DNA from: Cliona cf. orientalis
Lineage: Eukaryota > Porifera > Demospongiae > Clionaida > Clionaidae
Assembly: GCA_963930775.1 (NCBI GenBank)
Contig: OZ005694.1
Coordinates: 2,356,001 to 2,420,000, forward strand
DNA length: 64,000 nt
Reading direction: 5' to 3'
Every line of letters begins with the position of its first letter. Position 1 is the stretch's first letter. Positions 1 to 64,000 of the stretch are shown one piece after another. The notes under the pieces are model-generated. The model saw nothing but the letters and a program-made list of their open reading frames with translations, was not told the origin of the DNA and made no database searches. The translations under genes were made by a program, and so were the position numbers.

Positions 1-234
1 GGCATACTTATCGTCAATAATTATTATTGGATGTTGAGAATCGATTGATGTGAAATTGTGTTGTCAATAATAATTGCACAGCAACAGCTATTATTAATGG
101 TTAACTTCGGACCAATAAGCTATATTATACGCAAAGTAATTAATTTTGATCATGCAATGTCATGATTGTATTAAAATTTAAGACAAAAGCCCCCAGAAAA
201 ACGAATTTTATTATGAGAATATTAAATAAATTAA

Positions 235-452
235 AATAATGAAGGGCTCAGAAGCTAAGTGGGCTATATAACCTCGAACTAAATGTGGGAATTATCTAAA
301 AAGCTCAAAAATGGACTAAAAACCATGCCAAAATTTTCAATTTCTATACCTCATGAAATATATATTTAAACATATTATTTTCAAAATTCGGAGAGCTAAG
401 TCAATGGGTTAGCCCACTTTAATTTGCCTCTGAGCCCTTGATTATTATTTCT
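235..452. repeat. foldback (MITE-like) element upstream of RACK1
   Basis: The two ends are inverted copies of each other: AATAATGAAGGGCTCAGA at the left and TCTGAGCCCTTGATTATT at the right, each followed inwards by a match around AGTGGGCTA. No coding potential is seen. The rest of positions 1-480 is AT-rich and holds nothing else I can support. Confidence 0.65.
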
Positions 453-526
453 CTTATGAATGGGAACCATCGGAGAGCATTAAAATTTAGTGGGCGGGGC
501 TGAGCACGCTGCTGCCCCTATACTAC

Positions 527-556
527 TGCGCATGCGCGGGTATCCTTTCTTTCCTC
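527..556 (+). promoter_or_regulatory. TATA-less core promoter: NRF1-like site plus 5'TOP-like tract
   Basis: The palindrome TGCGCATGCGCGGG matches the NRF1 consensus core. About 70 bp before the RACK1 start codon it is followed by the pyrimidine tract CCTTTCTTTCCTC. RACK1 mRNAs belong to the 5'TOP class of translation-related messages in other animals, so transcription probably starts in this tract. No TATA box is seen. The motifs are visible; their function is inferred. Confidence 0.5.
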
Positions 557-624
557 GTGACTTGGAGTAGCTAAGGCTACGAGTGGTGAGTGTATCCGTT
601 GGAATCAGGAGAGGGAGAGAGAGA

Positions 625-1361
625 ATGAGCGACCAACTTCGCCTGAGGGGGACGTTGAAGGGTCACGGTGGATGGGTGACTCAGATTGCCACCACTCCCA
701 GCGTACCTGATATGATACTCTCGGCTTCGAGAGGTACGTACCCACATGTATCACAAATTAGGGATGGAGGATGAATTTTATCCTAGTGTACATTATTATG
801 CAAGAGAGAGGTAGTGGAATAGTAAGAGGGGAGACAGTGTGTTACATGTGTGTGTCTGTGGGGTATGCGGTGTGATTGATCTGTACACTCACATCACTAA
901 TGTTAATACCCTACGTGCTGACCTGCCTGTTCACGACCTTGCATGAGCAGAAAGCACATGGCCTGGTGTGGGTATGGTCGATAGGCGTGGCCAGAAAAAA
1001 GCAGAGGCATAATGGAGCCAGTTGTTCGACGATTCCGACAGATTCCCTGTGCTTATGAGTCACTCTGATGCCTGGATCTTCAGATCTGGCAATTTTTGTG
1101 TTGACGACAGACAGACAAAACCAATTGCTTTACCCCTTGCTGCGCATGTGTGCGCGGGGTAATTACACGTACATTGTATACTGTATTAATTTATGTGGAA
1201 GTTCCTCAATTGAATGAAGTATGTAAAGCATGTGAGAAAGAGAGAGAGAGGATTTGTGGGAGATTGAATTCTTGGCATGAAGAGGGGTGGACGTGAGTGG
1301 TTTATTACCAGTATGTCTGCATGAATGAGCTTGAACGACTAGTGTGTATGTCAGTCAGTGT

Positions 1362-1394
<33 letters not shown>

Positions 1395-4300
1395 TTGCAG
1401 AAAGAAGGATGGGTGGGTAGTTGTGTTCAGGTGGTGGTGTGATAAAGGAATGAGTTTGTGTGTGTGAGAGAAAGAGAGAGGGGTGGGAGGGAGAGCGAGA
1501 GGAGGAGGGAGGAAGAGAGAGACAGACACAGAGAGAAAGAGAGAAAGGGGAGAGAGATTAAATGTGAGGTAGATTCCAGTCTCCCTTCTCCCTCCTTCAG
1601 ACAAGACGATCATAGTGTGGAATTTGACTCGTGATGAGACCAACTACGGTATAGCCAAGCGCAGTCTCCATGGACACAACCACTTTGTCTCAGATGTTGT
1701 CATCAGCAGTGATGGACAGTTTGCTCTCTCTGGATCTTGGGATAGTACACTAAGGCTCTGGGACCTCAGCACGTGAGCAACAGTATTACCTGCACATGTG
1801 AAGCTTTATTTACGGTATACTTGAAAATTTTGGCTGGATAAAAGTTTCATCAAGCCCAGCTACCTTTGTGTAGCGAAAAGTTTGTGGAATATTTTTTCGC
1901 CAATGCAGTAATGGTTGCCATATCCTTATGCAATCTTCAACACAGGACAAACAATTAGCCTGATAAAAATTTTCACCAATGAGCAGGTGGCGAAATCAGC
2001 GAAAATTTTCTCCAAGCAAAAATTTCTACGTATACGGTATTATACGTGTATCTCCTATCAATGTTAAACTGCACCCATGACCCTTAAAATTTAAAACTGA
2101 CAGTAGTGAGCAGAATAAGGTGTGAAGGATAAGCAGCTTGGCATGTTCTGCTCAATATTTAACCCTCGGCGCATGCGCCGTAGGGTTACGGTAGTCGTTC
2201 TGTGTGTCTGTCTGTCCGTCTGTCTGTCTGTCTGTTAACTCTCTAACTGCTTCAGACTTCGTTTGCGAGTCTCAAGTTCGGTGTTATATGATTCCTTATG
2301 GCGTTTCAAAGCCATGTATTGTGTGGATTTCGCTGAAAACGCTTTGTTCTCCAGTTCTGGCGACATTTGTTCCGGACCGCTACCTTTCACCATAGATCAT
2401 CCTTCCACGCACCGTTGCAGCTTTTCGATGGACAAAATGAACAACACTGGACTTCTTTCAAGATAGAAAATGATAATAACTCCTGCAAAGTTACTGTCTC
2501 GAAGTATTTAGTGTAACTGCCAAGCTTCTTGACTTTCCTGGCCTGCAAACAACTCGTTTCTATTTACACGAATGTCATGCTACCGTATACATGCATGCGT
2601 ACTGCTATAATATACTATTCTATAAAGAGCACGTGTCTGAACTTGGCCAGCTGTTAACCCTTGGCGCATGCGCGAGGGTTACTGTAGTCGTTCTGTGTGT
2701 GTGTCTGTCTGTCTGTCTGTTAACTCTGTAACTGCTACATACCTCGTTTGCGAGTCTCAACCTCGGTGTTATATGATTCCTTATGGCGTTTCAAAGCCAT
2801 GTATTGTATGGATTTCGCTGAGAACGCTTCGTTCTCCAGTTCTGGTGACATTAATTTTACTCAGGACCGCTACCTTCCACCATAAGTCCATCCTTCCACG
2901 CACCTTGGCAGCTTTTTGATGGACAGAATGAACAACAGTAGACTTCTTTCAAGATACAACAAAGTAGTTCCAGCTACAACTCCTGTAAAGCTACTGCCTG
3001 CCTGGGCCAATAGTCAGCGAAGCATAAAGTTTAAATAGCTTCTTGACTTTCCTGCAAGCCACACCCAATGCACTTGTCTCTATTTACACGCAAGTCATGC
3101 TACCGTATACATTGTGCTGCACTCTCTGGCCCTGAGCTGTTTTTCAGTTGAAGCAGCTGGTAAGGTACTAATATGAATGTGCTTGTAGCCTTGCACCAGG
3201 CCCTTGGAGGGTACAAGGCTATAGCACCTTTGGTTCTCTACCACCCAGTTCACATGCAACATATTCTGTGCAGAGTTATTGTAGCTATTTTTTGATTTGA
3301 TTTCAAATAAGTGTATAAATCATGCCTCCGGTCCGCAAGCAGTGTCCTAAATATTGTTCCATGGCAGAAATCTGTGTATGTGTATGACTTCCAGTTTATT
3401 CCACTAGCCTATAGAAAGCAAGAGAATAGCGGTAATAGCATCAGAATCAGCAGATGATATTGAATTGAGGCTAGTGAAAAATAGCGGCACCAGAAGAGCA
3501 CAACTTGAAAGCGAGCCTACACAGAATACAGCTTAGTCTAGTCACCAGACCAGAGATGACATACTCCACCTCCAAAACTGGTACGACACCCCTCAACTTG
3601 AGCTTGAGAAGCATGATCTGGGCACTCAGGGTCACTGCAGGAGATCAATGTAGTTATCATTGCCAGCTTGTATGTGCAACAAACACCACGCAACGCGCCG
3701 AGGGTTCTGGGCTCTAGAGAGCTCTAGTTATCGTGGTGCTTAAGTGTAGATATGCTATAGTAATTGAGCAATACCTGATTATCAGTCTTGGAAGAAGGCA
3801 GTGTTCTCCCCAGCATACCTAAGCATGTCGGCCTTCAGTTTAGAGTTTACTTTGATGTGGGAATAGGGATAATCCGTAGGTTTTGCTGTGGTCACAGGCT
3901 CCACCCAAACTACCCCTCCCCCCCCCCCCCCCCCCAATCATGCCTCGAACTTCGCTTCGGGAGATCAATGGAAGGGTGTTAATGGGTATGGTGGATTACA
4001 AGAACATTTTTGTCCTTAGAAAGGTATTACCTCTACACCTATCTAGCATTTTTACTCCATATACATGTATATATATATATACATGAAAGATAATAATATA
4101 GTATTAAGTCAGTTGACCTTTTATTTGATTTACTACACAGTGGTACAACCACCAGGAGGTTTGTGGGGCATACCAAAGATGTGCTGAGTGTTGCGTTTTC
4201 TGCCGACAACCGTCAGATTGTGTCTGCCGCTCGTGACCACACCATCAAGCTCTGGAATACTCTTGGAGTATGCAAGTACACTATTCAGGTTAGAGTGAAA

Positions 4301-5451
4301 TTTGTGCGTCTATTTGTTGTATACACAATGTAGCTCAATCCTCCCCTATAGTGGTAAGCCCCCCCCCCCCCCCCCCCCCCCCCGGGCCTCTATAACTGAA
4401 GAGTTGGTGGTATGTATAGACGTGTACTCTCTCTCTCTCTTTCTCTCTTTCTCCCTCTTTCTCTCTCTCTTTCTCCCCCGCTCGCTCTCTCTCTCTCTCT
4501 AGGATGACTGTCACACTGATTGGGTGAGCTGTGTTCGATTCTCTCCAAACACTCAGAATCCAGTCATCGTCTCTTGTGGTTGGGATAAACTGGTCAAGGT
4601 AACTTCAGATTTTCTGTACCTTTACGAGATTATGCGTTGCATCTACATGTATCAGAGGAAGTACATGTTAGTGTGCCCCTCCCCATTTACTGTGAATGTT
4701 CTTTGCTTGGTGTATTTTCAAGAATATACCCAGGATTTTCTACAGAAGGCAAAGAGGGTCGCTGTTCCCCCCTCCCTCTTTTGCTGATATATTTGTGAGG
4801 TCTAGAGCGTGCCTTTCGTTCAATCTTTGGAAATTTTCTAGTCCAAACATCCTCCCCTGAGTCTGAAGTTTTTCTACGGGGATGGTTGAAATATAAAATC
4901 CATATCTGTGTATATCTAGTGGTTGGTCATTTTTGTTGGTGGGTAATGGTCGTCACTCAGTGGTCCCAATTCTGGTCACATAATAATTGATCATTATATG
5001 TATACATGTTCTTGATTGGCAAATAATAGATCAATAGTGGGGTGTGTGCACTACATCTTATGTACCATTGTGTCAGTGGACTTTCTGTTCATTCAGGTGT
5101 GGAATTTGACCAACTGCAAGCTGAAGACTAACCACTTTGGTCACAATGGCTACCTCAACTGTGTCACTGTTTCACCGGATGGATCTCTCTGTGCCTCCGG
5201 AGGAAAGGTCAGGAATAATTTAGCCACGGATTACCTTGTTATTCTCGTGTGTCAGGGAGTGTACAGAGGGAGGGAGAGAGGGGGAGAGAGGGTGGGGATG
5301 GGAGGGGGTAGCATGTGTATGAGCGAAAAACAATCTGCAGTGCACTTGGGTAAAGGATGAGCATTCTTGTGGAAAGAAGTATGTATAGGAGCAATTTCCA
5401 AACGGCTAAGTAGAACTTCAATTATACCACCTGAACCCATTTTCACTCACT

Positions 5452-5487
<36 letters not shown>

Positions 5488-6363
5488 ATGGCAATGCTAT
5501 GCTATGGGATTTGAATGAGGGGAAGCATTTGTACACTCTGAATGGAGGAGAGGTCATCAATGCTCTGGTCTTCAGTCCTAACAGGTACTGGCTCTGTGCT
5601 GCCACTGGACAGTCTGTCAAGATATGGGTAAGCTGAATCTCCCTCCCTCCCTCTCCCTTTCTCTCTCTCTCTCTCTCTCTCTCTCCCTCTCCACCCCCCC
5701 CCCCCTCTCTCTCCCTCCCCCTCTCTCTCCCTCTCACCCCTCCTCAATATTTTTTTGGTTCCCTTCACGCTACACAAAAATATTGTTGCAAATTAACAGG
5801 ACCTTGAGAGTAAGTCCCTGGTTGATGAGATATTGGTGGATCGACTATCTACAAATGGCCCGGTGGAGTGTATGAGTTTAGCTTGGAGTGCTGATGGACA
5901 AACTCTCTTCGCTGGCTACACAGATAATCTAATTCGGTCAGTTCCATAACTAGTATTACTATTAGTGTGTGCGTGCAAGTAATAGTGTGTGTAAATGTTC
6001 TCCCCAGACCCCATTTCTGAATACCAACGTGCTAATCAGATTCACACCATGTGGCTTGCATGTGATTATCATGTGACACCACACTATAGCCAACTATTGT
6101 TGCAACTGAGAGTCATTGGTGCATTGCTATGGCAATCTCATGACCTGCTGCATCCTGTGTGTTCCAAAAAATGTGCACCAGACCCTTTCCTTTTGGGGGT
6201 GGGGTTTGAGGACAAGTGTATGTGTATGTGTGTGAGTGTGCGTGCCCATGGCCAACCCCTCCTGCTCAAATGCAACCAAGCATGTATATTATAATAATCT
6301 AACTGTTAATACATGCTTTATTATTTCTGCAGGGTGTATGATGTGGAGCCTGGGGCTATGTAG
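625..6363 (+). CDS. RACK1: RACK1, small-ribosomal-subunit WD40 scaffold, 8 exons
   Basis: Exons: 625-733, 1601-1772, 4141-4288, 4503-4598, 5097-5207, 5487-5627, 5800-5936, 6333-6363. All introns are GT-AG and the frame closes to 314 aa, close to the usual ~317. The protein starts [20 protein letters not shown] and ends VYDVEPGAM. Seven WD40 blades are recognisable through GH and WD pairs, including [28 protein letters not shown] and [23 protein letters not shown]1 sits at the head of the 40S ribosomal subunit and docks protein kinase C and other signalling proteins. Introns carry long CT and CA microsatellites, two poly-C runs (about 3924 and 4358-4383) and three transposon relics. In vertebrates RACK1 introns host box C/D snoRNAs; I could not establish any here. 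The family call is very secure. Confidence 0.97.
1812..2042. repeat. MITE-like element in RACK1 intron 2
   Basis: Imperfect terminal inverted repeats: GTATACTTGAAAATTTTGGC at the left against GTATACGTAGAAATTTTTGC read from the right on the other strand. A related end (AAATTTCTACGTATACGGTA) recurs near 34300 and a degenerate relative lies at about 58003-58210, so this is a dispersed family. No protein is encoded. Confidence 0.55.
2159..2592 (+). repeat. dispersed repeat R1, copy 1 (RACK1 intron 2)
   Basis: Starts AACCCTCGGCGCATGCGCC, runs through a GT/CTGT-rich tract, then a conserved ~250-bp core also present at 2653-3115 and, on the minus strand, at 60240-60512. Its plus-strand peptide fragment ([16 protein letters not shown]) recurs in all three copies as similar sequence, so the core may descend from a coding segment. 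The family is unidentified. Confidence 0.7.
2653..3115 (+). repeat. dispersed repeat R1, copy 2 (RACK1 intron 2)
   Basis: Same order as copy 1: AACCCTTGGCGCATGCGCGA, GT/CTGT tract, the core containing TTCCTTATGGCGTTTCAAAG, and the shared tail GTCATGCTACCGTATACAT. The two copies lie about 60 bp apart in the same orientation, which suggests a local tandem duplication or two nearby insertions. Confidence 0.7.
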
Positions 6364-6987
6364 CCATGACAACCAGCAAGCACACCTCTTCCACAACATA
6401 GTACACTGAGACACATTTCATGAATATTTGACTGTTGTGTGTTGTGTCAAATGAATTTTGTAATAACATTGTGCTTTTTCACAAAACCTGTGACGACGCT
6501 GGCCAGATGATACACAGTATATAATTAATATCATAGGAACGCATGTGGAGAGGATCGGATGACAATAATAATATTATTGTTGCTAAATTTTTGCATGCTA
6601 ATACAGTCTGTTATGGCAGTTGAGCAGTGGTGTCTCTATGTACTTGTGCTTATATTATCTGGGTGCAAGTTATCGAGTGTATTAGTAAGCTATACTGTGG
6701 TAAACAACAAACACAGGACAGGTGCATGGATTGGGTGCACATAAACCCACATGCTAACCTACAGCGCTGGCCCCTGACCATGCACCACTGATAATTATTA
6801 TTATTATTATTATAATACGCCAAGAATAATCATGCATTATTAAATTTTATGTCCATACATCCTAATAGAATCTTCTGAAAGAAAATTTAATAATAATAAT
6901 TATTATGGCAATGTTTCTATACTAATAATTATTATCATAAAGTCCATTCAATAATAAGGTCAAGCTGGATGACGACACTTCGCTTCT
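6364..6987. other. intergenic DNA between RACK1 and the ependymin-like copy 1
   Basis: No gene seen. From about 6515 this DNA matches 40040-40760 beside the second ependymin-like gene (shared AATATCATAGGAA and ATTTTATGTCCATACATCCT), so the duplicated block extends past the coding region. It contains TTATTA-rich palindromic microsatellite. Confidence 0.6.
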
Positions 6988-7829
6988 TTAGTAGCGGTAT
7001 AGGTACCGGTTGACATTGCGTTGTCCACAAATTTCAGCAGGCACATTAGACACAGAAGGGTCTGGTTCTTCAGGCACGAAGGTGATTAAGCTAAGTTGCT
7101 CCTCGTAGTCATTACCTTGCTCAGTGTAGCGGTAGAGCTTTGATGGATTACTTCTCTCCACTTCCACTACACGAATCTTTTCACCTTCCTTTGGTAATTT
7201 TTATGAGTAATACAATGATAATTATTGTCATAATAATAATATAGCTAATGCTTAAATGCTCATGGCTCAAACTTACAAGTGATGCTCTGCCATGGCATCA
7301 AGTGCTATGCCTCCCTTGGTGTGCTCAAAGCATTGGGCATCGTTTAGAAAGTCAAAATATTCAAATCGCTCATCATCACGGATCGGTGCAGATGTACAAG
7401 TAGCGGCATCATCTTTAGTTCTGCAGTGTGCGAAATTAATCATAATTTATTGTATGCATTCTATTATGGAGCTATTATGACTTTTTCAAGTTTAAAATTT
7501 TGCATGATATGGTGGCTAATATAATTTTATTGATGCTTGCATGATTCAGCTAATTATAATGCCAAACAAGGATTTAGTGGTATGTACAAATTAACGTGGC
7601 TACAGGATGAACTTGTATAATAATTATTATTCCTGCAAAAAATTGAGTACTGTAGCATGGGTATAATGGTATATCTGCATGCTTTGATGCATTACTACAT
7701 CACAGAACGTAGACAGCACTACTGGACTGGTTTATCTGATCGGTATCAGAATTATGTCTTACTATAGTATGAATTAATTGTCTGGTGAATGGTCATGTAT
7801 GAAAAGTGTATAAAATCAGTCTTACAGTG

Positions 7830-8500
7830 AGATGTCATTTATCTGAATATTTGTTTGCTGATGTAAGATGTATCTTAATTGTGTCTAATTTTCATATGCA
7901 TATCTTATTTTCTTCTGAATAATAATGTTGACATTTTTCAGACATGATATCGTGTGTCTGACATATATCTGAAATATCAATCATCTTAAATACGTTATCT
8001 GAAATATATCTGATCGTAACTGTTGATCCAAAAATGTCTGATTATGATGAGAATACTCATCCACTGACATTCAGACGGTATTAAGACACAGTATAGGTAT
8101 AAGATGTATTTCAGATATCTTAAACTGTGGGACTATAGCTACTCATTCAGATGCTACTCAGACATGGCATAAGATATATTTCAGATATGTATACATGATA
8201 TATATGTGACACATACACAATATTAGACGGTTCTCAGACAAAGTATAAGATACATTTCAGATGTCTGAAAATGTTACACTTAATTTAGTGATTGACTACT
8301 CATTCAGATGGTACTCAGACACATGTACAGTATAAGATACATTTCAGATGTCTGAAAATGTGACACTGCCAAGTGATTTACACAATTAGCTAGATGGTAC
8401 TCAGACAAAGTATAAGATGCATTTCAGATATCTGAAAATGTGACTACTCCTTCAGGCGATACTCAGACACAGTATAAGATACATTTCAGATATCCCAGCT
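7830..8500. repeat. subterminal repeats of the CACTA element
   Basis: About six to seven degenerate repeats, roughly 70-100 bp apart, built round ACTCAGACA-AGTATAAGATAC and ATTTCAGATATCTGAAAATG. Each contains the short palindrome CAGATATCTG or a variant. Looser relatives (CAGACA, TTCAGATAT) occur at the other end, 11150-11520. Repeats of this kind are the usual transposase-binding sites of CACTA elements; that role is inferred here. Confidence 0.65.
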
Positions 8501-8908
8501 TACGTAATGTAACGAGTTGAGGAAGGGGGCGGGGGCTTCCACGTGACACGATTTTTGAAATTTGGCACACACAACGCTGTAGCTCGAGGTGTTGATACCA
8601 GATCTACAGTGGCCGGGAAGGGCCTGCTTTCGATCAACACTCTTTTCGGTGACAGACAAGTAAGTTTGTGTATGCGTAACTAGTGTTATTAACAAGTCCA
8701 GCTAGCCAGGCGGCCTTCGGGTGGCTCATGCTGCTGGCGCTTGAGACTGACCATTGTTCATAAATTATTTACAAAATGTATGACAAAAGAAGTGCGCGGC
8801 CCGCGCTTTTTTTGCTTCATGGTTGTCTACTTACATTTTAACTACTAACTGTCCACTAAGCGAAGTGTTGTGTTGCTTGATTCGAGAGTTGAAACTTGTT
8901 CAGTGGAA

Positions 8909-10775
8909 ATGGAAGCATTTAGTAAACTGCGATTTTTACTCTCTGAAGCTCAGTTGTCACAAGAAGATGCCATTGCGCTCTTGCTTCAAGATAAGGCCAC
9001 ACCTGATGCTCCTCAAACACTCGATTCCAGCACCCCTGGTGGCGTAAGTGATGGGGCCTCAGATGTCAGCAGCCATTCTCCGTCTCTTCATCATGCTGAC
9101 TCTCATGATGGTACAGATCAGCTGGAAACAAACCCTGGTTTGACTATGTCACCTTTATAGGTGTGTTTGTGTGTACATGCATACTTTGGTCTTGTTTCTC
9201 CGTCAAAACATAGATAAAGAATCTGGAAACCAAGAGCCTGTGTCTGACAACAAAGACAAAAGCACAGACAACCAGACTGAGGCAAAAGGTGCCGGTGTAT
9301 CATCTGCGAATCAAGGGAAAAATCAAGATCTAGTACAACCTGATGCATCAGTGATTGAGTGCTTACTTTCAAAGAAAAGAAATGCAACGAAAAGAAAAGT
9401 CTATGTAACGTTGACTCCTATACTGTGTAACTGTATTCTTACACAACTTATTTTCTTGCAGTACCTTATCCGCAAAGCAGCCAAAGAAGCCAAAGGTTAT
9501 GGGCCGAAAAAGCTTTTCTGATCTTAAGCCTGTTGTCCGAAAGTACATTCTTGACAGGGTATGTGTATATGTTTACTTTTTATTAACTCAAAGCTACATA
9601 GCTACCAACAATGGCTTTGACCTACGTTCGGTTATTTATGTCTGTGTGTCTGGGGTATACAGGTTGAGAAACAATATCCAGAGTTGGGTAAACACGAGAA
9701 AGTGTTTGACCGAACAGTGTCAAGAATCCTGTCTCAACACAAATACTACAGGAGTGAAAAAGGACGTGGTCATGTGGTATGTCAGAGAGTTATTAATATT
9801 ATTTATACATTCATGGTTGTATTCATGTTATGAAAATGATGATATAGGCTTCTCCATGTGCAAAAAAGAATCCTAGCCCTGGGCGCAAACAAGTCAAGGC
9901 TCTTTTAGAAAAATGAAAAGCAACACCAAAGGGAAAAGCGAAGAGCACGGCTAAAAAAAGTCAAGTAAGATTGATATTGAGCCACTATTTGTTCATTAGT
10001 TAAGTGTAACAGATATAGTTCTTACTGTATGTTAGTATGTTATTATGCTAATGTTAAAATGTTACATATATTTACAGGATAAGTGCGGCTCTGCTAGAAG
10101 AAATTTGGCAGATGAACTTGGGCAATCAAGTTCAAAACATGATGTAAGTTCACTTCAGAAGACTATGTAATTGCATGTTTAGCACTATGTATCATTGTTT
10201 ACAGTGTGGCTCTAGTGGGGATCAATCTCTCGCTCAAGGGTAAATACACTCTGTATATTTTATATAACACATATCAATGCTATGTTTATTATACATGAAT
10301 AATTATAATTATTTAGAGACTTACTTGTCGTTCAGAAGAAAGGGAAAGAGATAGCTCAGGCGATATTTGTGAAGATAGTGGATGGTAAGTGTCACATTTT
10401 TGTGTATTTGTATTTTGGATACTCAATTCTGGTCTATGTTGATTTCTCTAATCCTTACAGATATGTACTCAGTGGTGTGCTTACTTAAACCAGTTAGTGT
10501 CTCTGTGCCACTATATGAAGCTGTGGACGGCAAGGACGACATCAGCGAATTGCAGGTAAATGTACACACATTTCCCTCAGTTTGTATGCACTTTAGCCAA
10601 TCAGTAACACGTAACAACTGTTATATACATTACTTTTCAACTATAGCTACTTGCACTTTGTAATCATACAATGTCATGCATGTAGGTGAATGACAATTTC
10701 ATTTGGAAAATGGAGTTCTTGCTAAAGAAGGAACAAAAGCGACAGCGTGTTCCGGTTGAAAGGCTTTATCATTGA
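8909..10775 (+). pseudogene. spliced gene carried by the CACTA element, unknown function
   Basis: Likely exons: 8909-9137, 9214-9398, 9478-9558, 9663-9776, 9848-9964, 10078-10143, 10205-10239, 10317-10384, 10461-10555, 10686-10775; the phases close. The product starts MEAFSKLRFLLSEAQLSQED, has a Ser/Asp-rich acidic stretch, then a basic part (GRKSFSDLKPVVRKYILDR, then RTVSRILSQHKYYRSEKGRG) that could bind DNA, and ends KRQRVPVERLYH. One TGA lies in frame at 9914-9916 within an exon that otherwise stays open. A weak upstream donor near 9894 could splice it out, so the gene is either broken or alternatively spliced. The third exon's acceptor is uncertain. I do not recognise the family. It lies wholly inside the transposon and is absent from the empty paralogous site, so it travelled with the element. 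Confidence 0.55.
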
Positions 10776-11901
10776 CGAACTGGTAATGTTGGTTATGTTG
10801 GGTTACGGACAGACTAATAGTATTGTGTACGTATTTATCATCATCACTTGTCAATGAGTTGGGTTCAGTTATTATGACATTGTACTGTAGTCTCAACACT
10901 AATCTTTTGCTTTCACTTACAATTGGTTTTTGTTTTTGTAATTTCAACAAAAAATCACGTATACTCAGTTTTCCCCATGATTCAAACAACCATTCATCAG
11001 TCCATCACCAATGTTATTTATATCTGATAATTGTCTCAACAATCAATTTTTCCTATAATAATAAATTCTAATCATACTCTCGTAAGACAATTCAAGACAG
11101 TACTGTTACTTGCGTGTGCATATACGTATACTGTAATCTGCGTATATAGGCTTTCAGACATTATTCACAGCATGTCAGATACATGCAACTCTTAATAAGA
11201 TATTAATCATACTCTCTTAAGACTGATTTCAAGCGCTCTAAGATAGAGTCACAGAGCTTTCATAGATTTATCAGATTTATATTCAAACAAAATTCAACAA
11301 CATTCAAACAAAATTCAGATATCAGTTTATATTTAAGTGTCTGGTAATCATACAATTCTGGATACAAGTCCAACAGAATTCAGATATTTTAAAGATATTT
11401 TACATATTTTTTTGGACTTTTGTCCAACAAAATTAAGACATTTTAAGTACCATAGGATTCCCATACAATTCATACATGGTATTAAGATTGATTTAAGATT
11501 GCGTTCAGACAAACACATCCAGTAGTGCAGAGGAAGCCCCATGGACCTGTTTAATTCACATGAATGTTTCATGTATATTAGATTATGCATGTATAATAGC
11601 CAATATAATATTATGCTTTTGCAATTGGCCATGGATGATAATTATTTTACAAAAGTAAGCAGCTGCAATAATATATATACTAATTATTATTTATAGTTAT
11701 GGTCAGGCCTATGACGCTATAGAAATCTTACGTTTGTACAGTATATCTCACTCTCTTTCCCTCCTCAAACAATCCCCAATACTCAGCAGATGTTCCATTG
11801 CCAAAAAGGTACCTTACATGATAAGCCAGATTCATTAAACTGCGATTCCAGACTGCAGTGCCACGGGACACACTGTTTCCCCTCTCAAGTTTGACAGTTG
11901 C

Positions 11902-12212
11902 CTGTGCAGACAATATTTTAAAATTAAAAAAACCCACATTACTTTTAAACCACGCCCATTTTTTTGCACTATCGGGGCTGTAGCTTGTACCTAGGGGAGG
12001 CAGGCAAGTATTTCTGACTGAGATTCAGTGAGAAGTAAGCAGTAAGATAAGCAGAACATGCCTTATAGCTACACTTGTTCATGAATTTCATGTGGTGAAC
12101 GAATTGTCACAACAAATATTGAATGGCTTCATTGCCCCCACAACTTGCAGCTTGTGGGGGCAAGCGCCCCCACTGCCCACCCCCCCCCCCCCCCCCCCCC
12201 CCCCCCCCGTTT
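11902..12212. other. spacer with poly-C run
   Basis: No gene seen. Here copy 1 of the ependymin-like gene stops resembling copy 2, so the expected first exon is missing. A run of nearly 30 C residues begins at about 12181. Confidence 0.5.
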
Positions 12213-13267
12213 CCTACGCCTATGCATGCACAACCTTTACTATAGAGAAACAATGGTCTTCTATTTTGTGAACATAGCCCTCCAGGTGTGACAACAACAC
12301 GGAAGAAGAGCTGCATGGCCAATCATAGAGGACACTGAGACTATGTGCCACAAACACACCACTCTAATCGTCCTGTATTTGAGATTCAGCTGTGTTCTGA
12401 AGATTACTATGCCCTCTGCCCTCTGTAGGTACATCTGGGAAGAAGAGCTGCATGGTCAATAATAGATGAGACTGCCGCAAACAAACCTCTCTAACTGTGC
12501 TCTAATTGAGAGCCAGCCAGCTTTGATCATGGATTATTATGAGTTTGCTGGGGATTTCAGTCTAGCCACACATCATGTGCAATGTGCCTGTGTGTGTACA
12601 ACATGTCTGTGGCATGAACTGTATGAACATCACACTCTTTAGTCACTGGTACACTAATTACATGTAAATTGTCTGCGAAATGCTTCACATCAAGTATGAA
12701 CAAATACAGCTGGGTCTCAACTACAGCACAATTAGAGTGGTTGTTTGCGGCATACAGTCTCATACATTATATTTGCAATTAGTTAATACAAATAGTGATC
12801 CGGGCTGAAACTATATTATATCAAATTTACACGTAAACCAGCTACCCATTTCACCCCCCTCCCTCCACAAATCAGCCCTTGCAAGTATATGGACCGTGCT
12901 AAAGGCAGGATATCCCAGCTATGACAATCAGGGTACAATGTACGAGTGCATTTTTAACACACTATAGAAGAATGCACAATAATGCTTTTGCTAAGTCTAC
13001 CTAGCCTGCATGTGAAAGCATTCATAATAATTATCACTAATAGCTATCATTGTTACCCACTCTTTCAGTGCCAGCCACATGTACTGTTTCCTGCTGGTAG
13101 ACTGGTCCCTTCAATCTGCAAGTCACAATCTGAAAGATTGGAGTCATAATAATATCATAACTCATGATTTTATACTACTACTGTAAAATTAACTTTTTCT
13201 GCCAATTATCAAGTCTTTTCCCGCCAGTACAGAAAAGTGCAAACCTGAGTGAACAATTGCAAAAATT
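12213..13267 (+). repeat. repeat A, uninterrupted copy (empty site of the giant element)
   Basis: Closely matches 21389-21801 joined to 39381-40027, meaning the two flanks of the 17.6-kb element read through without it. The junction ACTGTATGAACATCACACTC holds a single GTATGA at 12621-12626, whereas the occupied copy has GTATGA on both sides. No coding function is seen. The repeat contains motifs such as AAGAAGAGCTGCATGG and GTGCAATGTGCCTGTGTG, and diverged relatives occur at about 14707-15330. Confidence 0.9.
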
Positions 13268-15390
13268 ATACCAAGGCGGTGGACTGAATTATTTTCATCA
13301 GATCAATGCAGTTCTTTTTAGTCACATTACTTCAGATGATATAAATCGAACATACTTTTTATCCCATATCATTCACGTTCACGTTGGCACTGCACTATCT
13401 GATTTGAATTTTGCTACGTACACAGAAGAGAATGGCAGTTGCATGCCCTCTTTCCCTCTGGGGTCTATAACTTAAGCACCGGGCCTTGAGTATACATAAG
13501 TAGGCAGTACAAAACAGTCGTGATTGTACATGTAGGTAAAAATAATGTGTGGCAGGTGGGACTATAACTGAGGGCTAACTAAAACTGAATATATATACTA
13601 ACAGTTGAAAAAACTGAACTTTAAGGAAGTATTTTTGGTATAAAATTAGCTCCATAGCTAGTTCTGGTCTACCACATCAGGCTTTGAACATCAGTCTATA
13701 AATTAAACAGTGAATTCACTGGTTTATCACAAAATTAATACTCTGTAGTGACCCTTTACCACATGCACACGCATGTGGACTTCCTGGCATACTAGAGGCA
13801 GCCTAAAAGTGTTTTAATTAAGGTGGGAAAGGGAAATTTAACACAACTTGAACCTTTAGCCTCTCTTCCAGATCATCCCATACTTTTGGCACTGCATGCA
13901 GATTGATGAAGATATGGGATAGCCCAGGTAGCTATGAGGCTGTCAAACTCACTAATGTTATTACTTTTACTTCTGTTTTCTTGATGCAGGGTTCTTGGAC
14001 GGAGTCAGGGTTCAGTCTACCCCTCCCCACACAATGAAAACAAGTTCCAAAGGAGAAAATCAGTGATCCTTACTACTCTCATTCCCAGTGATCCGTCTAA
14101 TGGTTAGCCTCCTTACTGCATTGGACTGTGATCATGTAGTGACTCGTTATACCTTGTTTAGGAGAGTTTGTCTTATTACAATGTCTTAATACGTTAGGAT
14201 CATCCCCTCATGTGACCATCGTCATTTAGTTTTCTTCCGCCGTCAATTTATAGTTCAACATTCAGTATTTAGTTTTCCATCAGTTTCTCAGTTCGGAATG
14301 TCCAATGACTTACATTCAGCAACAGTTTTTTAGGGTATCAGTTTGCAGCCCCTGCCCCCCCCCCCCACCCCCCACCCCCCACTTGACCAAATCTCATACC
14401 TGCATTAGTCATTTACCCACTGCAATCCGTAATCCGACTGGAATCGAGGTAAAAACAGATAGACAATTGAGAAGATGGAAATGGTCATCACATTGCTCCA
14501 TCCTACTCATTATTGAACAGCTATGTACCCGAAATAAAATTACATTATGCTAGCTAGTCGATGCCTATAGCCATAATGCTAGCATGATTATGCCAACCTA
14601 AAATTACCTAACCCTACTCACATGTACATGTACACATACAAACACACATACCTGGAGCCTGACTGGGCTAAAATGCAATCATTAAATTTTGCAATAAAAA
14701 CCCAACCTACGGTATGCATGGCCAACCACAGAAGACAGTGAGGATGTATGCTGCAAGCAAAGCACTCAACTGTCCTATAATTGAGATTCAATTGTATTTT
14801 GACAGTTGCTACACCCTTGTAATAATCTGTAGATATGTCTTGGATGAAGAATTGCATGCATGGTCAATAATAGACGAGACTGCTGCAAACAAACCACTCT
14901 AATTGTGCTGTAATTGAGAGCCAACTAGCTCTGATCGTGGACGATTATGACTTTACAGAGGATTTCAGTCTAGCAACATGTGCAATGTGTCTGTGTCATG
15001 AACTGTATGAGCATTGCATTGCAATCAATGGTACACTAATTACATATAAATTATCTGTGTAATGCTTCACATCAATTATCAACAAGCACAGCTGGATCTC
15101 AATCACAGCACAATTAGAGTGGTTTGTATGCGGCATGCACTCTTGTCCATTATTGACCATGCAGCTCTTCTTCACAGACGCACCTGCAGTTAATGTTAGG
15201 CCGTAGCAACCTTTAAGATACAACTATATACCGGATCTCTCTTCCTCAATCATAGGACAGTTAGAGTGGTGTATTTGCGGCATACATCCTAACTGTCCTC
15301 CATGATTGACCATGCAGCTCTTCTTTTTGTAAGTTGTTGTCATACCTGAAGTGTTTAGCCTCATACTCAGGCTATAGAGGCTATGCTTGC
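13268..15390. other. intergenic region with diverged repeat-A relatives
   Basis: No supported gene. It holds poly-C/A tracts at 14345-14383 and, from about 14650 to 15330, diverged copies of repeat A pieces on both strands (for example GAAGAATTGCATGCATGGTC and its inverse near 15170). The block around 14650-14720 (ACCCAACCTACGGTATGCAT) matches 44335-44400 in inverted orientation. Confidence 0.5.
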
Positions 15391-15397
15391 AGATTTC

Positions 15398-15405
15398 TAT
15401 AAAAG
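15398..15405 (+). promoter_or_regulatory. TATA box of the 15.5-kb secreted-protein gene
   Basis: TATAAAAG, 106 bp before the start codon at 15504. That places transcription start near 15430 with a short leader. The same TATAAAAG at a similar distance precedes the ependymin-like copy 2 on the other strand (42322-42329). Confidence 0.55.
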
Positions 15406-15503
15406 AGTGAGTCAAAGGTTGCCGCTGTCAATAGCGTTCAACGAACTACTACAAAAATCGGCTCAATAATACAACAATCTACTATAATATCCTGGCATTT
15501 GAG

Positions 15504-16392
15504 ATGAAGTCTGCAGTGACTCTTCTTCTGGTGTTGTCAATTGCTGCAATCTTTGCAGTCAACAGTGTGAACGGTGAATTTATTTCACAGTAGCTACCCT
15601 ATAGTGAGATATTAAATTTTTGACATGGAAAAAATGTTGTTGCTTTAGACTTTAGTAAATACCTACAATGGTCTCTCTGTAGTATTAGAATTGCTTTAAA
15701 ACCACACTGCATAAAGCCTCGAACCAAGGCTCTAATTTTCGTGTTTAACTTTGCACACAAAGAGGAAGAGCCTGAATAAAGGCAATGCTGTATGCATGCC
15801 AGCTCTCAATATCATTCCATACATTTTTTTATCTAATACAGGTGATTGGCATGATGATGTTCAAGCGGTAATTGACTTTTTAGCACCAAAATATGAATCT
15901 CATTATGGGCTTGCAGTCGACCTGATAAACCAATTCGAAACCGCTCGTGGCTATGATTCCTGGGTGGTCATCGTCTATGATGATGTCTACGGTGGCAGCA
16001 AACACACATGGAAGGGCTACCCAGACAACGTTCATGTCAGCTTCCGAAACGGAGGTCACAACATCGTGGTGGGTCGTATCCCTTATGGTACAGGGGCTGC
16101 TCCTAGTGACACACGAGGGGCGCTTACTTCTGCAATCACCACAGCACCTGAGACATGTGTCAAGACCGGTTGGTGGAACCTCTCTGAGCGCTGTTATTAT
16201 GATTCTGAAAAAACAAATTTTGACACTTGGGATAAGCTTGTTGAGCAAGGCAAAGTGACTCCACTTATGCTGCACGTTGCTTCAAGGAATAATCCCGATG
16301 TAAATCTGGAGAGAAGTGTAGGAGTTACAGATTACATCACTTATGGGCCTGCTGGCAATTACTATGTAACTCTTCTTGCTAAAGCAAAGTGA
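15504..16392 (+). CDS. small secreted protein, 206 aa, family not recognised
   Basis: Exons 15504-15573 and 15842-16392, one GT-AG intron, frame closes. Exon 1 encodes a classic signal peptide (MKSAVTLLLVLSIAAIFAVN) with likely cleavage near NSVNG. The mature part begins DWHDDVQAVIDFLAPKY. It contains WVVIVYDDVYGGSKHTWKG and two cysteines, in PETCVKTG and SERCYY, that could form a disulphide. It ends NYYVTLLAKAK. There are no membrane segments after the signal. The two-exon layout with signal peptide on its own exon and a TATA box suggests a highly expressed secreted effector or structural protein, but I recognise no family. It is unrelated by eye to the ependymin-like genes either side. Confidence 0.8.
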
Positions 16393-16952
16393 GCACGAGG
16401 CAAGTACTGCAATGGTGGACAAAATTTAATGTTGACTGAGTGACATACAGAAATTACATTTTTGTATTTATGCAGGCTTCAGTTTAGCTGTATAAATATT
16501 CCAGTTTGTAATGTGTAATATCAGCTACAGTTGTACATGTACGGGCATACACGCAGTGATGTACTGGATAGCAGGAAGTTTTGTGACAAAGAACTAAAGT
16601 GGGTTGCTTGATGGTTGCCCTTCTCAAGTACCGTAGACTTTGGTTATTAAGTGCATGCGCTTATAGCAATAAACGTAACCACACCCATAAGTAATTGGGC
16701 ATGACCACAAGCGATCGTAATAGTGCTTGAGTTCTACAATCGCCATTAGTGAATGCAGAATCCTACCAATATTAGCTGTTTTGTATCTTTGGCTTACCTA
16801 TAGACCTTGTATCCATTATTTGCTTCACCTTGCTCTATCCTGATCATGATTTCACCATTGATTGGCATTCAGTACATGTACACGGCCACGCCTATTTAGC
16901 GCATGCGCTTATAAGTTGTATACTATAAGACCAGGAAGAGAGCATGCACCTA
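16393..16952. other. intergenic DNA with a short inverted pair
   Basis: No gene. AAGTGCATGCGCTTATAGC (16649) and its inverse GCGCATGCGCTTATAAG (16898) face each other across about 250 bp, so a small foldback element at roughly 16630-16920 is likely. Confidence 0.4.
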
Positions 16953-19842
16953 ATTACGTCCAGAGTCCCAATTCGCAAAAAAGAATTCGGCCTCGCGATG
17001 AGGTAATTATGATGAAATTACGATGAAATGATGATGAAACCTATGATGAAACCTATGATGTAATTGCTGTGAAACTTTCAAAATGTTTAGCGCGCATGAA
17101 AGGTTGTTGGGACCCATAATTCGAACCTAGCGTAGAAGAGATCGTGGACTATCCGAGGATATCATTATGGTGTTTCTCTCAGTTCGCTTTCTCTAGCGAG
17201 CTCGCTTTCAGGGCAGGGGGATTTCCCAATTCGCAAAAAAGAATTCGGCCCTCGCTATGATGAAATTATGATGAAATATGATGAAATGATGATGAAACCT
17301 ATGATGAAACTTATGATGTAATTGCTCTGAATACTGCTTCAAAATGTTTAGCGCGCATGAAAGGTTGTTGGGACCCAGAATTCGAACCTAGCGTAGAAGA
17401 GATCGTGGACTATCCGGTGATATCCTTATGGCGTTTCTCTCAGTTCGCTTTCTCTAGCGAGCTCGCTTTCAGGGCAGGGGGATTTCCCTATTCAGTCGAG
17501 CACATGGCAACGTGCAACCGGCTCAAGCCGCGCGCCCCAATATACGCGTGTACGGAGCATGCGCAGTTTGTCGACGTGTTCCAGTTCGAATTTATGGCGG
17601 CTACTTTTCATGAGGGACTCGGGATGTAGTCTCTTAGTTGTTCATTTCATCCCGAGTCCCAATTCACAAATCGAAATTCGGCCGCTCGATGAGGTAATTA
17701 TGACGAAACCTATGATGAAATTATGATGAAATTGGGGTGAAGACTGCTTCAAAATATTTAGCGCGCATGACAGGGTGTTGGGACCCAGAATTCGAACCTA
17801 GCGTACAAGAGATCGTGGACTATCGATGACATATGGCGATTCTCTCAGTTCGCTTTCTTTGGCGAGCGAGCTCTCTGGGGGGATTTCCCTATACAGTCTA
17901 GCACATGGCAGTGGAGGTCACGTTCGGGTCAACCGGCTCAACCCGCGCGCCCCGTGTACGGAGCATGCGCAGTTTGTCGATGTGTCCAAGTTCGAATTAT
18001 GGCGGCGTACAGTAAGCGCGGTGCAATACTTATGAGGGACTCGGGATGTAGTCTCTAAGTTGTTCATTACATCCCGAGTCCCAATTCGCAAAAAAGAATT
18101 CGGCCCTCGCTATGATGAAATTATGATGAAATTACGATGAAATGATGATGAAACTTATGATGTAATTGCTCTGAACACTGCTTCAAAATGTTTAGCGCGT
18201 ATGACAGGGTGTTGGGACCCAGAATTCGAGCCAGGCGTAGAAGAGATCGTGGACTATCGATGATATATGGCGATTCTCTCAGTTCGCTTTCTTTGGCGAG
18301 CGAGCTCTCTGGGGGGATTTCCCTATTCAGTCTAGCACATGGCATGGCAGGCAGTGAAGGTCACGCGTCCGGGTCAACCGGCTCAAGCCGCGCGCCCCAA
18401 TATACGCGTATACCGAGCATGCGCAGTTTGCCGATGTGTCCTAGTTCGAATTATGGCGGCGTACAGTAAGCGCGGTGCAATACTTATGAGGGACTCGGGA
18501 TGTAGTCTCTAAGTTGTTCATTATTATTACATCCCGAGTCCCAATCCGCAAAAAAGAATTTGGCCAACGTATGATGAAATTATGATGAAATTACGATGAA
18601 ATGACGATGAAACCTATGATGAAACCTATGATGAAACCTATGATGTAATTGCTGTGAAACTGTTTCAAAATGTTTAGCGCGCATGAAAGGTTGTTGGGAC
18701 CCAGAATTCGAACCTAGCGTAGAAGAGATCGTGGACTATCGATGAGATATGGCGATTTTCTCAGTTCGCTTTCTTTGGCGAGCTCGCACTCGGGGGGATT
18801 TCCCTGTTCAGTCTAGCACATGGCGGTGGAGGTCATGTTCGGGTCAACCGGCTCAAGACGCGCGCCCCAATATACGCGTGTACGGAGCATGCGCAGTTTG
18901 TCGACGTGTCCTAGTTCGAATTTATGGCGGCTACTTTTCATGAGGGACTCGGGATGTAGTCTCTAAGTTGTTCATTACATCCCGAGTCCCAATTCGCAAA
19001 AAACAATTCGGCCGCGCGATGAGTAATTGATGAGTAATTGATGACGAAAGTAATGATGAAATGATGACGAAATTTATGATGAAACCTATGATGTAATTGC
19101 TGTGAAACTGTTTCAAAATGTTTAGCGCGCATGAAAGGTTGTTGGGACCCAGAATTCGAACCTAGCGTAGAAGACATCGTGGACTATCGATGAGATATGG
19201 CGATTTTCTCAGTTCGCTTTCTTTGGCGAGCTCGCACTCGGGGGGATTTCCCTATTCAGTCGAGCACATGGCAGGTGAAGGTCAACCGGCTCAAGCCGCG
19301 CGCCCCGATATTGTGCGTGTATACGGAGCATGCGCAGTTTGTCGATGTGTCCTAGTTCGAATTATGGCGGCGTACAGTGAGCACAGTATGAGGGACTCGG
19401 GATGTAGTCTCTAAGTTGTTCATTACGTCCAGAGTCCCAATTAGAAACAAAGAATTCGGCTCTCGCTATGATGAAATTATGATGAAATGATGATGAAATC
19501 TATGATGAAACCTATGATGTAATTGCTGTGAAACTGTTTCGAAATGTTTAGCGCGCATGAAAGGTTGTTGGAACCCAGAATTCGAACCTAGCGTAGAAGA
19601 CATCGTGAACTATCGATGAGATATGGCGATTTTCTCGGTTCGCTTTCTTTGGAGAGCTCGCACTCGGGGGGATTTCCCTATTTAGTCGAGCACATGGCGG
19701 GTGAAGGTCAACCGGCTCAAGCCGCGCGCCCCAATATTGTACACGTATACGGAGCATGCGCAGTTTGTCGATGTGTCCTAGTTCGAATTTATGGCGGCGT
19801 ATTCGTGAGGGACTCTGGACGTAGTCTCCAAGTTGTTCATTA
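16953..19842. repeat. tandem array of ~415-460-bp units, about 7 copies
   Basis: Units start near 16953 (truncated), 17227, 17650, 18068, 18529, 18975 and 19424. Each runs from AGTCCCAATTCGCAAA, through an ATGATGAAA-rich stretch, GCGCGCATGAAAGGTTGTTG, AGAATTCGAACCTAGCGTAG, a GC-rich part with GGAGCATGCGCAGTTTG, to GAGGGACTCGGGATGTAG. The ends of each unit are perfect 15-bp inverted repeats (TACATCCCGAGTCCC and GGGACTCGGGATGTA), separated from the next unit by the spacer GTCTCTAAGTTGTTCAT. So the array looks like a tandemly amplified TIR element plus one constant flank. The outermost ends carry the variant ACGTCCAGAGTCCC / GGGACTCTGGACGT. Short ORFs recurring in each unit are not supported as genes. 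Confidence 0.85.
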
Positions 19843-21388
19843 CATCCCCAGTATAAATTTACTTTTTTGCGGTTATTAGGTAATTATGTTGTAATTATGA
19901 TGTAACCTATGATGCATAGCGCTAAAATTCAGAGCCTTTACAGAACACTTCTGAGACCTGAAAATCCACAGAATCATATATTAACTTACATATATACATA
20001 TCCAGCGAATACATTAAAAGCTGAGTGCTACTTTCTCCGACAAGTAATGCCAGCCGAACTTCACGCGTTCTCTTGGCTGACGTAATCCTGTGGATAAATA
20101 AAGCTAGCCTTGCGCTATTTATAGCACGCGTCATACCACGACCGATCTGAAGTTCGGAAGCTGTACTGTGCTGTCGAGTTTATCTCCTTTGATTGAAGCA
20201 TCGAAACTCGAAGTCGAAAGTTGATCTTAGACTCCATCTCTGCGATTGAGGCCCCGGCATCGATGTGTGTATTGACGACCTTTACCACATTCACCATTAG
20301 AACTATGCAGCCACTGGGGATGTGGTCAAGGGTTCATAAACAACAATAATTATTATGTGCTTAATAAATAACCAGATAAATTCAATCTAGCTACCAGAAT
20401 TTCTCTTACATGTACTTACAAATGGAAATTCCATGCACACCAAGGAGATGAAGCCATCAAATTTATCTAGCCACCCATTCCAGTTCACCCCCTCCCTTCC
20501 CAAATCAGCCCTTGCATATAGCTACTGTTAATTTACCGCGGTACATCAACAGGTGCTGATCCGGAAAATTTGCATGGAAGGTGGTTGTCGGTGTGGCTAC
20601 CCATAGTAGCTAAACCATACTGATGCAAAGGGGGTGGCTTGTTAATAATGCTGGACATCTCCTATAATACGTTGCATAAAAGAACTGGTGAAGGGGGGTG
20701 GCTAGCGGCTAAGCCACGCTATCCACCCCCTGGATCAGCCGCTGATCAAAGTTCAGAGGATTCATCGTCCACAATTGTGACTGTGCATGCACAATAAAAC
20801 AAACCATACTAGCTATTGTGCTCAAGGGTGTAGATGATGAAGCCCCCCTAGATTTTTCACCATAAACTATGTAGCTACAATGAAGGGCTTATCAAGCCGT
20901 ACTGGATGTGGCTCGATAAGCCCTTGGTATAATACTTTCATTTTTGCCAAAAGGGACGAGCCACTCTCTCATTAATTTATTAAATAATTATTTTATAACA
21001 CCACTGCCACGGTGGCAATCCAATAATAAGTAGGAGTGGTTACAAAATTGGGCGTGGCAACATAACCCTCCCCCCAACTACGAAAAAGTTCTCTACACCC
21101 ATGGTGCTGGATAAATACTTGTCCATGGTGATCACAACCATTTTTTGCATGGATCAATAGAGGAATCATTCCTCTATACAAATATGCGTTTCATAGCTTC
21201 TAGAATGCCAACTTATATTTATGGAGTTAAGGCTCAAAGAAGTCAGATAGCTACATGTATGTACATGCAACTACAATGACTGTTCATGCATGATACGGAG
21301 CTATTGCCATATTTGCAGTTGTAGTTTGGTAAGCGTGGCAGCTGAACACACTAAGGAGTCCCCAGACACTTCTTTCCTCGATTCTGTA
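19843..21388. other. intergenic region
   Basis: No supported gene. It contains a small hairpin at 20881-20932 (AAGGGCTTATC facing GATAAGCCCTT), a dispersed repeat at 20545-20750 listed separately, and the partial start of an eighth array unit just after 19842. The minus-strand ORFs at 19922-20297 show no motif. Confidence 0.45.
20545..20750 (+). repeat. dispersed repeat R2, copy 1
   Basis: Runs from GTGCTGATCCGGAAAATTT to the inverse end CCTGGATCAGCCGCTGATC. Copy 2 lies at about 44885-45072 with the same order, sharing ATAAAAGAACTGGTGAAGGG and a GGGGTGGCTAGC tract. Inverted GCTGATCC/GGATCAGC ends suggest a MITE-like element. Confidence 0.6.
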
Positions 21389-21801
21389 CATTACCATGCA
21401 CAACCTTTACTAGAGAAACAATGGTCTTCTATTTTGTGAACATAGCCCTCCAGGTGTGACAACAACACAGAAGAAGAGCTGCATGGCCAATCATAGAGGA
21501 CACTGAGACTATGTGCCACAAACACACCACTCTAATCGTCCTGTATTTGAGATTCAGCTGTGTTCTGAAGATTACTATATTATATGCCCTTTGCCCTCTG
21601 TAGGTACATCTGGGAAGAAGAGCTGCATGGTCAATAATAGATGAGACTGCCGCAAACAAACCTCTCTAACTGTGCTCTAATTGAGAGCCAGCCAGCTTTG
21701 ATCATGGATTATTATGAGTTTGCTGGGGATTTCAGTCTAGCCACATATCATGTGCAATGTGCCTGTGTGTGTACAACATGTCTGTGGCATGAACTGTATG
21801 A
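21389..21801 (+). repeat. repeat A, left half of the occupied copy
   Basis: Matches 12213-12626 almost base for base (shared CACAACCTTTACTA, CATAGCCCTCCAGGTGTGAC, TGCCTGTGTGTGTACAACAT) and stops exactly at GTATGA (21796-21801), where the 17.6-kb element begins. Confidence 0.9.
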
Positions 21802-22620
21802 TACGGTGGCCGAGAGAGACACACACGCACTATGATTCGACCTTAAGTGATTCGACCGTAATTCATGCCACTGTAAGCGATTCAACCTTAAGCGATTCGT
21901 TGGTAAGCGATTCAACCTTAAGCGATTCGCTGGTAAGCGATTCGTTGGTAAGCGATTCAACCTTAAGCGATTCGCTGGTAAGCGATTCGTTGGTAAGCGA
22001 TTCAACCTTAAGCGATTCGCTGGTAAGCGATTCGTTGGTAAGCGATTCAACCTTAAGCGATTCGCTGGTAAGCGATTCGTTGGTAAGCGATTCAACCTTA
22101 AGCGATTCGCTGGTAAGCGATTCAGCCTTAAGCGATTCAACCTTAATTCATGCCACTGTAAGCGATTCAACCTTAAGCGATTCGTTGGTAAGCGATTCAA
22201 CCTTAAGCGATTCGCTGGTAAGCGATTCGTTGGTAAGCGATTCGATCTTAAGCGATTCGACCCTATTATAGCTATGTCTAATCTAGTTAGTCAGCGATTC
22301 GACGCTAAGCGATTCAGCTTTAAGCGATTCAACCTTAAGCGATTCGTTGGTAAGCGATTCGACCGTAAGCGATTCAACCTTAAGCGATTCGACGCTAAGC
22401 GATTCAGCCTTAAGCGATTCAACCTTAAGCGATTCGTTGGTAAGCGATTCGACCGTAAGCGATTCGTTGGTAAGCGATTCGACCCTATTATATATCTAAT
22501 CGATTTGTTATAGTTAGTCAGTGATTCGACCCTAAGCGATTCGTTGGTAAACTATTCATCTTTAAGCGATATTCGCTTTCTTGGTGGCACGATTCAACCT
22601 TAAGGTATATATTGTAAGCG
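21802..22620 (+). repeat. left terminal inverted repeat with 15-bp minisatellite
   Basis: After TACGGTGGCCGAGAGAGACA and a CA-rich stretch, some 45-50 units of a 15-bp repeat follow. Each is AAGCGATTC plus one of six tails (AACCTT, GTTGGT, GCTGGT, GACCGT, AGCCTT, GACGCT). The variant AATTCATGCCACTGT is interspersed twice. Because 15 is divisible by three, the array is open in several frames and gives long artefactual ORFs. The order of variants from the tip inward matches the inverse of 38757-39380. Confidence 0.92.
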
Positions 22621-22699
22621 AGTTAGCTAATCACGTGACATTAATTAATATTGTTGCCTACCTCGTGCATATCCTAGTACCTCACGTCATTGAGCTACC

Positions 22700-25600
22700 A
22701 TGAATGTTGACGGTAAGTGATCTATATACAGCTATATTATCGTCTTTGAATAATACCCGTACTGATCTGCATGCACGGAAGAAGCCTACGCGTGGGCTCG
22801 GGGGCGCGGCATAGGAGCGACATACTCGGTCTATATCGGCGGGAACTAGCTAATTCAAGTTGATAGCGTCAGACTGGCTTGTATCTAATCGTCTACATTG
22901 GCATTTTATGAGATTTGTGTGTGCGTTCTGATCATTATCTCTATAGTTTTTGACTGCTATAGTATATATTAAAATACACTGCTGCATGCAAACCGTCACA
23001 TACAGTGGGCGTGGTTTGGCAAAAGCTGGGGTGACCTTGCAGCTGAATATAGGAAACTAGGCTAAGATATAGGTGTGCACGGTCTATAAAAGCTTAGCTT
23101 TTCCACTCGCATGAAGCCATACCAAATTAATTATTTATTTCTCGGATTCTGCGCGTCTATAATGGCTGATTAAAAAAAAAAATTTAATTAACAATTCACT
23201 ACTAAAATGATAGCTAGCTGGCTGTCTGTGGCAGTCTGGTGCATGCATGATGCTCACAATTTGCCAGGCCACATCTCCTATTAATTATTAAATGCTGACC
23301 ACCCTGGTCTGTTTCCAGCTCCTTTTTATCCGAGAAACAAAGCATCAAATTGGTATGACCTGATGTATATATATAGCCACTATAGGGCACAGCAGGAAAG
23401 TGCCATAATATGCATTTGCGCTAATTTAAATACATGCCTATATATACATACTATATTGGGCTATTCCATTTAATATCCATACACCCCCTATGGATGACTA
23501 GTGAGGAAAATTTAACCCCTGGACATAATTAACTAGCAACCATCCCCCCTAGACAGTCGTTAATTAGGTCACTGTTCCCCCAAGACATAATTAAGAACAT
23601 TACTACTCCCCCCGGATTATTAATCAAATCAAGTTTTGTTCCCCCTGGACACAAATTAATGCGTTAATTTATGGAAGGGAAATCACCTAAAGGAGCATAT
23701 AGTGCCCCCCTGGACACCACAATTAGTGATGGTTTCACCCCTAGACATAATTAAATTTGACCAAAATACCCCCCTTCCCTTCATTAAAATCAGTGTTTTA
23801 CCCCCCTGGACAAGCCTCAAAATACCCCCCTGGACATTCGTTAGCAGTCATCCATAGGGGGTGTATGCTCATTAAATGGAAGAGCCCATTAGCACCTTGA
23901 ATTTCCTGTTGTGCCCTATAGTAGCTATAATTATTATAATAAGGCCACACCAAGACATTAGTTTCCCGTCCATCGCCCACCCCTTGCTGAGTGAGCCGCC
24001 TGTTTATTGCATTATTGCATTATAATTGCCAAAAATAATGCTACTGACTAACGTCATGATCAGTGTACAATAATACACTGTTATAGTATCATAATTAATA
24101 TTATAGTATCATTGTTATAATATAATAATAATGATACTGATCGTTGCATATTGGACAGTCCTGAAGTCCGACGATGATCGACAAAATTCGGCAAGCTTCT
24201 TCAATTCGGCATGGTCAATAAGGTCAATGAGATTCATGGAATATTAATGAGATTCATGTAATGATTATTAGTTGTGCAATATTATTATTGTATGGTCTGG
24301 TGAGATGCACGTGATCTCGTATCTTCATGCTAATAAGATTATTATTACCGATCATTACATGGTGTCAGAGGTAAAAAATGGAGCATTTCAAACCCCCTGA
24401 GCCACTCAGTCTCGAAGGGAACCTGTCGGAAAACTGGAGGAGATGGAAACAACGCTTTGAACTCTATCGCGACGCGAGCGGTATCAGCGGTAAGGAAGAA
24501 AAAACGCAAGCCGCCACTTTGCTACACGTGGTCGGGGCGGAAGCACTGGAAGTGTACAATAATTTCACATGGGACAACGACGGTGATAATATGAAGGTGG
24601 AACAAATCATGGCTAAGTTTGAAGCATACTGCAACCCAAGGAAGAATGTCACCTGGGAAAGGCACGTGTTTAACAACAGAAACCAATTGCCGGGTGAGCC
24701 CATCGACCACTTCGTGACCGACCTACGCACAAAAGCCAAAACATGCGAATTCGGCACTCTAACCGACAGCCTCATCAGAGATCGCATCGTTGAAGGCGTG
24801 CTTGATGACGGTATACGTAGCAGACTACTCAGAGAGACATCCCTCACCCTCCAGAAGGCTCTCGATATATGCCGATCAAGCGAAGCAGCCTCCACACAAA
24901 TGAAGTCACTAACAAATGACAACCCAGGAGCGAGTATCGCAACCATCAACCAAAGAAAGCCAACCTCAAATTCCAGGCACGCAAGCTGTGGCCGATGTGG
25001 AGGACGGCATCCCAAACAATCGTGCCCTGCCATCGGTGCTCAGTGCCACAAATGTGGACTCAAAAATCACTTCAGCAGAATGTGTCGTACCAAGGCAAAT
25101 AGCAAGCGAACAGCACCACAGCAAGCGATTCATCACATTGATGAAGGAAGTTCAGACGAAGACACCGCAAACCTGTATGTCTGCACCATAAGCAATAGCA
25201 AAGCCAAACAAGATGAAGAATGGAGAGCCACTCTAATTCTCAACGACAGAAGGGTGGTATTCAAATTAGATACAGGCGCGGAATGCAATGTTATCTCAAA
25301 GGAGGTATACGATTCTGTCAGCAAGCAACCACTTCAAAAAACAAGGACGAAGCTTGTCGCATTCGGAGGCCACAAGCTAAACCCATGCGGAAAGGCCCAC
25401 GTACTATGTGAATACAAGGGCAGGTACAGGGTCCTCGAATTCATGATCGTAGATGGAAATGTCCAAAACGTACTCGGGAAAAGGTCATGCTCAGAACTCA
25501 AGCTGGTCAAGCGAGTGGACGCTATCGAAAGGTGCATCACAGACGACTATGCCGATGTTTTCCAAGGACTGGGGTGTATCAAGGATGTTATACACCACAT

Positions 25601-28600
25601 CAAGTTGGACGAAAATGCCAGACCAGTAGTCCACCCACCACGTAGGGTCCCTATAACACTGAGGTCACGAGTAAAGGATGAACTAGACCGTATGGAGGCA
25701 CTCGGTGTGGCTGAGAGAGTGCACGAGCCCTCGGACTGGGTCAATAGTATGGTGACAGTCATCAAACCAAATGGCAAGCTAAGAATCTGCATAGACCCAA
25801 GAGATCTCAATAAGGCAATCAAACGAGAACATTTCCCCACAAAAACCGTCGAAGAAGTGGTAGCGAGAATGCCCAATGCAAAAATCTTCTCTGTTTTGGA
25901 TGCCAGTTCAGGATTCTGGCAAATTGAACTCGATCAAGAAAGCTCAAAGCTCTGCACGTTCAACACACCATTTGGCCGCTACAGATTCAAAAGGCTTCCA
26001 TTCGGAATTTGCTCCGCACAAGATGTTTTTCAAGATGTGATGTCGGAAATATTCAGTGGTATCGAAGGAATCGAGGTCATAGTTGATGACTTGCTTATTT
26101 GGGGTGAAAACCAACAGCAACACGACGAACGCTTAAGACAGGTCCTAGAAAGAGCAAGGCAAAAGAACTTGAAACTCAACAAGGAAAAGAGCCAAATTGC
26201 CCTGGATGAAATCAGCTACATCGGACATGTCCTCAGTAAAGAAGGCCTTAAACCAGATCCTCAGAAAGTACGAGCCATCACTGAAATGAACCGACCACAG
26301 AATAAAGAGGAGTTGCAACGATTCTTAGGAATGGTCACATACGTGGCTAAATTTATTCCCAACTTTTCACAAATTTCCACACCCCTGAGACAGCTACTAG
26401 AGAAGGAAACTGACTGGCACTGGACAGAAATTCAGGAGGAAAGTTTCAACTCGCTGAAGACTTTAGTAACACAATCGCCTGTCCTGAGATACTTCGATGT
26501 TGGTAAACCTGTCAAGATCTCAGTCGATGCCAGTTCAGGAGGGTTAGGAGCAGTCCTCCTTCAAAATGACCAACCTGTAGCCTATGCATCGAAAGCCCTA
26601 TCACGCAGCCAAATCAACTACGCACAGATCGAGAAAGAGATGCTAGCCGTAGTGTTTGGATGCACACGATTCCACGACTACATATATGGGCTGAAAGAGA
26701 TACAAGTCGAAACCGACCACAAGCCACTTGAGTCGATTCTAAAAAAACCACTACACCAAGCACCTATGCGGCTTCAAAGAATGATCCTACAAATACAGAA
26801 GTACCCTCTGATAGTAACGTACAGACCAGGAAAAGAGTTACTTATTGCAGATACATTGTCAAGAGCATACTTACCTGACGAGGGTGGAAACATCCTGGAT
26901 GAGGAACTAGAGGTCAACCTGATAAACACACTCCCCATATCAGAAAACAAGCTGGAGCTGATTAAGTACGAAACCCTACAGGACCCTCCACTGCAACAGT
27001 TGAAGCAAACAGTGATAACTGGATGGCCGGAAAGAAAGTACGACTGCCCACATACCATCACCCCGTACTGGAATTGCCGTGACGAAATATCCGTGCATGA
27101 CGGCATCCTGTTTAAAGGTGAACGAGTCATAATCCCGAAGAAACTCCAACCCAAAATGCTACAGATTATACATGGTGCACACTTAGGCGTAGAAAAATGC
27201 AAAAGGCGAGCCAGAGACGTCCTATATTGGCCAGGTATGAATGCACAGGTGGAGGATATGGTTTTAAATTGCCAAGTGTGTGCACAGTACAGGAAAAGCA
27301 ACAGAAAAGAACCACTCTTACCACATGACGTACCTCAGCGACCATGGGCCAAGGTTGGCGGCGACCTTTTTGAAGTCGGAGGACAAACATTCATGATACT
27401 AGTTGACTACTATTCAGGATTTTTTGAAATCGATAACCTGAAGCAAACCAAAAGTGAAAACGTAATCAGGTGTTGCAAAGCACAATTCGCCCGATATGGA
27501 ATCCCCGACACACTCATCACAGACAACGGTCCACAATTTTCAAGTACGGAATTTAGACAGTTTTCAAACGAATACCAGTTCAAACATAAAACATCAAGTC
27601 CTCATTACCCACAGTCTAACGGAATGGCTGAAAGGGCTGTCCAAACTGCTAAGAGATTGCTAATAAAAGCCAAGGAGGATAAGAAGGACCCATACCTCTC
27701 ACTCCTAGATCTCCGCAACACCCCGAAAAGCAACCTTCTTGGATCGCCAGCACAAAGGCTAATGGGACGACGAACTAAAACGCTGCTCCCAACTTCTAGC
27801 AAACTACTCGAACCCAAAGTCATAAAAACTACAATTGTCAGATCCGAACTACAGGAAGAGAGACGACGACAAAAGCAGTCCTATGATAGACACGCCAAGG
27901 AGTTGACAACTCTCCAACCGGGACAAAATGTTCGAGTTCAATTTGGTAAACAATGGAGACCAGCAGTGGTCACCTCTGTGTCTTCAGAACCAAGATCGTA
28001 CAATATCAAAACACCAGATGGACAAACATACCGCAGAAATAGACGACACCTAATGGAGTCAAAATCAACAGGTTATGAGCAATCAAGTTTTGATGACAAT
28101 TGGCCTGGATATGAGCCCCCAGAAAGTGACCCTCCTCCAACGGAGCCAGTTCACGAAGCTCCCGAACCAACTGGTGACAATAGTCCAGGCTCGAATTCGG
28201 TAAACGAAACCAGCCCCCCACTGAGACGCAGCCAGAGGAATACTCATAGGCCAGCCAGGTATGCAGACACTTGGGGTTATAATAACTAAAAGAAAAAGAA
28301 CAGTCTTATTAATTAATTTTTGTTATTGTTGATACTATTGTATTGTTAATGATATTAAAGTTTTCTCATGCATAAAATATCTTCTTTGTGTCTCCTTGTC
28401 TTTGTCATTAGTGATCTTTATCATCTGTGAGCCTCCCACTCGTCCTACGAAAGGGAGGATGTAATGATTATTAGTTGTGCAATATTATTATTGTATGGTC
28501 TGGTGAGATGCACGTGATCTCGTATCTTCATGCTAATAAGATTATTATTACCGATCATTACAATTCATAAGAATACATGATACATATAATACACCACCCG

Positions 28601-31260
28601 CCCGCATCCTTTTGCAATTATGATTGTATATGGGTGGACGGGAAACTAAAGTCTCATATGGTGTGGCCTAATAAAGGTTAAAAAAGTTCATGCACATCAC
28701 TTGAAGACAATCGGCGAAGATAATATTATTTTGTCAATTGTATTAATATAATTTTTATTGCTTATAACTATATATACCAACTGATACAGGCATTCTGATG
28801 GAATACCATCGCTCATGTAGGTCCTACAAACTAATTTTGGAACGGCTACATGAAGTCCATGGGATCAGAAGGAGGTATACTATATACACATGCAGTTATA
28901 ATAATTATCTATTATCATAGCTATATATATAGACTAAGTATAATATTAAAATTTAATAGTCAATTCATTAACTTTTGATTATAATATAGTTGCTTTAGTA
29001 TAATATTAGCAATTATATTATATTGATAATGAATCAGATGTGATTAACTTTTGAATTATTATAGTATATCATGGCTAAAGAAGCAATTTCAAAGGTTGAA
29101 CCTATACCGTAGAAAAGTGCAGTATACACCGGTTTCAGTGGTAAAGAACTGTATTCGTGTAAGTCATATAATAATAATAATTAAATTATTGTGAAATACA
29201 CTACGTCCAAAAGTGAAAAAAATGAATAATTGGCTAACATTTTAGGCATGCAATTAGTATTTCCATGCAATTTTTTAACATTTGGCTTGCTGCGCACAGC
29301 CTATATTAATTGTATCATTTTCAGCTTTTGGGTATAAAGTATATGATTATATGCAATAAAATCTATTAATAATGATACCGGCAATAATAATTATGATGAT
29401 TATATACATGTTATTAATACTATAACAGTGTGAATTAAGGACTTCAAAATCCTCAGTTGGCTACAGGGCAATGTGGCATGTTCTACAGAACAAGTATAAG
29501 CTAACAGTAAAACGGTAAATTAATTCATAATAGTTAATTAGCTATGGTCTATAATATTATCTCCAGCTAACTTTATTATGTCCATGCAATATGAATATTA
29601 GAGATGTAGTTATGAGGTTATTACGACAACTGGACCAAGAAAATGTCATTCATCGACAGAAAAGGCGGCTTAGAAGAAGAGCTTATATTAGTCGAGTATG
29701 AGTATAATAATTATTATAATTAATATACCCATGGCATTGCCAGGACATAATTTCCATACATTAATTTTGTATACAAAGAAGCTTCTACATTGATTCCTCG
29801 AAATGAGGTACATGCATGGGGAGTACGTGGGCGCTTGCCCGGGACACTATTATAATAATTACTACTATATATGGCATCCCATGCATGCGGGCCAAAATTG
29901 CAATGTATGTGACAGTCGTGTTTAAGCGCCCATGGGTGCTTATTCAGGACACTTCTGAATCAGTATTAAATTATAGTCATGCATACATGATGTTAATTAT
30001 TATGACATTTATTGTACATAAGATTATAATAATATTATACCCATATTGTAATTGTACAGGGGCCAGACTTTGTCTGGCACCTCGACGGTTATGACAAGTT
30101 GGCTCCATATGGACTTTACATTCATGGGTGCATTGATGGGTAAGTTGAACTGTTATTATGTAACTATTATTATTATTGTTATAGTTGCTCTATACCATCC
30201 AGTTTCTCCAGAAAGATAATATGGTTATATGTAGCTTCAACAAATAGACAGCCTGGAGTTATACTGCAGTATTATTTAGAAGCTGTAAACAAGGCCAATG
30301 GTATTATAATGTCATGTTATTTTTAATTTCTGCCATAATTATTATTATGCATGCTGATAGGATGTCCGTCAGTACTCCAATTTGATTGTGGTAATGAACA
30401 TGTGTCCATAGCATCAACACAATATGCGATGAGGGAGAACGATGACGATAGTTTTGCAGGAGATAAAAGTTTTCGGTTTGGCAAATCCACATCAAACACA
30501 GTAAGGAATCTAGCTTATATAATATTATATTTCATGCGTATAGCTACTATTATTATACTAATAATTGCATCAGAGAATTGAGGGTATGTGGTCACAATTG
30601 CGAAAGCATACTACTGGCTGGTGGATAACTGCTTTCAAGGTTTGTATTATTAATTATTACATCAATATTTATAAAATTGTATATACCCTACATGTATAAT
30701 AATAATTATTATCAATTTTTAAAGGAGATGGAAGCCCAAGGAATTCTCAACACCCATAATACAATACATAGGTTGTTGGCTATCATTAAACTTTATAAAA
30801 TCTATACTTATTATTATTGCTGTATTATCCAATTCAGGAAATGTCTGGCTGTTGTTTTTAAGTCACTCTTGCAAAATGACTTAAATGAATTCGTTCTTTA
30901 CTGGAACACTCACAGGATCAGAAGCTCTAAACATTACAATTGTATTAGTGGAATCCCCAATGATTTGCACGATATGCCTGCTTACTATGGTCAGTAAGAT
31001 AATCAAGTTTATAAACTTGAATATTATTATTATAACTGTTTTTAGGTACAAGCAGTTACCTACAATCGATCGATTTTAATGTTTGGTATACTGCTCTGAT
31101 GACCAAAGCATGTTCCCCACCTCCAATGTACGACAGCAGGTTCTATCAAGAATGCTATGAGCTAGTGCACAACACACTTGGTGTAGATCTTCACAAAGAT
31201 ATTACTCATAGCAATTCACTTGAAGTGTACAAATTTCTCATTACATCACTGTACATATGA
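22700..31260 (+). CDS. DDE (rve/integrase-core) transposase, 12 exons, 389 aa
   Basis: Exons: 22700-22712, 28790-28874, 29065-29158, 29429-29514, 29602-29695, 30060-30139, 30203-30300, 30361-30500, 30574-30639, 30725-30771, 30838-30989, 31046-31260; 1170 nt, frame closes. The 13-nt first exon (MNVD plus one base) is inferred from phase and a GTAAGT donor; everything from 28790 on is strong. The N-terminal part (MEYHRSCRSYKLILERL, then SISWLKKQFQRLNLYRR) looks like a helix-turn-helix. The catalytic core has WHLDGYDKLAPYG (first Asp) followed by HGCIDGFSRKIIW, QFDCGNE (second Asp) and RIEGMW (Glu), with about 40 residues between the last two. The rest (WWITAFKEME, WNTHRIRSS) is conserved in animal integrase-like transposases. 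This should cut and join the ends of the element. Intron 1 (~6 kb) is swollen by nested transposons. Confidence 0.82.
23373..23928. repeat. outer MITE with CACTATAGGGCACA ends, hosting an inner MITE
   Basis: Left TAGCCACTATAGGGCACAGC and right TGTGCCCTATAGTAGCTATA are inverted copies (about 25 bp). Between them sits a second element, 23458-23887, with its own inverted ends, so this is a nest of two. Confidence 0.65.
23458..23887. mobile_element. MITE with GGGCTATTCCATTTAAT ends and internal C-rich repeats
   Basis: Ends GGGCTATTCCATTTAATA and, inverse, GGGCTCTTCCATTTAATG continue inward as CATACACCCCCTATGGATGA on both sides, giving TIRs of about 43 bp. ATT flanks both sides (23455-23457, 23888-23890), a 3-bp duplication. 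The body is a degenerate ~30-bp repeat of the form CCCCCTGGACATAATTAA, about ten copies. A one-ended relative lies at 49255-49330. Confidence 0.75.
24257..24359 (+). repeat. 5' LTR (103 bp)
   Basis: Starts TGTAATGATTATTAG and ends CCGATCATTACA. Identical by eye to 28460-28562. It is unusually short for a Ty3-type element. Confidence 0.93.
24378..28289 (+). CDS. Gag-Pol polyprotein of the LTR element, 1303 aa
   Basis: Single frame. Order: Gag-like region (about 1-200); two zinc-knuckle-like Cys clusters (CGRCGGRHPKQSC, CHKCGLKNHFSRMC, about 205-240); aspartic protease (DTGAECNV, about 300); reverse transcriptase with the VDD active-site core (about 430-620); RNase H; zinc-binding integrase N-terminus and DDE core; short basic, proline-rich tail. 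Protease-RT-RNase H-integrase order places it in the Ty3/gypsy group. No envelope gene is seen. It belongs to the LTR element and not to the host transposon around it. Confidence 0.93.
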   Translation: MEHFKPPEPLSLEGNLSENWRRWKQRFELYRDASGISGKEEKTQAATLLHVVGAEALEVYNNFTWDNDGDNMKVEQIMAKFEAYCNPRKNVTWERHVFNNRNQLPGEPIDHFVTDLRTKAKTCEFGTLTDSLIRDRIVEGVLDDGIRSRLLRETSLTLQKALDICRSSEAASTQMKSLTNDNPGASIATINQRKPTSNSRHASCGRCGGRHPKQSCPAIGAQCHKCGLKNHFSRMCRTKANSKRTAPQQAIHHIDEGSSDEDTANLYVCTISNSKAKQDEEWRATLILNDRRVVFKLDTGAECNVISKEVYDSVSKQPLQKTRTKLVAFGGHKLNPCGKAHVLCEYKGRYRVLEFMIVDGNVQNVLGKRSCSELKLVKRVDAIERCITDDYADVFQGLGCIKDVIHHIKLDENARPVVHPPRRVPITLRSRVKDELDRMEALGVAERVHEPSDWVNSMVTVIKPNGKLRICIDPRDLNKAIKREHFPTKTVEEVVARMPNAKIFSVLDASSGFWQIELDQESSKLCTFNTPFGRYRFKRLPFGICSAQDVFQDVMSEIFSGIEGIEVIVDDLLIWGENQQQHDERLRQVLERARQKNLKLNKEKSQIALDEISYIGHVLSKEGLKPDPQKVRAITEMNRPQNKEELQRFLGMVTYVAKFIPNFSQISTPLRQLLEKETDWHWTEIQEESFNSLKTLVTQSPVLRYFDVGKPVKISVDASSGGLGAVLLQNDQPVAYASKALSRSQINYAQIEKEMLAVVFGCTRFHDYIYGLKEIQVETDHKPLESILKKPLHQAPMRLQRMILQIQKYPLIVTYRPGKELLIADTLSRAYLPDEGGNILDEELEVNLINTLPISENKLELIKYETLQDPPLQQLKQTVITGWPERKYDCPHTITPYWNCRDEISVHDGILFKGERVIIPKKLQPKMLQIIHGAHLGVEKCKRRARDVLYWPGMNAQVEDMVLNCQVCAQYRKSNRKEPLLPHDVPQRPWAKVGGDLFEVGGQTFMILVDYYSGFFEIDNLKQTKSENVIRCCKAQFARYGIPDTLITDNGPQFSSTEFRQFSNEYQFKHKTSSPHYPQSNGMAERAVQTAKRLLIKAKEDKKDPYLSLLDLRNTPKSNLLGSPAQRLMGRRTKTLLPTSSKLLEPKVIKTTIVRSELQEERRRQKQSYDRHAKELTTLQPGQNVRVQFGKQWRPAVVTSVSSEPRSYNIKTPDGQTYRRNRRHLMESKSTGYEQSSFDDNWPGYEPPESDPPPTEPVHEAPEPTGDNSPGSNSVNETSPPLRRSQRNTHRPARYADTWGYNN
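28460..28562 (+). repeat. 3' LTR (103 bp)
   Basis: Identical by eye to the 5' LTR; preceded by the purine tract ending GAAAGGGAGGA and followed by the target duplication ATTCA. Confidence 0.93.
29805..29957. repeat. fragment of an AGTGTCC-ended MITE family, in a transposase intron
   Basis: Contains GGGCGCTTGCCCGGGACACT and AAGCGCCCATGGGTGCTTAT, rearranged pieces of the element complete at 32505-32658. It lies in the intron between the exons ending 29695 and beginning 30060. Confidence 0.5.
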
Positions 31261-31475
31261 CACTATACATTAATAATTACGAGTTCAGTCTTCTGTTTCT
31301 CCATAATAACATTGTATGAATGCAAACAGCTGAGCATTAAATAATGATCATGAGCAGTAATAAAATTTTACTGCTGCAGGTTATAACAACAATAATTGTG
31401 GTTGAACTGGTTAAGAATAAGATGAGAAGTGAGTAAGCTACAATGTTGACTTCAATATTATTAGTTGCAGTAACT

Positions 31476-34400
31476 TCACTCCGAATTTTCTTCAGTTGCA
31501 AGTATCAATTCAAATTCCCTGAAAATCTGCATTATGCATAATAATAAATTAATTAATTCATAATGAAATTGGATGTCTATATCTACTTACATCTTCACTG
31601 CATGGCCTCAATGCTGGGACTCTCTTTAAGCTCTTGTTGATGATTCCCAAATAGAGTTGGCACTTCTTATTTTCCAGTTCCCCAGCCTTGGAATCAGCAA
31701 GAGCACGAAACGTGTCCAAGTTACTGCGATCATCTTCAGTATGGTCAGTCTAAGTTTTCATAAAACGTATAACTATGACACTGATAAAGACAACCAGATG
31801 TATGACATGTAGTCAAGCTCAGCTCCAGAACATGCTATATATGGGTCGTAGGCAAGAATGGACAAATAGTACAAAACTCCTGTATAATAGTATTGCACTT
31901 ATGTCGTGGTGTCATAGGATAATATTTATTTAGATATTATTATTAAAATTACCAAGTTGTTTGCAGTCCTCCGGTCCGAGTAAGCCAGCATCCCAGTAAA
32001 ACACTCCAGAATCACCTATAGTATAGACACAACATACAATAAGTACCACACGTGTATATACACCGTACGGTACCCACCTACACCCCCCCCCCCACACACA
32101 CGCACACACAAACAAACACACGCTTACCACTCCAAGAGAATATATGTCACTTCTCACACTGTAGTTTCCATCACTGAATTCGGGAGGGCGGTACCCATTC
32201 GTTCCCGGAAGTCCATCACGAGCGTTGATCAGAGTTACATTACCCACAGTTTCTGGCATTTGTATGGAGAAACCAAAGTCTGCCAGTTTAGCTGTCAGGT
32301 GTTCATCCAACAATATGTTGGACCTGTATAATAGAAGTACTGTATACTTAATCTAATATGGAATGCATGGTCCAATTTAGTATAAGAAAATAGTACTTCA
32401 CAAATTTTCATGTTATTTATATAATATTATTATGGAGTGATTGATGACCTTTACCATAAAACAAGCTGTTTAAAATATTTTCCATACTCTCTACTAAATT
32501 ACCATAGTGTCCTGGGTAAGCGCCCATGTGATTTTAGCCCACATGGGTGCTTACCCGGAATCAAAATTCCATACATTTGTATGGAACCTGCTATGGTGAC
32601 ACCTTGAAATGGGGTACATGGGTGTTTACACGGGAGTGGGTACTTGCCCAGGACACTATAGTAAGTACTACAATTCAATACTTACGAGTTTATATCATGA
32701 TGAACAACTGCAGGTGTTTCACTATGTAAATATACAAGCCCACACGTTGCGTCCCGTAATACTTTGGCCCTCTCAAACCATGTGAGTGGACTGTAAATCT
32801 GTAATCACAAGACACCATCTTTGTATGCATACAATTAATGTGTCACTCTAACCTCCAACTCATGGATGTTCTTAAAGAGTGAATACCTCTTCATGAGAGG
32901 GTACACAAGACAAGGAGGCTTCTCACAATATCCCATCAACGGTACTAAATTTGGATGGCGGTACCTATAGTATAATATTGTGCAGGTGTTACATGCATTA
33001 TGTGGGAAAAGCATACTACATGCCGAAATTCACAATACACACCTTGTTAGAGCATTTATTTCAGTCCGCAACTGTGTAGTAACTTTCCCTCTCAGCATGC
33101 TTACACCACGCTATGGAGAATTCACATTGTATTAGTAATACCAATAGCAAATTTGAGCATAACTTACTTCAGTCAATTTTTTAATTGCCACACTACAACA
33201 TCTGATTTCTCCTTCAAACACCATGCCAAATCCCCCCCTTCCAATAACAGTTTTCTCTGCAAAATTGTCCGTAGCTTTTTGTAATTCACCAAATGTGTAT
33301 ACCATTGTTGATCCTGTAATAAACACAATAAATATGCAAATACATGTAGTCATGAATGAATTCAATATTCACTATAATAGCTCTTTGACATCGTACATGT
33401 ATAATAATATGTAGCTATACATATTTTACCCATTAGTTGGAAAGGGTCATCATATGTATCCACAACATTAACACTAGTATCAACATGATTATTTTTGTAT
33501 ATTAGTGTGTGGAATTTTAATTATGTGGTTTATACCATCAACATATTTTTTGTGATGAACTAGTGGCTCGTCTGCACTTAGATTATCTTGAGTCTGAGAC
33601 TGGGAAGTGAACTGAGATCCTGACTGGGAAGCAAACTGAGATCCTGACCGGGAAGCAAACTGAGATCCTGACCGGGAAGCAAACTGAGATCCTGACATTA
33701 CAGAACTTGTAGTACCTGATACGATCAACAAGGCATGTGATCATTCCACCACCACTACTGCATGTACTTACATGTAACTGTCATGACACACTCACCTGTT
33801 TTTTGTCGTTCAACAATTATGGTTTTAGATGAGCATCGGCACCATCCAGCATGGATGGAACATCTGTATGTTCCAGGGGAACTAATCCAGAGTACAGGTG
33901 AATTCCCAGGAATTTCTTTGTCCACTGAATTCCATTTATACTCAAAATCAAGGGTATGCCCACTAGCAATGCAAAAAAGGGGGATCGACTCTGTTCCTGT
34001 GAGTACTATTTTACTTGGGGACTGATGGATTATACTCAAGGCACCTGTTGAGAACATGTGTATACAGTAAAAAAATGATATTCAAAATTAAGAGCTAATG
34101 AAACATACCATCTGCAGTATCATCCTTCACAGAAAATTTCCCATCCGAATCACAAGTTAGCAATTCTACGTCATCTGATTATAATAAATAACAATATTGA
34201 AACCTTGCACATCACGTTATATACACAACTAAGAGCCACAAATATTTAGGCATAATAATGATTAATGCAGGACAAAAATGTAGTGTTAGTGTGATAAAAA
34301 TTTCTACGTATACGGTATTAAACTGTGGCTATATATTATTATGTATGTCGCATCGCATAACCTTTCTGTATCATTACAACATGATAGGAATCATCTTCCG

Positions 34401-36830
34401 GGATATAATCCAGTGGAACATCATTTGTGGCAGAAACGTCACTCTTTAAACCATAAACTTCAGCTCGTGTGTACATGACGCTATCCAGTCCGAGTGCACC
34501 AATACCACCAGCATACTTCACTGCAGTAAAATGTATCATACTGGTGGCAGCAATCGTCAACTTCTAACATACCAACTAAATCATTCGGATTTGACTGTGC
34601 AGGGGGTGGGGGATTCTTCTCTCGTCTCTCTTTCAATTTTGATCCCTGGATTGATATACAATGTGGCTAGTTGGTACCTCCATCACAGGAACAATCTGTC
34701 AGTAAAGGACAACTATCCTGCCCCAGAGTGTCTGCTGTTCACAGATTCTATTATATACAAAACTTACAATGAGGCTGTCCACAAATCCAATGCCGAGCTT
34801 CATCTGAGCAGCATGTCTTTTTTGCACCCTTAGATACTCACTAATTGTCCATGGACGATCACCAATGGGTTTGTTGGGTACTTCTGTGCCATCAATCCTA
34901 AATAGCCTCAGTTCATACAAGTAGGAATCATCCCCTTCAAGATCAATATCCAAGGCATCTGCAGATATCTCGCACAGCTCCTCGTACGATGCAGAACTCG
35001 GGCAAGAAACTTCAACATACTTATCAGACTTCACATGTGAATTTCTTTTCCTGGATCGCTTCATTTGACACACACGTAACTATATTAAAAGGATGATATC
35101 AGCGATGATCGCTAAGAATCACGGACACTACCGAAATTCAAGCTGGTTGTTGCATGACACACTGCATGCGGAATGCATGCTATATATAGGCAAGGTTAGC
35201 TATAATTATCCATGGGATTGTGTAAGGCAAGAGAATGCGTAAAATTTGAACAGTGGTACTAAAAGCAATATGCTGCTAGTAAAGCATTTGCACATACTGA
35301 TTTTTAAGTCCCAGAAAGGCTCCATCGAGGCCCTGAACTTTCTCATGATTTTACCATAGGTTTCATCATAATATTAATCTCATAATCACAGAAAAGTAAA
35401 TTGCTACTGGGGATGTAATATTTTATTCATACCATTTCAGTGCTGGAAATTCTAGCTTTCCCCAGCTGTTTTCGGGCATGTCGTTGGGCATCTCTACCTC
35501 GAACAAGAGCATCAAGAGATTCTTGTGGAACCAAACCTCCTATCAGGAGCACATACATGTAAAGGAAAAAGGGGAGTAATGAACAGCTACATACACATAG
35601 TGCATAGAACTGTTTACGACATTCTAACGCATGATGGTCAGACAATCAGGTGAATATGACATACTGCTAAGTATAGTATCATTAATCATGGTGTTATTGC
35701 TGCTAAGGATATAGATGCACAATGTGAAAAACGAATACACCCAAGTACGCATGTTAATGTGGTACGGGGTCACTTAACCAGAAAAATAATTGTCGCATAC
35801 AAGTGGTTCAGATTACAGGATTTGGTTGCACCCAATCAGATTTGAGAATTAAATTTATTGTGTAGAGTAATGATTTACTAGTGGTACCGTATGGCGGGTA
35901 ATTTTCGTGGGGACTAATTTTTGTGGAAAGTCCGAAAAGGCCCTCAAAATTAATTTTCGTGGTTTTAAATTTCGTGATAGCAACCAGTCCAGGGGCGTGG
36001 CACTGCTGCACTAAACGATGATGTAATCGATACAAGCACTCGTGATCTTCTTTGTTACGAAGCCATGCCTACAGAGACTTGGATAAATAGCATGAGACAG
36101 TGTCAAAGATGCTATCAGCTGGATGACAGTGGTTACTGTTGCTTGCTATACTGGAAAGTATTGGTCGCGCTGCCACGATGTTTGTGGCCACGCCCATCAT
36201 CATGGACTTGCATTGTACCATATCACTGTAGGCATTAATTTTCGTGGGTGGAAAAATTTCGTGACTGCCAAGTCAACCACGAAAATAACGAAAATTAGCA
36301 CCCCACGAAAAGTATCCGGCCATACGGTATGTATGCACAGTTGTTTGCAATTACATGTGACGTTTTCTTTTTACAATTATTGCATTCTGCTGGAACAACC
36401 AGCTGTATAAATGGTCACCAGACCCCTCTTTCCCTCTGATTAGAGTGTGGCATGTGAGATTGCTACAGGCACCAACAGCAATCAAGACCAAAAAAATGGG
36501 CCCGATCAATTTTGATCCTGGTCATAGATATCAGTACAGCGCATAGTAACCACGCATCTCGCAAGGCCTTGCTACATATATCAACAATCCGAAAGATTGC
36601 GCATGCATACTAGGAAGCTAGTCATGTTTTTAATAGATTGTAGTGTGTTTACTAATACACTCACCGCTAGCGCCGAGAGGTCTAGCTGTGGTTCTGGAGC
36701 CGCCCGTTGTACCAGTCGTTGGACTCTCAGAAACATTTCTCAACGCTTCTTGAACCACATTTGATACTCCTTTTACTATTTCCTCTCGTGCTGCTTCCAT
36801 TTTCCTGGATCTCAGCCATCGCCCTGCCAT
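31476..36830 (-). CDS. Pelle/IRAK-like protein kinase with Ig-like domain, 15 exons, 728 aa
   Basis: Exons, 5' to 3' on the minus strand: 36830-36665, 35539-35433, 35079-34768, 34560-34362, 34174-34109, 34044-33796, 33715-33536, 33313-33168, 33110-33043, 32964-32853, 32798-32686, 32323-32128, 32015-31953, 31749-31591, 31526-31476; 2187 nt, all phases fit. Order: unassigned N-terminus, a ubiquitin-fold-like region (about 100-195), an Ig-like domain (about 285-365; LFCIASG ... GTYRCSIHA), a Ser/Gln-rich linker with four SGSQF repeats, then a kinase domain (about 430-710). All catalytic motifs are kept: GRGGFG, VAIKK, TEINAL, HHDINSSN, ADFGFS, RPPE. FGELQKATDNFAEKTVIG is typical of the Pelle/IRAK/RLK group. 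No signal peptide or membrane span is seen, so the Ig fold is probably cytoplasmic. It is convergent with the transposase. Confidence 0.85.
32505..32658. repeat. MITE with TAGTGTCC / GGACACTA ends, in a kinase intron
   Basis: TAGTGTCCTGGGTAAGCGCC at the left, GTACTTGCCCAGGACACTA at the right, with internal inverted CCATGTG/CACATGG. It lies just past the exon ending 32686 (minus strand), in the intron before exon 32323-32128. Confidence 0.65.
35885..36330. mobile_element. MITE with TACCGTATGG ends, in kinase intron 1
   Basis: TACCGTATGGCGGGTAATTT at the left; inverse of the right end TACCGTATGGCCGGATACTT. Both sides continue inward with TTTTCGTGGGG and with several further TTTTCGTGG/CCACGAAA motifs. 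Similar CGTGG/CCACG motifs around 49420-49570 may be an older relative. Confidence 0.7.
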
Positions 36831-37370
36831 GTCTGCCTGCTAGCCCGCTCCTTTCTAACTGGAGCCCACCAATGTCACACGTGTCTCGTTCCCGGACCAC
36901 ACAGTAACACCACAGAGTCTCGTTCCCAGATCACAGATCTCGCGCATGCATACATGTCCGGTCAGTGACTGAGTGGGCCAGCCACCTCAACAGCAGTCCT
37001 AACTGAACACCAAGGCTTAAATAAGCTTCAAGTCAAGAACTTGTGGGTTTTGTAAAGCTCCTGAACTTCTCTATTGACCCCAAATTATAAGCATCGTTAA
37101 AAACAATCATTCAATAGAATTGATTAATCCACCCACAAAATAGGAGCTTACATGTATCTTAAAACTGCAGCCATATAGAATTATGATACTGACAGTATGC
37201 AAATGTAGATGCATAGCTAATACTATTAGCAGCAATGCGGTATTATTATTAAATAATGCTACCATATTATTGCACCATCAACCCAGTCTGGCCCCTGACA
37301 GTTATCGTTGCACATAACTGTGCTTGTACAGTCCTTGATATTGTATAATTATGCAGTGAATTAGATTGTA

Positions 37371-38630
37371 TTATAAAATCATGTATGATGTATACCTACT
37401 TTCTTCTAGGTTGTTTAGCATTGTGATTTTTTCAGCCTGCATAATAGTATTATAAGAGTACAGTAGGCGTAATATTTAATGTGATTTAGTACATGATGAT
37501 GCTTACATCATTGTAGTTGAGATCATATACATCCATCACAAGCCTGATAATGACCTCTGGCCATAGTACAGATGCTCCATAGCCATAATTCTATAATAAT
37601 TAGTAGTAATCATAGTAAATCACCTTTAGTATAGTCAATTTTTGTACTAAAAATTCATCAAGTTACACTCATAGATTTCCCAGGGCATAATCTTTCAGTA
37701 ATCCACGTTAGTATCTCTGGAAACTGATCCTTCGTGACAACCAAATTAAAATTTTGATACCGTAGACCTTCTATAAAAATTAATTACGTGTAATAATAAT
37801 ATTATTACTCAATGATTCCACTCGATATATATATATATATAATAATTAGATGAAAGTACCATACAATATTACATGAATAGCAATCACCTCTTATTTTTGG
37901 CGGTCCATTCATAAAAGCATCATGGCGCCAAGATGGGATCTACAGACAGTACATAACATTAATTTTCTTTGTACCTGCTTGTACAGTTATAGTATCAATC
38001 AAGATTTGCTTCATTACTGCTTGCGATCACATGCAAATGTAGCCATAGTGATCAATCAGAACCAACTTTGCACGGCCTTGTCGGCATGCGCCATAGAGCA
38101 AGAACCGAAGTTCATCAGAACCCTTTTCCCTCATCGAGGATGGGATCTAATTCAGAAATATGCCCCAGAAAGCACTCAATGTCTACCCGGCAGACCCTTT
38201 CAGGTGGGGTCTGGGAACAAAACTAAGACTATAACATTGAGGTGATCTGGAGCATGGTTATATTGGAGATTCACCTATTGTGCAGCCAATTTGGAGGAGG
38301 GGGGGGGGATAATTTATTAATTGATACTAAAAAATTCTCAACCTACCTTGCCATCTGCTATGTCCTGAAAGTGTTGCCAGTTGTCGCAGAACCACAGGTA
38401 TAGCTCATTGATGCTAATATCCTTGATTTGCCTATCAGTATAGTTTATTAAAAGTTAGAAAATTAGATAGCTACCGTCTCGGTTTGCGGTATGTACGGAC
38501 ACCGGACGTGACAGTTTATTGAAATTTTGATACCAACTAACGTTTTTCCCAAGAGAGGATTAGGACTGTCTTCTTCATCACTAGATCTAATAACTATCAC
38601 TTCGTCACTGCAGCTGCCTGTGATAGCCAT
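37371..38630 (-). CDS. 174-aa protein beside the right TIR, unrecognised
   Basis: Exons, 5' to 3': 38630-38497, 38431-38347, 37939-37888, 37770-37667, 37590-37507, 37436-37371; 525 nt, frame closes. A start 54 nt further upstream (38684) is also open. The N-terminus is acidic and serine-rich (SSDEEDSPNP, a SUMO-interaction-like VIVIRSSDEED). The middle has ELYLWFCDNWQHFQDIA and the C-terminal half SVLWPEVIIRLVMDVYDLNY. No catalytic motif is seen. Its position next to the TIR, transcribed inward opposite to the transposase, suggests a second element-encoded function such as a DNA-binding or targeting partner; that is inference. Some splice sites (first donor GTACAT) are weak. Confidence 0.55.
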
Positions 38631-38756
38631 TTTATGGCCAGGTACTAGGTGAGTCCGTGGCAGGGGCGCTGTGGGTGGGGTCAACTAACTGTACGCGCGA
38701 TTTATAGAATGCGGGAAATTCCCTAATTCAGGTAGCGCGCTAATTGCATATATTCG

Positions 38757-39380
38757 GACCGCCGTGTCGAATCGAACCGCCTACCAACGAATCGCTTAAG
38801 GTTGAATCGCTTAGCATCGAATCGCTTACCAACGAATCGCTTACGGTCGAATCGCTTACGAACGAATCGCTTAAGGCTGAATCGATTAGCGTCGAATCGC
38901 TTAAGGTTGAATCGCTTAAGGCTGAATCGCTTACCAGCGAATCGCTTAAGGTTGAATCGCTTACCAACGAATCGCTTACCAGCGAATCGCTTAAGGTTGA
39001 ATCGCTTACCAGCGAATCGCTTAAGGTTGAATCGCTTACCAACGAATCGCTTACCAGCGAATCGCTTAAGGTTGAATCGCTTACCAACGAATCGCTTAAG
39101 GTTGAATCGCTTACAGTGGCATGAATTAAGGTTGAATCGCTTAAGGCTGAATCGCTTACCAGCGAATCGCTTAAGGTTGAATCGCTTACCAACGAATCGC
39201 TTACCAGCGAATCGCTTAAGGTTGAATCGCTTACCAACGAATCGCTTACCAGCGAATCGCTTAAGGTTGAATCGCTTACCAACGAATCGCTTAAGGTTGA
39301 ATCGCTTACAGTGGCATGAATTACGGTCGAATCACTTAAGGTCGAATCATAGTGCGTGTGTGTCTCTCTCGGCCACCGTA
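38757..39380 (-). repeat. right terminal inverted repeat with 15-bp minisatellite
   Basis: Inverse of 21802-22620: GAATCGCTT units with tails AAGGTT, ACCAAC, ACCAGC and others, including the same two interspersed ACAGTGGCATGAATT variants, ending GGCCACCGTA at 39380. It has about 40 units, somewhat fewer than the left end. Confidence 0.92.
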
Positions 39381-39386
39381 GTATGA

Positions 39387-40027
39387 ACATCGCACTCTTT
39401 AGTCACTGGAGTGGTACACTAATTACATGTAAATAGTCTGCGAAATTCTTCACATCAAGTATGAACAAATACAGCTGGGTCTCAACTACAGCACAATTAG
39501 AGTGGTAGTTTGCGGCATACATTATATTTGCAATTAGCTAATACAAATAGTGATCCGGGCTGAAACCATCAAATTTACACGTAAACCAGCTACCCATTTC
39601 ACCCCCCTCCCTCCACAAATCAGCCCTTGCAAGTATATGGACCGTGCTAAAGGCAGGATATCCCAGCTATGACAATCAGGGTACAATGTACGAGTGCATT
39701 TTTAACACACTATAGAAGAATGCACAATAATGCTTTTGCTAACTCTACCTAGCCTGCATGTGAAAGCATTCATAATAATTATCACTAATAGCTATCATTG
39801 TTACCCACTCTTTCAGTGCCAGCCACATGTAGTGTTTCCTGCTAATAGACTGGTCCCCTTCAATCTGCAAGTCACAATCTGAAAGATTGGAGTCATAATA
39901 ATATCATAACTCATGATTTTATACTATTATACTACTGTAAAATTAACTTTTTCTGCCAATAATTATTATCAAGTCTTTTCCCGCCAGTACAGAAAAGTGC
40001 AAACCTGAGTGAACAATTGCAAAAATA
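39387..40027 (+). repeat. repeat A, right half of the occupied copy
   Basis: Continues exactly where 21801 stops when compared with 12627-13267 (shared ACATTATATTTGCAATTAG and CAGGATATCCCAGCTATGAC). At 40028 it gives way to DNA matching about 6515 upstream of the ependymin-like copy 1. Confidence 0.9.
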
Positions 40028-40766
40028 CACTAATAATATCATAGGAATGCATGGAGAGAATCGGATGACATAAAATTATTATTGCTAATTATTTTCGCAT
40101 GCAAATACAAACTATTAGCTATCATGCATGGATTTTATATTCAGTCGAGCAGTGGCATCTCTAGGTACATAATGTACTTGTCATGTGTGTTAACTGGTTG
40201 CAAGTTATCGAGTGTAATGTTTATTACTGCACATGCAGGTGGATATTAAAAATTATCCAAAGCAAAGAGTGCACAATGTCACGTGCATGTAGTACTATTA
40301 CTCGTGCATTATAATATTATACTTAACCTATATAGCTACATGTACCATAATAATAATAATAATTATTATTATTATTATTTTATTATAATAATAATATAGA
40401 CAGTACAGTCACTGTATAATAATTATTGTGTAGTGATATTCATGGCATGTTACATTACTGTACGACAGTATAGGGCTACATGCATAGTTACATACTGTGA
40501 TAGGCTATAAACGACAAACACAGGACAGGTGCACAGGTGCATGGATTGGGTGCACATAAACCTACATGCACACCAGCTAGCCTGGCCCCTGCATGGCACC
40601 ACTGATGGATAATTGTACTCATTATTAAATTTTATGTCCATACATCCTCATAGAATCTCAGAGTCTGAAAGAAAATTAATAATAATATTATTATTATGGC
40701 AATGTTTCTATACTAATAATCATAAAGTCCATTCATAATAATGCTGGATGATGACACTTTGCTTCT

Positions 40767-42212
40767 TTAGTAGCGGTATAGGTACCGGTGCCAAAGTTGG
40801 TGATACACGGCATTGCGCTGTCCACAGATTTCAGCAGGCACATTAAACACAGAAGGGTCTGGTTCTTCTGGCACGAAGGTGATAAAGCTAAGTTGCTCCT
40901 CGTAGTCATTACCTTGCTCAGTGTAGCGGTAGAGCTTTGATGGATTACTTCTCTCCACTTCCACTACACGAATCTTTTCACCTTCCTTTGGTAATTTTTA
41001 TGAGTAATGCAATGATAATAATAGTGCTAAAAATGTTCAAACTTACAAATGATGCTCTGGCATCAAGTGCTATGCCTCCCTCAGTGTGCTCAAAGCATTG
41101 GGCATCGTTTAGAAAGTCAAAGTATTCAAAATGCTCATCATCACGGATCGGTGCAGATGTACAAGTAGCAGTACCATCTTTAGTTCAGAAGCGTGCGAGC
41201 ACAAAATTAATCATGACAATTATTAATTATTGTATACGTATAGCTATTATGACTTTTCAAATTTAAAAATTTTGCATGATATGTTAGCTATAGTTTTTAT
41301 TGATGCAGCATTGCTTGCGAGATTCAGCTAGTTAGTCAAGCAATTATTGGTATAGCTACAAAAGAAAGTGGCTAAAGGATGGATTTGTGTAATAATTATT
41401 CCCGCAAAAATTGAGCATGCATGGGTATAATAGTATTATTATCTGCTTTAATGCAAGTGGCTAGATCACAGAGCATAATACAGAGGAAGCCCATGGACCT
41501 GTTTCACGTGAATGCTTCATGTATACACTGCACGAAAGGGCTAGGTTTCCAGCTTGTACACTGCCTTGCAAACGTATGTGTACAAGCTAGTTTCCAAGAT
41601 TTGTGAAATTGAGTTCATTTCCAAGCAGTGTGCAAGCAGTGCATGCACAACAGTGTACAAGTTGGAAACTCTTGGAAATGAACCACTTTCGTGATGTGAA
41701 TATTAGATTATGCATAATAATTATTATGCTTTTGCAATTGGCCATGGGTGATAATTATGTTTTACAAAAGTAAGCAGCTGCAATTAATTACAATAATACT
41801 AATAATATTTATAGTTATGGTCAGGCCTAAAACATTGTAGAGATCTTACGTTTGTAGAGTGTATCTCACTCTCTTTCCCTCTTCAAAGAGTCCCCAATAC
41901 TCAGCAGATGCTCCATCGTCAAAACGGTACCTTACATGATAAGCCAGATTCATTAAACTGCGATTCCAGACTGCAGTGCCACGGGACACACTGTTTCCCC
42001 TCTCAAGTTTGACAGTTGCCTGTGCAGACAATAGGTTAAAAACTGTTACATTAAAAAGCATTAATTTTATCGGAGAGTAATTATTAAATACAATGTCATA
42101 CGGTAGAGGAAAAAGTCTCCGAGATAACAGCTGGTGGTGTTCCCGGTGGACATGGCTGAATAGCAAAACAGCTAGCAGTCAGAAAAAGGACTACTGTAAT
42201 TATCTTTAGCAT
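40767..42212 (-). pseudogene. ependymin-related secreted protein, copy 2
   Basis: Exons, 5' to 3': 42212-42102 (signal peptide MLKIITVVLFLTASCFA, then CPPGTPPAVISETF), 42019-41850, about 41185-41047, 40985-40767. If exon 3 used the acceptor kept in copy 1, the total would be 639 nt and in frame (212 aa). Here, however, CTGCAG has become CTTCTG, so the AG acceptor is gone and the next AG (after AACTAAAG) gives an early stop. The gene is otherwise clean, so it may be a recent pseudogene, or use non-canonical splicing, or hold an assembly error. EPDPSVFNVPAEICGQ resembles the ependymin-related C-terminus; these secreted proteins bind calcium or lipid in other animals. A TATA box lies upstream. 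Confidence 0.65.
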
Positions 42213-42321
42213 ATTAGTTGATGGTAGCAGGAATCTTCTTATGCAGGTTGCTGTGGTCAATTTAACTGGAAGCTGAAGGAGTAATGAATACTATAACTAG
42301 CTACCTGTTTCGTTGGCGCGG

Positions 42322-42329
42322 CTTTTATA
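42322..42329 (-). promoter_or_regulatory. TATA box of ependymin-like copy 2
   Basis: TATAAAAG on the minus strand, about 110 bp before the start codon at 42212, the same spacing as at 15398 for the other secreted-protein gene. Confidence 0.5.
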
Positions 42330-43381
42330 GAACCATGAATGTGAAAATTGGTGTCTGGTCTAGACATCACTCTTAAGGTAGCCAATCTCTGGTGGAAGTG
42401 TGTAGGACAAATTTTTAATGTGGTATACATGCATGATTAAAGCATTGCAAAGTATTGTCTAGACAATTTATAGTCACTTAATATAATGGGCCTACTAGCT
42501 GACACACAGCTATAGAGACAGAAGATAATAATAATCCAAGTCAGCTTTTGTAGCTAGTACGCCATGGCCTAGGGTTACACATTGCAGTACTGAACAATAG
42601 TAATGCATGTATACTGTGACACCATCATTACCACCATTCATTATGCTATAGCTATTATCATGCTAAGCATCAGATTTGGCAGTGGATGGCTTATAAAATG
42701 AATTATTATCACCACTGAGCCACTGATGCATAAAAGAGGTGGCAATTACTCCATTCCATTTCAAACAAGAGCTCTCTAGAGCTCATACCGCGCGTGCAGC
42801 AGCTGCATCTGCAACCTGCAGTGCATCTATCTGCAGCAGCAGTGTTATGCGTAGCTATGCGTGTGCTATATTAACGACCTTTCCTGAATAATAATTATTA
42901 TTATTATACTACGTTGTGCGCAGGAGCAGAAAGCACGTGGGGGTGCGGTTGATAGGCGTAGCCAACAAAATACTTTAGGGGATGGGTATCGTTGTTTTTT
43001 GATTTTGGGCGCAGTTGGAGGGTCGAAGGTCACATTGGTACAGGAATTAAAATATCGATTGATGGATCGACGATGCCATGCCTTTTACCATAGATTGTAC
43101 CCCTAATAAGGTAATTACCTTCAAGGCTAGCCTCTTAGTGAATAATGATTGGCAAAAAGTGAGCCTACAGGAATCTTTTTGAAGTCATGGCTACACGCAA
43201 AAAACGGGAGGGCCTGGTACGTGAAGTCACGTGTATCATGTCATGATGCTCGATCGTGACATGGCATGACGTAATCAATCTAAAGACTATACCATAAAAA
43301 TCACACATATAGCTACATATACATGACATTGTACATGTTCAACATACACTCATTTACACATTCTATACTGCTAACCTGCTA
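42330..43381. other. intergenic region between copy 2 and the nibrin-like fragment
   Basis: No gene seen. It holds AT-rich palindromic runs (42888-42905) and short pieces resembling 1000-1170 near RACK1. The C-terminal part expected for a complete nibrin is not found here. Confidence 0.4.
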
Positions 43382-43969
43382 ATTATTGCAGAGAAAGTAG
43401 ATTGTCCTGTCCTGGAACAGGATCCTTCTCCTGAAGTCTGGACTAAAGGACCCCTCTCCTTCATCCAGGTTAGTGTCTACTACCTCTGGCTGGTAGTCAG
43501 CTGGGCGGGGCAGGGCCTTGACCTCACTGAAGCACTGCAGCTGGGAAGCAGCTTCAAGCCACGAGGGAGTCACGATTGGACAACAACTAGACCAAGTGGA
43601 CACAACCTGTGCAATAATTTTTTATAGAGACCAACACAACATATTATACATAATATAAGTTGGAGCATAAAAAATATGCACACAGTCACACATGCACGCA
43701 AAGATTTGTATTAACCTTGATGGTGACATTAAGATTGGTCATCACAAGATGCGTGCACTCTGAACTCCAACTGTTCACCACTCTACCGCCTGCACGTACA
43801 CATACATATAATATAGCATAATATAGCTACAGTCATGTGCTTATTATGTACATTATGTTCATTTTGACGGAGCTTTACGTAAATCTTTTGCCAGTTGTTT
43901 GACTACTGCTTTTCAGGTCCAACCATACTGGAGCAACAGAACACATTGTCAAGAGGTTCAAATACCAAC
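43382..43969 (-). pseudogene. NBN: nibrin-like (NBN) BRCT-region fragment
   Basis: Exons, 5' to 3': 43969-43879, 43789-43716, 43606-43382. The second reads GRVVNSWSSECTHLVMTN and continues NVTIK, and the third opens VVSTWSSCCPIVTPSWLEA, closely following the nibrin BRCT1 pattern. FRRRILFQDRTIYFLC matches the start of nibrin BRCT2. Nibrin recruits the MRE11-RAD50 nuclease to DNA breaks. In the first exon the frame slips by one base at an A-run near 43913: EPLDNVFCCSS before it and KAVVKQLAKDLR after it are in different frames. The third exon runs into a stop just after BRCT2 begins. No FHA domain or C-terminal MRE11/ATM motifs are seen in the window, so this is a truncated copy or a misassembled piece. 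Confidence 0.7.
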
Positions 43970-45230
43970 CTAGAGAAAGCAAAATAATGTGTACCTGTAA
44001 ATTGTTGACTGAAAGGCCTGTTTTTATCACTTTCTTGCATGCATACCATTAATTTACGATACACCATAGTTCAGAGGATTCATCGACCACAATTGTGACT
44101 GTCCATAATAAAACCAACCATACTATTGTGCTGGATCTGAGATATAAACCAAAATTAACAGTTGCCCATGGTAATCATTTTGCATGGGTCAAGAGAAGAA
44201 ACATTCCTCTACACTAAGGTCTGTTTTAGCCACTAAGGTCTGTTTCACAGTTTCCTAGAATGCCATATTTACACAGTTAGCTATGGCTCCGAGTTGAAGA
44301 AGTCAGCTATGTACGTATAGCTGGTTGGCCATGCATACCGTAGGTCGGGTTTTGATTGCAAAGTTTAATGATTGCATTTTAGCTCTGTCAGGCTAGATTG
44401 TGAGTCTAATAATTGTGATCATCGATCCCGTACCGTGTAATAGAATATGCTTGAGTTATACTTTTCAATACTTTTGATTGTGAGCTCCTGAAATACTCAC
44501 AATTCGCAATCATTAGAATCTCTCAATCAAAACCCCACCTAGGGTATCTTCTTCCATGTTATTGTCACACCTTGAGGGCTATGTTCACAAAATAGAAGAC
44601 TAGTGTTCATCTAGTAAAACTCGGTTATTTACAGAATCGAAGAAAGATCTGAAGTGGTTGGGGACTTTTTTGTGTGTGTGCAGCTGCCACGCTTGCCTAA
44701 CTGCAGTAGCAACTAGGGCATTGTTGTACAGTACATGTGACAGTGATCTAGTTGGCATTGTATCGTTACCATAATACTGTAAGATTTACAATGTATGTAC
44801 ACTATGCAGGGAGTAAGCATTACCAACCCATTGTTTGTATGCATATGGTAGCCACTACATCACTGCGCATGCTCAGTTCCTTTCCAGACGCTGATCCAGA
44901 AAATTTACATGGAAGGTGGCTACCCATAATAAACTATACCAGTGGAAGGGGGGTGGCTGGTTAATAATGGTGGACATCTCCTATACTACGTTACATAAAA
45001 GAACTGGTGAAGGGGGGTGGCTAGCCACCCTATCCACCCCCCCCCCCCCCCCCCCCCCCCGGATCAGCCCCTGCTTTCCTGTCTTTGGTTTGTTCAGGAA
45101 ATGTTCAAGTTGTACAGGAAATGTTGAGGTGAAATAAAGGTAGTGACAACGGCACAGAATTGACCAGAAATAGCTATGTGAGTTCACAACAGTGCATGTG
45201 AATGCACAAAGCAGATGGGAGAACTTCAAG
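43970..45230. other. intergenic region with repeat relatives
   Basis: No gene. About 44040-44610 holds pieces related to 14640-14720 and to 20750-21420 (TTCAGAGGATTCATCG, GGTCGGGTTTTGATTGCAAA), partly inverted. Repeat R2 copy 2 lies at 44885-45072, including a poly-C run. Confidence 0.45.
44885..45072 (+). repeat. dispersed repeat R2, copy 2
   Basis: Matches 20545-20750 in order (ACGCTGATCCAGAAAATTT to CCGGATCAGCCCCTG). It differs mainly by a poly-C run of about 22 bases from 45039. Confidence 0.6.
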
Positions 45231-48200
45231 ATGATGAAACAAAGGCTGTCATTGTTCTTGATGTCATTATTCTGCTATGTAAAGCTGAGCTCTACCCTGG
45301 GAAATAACACTGGTATAAACAGTCTTATATATCTCATACTATGACATGGCTGTATTGCTACATTAATTTGGCATGAATGTTTATGTCTCATTAATTCAGC
45401 CCATGGCATCATAAACTGGATAGTGACTATGAGAGGTTGTTGTTAGTAAAGTGCCAACCCTACGTATCAATGATATCAATTTATACTGCTCTAGCTATAA
45501 TATATCTCTGCCTACATGTGTGCCATAAGTTTTGGCTGTGTCCAGATACCTTTTAAGCACGCATCAATCAGTGTTGTGTGAATTAGTATCTTGTAGAATT
45601 CTAACAAAGTCTTGTATTGGCGATGGTGATGCTGAATTATACCGCCATGCCTGCCTGTATGGTCCTTGAGTATTCCAGGACAGCAATTTATACTATAGCC
45701 TCCTCCCCAGGCTCTCTTGTGGGAGGGGAAAAGAGAGCCTGGTAACGACTGCGTGCGCATGTGCCAACCCTTACCAACAAAACATGGTAACCCGATTTGC
45801 AATTGAAAGAACCAGCTGGCGATGATGTCTAACCGATTTAAATAAGGTAATAGACTATACGTTGAGTCATGGCCCTCGAAAAGCCGTTTTGTTGTGTGTG
45901 ACATGGGTGCAGCTTCTTAGTTTGACTGGTATAGTTAGTATATGATCATGTGATGTACTAGTCTACGAGTAGTAGCTATATGGAAAAGTGGCAAAAAGCC
46001 GTCCATGCACACAACAAAACGGCTTTTCGAGGGCTAAGAATTAATGTATAATCGACTTACCTCATTTAAATCTTCTAGACACAATCGCCAGTCGATATCA
46101 ACATCTTTTTCAACTGAAAATATAAGGCTTATCATGTTATGTTGGTAAGGGTTGGCGCATGCGCATGCAGTTGTTACCAGGCTCTCTTTTCCCCTTCCCC
46201 AAGAGAGCAAGGACGAGGCTAGCTATACTAGTAATACGCTATAGTGCAGGGACTTCCTCACTCCACTCAGGACATGCATGTGCAATTTATCACAATGTGA
46301 CAATGGGACTCTCCTTTGCTGTTGCCCTTGAGAGGTCTAGTCAGTACAGAAATTATTACAGGGCTGAAAGTTTTTAAAGTTGAAAGACACTGGTGACAGA
46401 GCTAGAATGCACGTGAAGGCTTAGAAGAGTTAGTGCATATAGCCTTCAACTTTTCCTATCGGCTAGTGAAAGCAAAGGATTGGGCAGGCAGACTCATGAA
46501 AAGACGGTATTTTCCATAGATTTTATACCGGTGATGGATGTTCAACGACCTATAAATTAAAGCTTCTCAAGAATTGCTGAGTTCATAACCTTGTACATGA
46601 GTGCTTGAACATGCTTCAATGGGTGGGGTGAACTTTATTCTTGATAAAGTGCACATCAACTAATAGGCACACATTTCCTTACCATTGAGTGTGATAAGAG
46701 CACGTACTTTTAACCAGACTTAATGGTATCATTGTAATCAACTATAGGTGATTCTAACTTCCAAGTCCTCCTTGGAGATGTTGATCTAGGGCCTCTGAGT
46801 CAGCGACCTGAGTTATTCAAGGTGGCTGCACTACAGAATGAACTAGTTAATGTTACAGATGATCAACAGACAGCTGTGGTCACTGTTGGAGTCAACATCC
46901 ACCTTGATTGGTCCTCCTGGGTCTTTGGCACACTCGATGCTGATTCAGCACAGAATGCCACCTATACATTTTATAAAACCCAGCTCAGTGGCTATGCAAG
47001 ATATGTACAAGGTCCTGTTTTAGCGCTACAACCATCAGAACATGTCCAGTCGGATAAGGAACTGTTCATCTTCTACGTGGAGATCACCTGTGCTGTGCTA
47101 ACTCCAGACAATGAATCAGATAGTGGTATCTATGAGTTGGAGGCTTGTATTCTTGAACCTAATGGGAACCAGCAATGCTACAGGTCCAACATCACTATCT
47201 TTGTCATTGATAGACCAGAACCATTGAGTAAGACAATTACCCTAAATCATAACACTTAATAGTCAGTCAGGGTTGCATAATAGTTATGTAGAGGAATTAA
47301 AATTAAAAGAGATGACCAATGTAAGTCTCTTTGTTCAATAATCAACCACTTTCTTTTTGCAGTGCAATATCGCCTGAATTGTACACTGCACGAAGATCGC
47401 ACGAAGACTATTAAACTCAAACTCAGCTCAATGAGCACTACTTGGATAACAACTCTTATATTGTGAGCCCAATTACTTTCAGTAGGAAGGGATAAAGCAC
47501 ATAGAGATAATAGAATCAATGACCAACGACTGCATAAATCAACGTGTTGCTTTCTTTGTACAAAATATCGGCCAGCTAGCAGTTTAGCATGGGCACCTGG
47601 AATTTACCGTTCGCCCTATTGTACATTGTGTATATCCAGACAACCTTTTTCCTGCTTAGTGTGGTGCATTCAGCCCTGGCATTAATTCAATTTTTGATAG
47701 CACTTGTGTAGATTGTGGGTGAGCATATCTAATTACTGCACTACAAGTGTGGTTGGAATTCGGACACAATCATTCAGCTGTGGATTTTCCCAGTAACATG
47801 CCACAAACAAGACATGTAATTGTGTAAACAACCACAGACCAATCCAACAGATCTAGAATTCATGCTATAACTGGAGCTCTTTAGAGCACGTACCCGTACT
47901 CAGCATCTGCACTGATTTAGTAACAGTATCCGAGATTGTACAGCAGTGAAGCATACAACAGCAGTATAGCAATGCCTGCTGGTGACCACTACTTGTTATA
48001 CAGTGGCAATTATGTGCACGTGCAAAGAGCACATGGCCCAATAATTAGGTATTAAAGCCTACTGCGTGGGTGGATCAAAGTGCCGCGCACTTCCGCTATA
48101 CGCCGTAAAGCTGATCAAGGCGAGGGCAATACTCATATCACCCAGGATGTGGTTAGGGCAATACGAGTATTGCCCGGCCGCTCTTGCGCCATGAGCTTTG

Positions 48201-51200
48201 CCATAGAAGCTATGTCCAAAGCATGGCAATGTCTATGTATGTACGAACAGATTAGATTGGTGTCATGAATGTTTTGGCTGTGTTGACTAGCGATTTAATC
48301 GCTAGTTTTGTAAAAGGACTCACGCTGCAGCTAGCTACTGCTGCTGCAACGCGCGTACGCCATATGTAGCGATCGTAGCTAGCCTGTAAATACAATCTGG
48401 ATCTCTACCACGCACTATAAAACAATTGTACAAAGCACAGTAAGCCTGATGCTGCCTGTTTCAGCTACGCACACTCCCCATTTACAGCTAGATCCCTCCA
48501 GGCCATACAAGCCAATCTTTTTGCTTACCTTAGAAATAAAAACGAGCAACAAAGGCCAAAATTTCAGTCAAGGAATTGCTGCAGATGATCGATAGTCACT
48601 GTAGGGATCCAAGAGTCAAGAAGCTAGGTAGAATCATCGCTGCTACTAGCGTACAAAAGCGCTGCCAGCTACACAGCTGGCTAGCTAGTACGTACATTCA
48701 AACGGTATGACGTCATACAGTCGCTATGGAGCTGCTGTAGTTGCTATGGTTGTGGTCGGATGACGTCAATACGGGATGCGTTACTATAGTAATGCAGATG
48801 CGTTGCCATAGTAGGCTTTAAAATAGTTATACCACGCCCCCTCGGGCCGTATGGGATTTATTGCCTTCGCCCTCGGGCTCCGCCCTCGGGCTCAGGCAAT
48901 AAATCCCATACAGCCCTCGTGGGCATGGTATAACTATTACTTGTCGACAGGCATGGCTAAAAATGCACTATTTGTGATGCTTGTGGCCGGTGCAGAGCAA
49001 TTTGAAGCACACTGAGTCCAGTTTTTCGCCCATTTTGTATTTGTTCGCTTTACAAGTCGCTCAGGGGCCTAGAACGCCCAAACTGGCGATTTCCGTGCGG
49101 ACAACAATGACGACAACAGACATACAACCAGATTGCTTTACCCCTTGCGCATGCGTACAGGGTAATTACGTGCACACAGACACAGCTTAGTCAGCAACAG
49201 TGAAGCCCAAAATCTTGGTAACTGCAAAGGTTAGTTTCCAATTGCTTACATTGGGCTATTCCATTAAATAGCTATACACCCCCTATGGATGAGTTGTAAA
49301 TCCAGCCCAAGGGGGGGGGGGGGGGGGGGAATCCATGGAACCCTTGGAGTTGCCTGAAATCCACCACTGATATATCATATAGCAGATATTTTTGAGGGAT
49401 CTGGTTTTGCTGTTTTCGTGGATGATTGCCTATTAGGCTAACTGCGAAAACTAAACCCACGAAATAAGCTCGATTGACAAACAGTACATAATGGGTGTGA
49501 GTGCATGCATCTATGAAGAATTAAACCCATGAAAAATTAATGGTAAAGGTTGGCCATTCACTAAAATTTAACCCCGTAAATATTCTTTGAACTAAGCACC
49601 CTCCCCAGTATTACTGAAAAAGGGAGTGGGAGCTAATTTTTGGGAAGATACAGTATATTATAAAACTTAACATTTGTAAACGATAGTATAATAATTATGT
49701 GACCTGATCCGAGAAAACCCGGCATATTTGTCTAACGCGCATATGGCGCAGTGCGCGTTTTTAGTATCAACAGTCAAAAAATACCAAAGTCCAGTTTTTG
49801 TCATAGCTATTTACGTCAAAGAACCCTTCTACTAATTGTTGCCACCACCTACGGAGGGTAAACGTAATTAAGTTACCAAGGCGAAATAAGCCTTCATTTT
49901 GACCTACCTGGTCAGTACAGCTGCGCTATGTGCGCTAACTAGAATTCTCTATCTAGATACAGCTAGATTCATTGAACTACTGTACGTTCGCTCACCTTTT
50001 TAGCTTCTTGGGCATCTAAGAACAATCGTCGACCGTTATCAACATTGAAATCCAATCCTTGCTCGATCTTTACGTTCATTTTGAATGACTCCGCCCAGGT
50101 CCATTTAATTGATTTCCAGTTCACGCGTAGTATATGGAAACGCCATACGCGTGCATAGCAACGCCTTTAGACTGTAATTTCTCGATTATTGAGGGTGTGG
50201 CGCGATCGCAAACAAAGCGCTCTAGCTCCACAGCCAAGCACGCGATGGGGCTCAGACTTGGAGGCAGGTTAGCCCTATGATACAGCTATCCAAATATACA
50301 GCTAACTAAATTAGAATTTCATGGATTGACCAATATGGCGGGTTTTCTCAGATCTGGTCACATATTATGTTGTAATGATGTGTGTGTACTATTATTGCAG
50401 TGATCAATTGTGGGACTGAAGGAGTAATTGGTGATGTTTCTGCTTCTTGCCGCTCTGCAAATAGCAACCCCATTGAACTTGTGTCATGCACTATCGAAGC
50501 TGTTGATAGTAGACAGGCTTTCTCATGTAAGTTGATATATAATTTATGATATCATGTACATTGTAGCTAATAGCAAAATTAGTTTACTGAATTGGTATAA
50601 AATCTTATACTCGTCCTTCCTGTAGAATTTTCATTGTTAGCCTGTACTAGAGTTAATAATCATAATTGTGTTACTATATTGCTAGAGTATGTAGTTCTCC
50701 TTTATTTCCGAGCAAGTAACGCACTAAGTCTATAGAATAAAATCTTCCGGAAACTAGAGCTGTTGAGAGCACAATGCTACACCTCGCACGTGCCTTGTAT
50801 AATTGTATATGTACCACTGCATCATTGAGACCTGCATTATAAGTACTGTAGACCCATACAATGCAAGTAGTACGGTGGCTGAGAAGGGCCATTCCAAACT
50901 TCCAATTTCTCAATTTCCATTTCTGAATTGGTCATTTCCAAATTCACATTTCTAAAATTGTCATTTCAAAATCTTTACTTAAACCTACGGTGGCCCAGAA
51001 GGGCCATGTTCATTACCCAATACAATATTTCCCATTACCAATTTCGACTTTTCTCATTACCAGCTTCCAATTTGGTTATTTCTCGTTTCCAATTTTGAGT
51101 TTTCTCATTACTAACTTCCAATTTGGGTGTTTCTTATTTCCAATTTCAAATTTTCTCGTTTTATAACTAACTTGGATAATTATTTCAATTTGGGTAGGTA

Positions 51201-54200
51201 CAGTAACTCTTTGCGGGGTTAGTGAAGTATCATAGTATTGATAGGCGTGTAGCTACATATGGAAAGCAAGAGAGGGTGGACAGGTATGCGTTGAAGGCGG
51301 AAACTGGTCGTTAAATAGGTATATAGCTACTCTATGGCAGAGGTCACACAGTACTGGCTATGTTATAGACCCTTTTCTTCTGACAACTTTCTGAATTACC
51401 CTTGATTAAGGGGGTACTAACATTATTATGACATTAAATCTTGGACACCCTCCCCTCTCCCCCTTTAAGTAAGCGTCATGGCAGTCATAGAGCCACACAT
51501 CTGTAATGCAATTTAAGCATAGAGGGGTGTGGGTGGCTCCAAAGGCCAGGCTGTTGTCGTACCTGACAGGCACTGACTATCAACCTCTTCCCCCTTAACA
51601 TCATAATTATTATTATAATGACGCTAAACAGTCATCATATAAAAAAGGTCTACGGAGGTTTAGCTAGACATATCACTAGTCTTGTGCTCAGCCCCCTTCA
51701 CTATTGCATGCACGAAGGGGGCTGGGCACAAGACTAACATGTAGCCTCCATGTTGCATAAATGTGGATCAGAGCACATGTCAAATGAATACAACTGGCGC
51801 CTATGATAGTTAACTATACTTGCAAAGAGAATCCACATTGAAGTATCCCAGTTAATAACAGAAATGAGAAAAACCCAAATTGGAAGTAAGCTAGTATAAT
51901 GAGAAAACTCAAAATCGGAAATGAGAAATAACCAAATTGGAAGTTGGTAATGAGAAAATTCAAAATCGGAAACGAGAAATAATCAAATTGGAAGCTGGTA
52001 ATGAGAAAAGTCGAAATTGGTAATGGGAAATATTGTATCGGGTAATGGACATGGCCCTTCTGGGCCACCGTATAAACCTTTATTTTAGCCAGCAACTACT
52101 CTACTGTGTTTAATTACGGTGGCCGAGAAGGCCATTCCAAACTTACAATTTCTCGATTTCCATTTCTGAATTGGTCATTTCCAAATTGGCATTTCTAAAT
52201 TCATCATTTCAAATTTTTACTTTTAGCCAGCAACTAGACTACTGTGTTTAATGGCTTCTGCGAACTGCGCGTCTTTGATTCAGAACATAGATAGAGCGAG
52301 CACTCAAATAGCACACCGTGCCATATATTGGCACGCAAACTAGGGGGTCAAAGGTCCAATCCTGGACATTTCTAATTTGGTAGATTTCCTATTTCATTCT
52401 AGTTATTATTGCGTTTGCATCCTTCCCTCCACGAACTCTCAGGGAGTTATACAGGGCGCATGCCCAAAGGAATGTGTGTGTCCAAGCCCCACCCCTATCC
52501 GTGAAACACAGGGTAGACAATATTTAACATAGCTGATGGTCACAGAAGAGCCTTAGAAAATTAATACGAAAATCAGAGCGCAAATAGATAGTCTTTAATA
52601 CAAGAAAATTGATGGGAAGGGGCTTGGTTAGTGCTATCGGGGATGTATCAAGCCTCGTTCCCAGGCCACATCCAATTGCACGCTGAATGGGAGTGGCCTG
52701 AGAAAGAGGCTATGATGTAGTACAACTTTAGAAATGAAGATTTAGAAATAGCTTATGCAGCGCAGCAAAGATTTGGAAATCGCTCCTTCAGAAACAGATA
52801 TCGAGAACACATTAGTGTTGACCTTTGACCCCTAGACTGCGCGCCAGCATTGGAGTAGGACGCGTCGTGCCGCTATCTGGTTTGAGTGCTCGCTCTATCT
52901 ATGCTCAAAGACACGAAGTTCACGGGAGCTACCACTAAATACAGTAGTCTAGCTGTTGGCTAAAATAAAGGCTTAAATAAAGATTTTGAAATGCCAATTT
53001 AGAAATACGAGATTGGAAATGACCAATTCAGAAATGGAAATCTAGAAATTGTAAGTTTGGACTGGCCCTTCTCGGCCACCGTAGTTTAATGGCTTCTGCG
53101 AACTGCACATCTTTAAGCATAGATAGAGCATACCGCGTCATACTCCAAAATATTATTACATCGGCGCGGATTAAGCTGTCAAAGGTCAACATACGTGGTT
53201 CTCGATTTCTATTTCTGAATTAACGATTTCCAATCCTGGTCGAGGTCATTTCTAATTTGGTAGATTTCCTATTTCATTGTAGCTACATAGCGTTTGCATC
53301 CTTTCCTCCACGAACTCTCAGGGAGTTACACAGGGCGCATGTGCACAGAAATGTGAACCTTTGCGTGTCCAAGCCCCGCCTCTATCTGTGAAGTGCATGG
53401 TAGACAATATTTAATATTGCTGATGGTCACAGAAGAGCCTTACTAATGCAATGGTGGTGAAAACAAAATTAATATGAATATTAGAACGCAAACAAATAGT
53501 CTTTAATGCAAAAAATTAATAGGAGGGGCTGGCTAGGGCTAGGATTGTATTGCGGATGGTATCAAGCACCTCGTTCTCAGGCCACACCCAGTTGCACGCT
53601 GACTGGGAGTGGCCTGAGAATGAGGCTACGATGTACCGCAACTTTAGAAATGAAGATTTCAGAAATAGCTATATAAATGCTGGGCAGCGAAGATTTGGAA
53701 ATCGTCATTTTAGAAACAGATATCGACTCGAGAACACCTTAGTGTTGACCTTTGACCCCTATCCTGCACGCAAGCATTAGAGTATGACGCGGTATGCTAT
53801 CTGGTTTGAGTGCTCACTCTATCCTCTATCTATCCTCAAAGACGTGCAGTTCGCAGGAGCCATTAAACACAGTAGTTGAGTTGCTAGCTAAAATGAAGGT
53901 TTAAATAAAGATTTTGAAATGACAACTTCAGAAATGCGAATTTGGAACTGACCAAATTCAGAAATGGAAATCGAGAAATTGGAAGTTTGGAATGGCCCTT
54001 CTCGGCCACCGTAAAGTAGACTTCCTATACTCGGTAATTTGAGCGATTATGTAATGGTTGCCACATTCATATTATGGGTGTGTGTCAAATACAGCAAGAA
54101 ATTCCACTGACAGGTTGAACTATGGGAGGATTCACTGTCACAGTTGAGAATAATCTTTAATGTGGCATTATAAAAGCTTGCTGACTTTTGGAAGGATTAA

Positions 54201-57200
54201 TATTATTATAGGACAGTATTCAGCTGCAAAATTTCTGTTTCCCTTGGGAACTCTTGCAACTCCTTTAGTTAGTCACAGATTAAACATTTCAGTACAACTG
54301 TGTATTCCATAGACTTGAGCATCCTCATTGTGATGTCATCTGATTTGGACATAATATTAGGCCACACAGAATAAACCGTTTGTTTGAACTAATATGACCA
54401 CGAAATAGTAGGGTCGATCGGTCGGGCAGATGATAATTTAATCAAAGAACTTTAATTACAAGTGTTGGTATTTCTATGTAAACTTGTAGTATTCCACCCG
54501 ACCAATCCTTCAGTATCCTCAACCACGTCTCCTTCAGCCAGAATAACACCAGATCTGGTACCTTCAACAAACGAGTCCAGCCACCTATCAAGCTCAACAG
54601 GGATAAACAATTTTATTTCAACAGACTCCCTTATCTCTGGAACTCACTACCACCTATTGACCTAAACTTATCTTTCGCAACAATCAGAAAGCAACTAATA
54701 GACATTTTTTGGAAATCCTTCCTCGCCAAATTTAATTCTGACAATATTTGTACCTATTACTTCGCATGTCCTTGCCCAAGGTGTTTCTCCCAGCCAAAGT
54801 CTTCCTTCATCTGATGTATAGCTACAACTAACAATCACCAAACTAATTTTTATCATTATGTACATGTCAGGCTGTTACAACCCTGTAACAGACCTTCAGC
54901 TATGGAAGTTGTAAAGCATTAATAATAGTAATAATTGTTTTTCAGGACTACTTTTCGAATTAATCGAGATATTATGATCGAAAAACAGCAGCAGAATTAA
55001 GCCAGGGACGTCTTCTGTCATGCTTTTGCCTCGAACTGACGATCGTTCATGGCGTGGCCACATCCACTTAATTAATAGTGTTTAGTATGGAGAGCTATAA
55101 TATCATGACATTGTACAAACCGTCCAAAAACTGCACCAATTTGATGAATAAACCCTATTGCACATACGCACGAGGAACTTTGACGACCTATACCAAGGGT
55201 TTATGGAGTTGCTGTAGGCAGTGAGTATTATAAGGATCGACCAAGAAGTGGTCATGCAGACCATGACCTATCACCAGCATGACTGGCTCCTACGGGTCTG
55301 GTATCATTACTTGCTTCATTTTTTGTGAATACACGGCACTGATGTGTTACATGACATTCAGCATGCATGCAGAGAAAGTTGAATGAAACTGTTAATTTTG
55401 TACGCTGGCGGATTAGTATGACATTGTGATTTATCATGATAGGCGTAGGAACCAGGGGGGGCACCAGAGGCACATGCCCCCCAACCAACAGGGGAGGGGG
55501 ACAGTGCGCCCACAGCCAGAGCAGTGCTTCTTCGATGTTTTCATGTAGCTACATGTACATAAGCCTAGCCATGTTTTCGTGGGCCTGACTATGAGATGTT
55601 TTATAAACTAACAAGAATAAGCAGCTATAAAGTCTGTTGTGATTGACTTACCGTTCCTTTTTTCATTGTCTAAACCTTTTTCTCAGTGCATCATGAACAC
55701 AAAATGAGCGTGGTTTCAATATAAAGTGGGTATGGTCCAAAACTTTTTCACGTGCAACTTCCTTATGTGCACCCCCCCCCCCCCCCAACCTTCAACATCT
55801 TCCTACGCTTCTGTTTATGATAAACAATCTAATAGTGTCTGTAAAACAGTGAAAGTTTATATATGCATCCTACCAAAAGTTACATAATTTATACTTATAA
55901 TCTATTTTTGGGTTACATAGGTATCGTTATGCCCAACGGTCCAGAATATTCACTGAGACTTACTACAGCATCCTACTCAGCTGGGAATTACAGCATTATT
56001 TTCTACTTTACTGATGTTTATGGACAGAGTTCCCAAGAACGTCTCTTCTTGCACTTAATTGGTATACAAGTATAAAAAGCAACTAAATGAATTGAATAAG
56101 TACTGTAAGTAGGGATGGTAGGGCCAGAAGTATACAAACAAGAGTAGTAGGGATAATAGCAGACGAGATGCATCCCTACATCTAATTTTCAAGTACCAGC
56201 TAGGATTTCTATGAAAAATGTGTAGGGATGCATCTCATTAGTTGTTATCCTACAACTCTTGTTTGTATACTTTTTGGCCCTACCATTCCTACTTACTTAT
56301 TCAGTTTATTTAGTTGCTATTTGTACTTATTATTTTGTGTTCATTTTTTGAGTAGCGTAGCTGCTGAGTCTGAGGGGTGTAGTCTTGTACATACTCCTTG
56401 ACACGAGGCTATGCTCAGACATGGATGGTGTAATCTACCAAAGAAATAGCAGCCTTCATGTTCCACAGCCTTCTACATGAACACGAGCTTAGCACGACCA
56501 CAAATAGTGGCTTTTTAATGACAGCATTGATAGACAGTGAGTATGAGATACCTGTGCCACTGGTCTTTTAGAGCCCAATCATCACGACTAGTGTAGCTTG
56601 AGAAATGCCCTCTGCTCAGCGATGTTTGTACTGAATCATGTGATTGTAGCCATAGCCCGCAAGGCTCCTGGCTAACTCTCCTGACAGCATGGGCTTAGCC
56701 AACTGAAGTCAGTCTTGACTGTAGAATGTAGGTGTTCTTCACAGACGACGAACAACACTCATGACTTGGTTAGCCAAGAGTTTAGTGTAGAATGCCAGCG
56801 CATAGCGAGATCAAAGTATTCAATATGGCAAAAGTTACTTAGCAGAAGGCGTGGTCTTAACGTGCAGCATGCATTTGAGCATGCGCAATAGCATCACTAT
56901 ACCCATGTATTGAGCAAATACTCGGGCAATAATAATTATGATGTCACGGATGTCCACTGCACTGCTCCTAGTAAAATAATGAAGCTGATATATGTTTAAC
57001 TTAGACTGAATGAGAAAGAAAGAAAGAAGGATAAAAATCATGAAATTGCCCCTTTTTTTAAATTTCTGGTTCTATGCCAGAGCAATCTGATTATTATCAT
57101 TCAGTTGCATGTATACAAGATTATCCTATGTGTTAAAACTTGATACAGAGCCTCCACTGGGTGGTGAAAGATGTTCCTTTACACTGAATGGGCTCACTAT

Positions 57201-60200
57201 CATTTGTGAACTAAGTATAACTATGGTGTGGAGGTTGACATACAACTGCTCTTTTGATGGGGGACCACCATTACAATGTACGTTTGCTTGATAATAACAT
57301 TGTCTACTTACTTTTTGTATCATGCAAGCTATATAGATCAAAGGCACTGCTTATAGTTTAATCTAGATCACCTGAGATAGTAGCAGTTAGAACCATGCTA
57401 GAGACTTAGAACATGGCTGGCAGTTAGAATATGATACGAGAAGTATAGTAGTTTTACCACTTATTCAGAAATACAGTTGTACCCTAGACTGTTATACAAA
57501 CCATTGTGATTTACCAAATTTTACTGTCTTGTGTTATGCTCTTTCTATAACTTAATTTGTATGCAGGTGGGCAAAATGTAACCATTGACAAATCAAAATT
57601 GAGTCTAGGATCTCATAATCTAACGGTTACTATCATTACTGAAGGTGGTCAAACAGCCATCTCTGAATTTGTATTTGAAAGTAATGATTATTTAAAACTT
57701 GTGTGTATCAATTACTTTTGGATTATGATCCAATCCCTAATTTTTTCTTTTGTAGCACCAAGGTTTATTTTGAGCTGCTCTGTTGTTGAGAATAGAATAG
57801 TTACTATTCATTGTGAAGGCATTAATGGAGACATTAATGAATCAGAAGTTGCTTGTATCTATGGTTCTGGACAAATTCAAGAAAAGTGTACGTGGCTAAG
57901 TAATATTATATTATTGTTGTTGGTCCATGTACTCTGTTGCACCTTTGAATCAGGGGAGTGTTCATTTGTTCAACTGGCAGATAAAAAACTTTACATAATT
58001 ATGTAAAGTTCCATGTAGCCGAAATTTTTTTGTTGGACAAAAATTTTGTATGGCCCAGCTACTTTTGCATTATAGAAATATTCAATTTCATCCAAATGGT
58101 AAAGGTTACCACAGCTGCTATGTAATCATTTACACTGAACAAAAAATTGTGGGTGCCATTGAGAGCAGGAGGCAAAAGGGCAAAAATTTCTCCATGAGAA
58201 ATTTTCTGGCTATAATAATATTATTATGATAATTGTATTTGAGTCATTAATGTTCTATCAAACAAAGTTACACCTTCTATAGATCAACAAGATGGTATTT
58301 GTGTCGTGCTTATGTTGTGAGGTGGTGCATTGCATCACATCATGTAGTAGATACCAGACAAATGCTGTACTTTGTCACAAGCCTATGAATAATTAATACT
58401 GTAGATCATTCCCTTGGTGGACCTGGGTACATGGGCCAGACATTCTACTGCACACCTGCAGCCACAGTGGTTTATGTAAGATCACAGTATAAATGAATTC
58501 AAACATGAAATCTGCATAGCTATGGTTAGGCTAACACATGCCACTATGTTATAATGTACAGCTTGCTCACCCACACACTGGTGCATGAGACCATGGTTCA
58601 GACATGGTATATATTATTATATATTATTAGTCCCTGTTGAAGTTGGAGTCGACTTCGTGAACTGATCATGAGTACAGTACTCTCTTCTCTCTTCTGTACC
58701 ATGTGCATTCATAATTATAATGCTCCCATATTAGCTAATTATTTCATACTTTTGTATAATAGGTGAACTACCAGCTATCAATGTTGAGTTCCTTCGATTT
58801 GACAGTAACCCTGGTGATCACAATATCACCATTGTTGCTAATTCAACAACTGGAGAGATGACTAACTTCACCTATAAATTTCATATTCCAGGTATATGAA
58901 ATTATTTATAGGGGTATGCTGTTAAATTAACACACTAGTTGCTTCAGATATGTATTAGCTAACCCTAACAAATTTTGAGATGCTTCGTTTTTTTTTCACA
59001 TTTTCAGAGATTGAATGTATCCAGTTAACTGAGCCAGGTAGAGTTACTGTCATCTGTCAAGTTAGAGTGACGTTGAGCAGGGACTTACAACCATTTTGCC
59101 GTTTAGATGTTAATATTGCTTGTAAGTGAAAATTTTATTTGGTAGCTCCATCCCAGACCACTCCCACATTTTCAATGCTGCATGCATCGGAGCCTGGGGA
59201 TGAAGCTAATTATTTGTGACCCTCCATGAGAAAATCATGCATTATGATGATGTGCTAGAAATTAAATGCATGGTGATAACTATCGATTTTCACTTTTGAT
59301 ATAAATTGATGTATGAACCATTTATCTACATATACATGAATGCTAAATTTACTGAGTTATGGCTAAAAACGGCAGCTGTTTAGCACATACTACGCTTCTA
59401 AAAATTCGGCCCCTCTAATTATTCAGCACCCTTTACCGAATGATTGAAAATAGTTTCTAATAATTCGGCAAAGGTCGTCACACGTATATATATATGACAG
59501 TAGAATGCGCGCATGGATGGAATGTTGATTATTAATCTCTAAAAATTCAGCGAAGCTAATATTATTTTCATGTTGAATTTTTAGAAGAAGTACGGTATTA
59601 ATGTACTGACTGTCCATATCACAGATGTTACCTGTCACCATGCATCAGTGGCGTAGCGAAGGGCAGGCCTGGTAGGGCCTAGGCCCTACCAATGACCATA
59701 TCCAGGCCCCAGCATTCAATATTCCTTGACATATATACTGAGATTTGAACAACTCTCAAGACAGCTTAGAGAATACGAGCTTCTCCTATGTCTAATGCAC
59801 CTTATCTTTTCTAGAATGCACCAGAAAAGGACGAAATAACAAACTCTGAATTTAGCTAGAATATTATAATTGAGCGAATCTCAAATCAATGAACCAGGCA
59901 CTCCGCTAATTAGTGGGTGTGGTCAAACCTCTGCACATGCGCAGCTGTGGCCCTACCAGTTCAATGAAGCACTATAGTGCAAAACCCTCGGCGCGCAAGC
60001 ACTGAGCAGTACTGCATTAGTGCAAGATGCTTGCATGCAATCCTATACATGAATGATAGGCTTCCTAGCACAATGTCAGAGTAACCACAAGAATGCACAT
60101 TGCATGCGATTGCGTAATGTCCAGCAGTATCACGTGTGTAATGCTGTGTCAGCATTTTGTAGCATGCAGAGACAGCCAAGAAGCTTCTCTGCCAGTGTAG

Positions 60201-63176
60201 TACTATCAGCGATGAACCAGTCGTGTTGTTGGATCTATAACTAACCATATATACTTTTCGAGTTAAAAAGAAATCATCGCTGTCTCGTTTGGCCGTCGAA
60301 AGTTCGCCAGGGAGCGAGGAAGGAAGCGGTGACCAGCAAATGACGCCATAACTCTTGAACGAAGCGTTTTCAGGGAAAGCCAAACGGTAAAAACGTTGAA
60401 AACACCGTAAAGAACCCTATAAAACTTTGTTTGCGAGGTAAAAACGAGGTAGGCAGCTGATTTTGTGGTAACAGACTGACAGACAGACCTGCGGCGCATG
60501 CGCCGAGGGTTAATGACTCTAGCTATGCCACTGCCATGCATTATAGCTACTTGCAGTTTGTTAAACAGGGCAACTCTCTACTCACAAAAAATCTCCAGCT
60601 ATTTCTTTCTTCGCTGTGTCTAGAGTCCCGGCACCGGTACTCAAGATTTAGTGCTTGGAGTACCGGCAGTGTATTATATAGCTATAGATCCCAGCCCCCG
60701 AAGGGGGCTGGGATCTATAGCTATATTATAATACTGAGCGAAAGACGGCTAGTGAGGCTAGTAGCGGGGGTTTGGGTTCCGATAATCGATTGGTTACGAG
60801 GGGTTTGGGTTTGGGCTACGGGTTGGTGACAAGGGTTAGTATTATAGTGGCAAGGTGTATAAACTTGGCAAAAAACGGCATTCAGCAGCGGCGAGCAGGG
60901 TGGCTGAGCGGACTAGGGCTTGGGCTGGTGGTACGGTGGTCCTGGGTTCGAATCCCGTTTGGTTTATGAATTTTTTTTTTTTCCTCACTTTCGGAAAATT
61001 TCTAAGTTTTTTGGCGGGCTTTGTTGCCGGTACTCGAAGCGCAAAATTTCCGGTACCGGTGCCGGGACTGTAGACACAGCCTTCTTACTTTGAATCTTTG
61101 TACAAATTTAATACTTTTGTCTTCATTCTTTCCCATTGAAGTGCTAACTGCTGCTCTCGTTCAATATGTGGCAGCCCTCTATAGAGCATGACTTAGTTGG
61201 TGGAGCCAGGTATTTGTGGTGAGTACACTCCCATGTCCAGTGTTTCATTTTGATGGAGAATGTTAGTTAGAAAGGATAATCCAGCTGTATTTTTGCTGAC
61301 CAGACTTTAAATTTGCAGGAGCAGTAGTTCAAATGTTGTAGTCGCTAATGATTGCCTCAACTCAAAATTGGTTCTTTTGCATTATGCATAGTTTTTTAAT
61401 GGAAAGTCACATTTATTGATATTCAAAGAATGCATGTGTGCTGAGAATGTACGTAATCTTTCACAGGTGGTGATATCCACAACATTTTAATAGTATCATC
61501 TGAGCTACCTGCTGGAATATCTGAATTATCTCTCCCCATGGAAGTAAACTTTACTATATCAATATTTGATTCAATGGGGGTTCTCTTTGATACAAGTCTG
61601 CCAGTTAAACTGTGTAAGTGTTAGTGCAGCAGCTATACATTAACAAATTCTGCATGGATGACAATGTGTGCTGAAATGGGTGAAAGCAATGGGAGATTTA
61701 GAAGGGGTTCCACAGTTTCCATGTAACCCCCTTTCTTGGGTGGACCTAATACTAGGAAGTGCTGAAAATAAGCTATAAATAGAGCCCTTCCTCTCTGGCT
61801 GAAGAATAATGGAAACTGCTTCACCTTGGCATGACTGGTAAAAAAAATCACATGCATCAATTGTTTTAACCGAAAGTGGGCATGTCTGCAAAAAAAATTC
61901 ACGTGCAAAAATGCAACAGAATAATCCTTTAATTAATCATAGATCCACCACTGGACAGCGGTGTTTAAGTGTATTATTGCTTGAGAAAAATGTAATACCA
62001 TTACACCCAGCAACGAAAATGATGCTCTTTTACTCAGAATACATTTGAACATTTGCATGTAATAAATTTTATGTCAGAATTTCTTGTTTAACCATGCAGC
62101 CTCCTCATAACCCTTAATGTTAAATGCAGCTGAGGAGCAGCTTGTAGAGTGTAGCACTACAGTGAACTGTTCCTTCGTCAGTACACTGATGTCAGCCAGG
62201 GAGTGCTGTGTGAACAGTGTGGATGGACTCTCATACTCCATACCAGGACAACAACAATGTCACACATGTATTGGTGAGCCAGAAATCATTCTGTCACTAG
62301 AAAGAAGCGATTATACCGTATAGTGGGAAACTTTGGTAGGGAATTGAATTTGGCAGTTTGGCGGTCTAGCTTTGAATCACCAAATTAAAATCCATCAATA
62401 TTTATTATACGTATGGTGATCCCGTACCGAAAGATCAGCACTAAGTTTGGGTCACCTATACAAGATTATCAACAAGCTCACATATTATCCGGAACCTCCA
62501 ATAATTCAAAGAAAGATCCCTTACAGGAACAGGGGTATTAACGCTAACACTGTCTGCATACCACATGCAACTACTACTGCATATCAACAGTCCTTCTATC
62601 CAAAAACTCTCTCTTTGTGGAATTCGCTTCCTGAAGGAGTGACAAGCTGTACTAGCATTACTGGTTTTAAGCACCACCTGAAACAATTAAACTTACAAAT
62701 TAATTAATATAATATATATTATTACATATATTTAAATCTCATTAATTTCTATGTAGACATGCATTTAAATTAGCTATATAGCTAGCTCTTCTGCATAATA
62801 TTGTGCAGTAAATTAGTATAAACAAACTGCCAAATTTAAATCCATCAATATTTTACAATGGCGATATAGGGTCCAACTGCCAAATTTAATTCCCACCAAT
62901 ATTTTGGCTATACTGCAATATATCAGTACATACGTAATTGTACACAGCATATTCAGAGGTATGCATATTATAAAATGTATCTGTGCGCTATCCCCCGAAC
63001 CGCTGTTCATTCAAATCTCTCCACAGTATTTGGTTGGTTTCAAAACTCATTTAATGGAGTTGAACAAGATTCTGCTTACAGTCTCTCTGTTGGTTATCTG
63101 AAAGGTGCTGAGCAAGCTGGTGTCAGTTCTATACTGAATTTAAATGTGATGATTATGACTACACCTGGCAATGCAA
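45231..63176 (+). CDS. secreted or cell-surface protein, 12 phase-1-linked exons, runs off the window
   Basis: Exons: 45231-45312, 46748-47227, 50401-50526, 55921-56061, 57149-57277, 57567-57680, 57756-57887, 58763-58891, 59008-59121, 61467-61613, 62130-62273, 63027-63176; every junction is phase 1. Exon 1 gives a signal peptide (MMKQRLSLFLMSLFCYVKL). Exon 2 is one Ig-like domain with N-glycosylation sites (NATYTFYKT, SNITIFVID) and ESDSGIYELEAC. The small exons each carry paired cysteines, many at exon edges (for example RCSFTLNGLTIICELS, CGQNVTIDKSKLS, NCSFVSTLMSARECC), implying a string of Ig- or Fn3-like modules. The last exon ends phase 1 with a donor, so the gene continues. An alternative short exon at 47363-47466 would end the protein with a stop soon after the Ig domain. 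A surface receptor or adhesion protein is likely; no kinase or membrane segment is reached. Confidence 0.7.
45700..46230. mobile_element. MITE with ~75-bp inverted ends and a nested inverted pair
   Basis: AGAGAGCCTGGTAACGACTG and CCAACCCTTACCAACA at the left are mirrored at 46137-46230. Inside, GGCCCTCGAAAAGCCGTTTT (45862) is mirrored by AAAACGGCTTTTCGAGGGC (46017), so a second element is probably nested in the first. A short spliceable minus-strand ORF (46062-46115) lies between but is not supported as a gene. Confidence 0.65.
47363..47466 (+). CDS. possible alternative terminal exon of the 45.2-kb gene
   Basis: Follows a TTTTTGCAG acceptor and is in phase with exon 2 (phase 1). It encodes QYRLNCTLHEDRTKTIKLKL, then reaches TGA at 47464-47466. 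Its opening (residue-pair LNC) resembles that of exon 50401-50526 (INC). It may produce a short secreted isoform containing only the Ig domain, or be a decayed duplicate exon. Confidence 0.35.
48828..48937. repeat. foldback element (GC-rich loop)
   Basis: AATAGTTATACCACGCCC and CGTATGGGATTTATTGCC are mirrored by GGCAATAAATCCCATAC and GGCATGGTATAACTATT. The loop is CCCTCGGGCT-rich. The nearest genic context is the long intron between exons at 47227 and 50401; the rest of that intron (47467-50400) shows microsatellites, a poly-G run at 49312-49329 and no supported gene. Confidence 0.7.
49255..49330. repeat. one-ended relative of the GGGCTATTCC MITE
   Basis: GGGCTATTCCATTAAATAGC followed by ATACACCCCCTATGGATGA, as at 23458, but without a matching right end before a poly-G run of about 18 bases. 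Confidence 0.6.
50996..52072. mobile_element. non-autonomous element A (1077 bp), nested in B
   Basis: Starts TACGGTGGCCCAGAAGGGCC, ends GGCCCTTCTGGGCCACCGTA. TAAACC flanks both sides (50990-50995, 52073-52078), a perfect 6-bp duplication. Subterminal repeats of TTTCTCATTACC/TTTCCAATTT run inward from both ends. A hairpin at about 51679-51738 (CTTGTGCTCAGCCCCCTTC facing GAAGGGGGCTGGGCACAAG) sits in the middle. Confidence 0.9.
52117..53083. mobile_element. non-autonomous element C (967 bp), nested in B, same subfamily as B
   Basis: Starts TACGGTGGCCGAGAAGGCCA, ends GGCCCTTCTCGGCCACCGTA. GTTTAAT (or 6 bp plus an extra T) flanks both sides. The interior (GCTTCTGCGAACTGCGCGTC, then ATAGATAGAGCGAGCACTC) matches the interior of B at 53091 onward. 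It inserted into its own kind. Confidence 0.88.
54480..54815 (+). mobile_element. LINE 3' end (reverse-transcriptase C-terminal fragment)
   Basis: One frame reads FNRLPYLWNSLPPIDLNLSF followed by ATIRKQLIDIFWKSF and CPCPRCF, the usual end of non-LTR reverse transcriptases in many animal LINEs (LWNSLP motif, Cys-rich tail). It is 5'-truncated, as is normal for LINEs, with no long upstream ORF. It lies in the intron between exons 50401-50526 and 55921-56061. Confidence 0.7.
56067..56330. mobile_element. foldback MITE with ~100-bp arms directly after a splice donor
   Basis: GCAACTAAATGAATTGAATA, GGGATGGTAGGGCCAGAAG and GTATACAAACAAGAGTAGTA are all mirrored in inverse order at 56220-56330. The left arm starts within about 10 bp of the donor of the exon ending 56061. 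Positions 56331-57148 after it hold no supported gene. Confidence 0.75.
59390..59610. repeat. MITE-like element with CTTCTAAAAATTC ends
   Basis: CTTCTAAAAATTCGGCCC at the left is mirrored by GAATTTTTAGAAG at about 59574-59586. Further AATTCGG/AATTCAGC motifs lie inside. It sits in the long intron after the exon ending 59121. Confidence 0.5.
60240..60512 (-). repeat. dispersed repeat R1, copy 3
   Basis: Inverse of the repeats in RACK1 intron 2. It ends GGCGCATGCGCCGAGGGTT, preceded by ACAGACTGACAGACAGAC. The peptide fragment on the minus strand (YGVFNVFTVWLSLKTL) matches [16 protein letters not shown] of copy 1. Positions 59611-60239 before it hold no supported gene. Confidence 0.65.
60675..60728. 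repeat. near-perfect hairpin
   Basis: ATAGCTATAGATCCCAGCCC is followed by CCGAAGGGGG and its exact inverse, GGGCTGGGATCTATAGCTAT. Arms of about 25 bp with a 2-base loop could extrude as a cruciform or fold in RNA. Confidence 0.8.
60890..60975 (+). ncRNA. tRNA-derived SINE or tRNA pseudogene
   Basis: A-box-like GGTGGCTGAGCGG at about 60899 and B box GGTTCGAATCC at 60945-60955, spaced as in tRNA genes of the Leu/Ser type. The T-arm CTGGGTTCGAATCCCG is well formed. It is followed by a run of about 12 T, a pol III terminator. The acceptor stem and anticodon arm do not pair convincingly, so a working tRNA is unlikely. Confidence 0.5.
62318..62925. mobile_element. MITE disrupted by a LINE fragment
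   Basis: GTATAGTGGGAAACTTTGGT and GAATTTGGCAGTTTGG at the left are mirrored by CCAACTGCCAAATTTAATTC and TTTTGGCTATAC at the right. Internal AAATCCATCAATATTT occurs on both sides of the LINE piece. Confidence 0.65.
62440..62709 (+). mobile_element. LINE 3' end (reverse-transcriptase C-terminal fragment)
   Basis: Reads GHLYKIINKLTYYPEPPII, then AYQQSFYPKTLSLWNSLPE and a stop after FKHHLKQLNLQIN. This is the typical 3' end of a non-LTR reverse transcriptase, 5'-truncated, then an AT-rich tail. The MITE around it was the landing site. It differs in sequence from the LINE at 54480. Confidence 0.75.
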
Positions 63177-64000
63177 GTAATTTTGACTGTGTCTATATGT
63201 GTTGAGAAAGCTTGAAACAATACTTTAATAGCAACTATAGACATTATAGCTTTATGGCAAATCTTAATTTGCTTCTCAGCATAGTTAAGGTCTGGGTCAG
63301 CCCGCACTCGGTATTAATGATATTCATAGTGGGTGGAGCTATCGTTCCCATGGTTACTTGCCTAGGTCATGATACCAACGCTACTTATTCAAAGTTAGTA
63401 ATATTAGCATTCACACGAAAATCGCTGATTTTACCCTATAGAACGTTGTCACAATAGTTATTCTTCATAGTTGCTACGTTTTTAGCCTCGTAAGGTAAGT
63501 GTTGTTATTTGGCTGATATGGGCACGTTCTATGATCGAGGAGTGTGACCGCATTCGTGTGGGCGTGGCATGTCACATGACATTTCATTGATACAGCCAGT
63601 GTTTTGGTGCAGGAATATATAGAGTACAATTTAGGCATTGTTTTCGAATTTGATAGCAACTACTAGAAGTGAACTATCTGCTCACTGCATGCGTTTTGCA
63701 AAGACCTTGCCAAACAGCGGTGATATGATTGGAAGGATTCGAAAATGAGCTAAAAATGGACAAGGTTTGTACATTACTAAGTTAGTATCCATCGTACTAA
63801 CCTGCACGGCACTGGTGGCATGGTCAATAGTAGCTTCTTTATAATATTATTCCAATGCACTTTTGTTAATAAACATTGATGACGTCAGCACCCGCTGTGA
63901 CATAATGATTTAATTAATGCCTAATCTAATCAATATCGACAGCTTCCTTAATGACTAATATTCAAGATTATAGTGGAAGGTGCATTTTCACAGAGGATTC
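63177..64000. other. intron of the 45.2-kb gene and window end
   Basis: Begins at the GTAATT donor after exon 63027-63176. I find no further exon with a convincing acceptor before position 64000. Short ORFs (63212-63457, 63474-63659) show no motif. Confidence 0.4.

Follow-up and report, generated by a model that had tools for sequence, protein, structure and literature searches.

The window, that is, the whole stretch of 64,000 nucleotides analysed here (Cliona cf. orientalis, assembly GCA_963930775.1, contig OZ005694.1), contains two copies of a repeat, repeat A, one of which is split by a long, gene-bearing block of DNA. Does this block move as one unit, which of its genes would drive the movement, and why does a protein kinase gene travel with it?

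Results

Boundaries of the element and its empty site

The length of 17,579 bp, the inverted-repeat ends and the GTATGA duplication given for the block in the initial annotation were all found as claimed:

21796..21801, left target-site duplication GTATGA, 6 bp
21802..39380, entire IS3EU-type element, 17,579 bp
21802..22484, + strand, left terminal inverted repeat (TIR) with subterminal 15/45-bp repeats, first 232 bp exact
38772..39380, - strand, right TIR with subterminal repeats
39381..39386, right target-site duplication GTATGA, 6 bp
12213..13267, + strand, unbroken paralogous copy of repeat A, an empty site with a single GTATGA

The two ends are inverted repeats identical over 232 bp, with the termini TACGG..CCGTA, and subterminal repeats of 15 bp and its multiples are present at both. 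The proposed split of repeat A at GTATGA was borne out when 12213-13267 was aligned with both flanks: it is collinear with 21395-21801 (97%) and 39381-40026 (93%), and a single GTATGA marks the junction of the two. Insertion of the TIR unit into repeat A is thus confirmed.

A second copy lies elsewhere in the genome:

C1:29857677-29870170, sister element, 12,494 bp, 6-bp target duplication GCCCAC

Both the transposase and the kinase gene lie inside the same TIRs in this copy, and the Gypsy element nested in the window copy is missing from it. Given the empty site and a second copy that shares the cargo but has another target duplication, the block moves, and it does so as one unit, as had been supposed.

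The TIR ends belong to a larger family. The assembly, of 217 Mb, contains 345 occurrences of the 13-mer TACGGTGGCCGAG and 0 of the reversed control, therefore the shared ends are not a product of chance. Both ends were present at 29 of the 38 TIR loci scanned, mostly 0.7-4.2 kb in size; the 6-bp duplication was perfect at 18 of these, had one mismatch at 4 and was worse at 7, two of which have 7-bp duplications when read by eye. The termini TACGG..CCGTA, as picked by the script, were found at 26/29 paired loci.

The transposase gene and the nested retrotransposon

The rve-type transposase proposed earlier turned out to be something else: the open reading frame at 24375-28289 is a Ty3/Gypsy gag-pol with LTRs of its own, and it is missing from the sister copy.

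24257..28562, + strand, nested Ty3/Gypsy LTR retrotransposon, defined by LTRs and duplication
24257-24359 and 28460-28562, identical 103-bp LTRs of the nested Gypsy
24252..24256 (left) and 28563-28567 (right), 5-bp duplication ATTCA flanking the Gypsy
24375..28289, + strand, Gypsy gag-pol ORF, 1304 aa, protease-like, RT, RNase H and integrase

The LTRs, a target duplication within the 4-6 bp of this class and the domain order protease-RT-RNase H-integrase are those of Ty3/Gypsy, the protease match being below the cut-off. This likeness is confined to the insert at 24257-28562, outside the TIR element's own machinery, and the ORF would be a later passenger in the element.

The other two genes, described initially as spliced, are indeed present: an rva_4 transposase gene and a kinase gene. 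The former is predicted to comprise the following exons:

28780..28866, + strand, possible N-terminal exon fragment, tentative, by eye
30060..30139, + strand, exon with the first catalytic Asp (WHLDG)
30203..30300, + strand, exon
30361..30500, + strand, exon with the second Asp (QFDCGNE)
30574..30639, + strand, exon with the catalytic Glu (RIEGMWS)
30725..30771, + strand, exon (EMEAQGILNTHNTIH)
30838..30993, + strand, C-terminal exon, a further 3' exon being possible

The exon junctions are canonical splice sites. When joined, the exons match Pfam rva_4 with an E-value of 4.1e-36 and rve with 2e-4, the latter below the cut-off, and D, D and E are all present. A search for N-terminal (HTH) exons in the window element found none; an rva_4 relative (L062) matches HTH_21, a domain typical of IS3, below the cut-off. 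A solved-structure search with the transposase returned nothing (best E 0.92), and no TIR with a target-site duplication turned up when about 3.5 kb at each of the 10 top-ranking rva_4 loci was searched directly. Judged by its sequence, this spliced integrase-type gene is likely the element's putative transposase.

The kinase gene

The kinase gene is convergent to the transposase gene, on the opposite strand:

31558..35064, - strand, IRAK/Pelle-like kinase gene, 12 exons, 627 aa plus stop, predicted model
33796..34044, - strand, Ig-like exon, Pfam match below the cut-off
31558..33313, - strand, kinase-domain exons (GRGGFG, VAIKK, HHDIN, ADFG)

The predicted protein is laid out as an N-terminal part, an Ig-like domain, repeats and a kinase domain (PF00069, E 3e-34), and the last exon may have an alternative end at an internal GTAAGT donor. 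In the solved-structure search its closest relatives were BIK1 (6.7e-41) and IRAK4 (1.5e-38). The N-terminal exon, folded from one sequence, gave a mean pLDDT of 51.6, too low to be informative. The N-terminal and Ig-like part is rare in the genome outside the element: it gave 22 genome matches, 8 of them within the two element copies.

Comparison of the two copies showed that transposase exons and kinase amino acids have changed less than introns. In the transposase gene, the copies differ at 2 of the 600 nt counted as exonic (under the final exon bounds, one of these is intronic) and at 16 of 293 nt of intron (Fisher p 1e-6). The kinase showed 9 synonymous and 13 non-synonymous differences, giving a pN/pS of 0.42 that is not significant (p 0.066); when non-synonymous sites were compared with synonymous and intron sites together, p was 0.002. 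Its introns are GT-AG in 11/11 cases in both copies, each copy retains an open frame, of 627 and 618 aa respectively, and the only exon indels between them are of 24 and 3 nt.

Transposase-kinase pairs elsewhere in the genome

A transposase match lay within 12 kb of 11 of 18 related kinase loci, which were picked by hand; the pair was convergent at 9 and on the same strand at 2, and the remaining 7 had no such neighbour among the matches listed. For other kinases the corresponding counts were 0/64 and 3/132, none of them convergent, the latter three all adjoining a single ORF on C4 on the same strand. Three of the closest related pairs are on C4, C15 and C6 (C4:4594558, C15:5004580 and C6:6934668), separated by 406-661 bp, with no TIR end of the GAGAGGGGC type close by. 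A further pair is at C1:31184276. TIRs were found around three transposase-kinase pairs only, those in the window, at C1:29857677 and at C1:18463744. Separately, a TIR end at C1:31191623 was observed 5.2 kb beyond the kinase at C1:31186378.

Another, diverged element pairs its transposase with a different TKL kinase, Raf/CTR1-like. As the two types of element kinase share only 28% identity, they may represent separate captures. That related transposons in the same genome also have kinases next to them hints at a function of the kinase in support of the transposon.

An unlikely alternative is that a TIR element captured a host kinase once and was copied by chance, the kinase being decaying cargo. 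DNA transposons are known to capture genes, and the short size of most paired copies of the TIR family would agree with a single event. Against it, the kinase is open in both copies, its indels are in frame and its amino-acid changes fall below the neutral expectation. Along the kinase region, a DNA search (40 of 798 candidates scored) found that only the two element copies match, the other matches being short and nearly all on one repeat, which also speaks against chance copying of a captured gene. We rejected a one-off capture on the grounds of the diverged transposase-kinase pairs at other loci.

It is very unlikely that the kinases are host genes brought close to transposons merely by crowding on the repeat-rich C1 arm, even though many matches do lie on C1 beyond 16 Mb and the three control kinases show that ordinary kinases sometimes occur near an rva_4 gene. 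On that arm, 5 convergent pairs were observed (5 of 13), versus a mean of 0.20 and a maximum of 3 in 10,000 random placements; the close pairs on C4, C15 and C6 lie elsewhere, and those in the window and at C1:29857677 are enclosed by the same TIRs.

Discussion

From these results, we consider it very probable that we are dealing with an IS3EU/GingerRoot-type transposon that moves by cut and paste, with a putative transposase of its own, an IRAK/Pelle-like kinase presumably kept as a helper and a Gypsy element as a passenger. The assignment to the IS3EU type relies on published descriptions of traits, which the ends, the duplication and the type of transposase fit. IS3EU/GingerRoot elements have TA..TA termini, usually 6-bp target-site duplications and a DDE integrase-type transposase (PMC10045372), and the same three traits were found here. 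The superfamily is further marked by the relationship of its transposase to IS3 and by the lack of an HHCC zinc motif ahead of the catalytic core. The present element differs from the published description (PMC10045372) in that its TIRs are long and accompanied by subterminal arrays, that it has a second gene and that many short introns split its transposase gene.

A Maverick/Polinton-like self-synthesising element would share the size of 12-18 kb, the 6-bp duplications and an integrase-type enzyme, and is nevertheless extremely improbable. This reading was rejected, since polymerase B and a packaging ATPase, as well as a capsid protein, were absent from the matches of a six-frame Pfam scan of 28760-38700, which short exons could escape. 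Moreover, Polintons end in AG and the present element in TACGG. Finally, there is next to no chance that the Ty3/Gypsy integrase serves as the element's transposase: although the 1304-aa ORF has an rve domain and lies inside the element, it belongs to an LTR unit with its own 5-bp duplication, RT and RNase H, the sister copy inserted with its own duplication and no Gypsy, and the element has a separate integrase-type gene, so this candidate was ruled out.

Under the preferred IS3EU reading, the transposase, supplied by the window copy or a related one, would act on the TIRs and subterminal repeats, excise the element and join it to the target at a 6-bp stagger. The kinase would be retained for the help it gives the transposon, and the likeliest form of such help is phosphorylation, either of the transposase or of a host factor involved in repair or silencing.

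The closest known system is that of the fungal TET-bearing IS3EU elements, which carry transposase, TET/JBP and alpha-kinase genes, the alpha-kinase being oriented oppositely to the transposase, and end in TAYGG..CCRTA (PMC12730594). The window element has in common with them the 6-bp duplication, these termini, TIRs longer than 30 bp and the opposite-strand kinase, but its kinase is an ordinary IRAK-like one, or Raf/CTR1-like in the diverged element, and not an alpha-kinase (PMC12730594). In the available text of that report the orientation is given as opposite, without specifying convergent or divergent, whereas the pair in the window is convergent (PMC12730594); the hosts are fungi, and that of the window element is probably an animal. 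TET/JBP was not among the Pfam matches of the six-frame scan of 28760-38700, and none of 12 genome matches to the alpha-kinase family PF02816 had a listed transposase match at a distance of 12 kb or less.

Other fungal relatives also bear additional genes. Styx of Zymoseptoria, with four open reading frames and a consensus of 7,927 bp, is like the window element in being IS3EU-related and having, in the case described, a 6-bp duplication, and unlike it in being fungal and in that the accessible account of its genes mentions no kinase (PMC10853768). Intons, fungal IS3EU derivatives with five to six conserved proteins, share with the window element the IS3EU origin and the extra conserved proteins, and differ in host (PMC3520738).

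The initial assertion that no described element has this combination therefore needs to be narrowed: an IS3EU element with a kinase on the opposite strand is already known from fungi, as far as the consulted part of that report goes (PMC12730594), and what appears to be new is an ordinary protein kinase, IRAK- or Raf-like, in that place. In the open-licence papers, we recognised no kinase-bearing animal transposon.

A further possibility, to which we give less than even odds, is that IS3EU transposons depend on, or benefit from, a self-encoded kinase, that different lineages have put unrelated kinases in the opposite-strand slot (an alpha-kinase in fungi, IRAK-like and Raf/CTR1-like ones here), that self-encoded phosphorylation regulates transposition, and that an immune-type kinase has here become a transposon gene. 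If IS3EU elements of fungi and of a sponge genome do keep kinases of different families on the opposite strand, this would point to a shared requirement. The movement of an IRAK-type kinase gene, introns included, within a transposon could also provide a route by which gene families spread or are borrowed.

Structure of the element and its insertion site

The transposon is 17,579 bp long and occupies 21802-39380, where the initial annotation had placed an element with inverted-repeat ends: it is flanked on both sides by GTATGA, its terminal inverted repeats (TIRs) are exact over 232 bp, and both ends carry subterminal repeats with lengths of 15 bp or multiples thereof. Repeat A, which the element splits at 21389-40027, runs uninterrupted at 12213-13267, with a single GTATGA at the insertion point, as its proposed continuity implied, and this second copy is therefore a paralogous empty site within the window. 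The sequence shows insertion with a 6-bp stagger. Immediately to the left of the element, 16966-19852 contains about 5 tandem copies of a unit of roughly 448 bp, together with a 261-bp doublet.

A genome-wide check for further large blocks with the same ends and a 6-bp duplication revealed a 12,494-bp sister copy at C1:29857677-29870170 (C1 and the like denote assembly contigs), flanked by GCCCAC. It matches window positions 29915-39138 at 94%, and a global alignment of the shared part gives 96.9% identity over 9,556 aligned bases. Since the sister copy has its own duplication and shares the cargo, the cargo block was inserted at two sites, in agreement with the earlier claim that the block moved as one unit.

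The same annotation had taken a 1304-aa ORF for an rve-type DDE transposase of the element, which proved incorrect. The ORF matches reverse transcriptase, RNase H and integrase, with a protease-like match below the cut-off, and lies in a retrotransposon (24257-28562) whose two 103-bp LTRs (TG..CA) are identical and which is flanked by a 5-bp duplication, ATTCA; this retrotransposon is missing from the sister copy. The ORF is part of a nested Ty3/Gypsy insertion, a recent one because the LTRs are identical.

Transposase and kinase genes

Genes of the window element
30060-30139, 30203-30300, 30361-30500, 30574-30639, 30725-30771, 30838-30993, + strand: transposase exons
35064 to 31558, - strand: kinase gene, 12 exons, GT-AG in 11/11 introns in both copies

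Joined, the transposase exons encode an integrase core of the rva_4 family (PF24764, E 4.1e-36) in which D, D and E are all present; the match to rve (E 2e-4) is below the cut-off. Between the two copies, 2 of 600 exon-scored bases differ (one of the two is intronic by the final exon bounds) versus 16 of 293 in introns (p 1e-6). A diverged element (C1:18463744-18473398) shares this exon chain, there interrupted by internal stops. For the N-terminal part of the transposase, only a possible fragment near 28780-28866 was found in the window copy, in a stretch with no match in the sister copy; autonomy of the window copy is therefore not claimed. Elsewhere, an intact single-ORF rva_4 protein of 479 aa (L062, C4:530833-531414 plus flanks) lies amid an array of ordinary kinases, adjoined by a 389-aa ORF that appears HECT-like.

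The predicted kinase (627 aa in the window copy, 618 aa in the sister copy) consists of an N-terminal part that matches no Pfam family and an Ig-like domain whose match is below the cut-off (E 0.0027), followed by a repeat linker and then the kinase domain (PF00069, 3e-34; motifs GRGGFG, VAIKK, HHDIN and ADFG); the last exon may have an alternative end at an internal donor. Its nearest solved-structure relatives are BIK1 and IRAK4. The Ig-like domain and the IRAK-like kinases are in keeping with an animal host. The copies differ by 9 synonymous and 13 non-synonymous changes (pN/pS 0.42, p 0.066), and amino-acid changes are fewer than expected from introns plus synonymous sites (p 0.002). At the level of sequence, the coding of both genes is conserved between the two copies.

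In a DNA search (40 of 798 candidates scored), only the two elements matched along the kinase region; the matches in the remaining scored rows were short, and almost all of them fell on a single repeat at about 32.5-32.7 kb. Genome-wide, the N-terminal and Ig part has 22 matches, of which 8 belong to the two copies and 14 to 10 further loci, 5 of which have a transposase match within 12 kb among the matches listed. The order N-terminal part, Ig, kinase recurs at C1:20638128-20640871, C1:21850927-21859248 and C1:22415537-22428273.

The TIR family in the genome

Across the assembly (217 Mb, 149 contigs), the 13-mer TACGGTGGCCGAG occurs 345 times, versus 0 for the reversed control, and a 21-mer of the window element's family 47 times. 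Both ends are present in 29 of 38 scanned loci; the 6-bp duplication is perfect in 18, has one mismatch in 4 and is worse in 7, with a slight lean towards matches as the best-matching pair of ends was retained per locus. Two of these 7 (L055+56 and L059) show 7-bp repeats on reading by eye. Copies of the window subfamily with both ends span 0.7-4.2 kb, except the window and sister copies; at several loci only one of the two ends was found.

A 10.3-kb element (C1:13567187-13577468) has ends TACGGTGGCCGAGAAGG, target duplication CTATAC, a pogo-type DDE_1 ORF and a second ORF with a weak Ulp1 (C48) match and a PHD-finger match. A TIR end TACGGTGGCCGAGAGGGGC at C1:29715265 precedes by 1.9 kb a match to the Ig part of the window kinase (C1:29717206), with no transposase nearby among the matches listed.

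Transposase-kinase pairing at other loci

The pairing of transposase and kinase is not unique to the window element. In the C1:18463744 element, the kinase is convergent with its transposase and of a different TKL type (28% identity to the window kinase; best solved relative CTR1). The right end of this element occurs as three tandem copies spaced 75 bp apart; its duplication is ATCCGTG, of 7 bp, and a DDE_3 transposase is nested within it. Of the relatives of its kinase, the best four, on C4, C15, C6 and C1, are convergent with transposase exons at a distance of 406-661 bp. Among relatives of the window kinase, parts of both genes were read at C1:22415537 (last transposase exon 63%, kinase exons 37-59%), where the kinase has an apparent frameshift.

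Eighteen non-founder kinase loci were picked by hand: 8 relatives of the C1:18463744 kinase (short, exon-like matches, 38-59% identity) and 10 of the window kinase (kinase and N-terminal/Ig matches); C8:8621453, a long single-frame match at 38%, was placed among ordinary kinases. Among the matches listed (150 of 169, more distant rva_4 proteins included), 11 of the 18 have a transposase match within 12 kb, 9 convergent and 2 same-strand, and 7 have none nearby. In the partly overlapping control lists, 0 of 64 other kinase rows from the C1:18463744-kinase search and 3 of 132 from the window-kinase search were near a listed transposase match, the 3 all at one rva_4 ORF on C4, same strand and none convergent. 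On the repeat-rich C1 arm, 5 of 13 loci were convergent, versus a mean of 0.20 and a maximum of 3 over 10,000 random placements. Two loci, C2:1341760-1350188 and C1:31665675-31674739, have the N-terminal part of a window-type kinase at 6-7 kb from transposase exons, both on the same strand rather than convergent.

Relation to known elements and proposed mechanism

IS3EU elements have TA..TA termini and usually 6-bp duplications (PMC10045372), and fungal ones end in TAYGG..CCRTA (PMC12730594); the window element agrees with IS3EU in ends, duplication and transposase type. In fungal IS3EU bearing TET/JBP, the TET/JBP gene lies between the transposase and an alpha-kinase gene in the opposite orientation (PMC12730594). 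The window kinase is likewise opposite to the transposase, but is not an alpha-kinase, and 0 of 12 alpha-kinase matches in the sponge genome are near a listed transposase match. Fungal IS3EU-related elements that carry additional genes include Styx, of 7,927 bp with four open reading frames (PMC10853768), and Intons (PMC3520738). No kinase-bearing animal transposon was recognised in searches of the open-licence literature.

We propose that the rva_4 enzyme would act on the TIRs to bring about cut-and-paste transposition, and that the kinase may serve as a helper, with the transposase or a host factor as its phosphorylation target.
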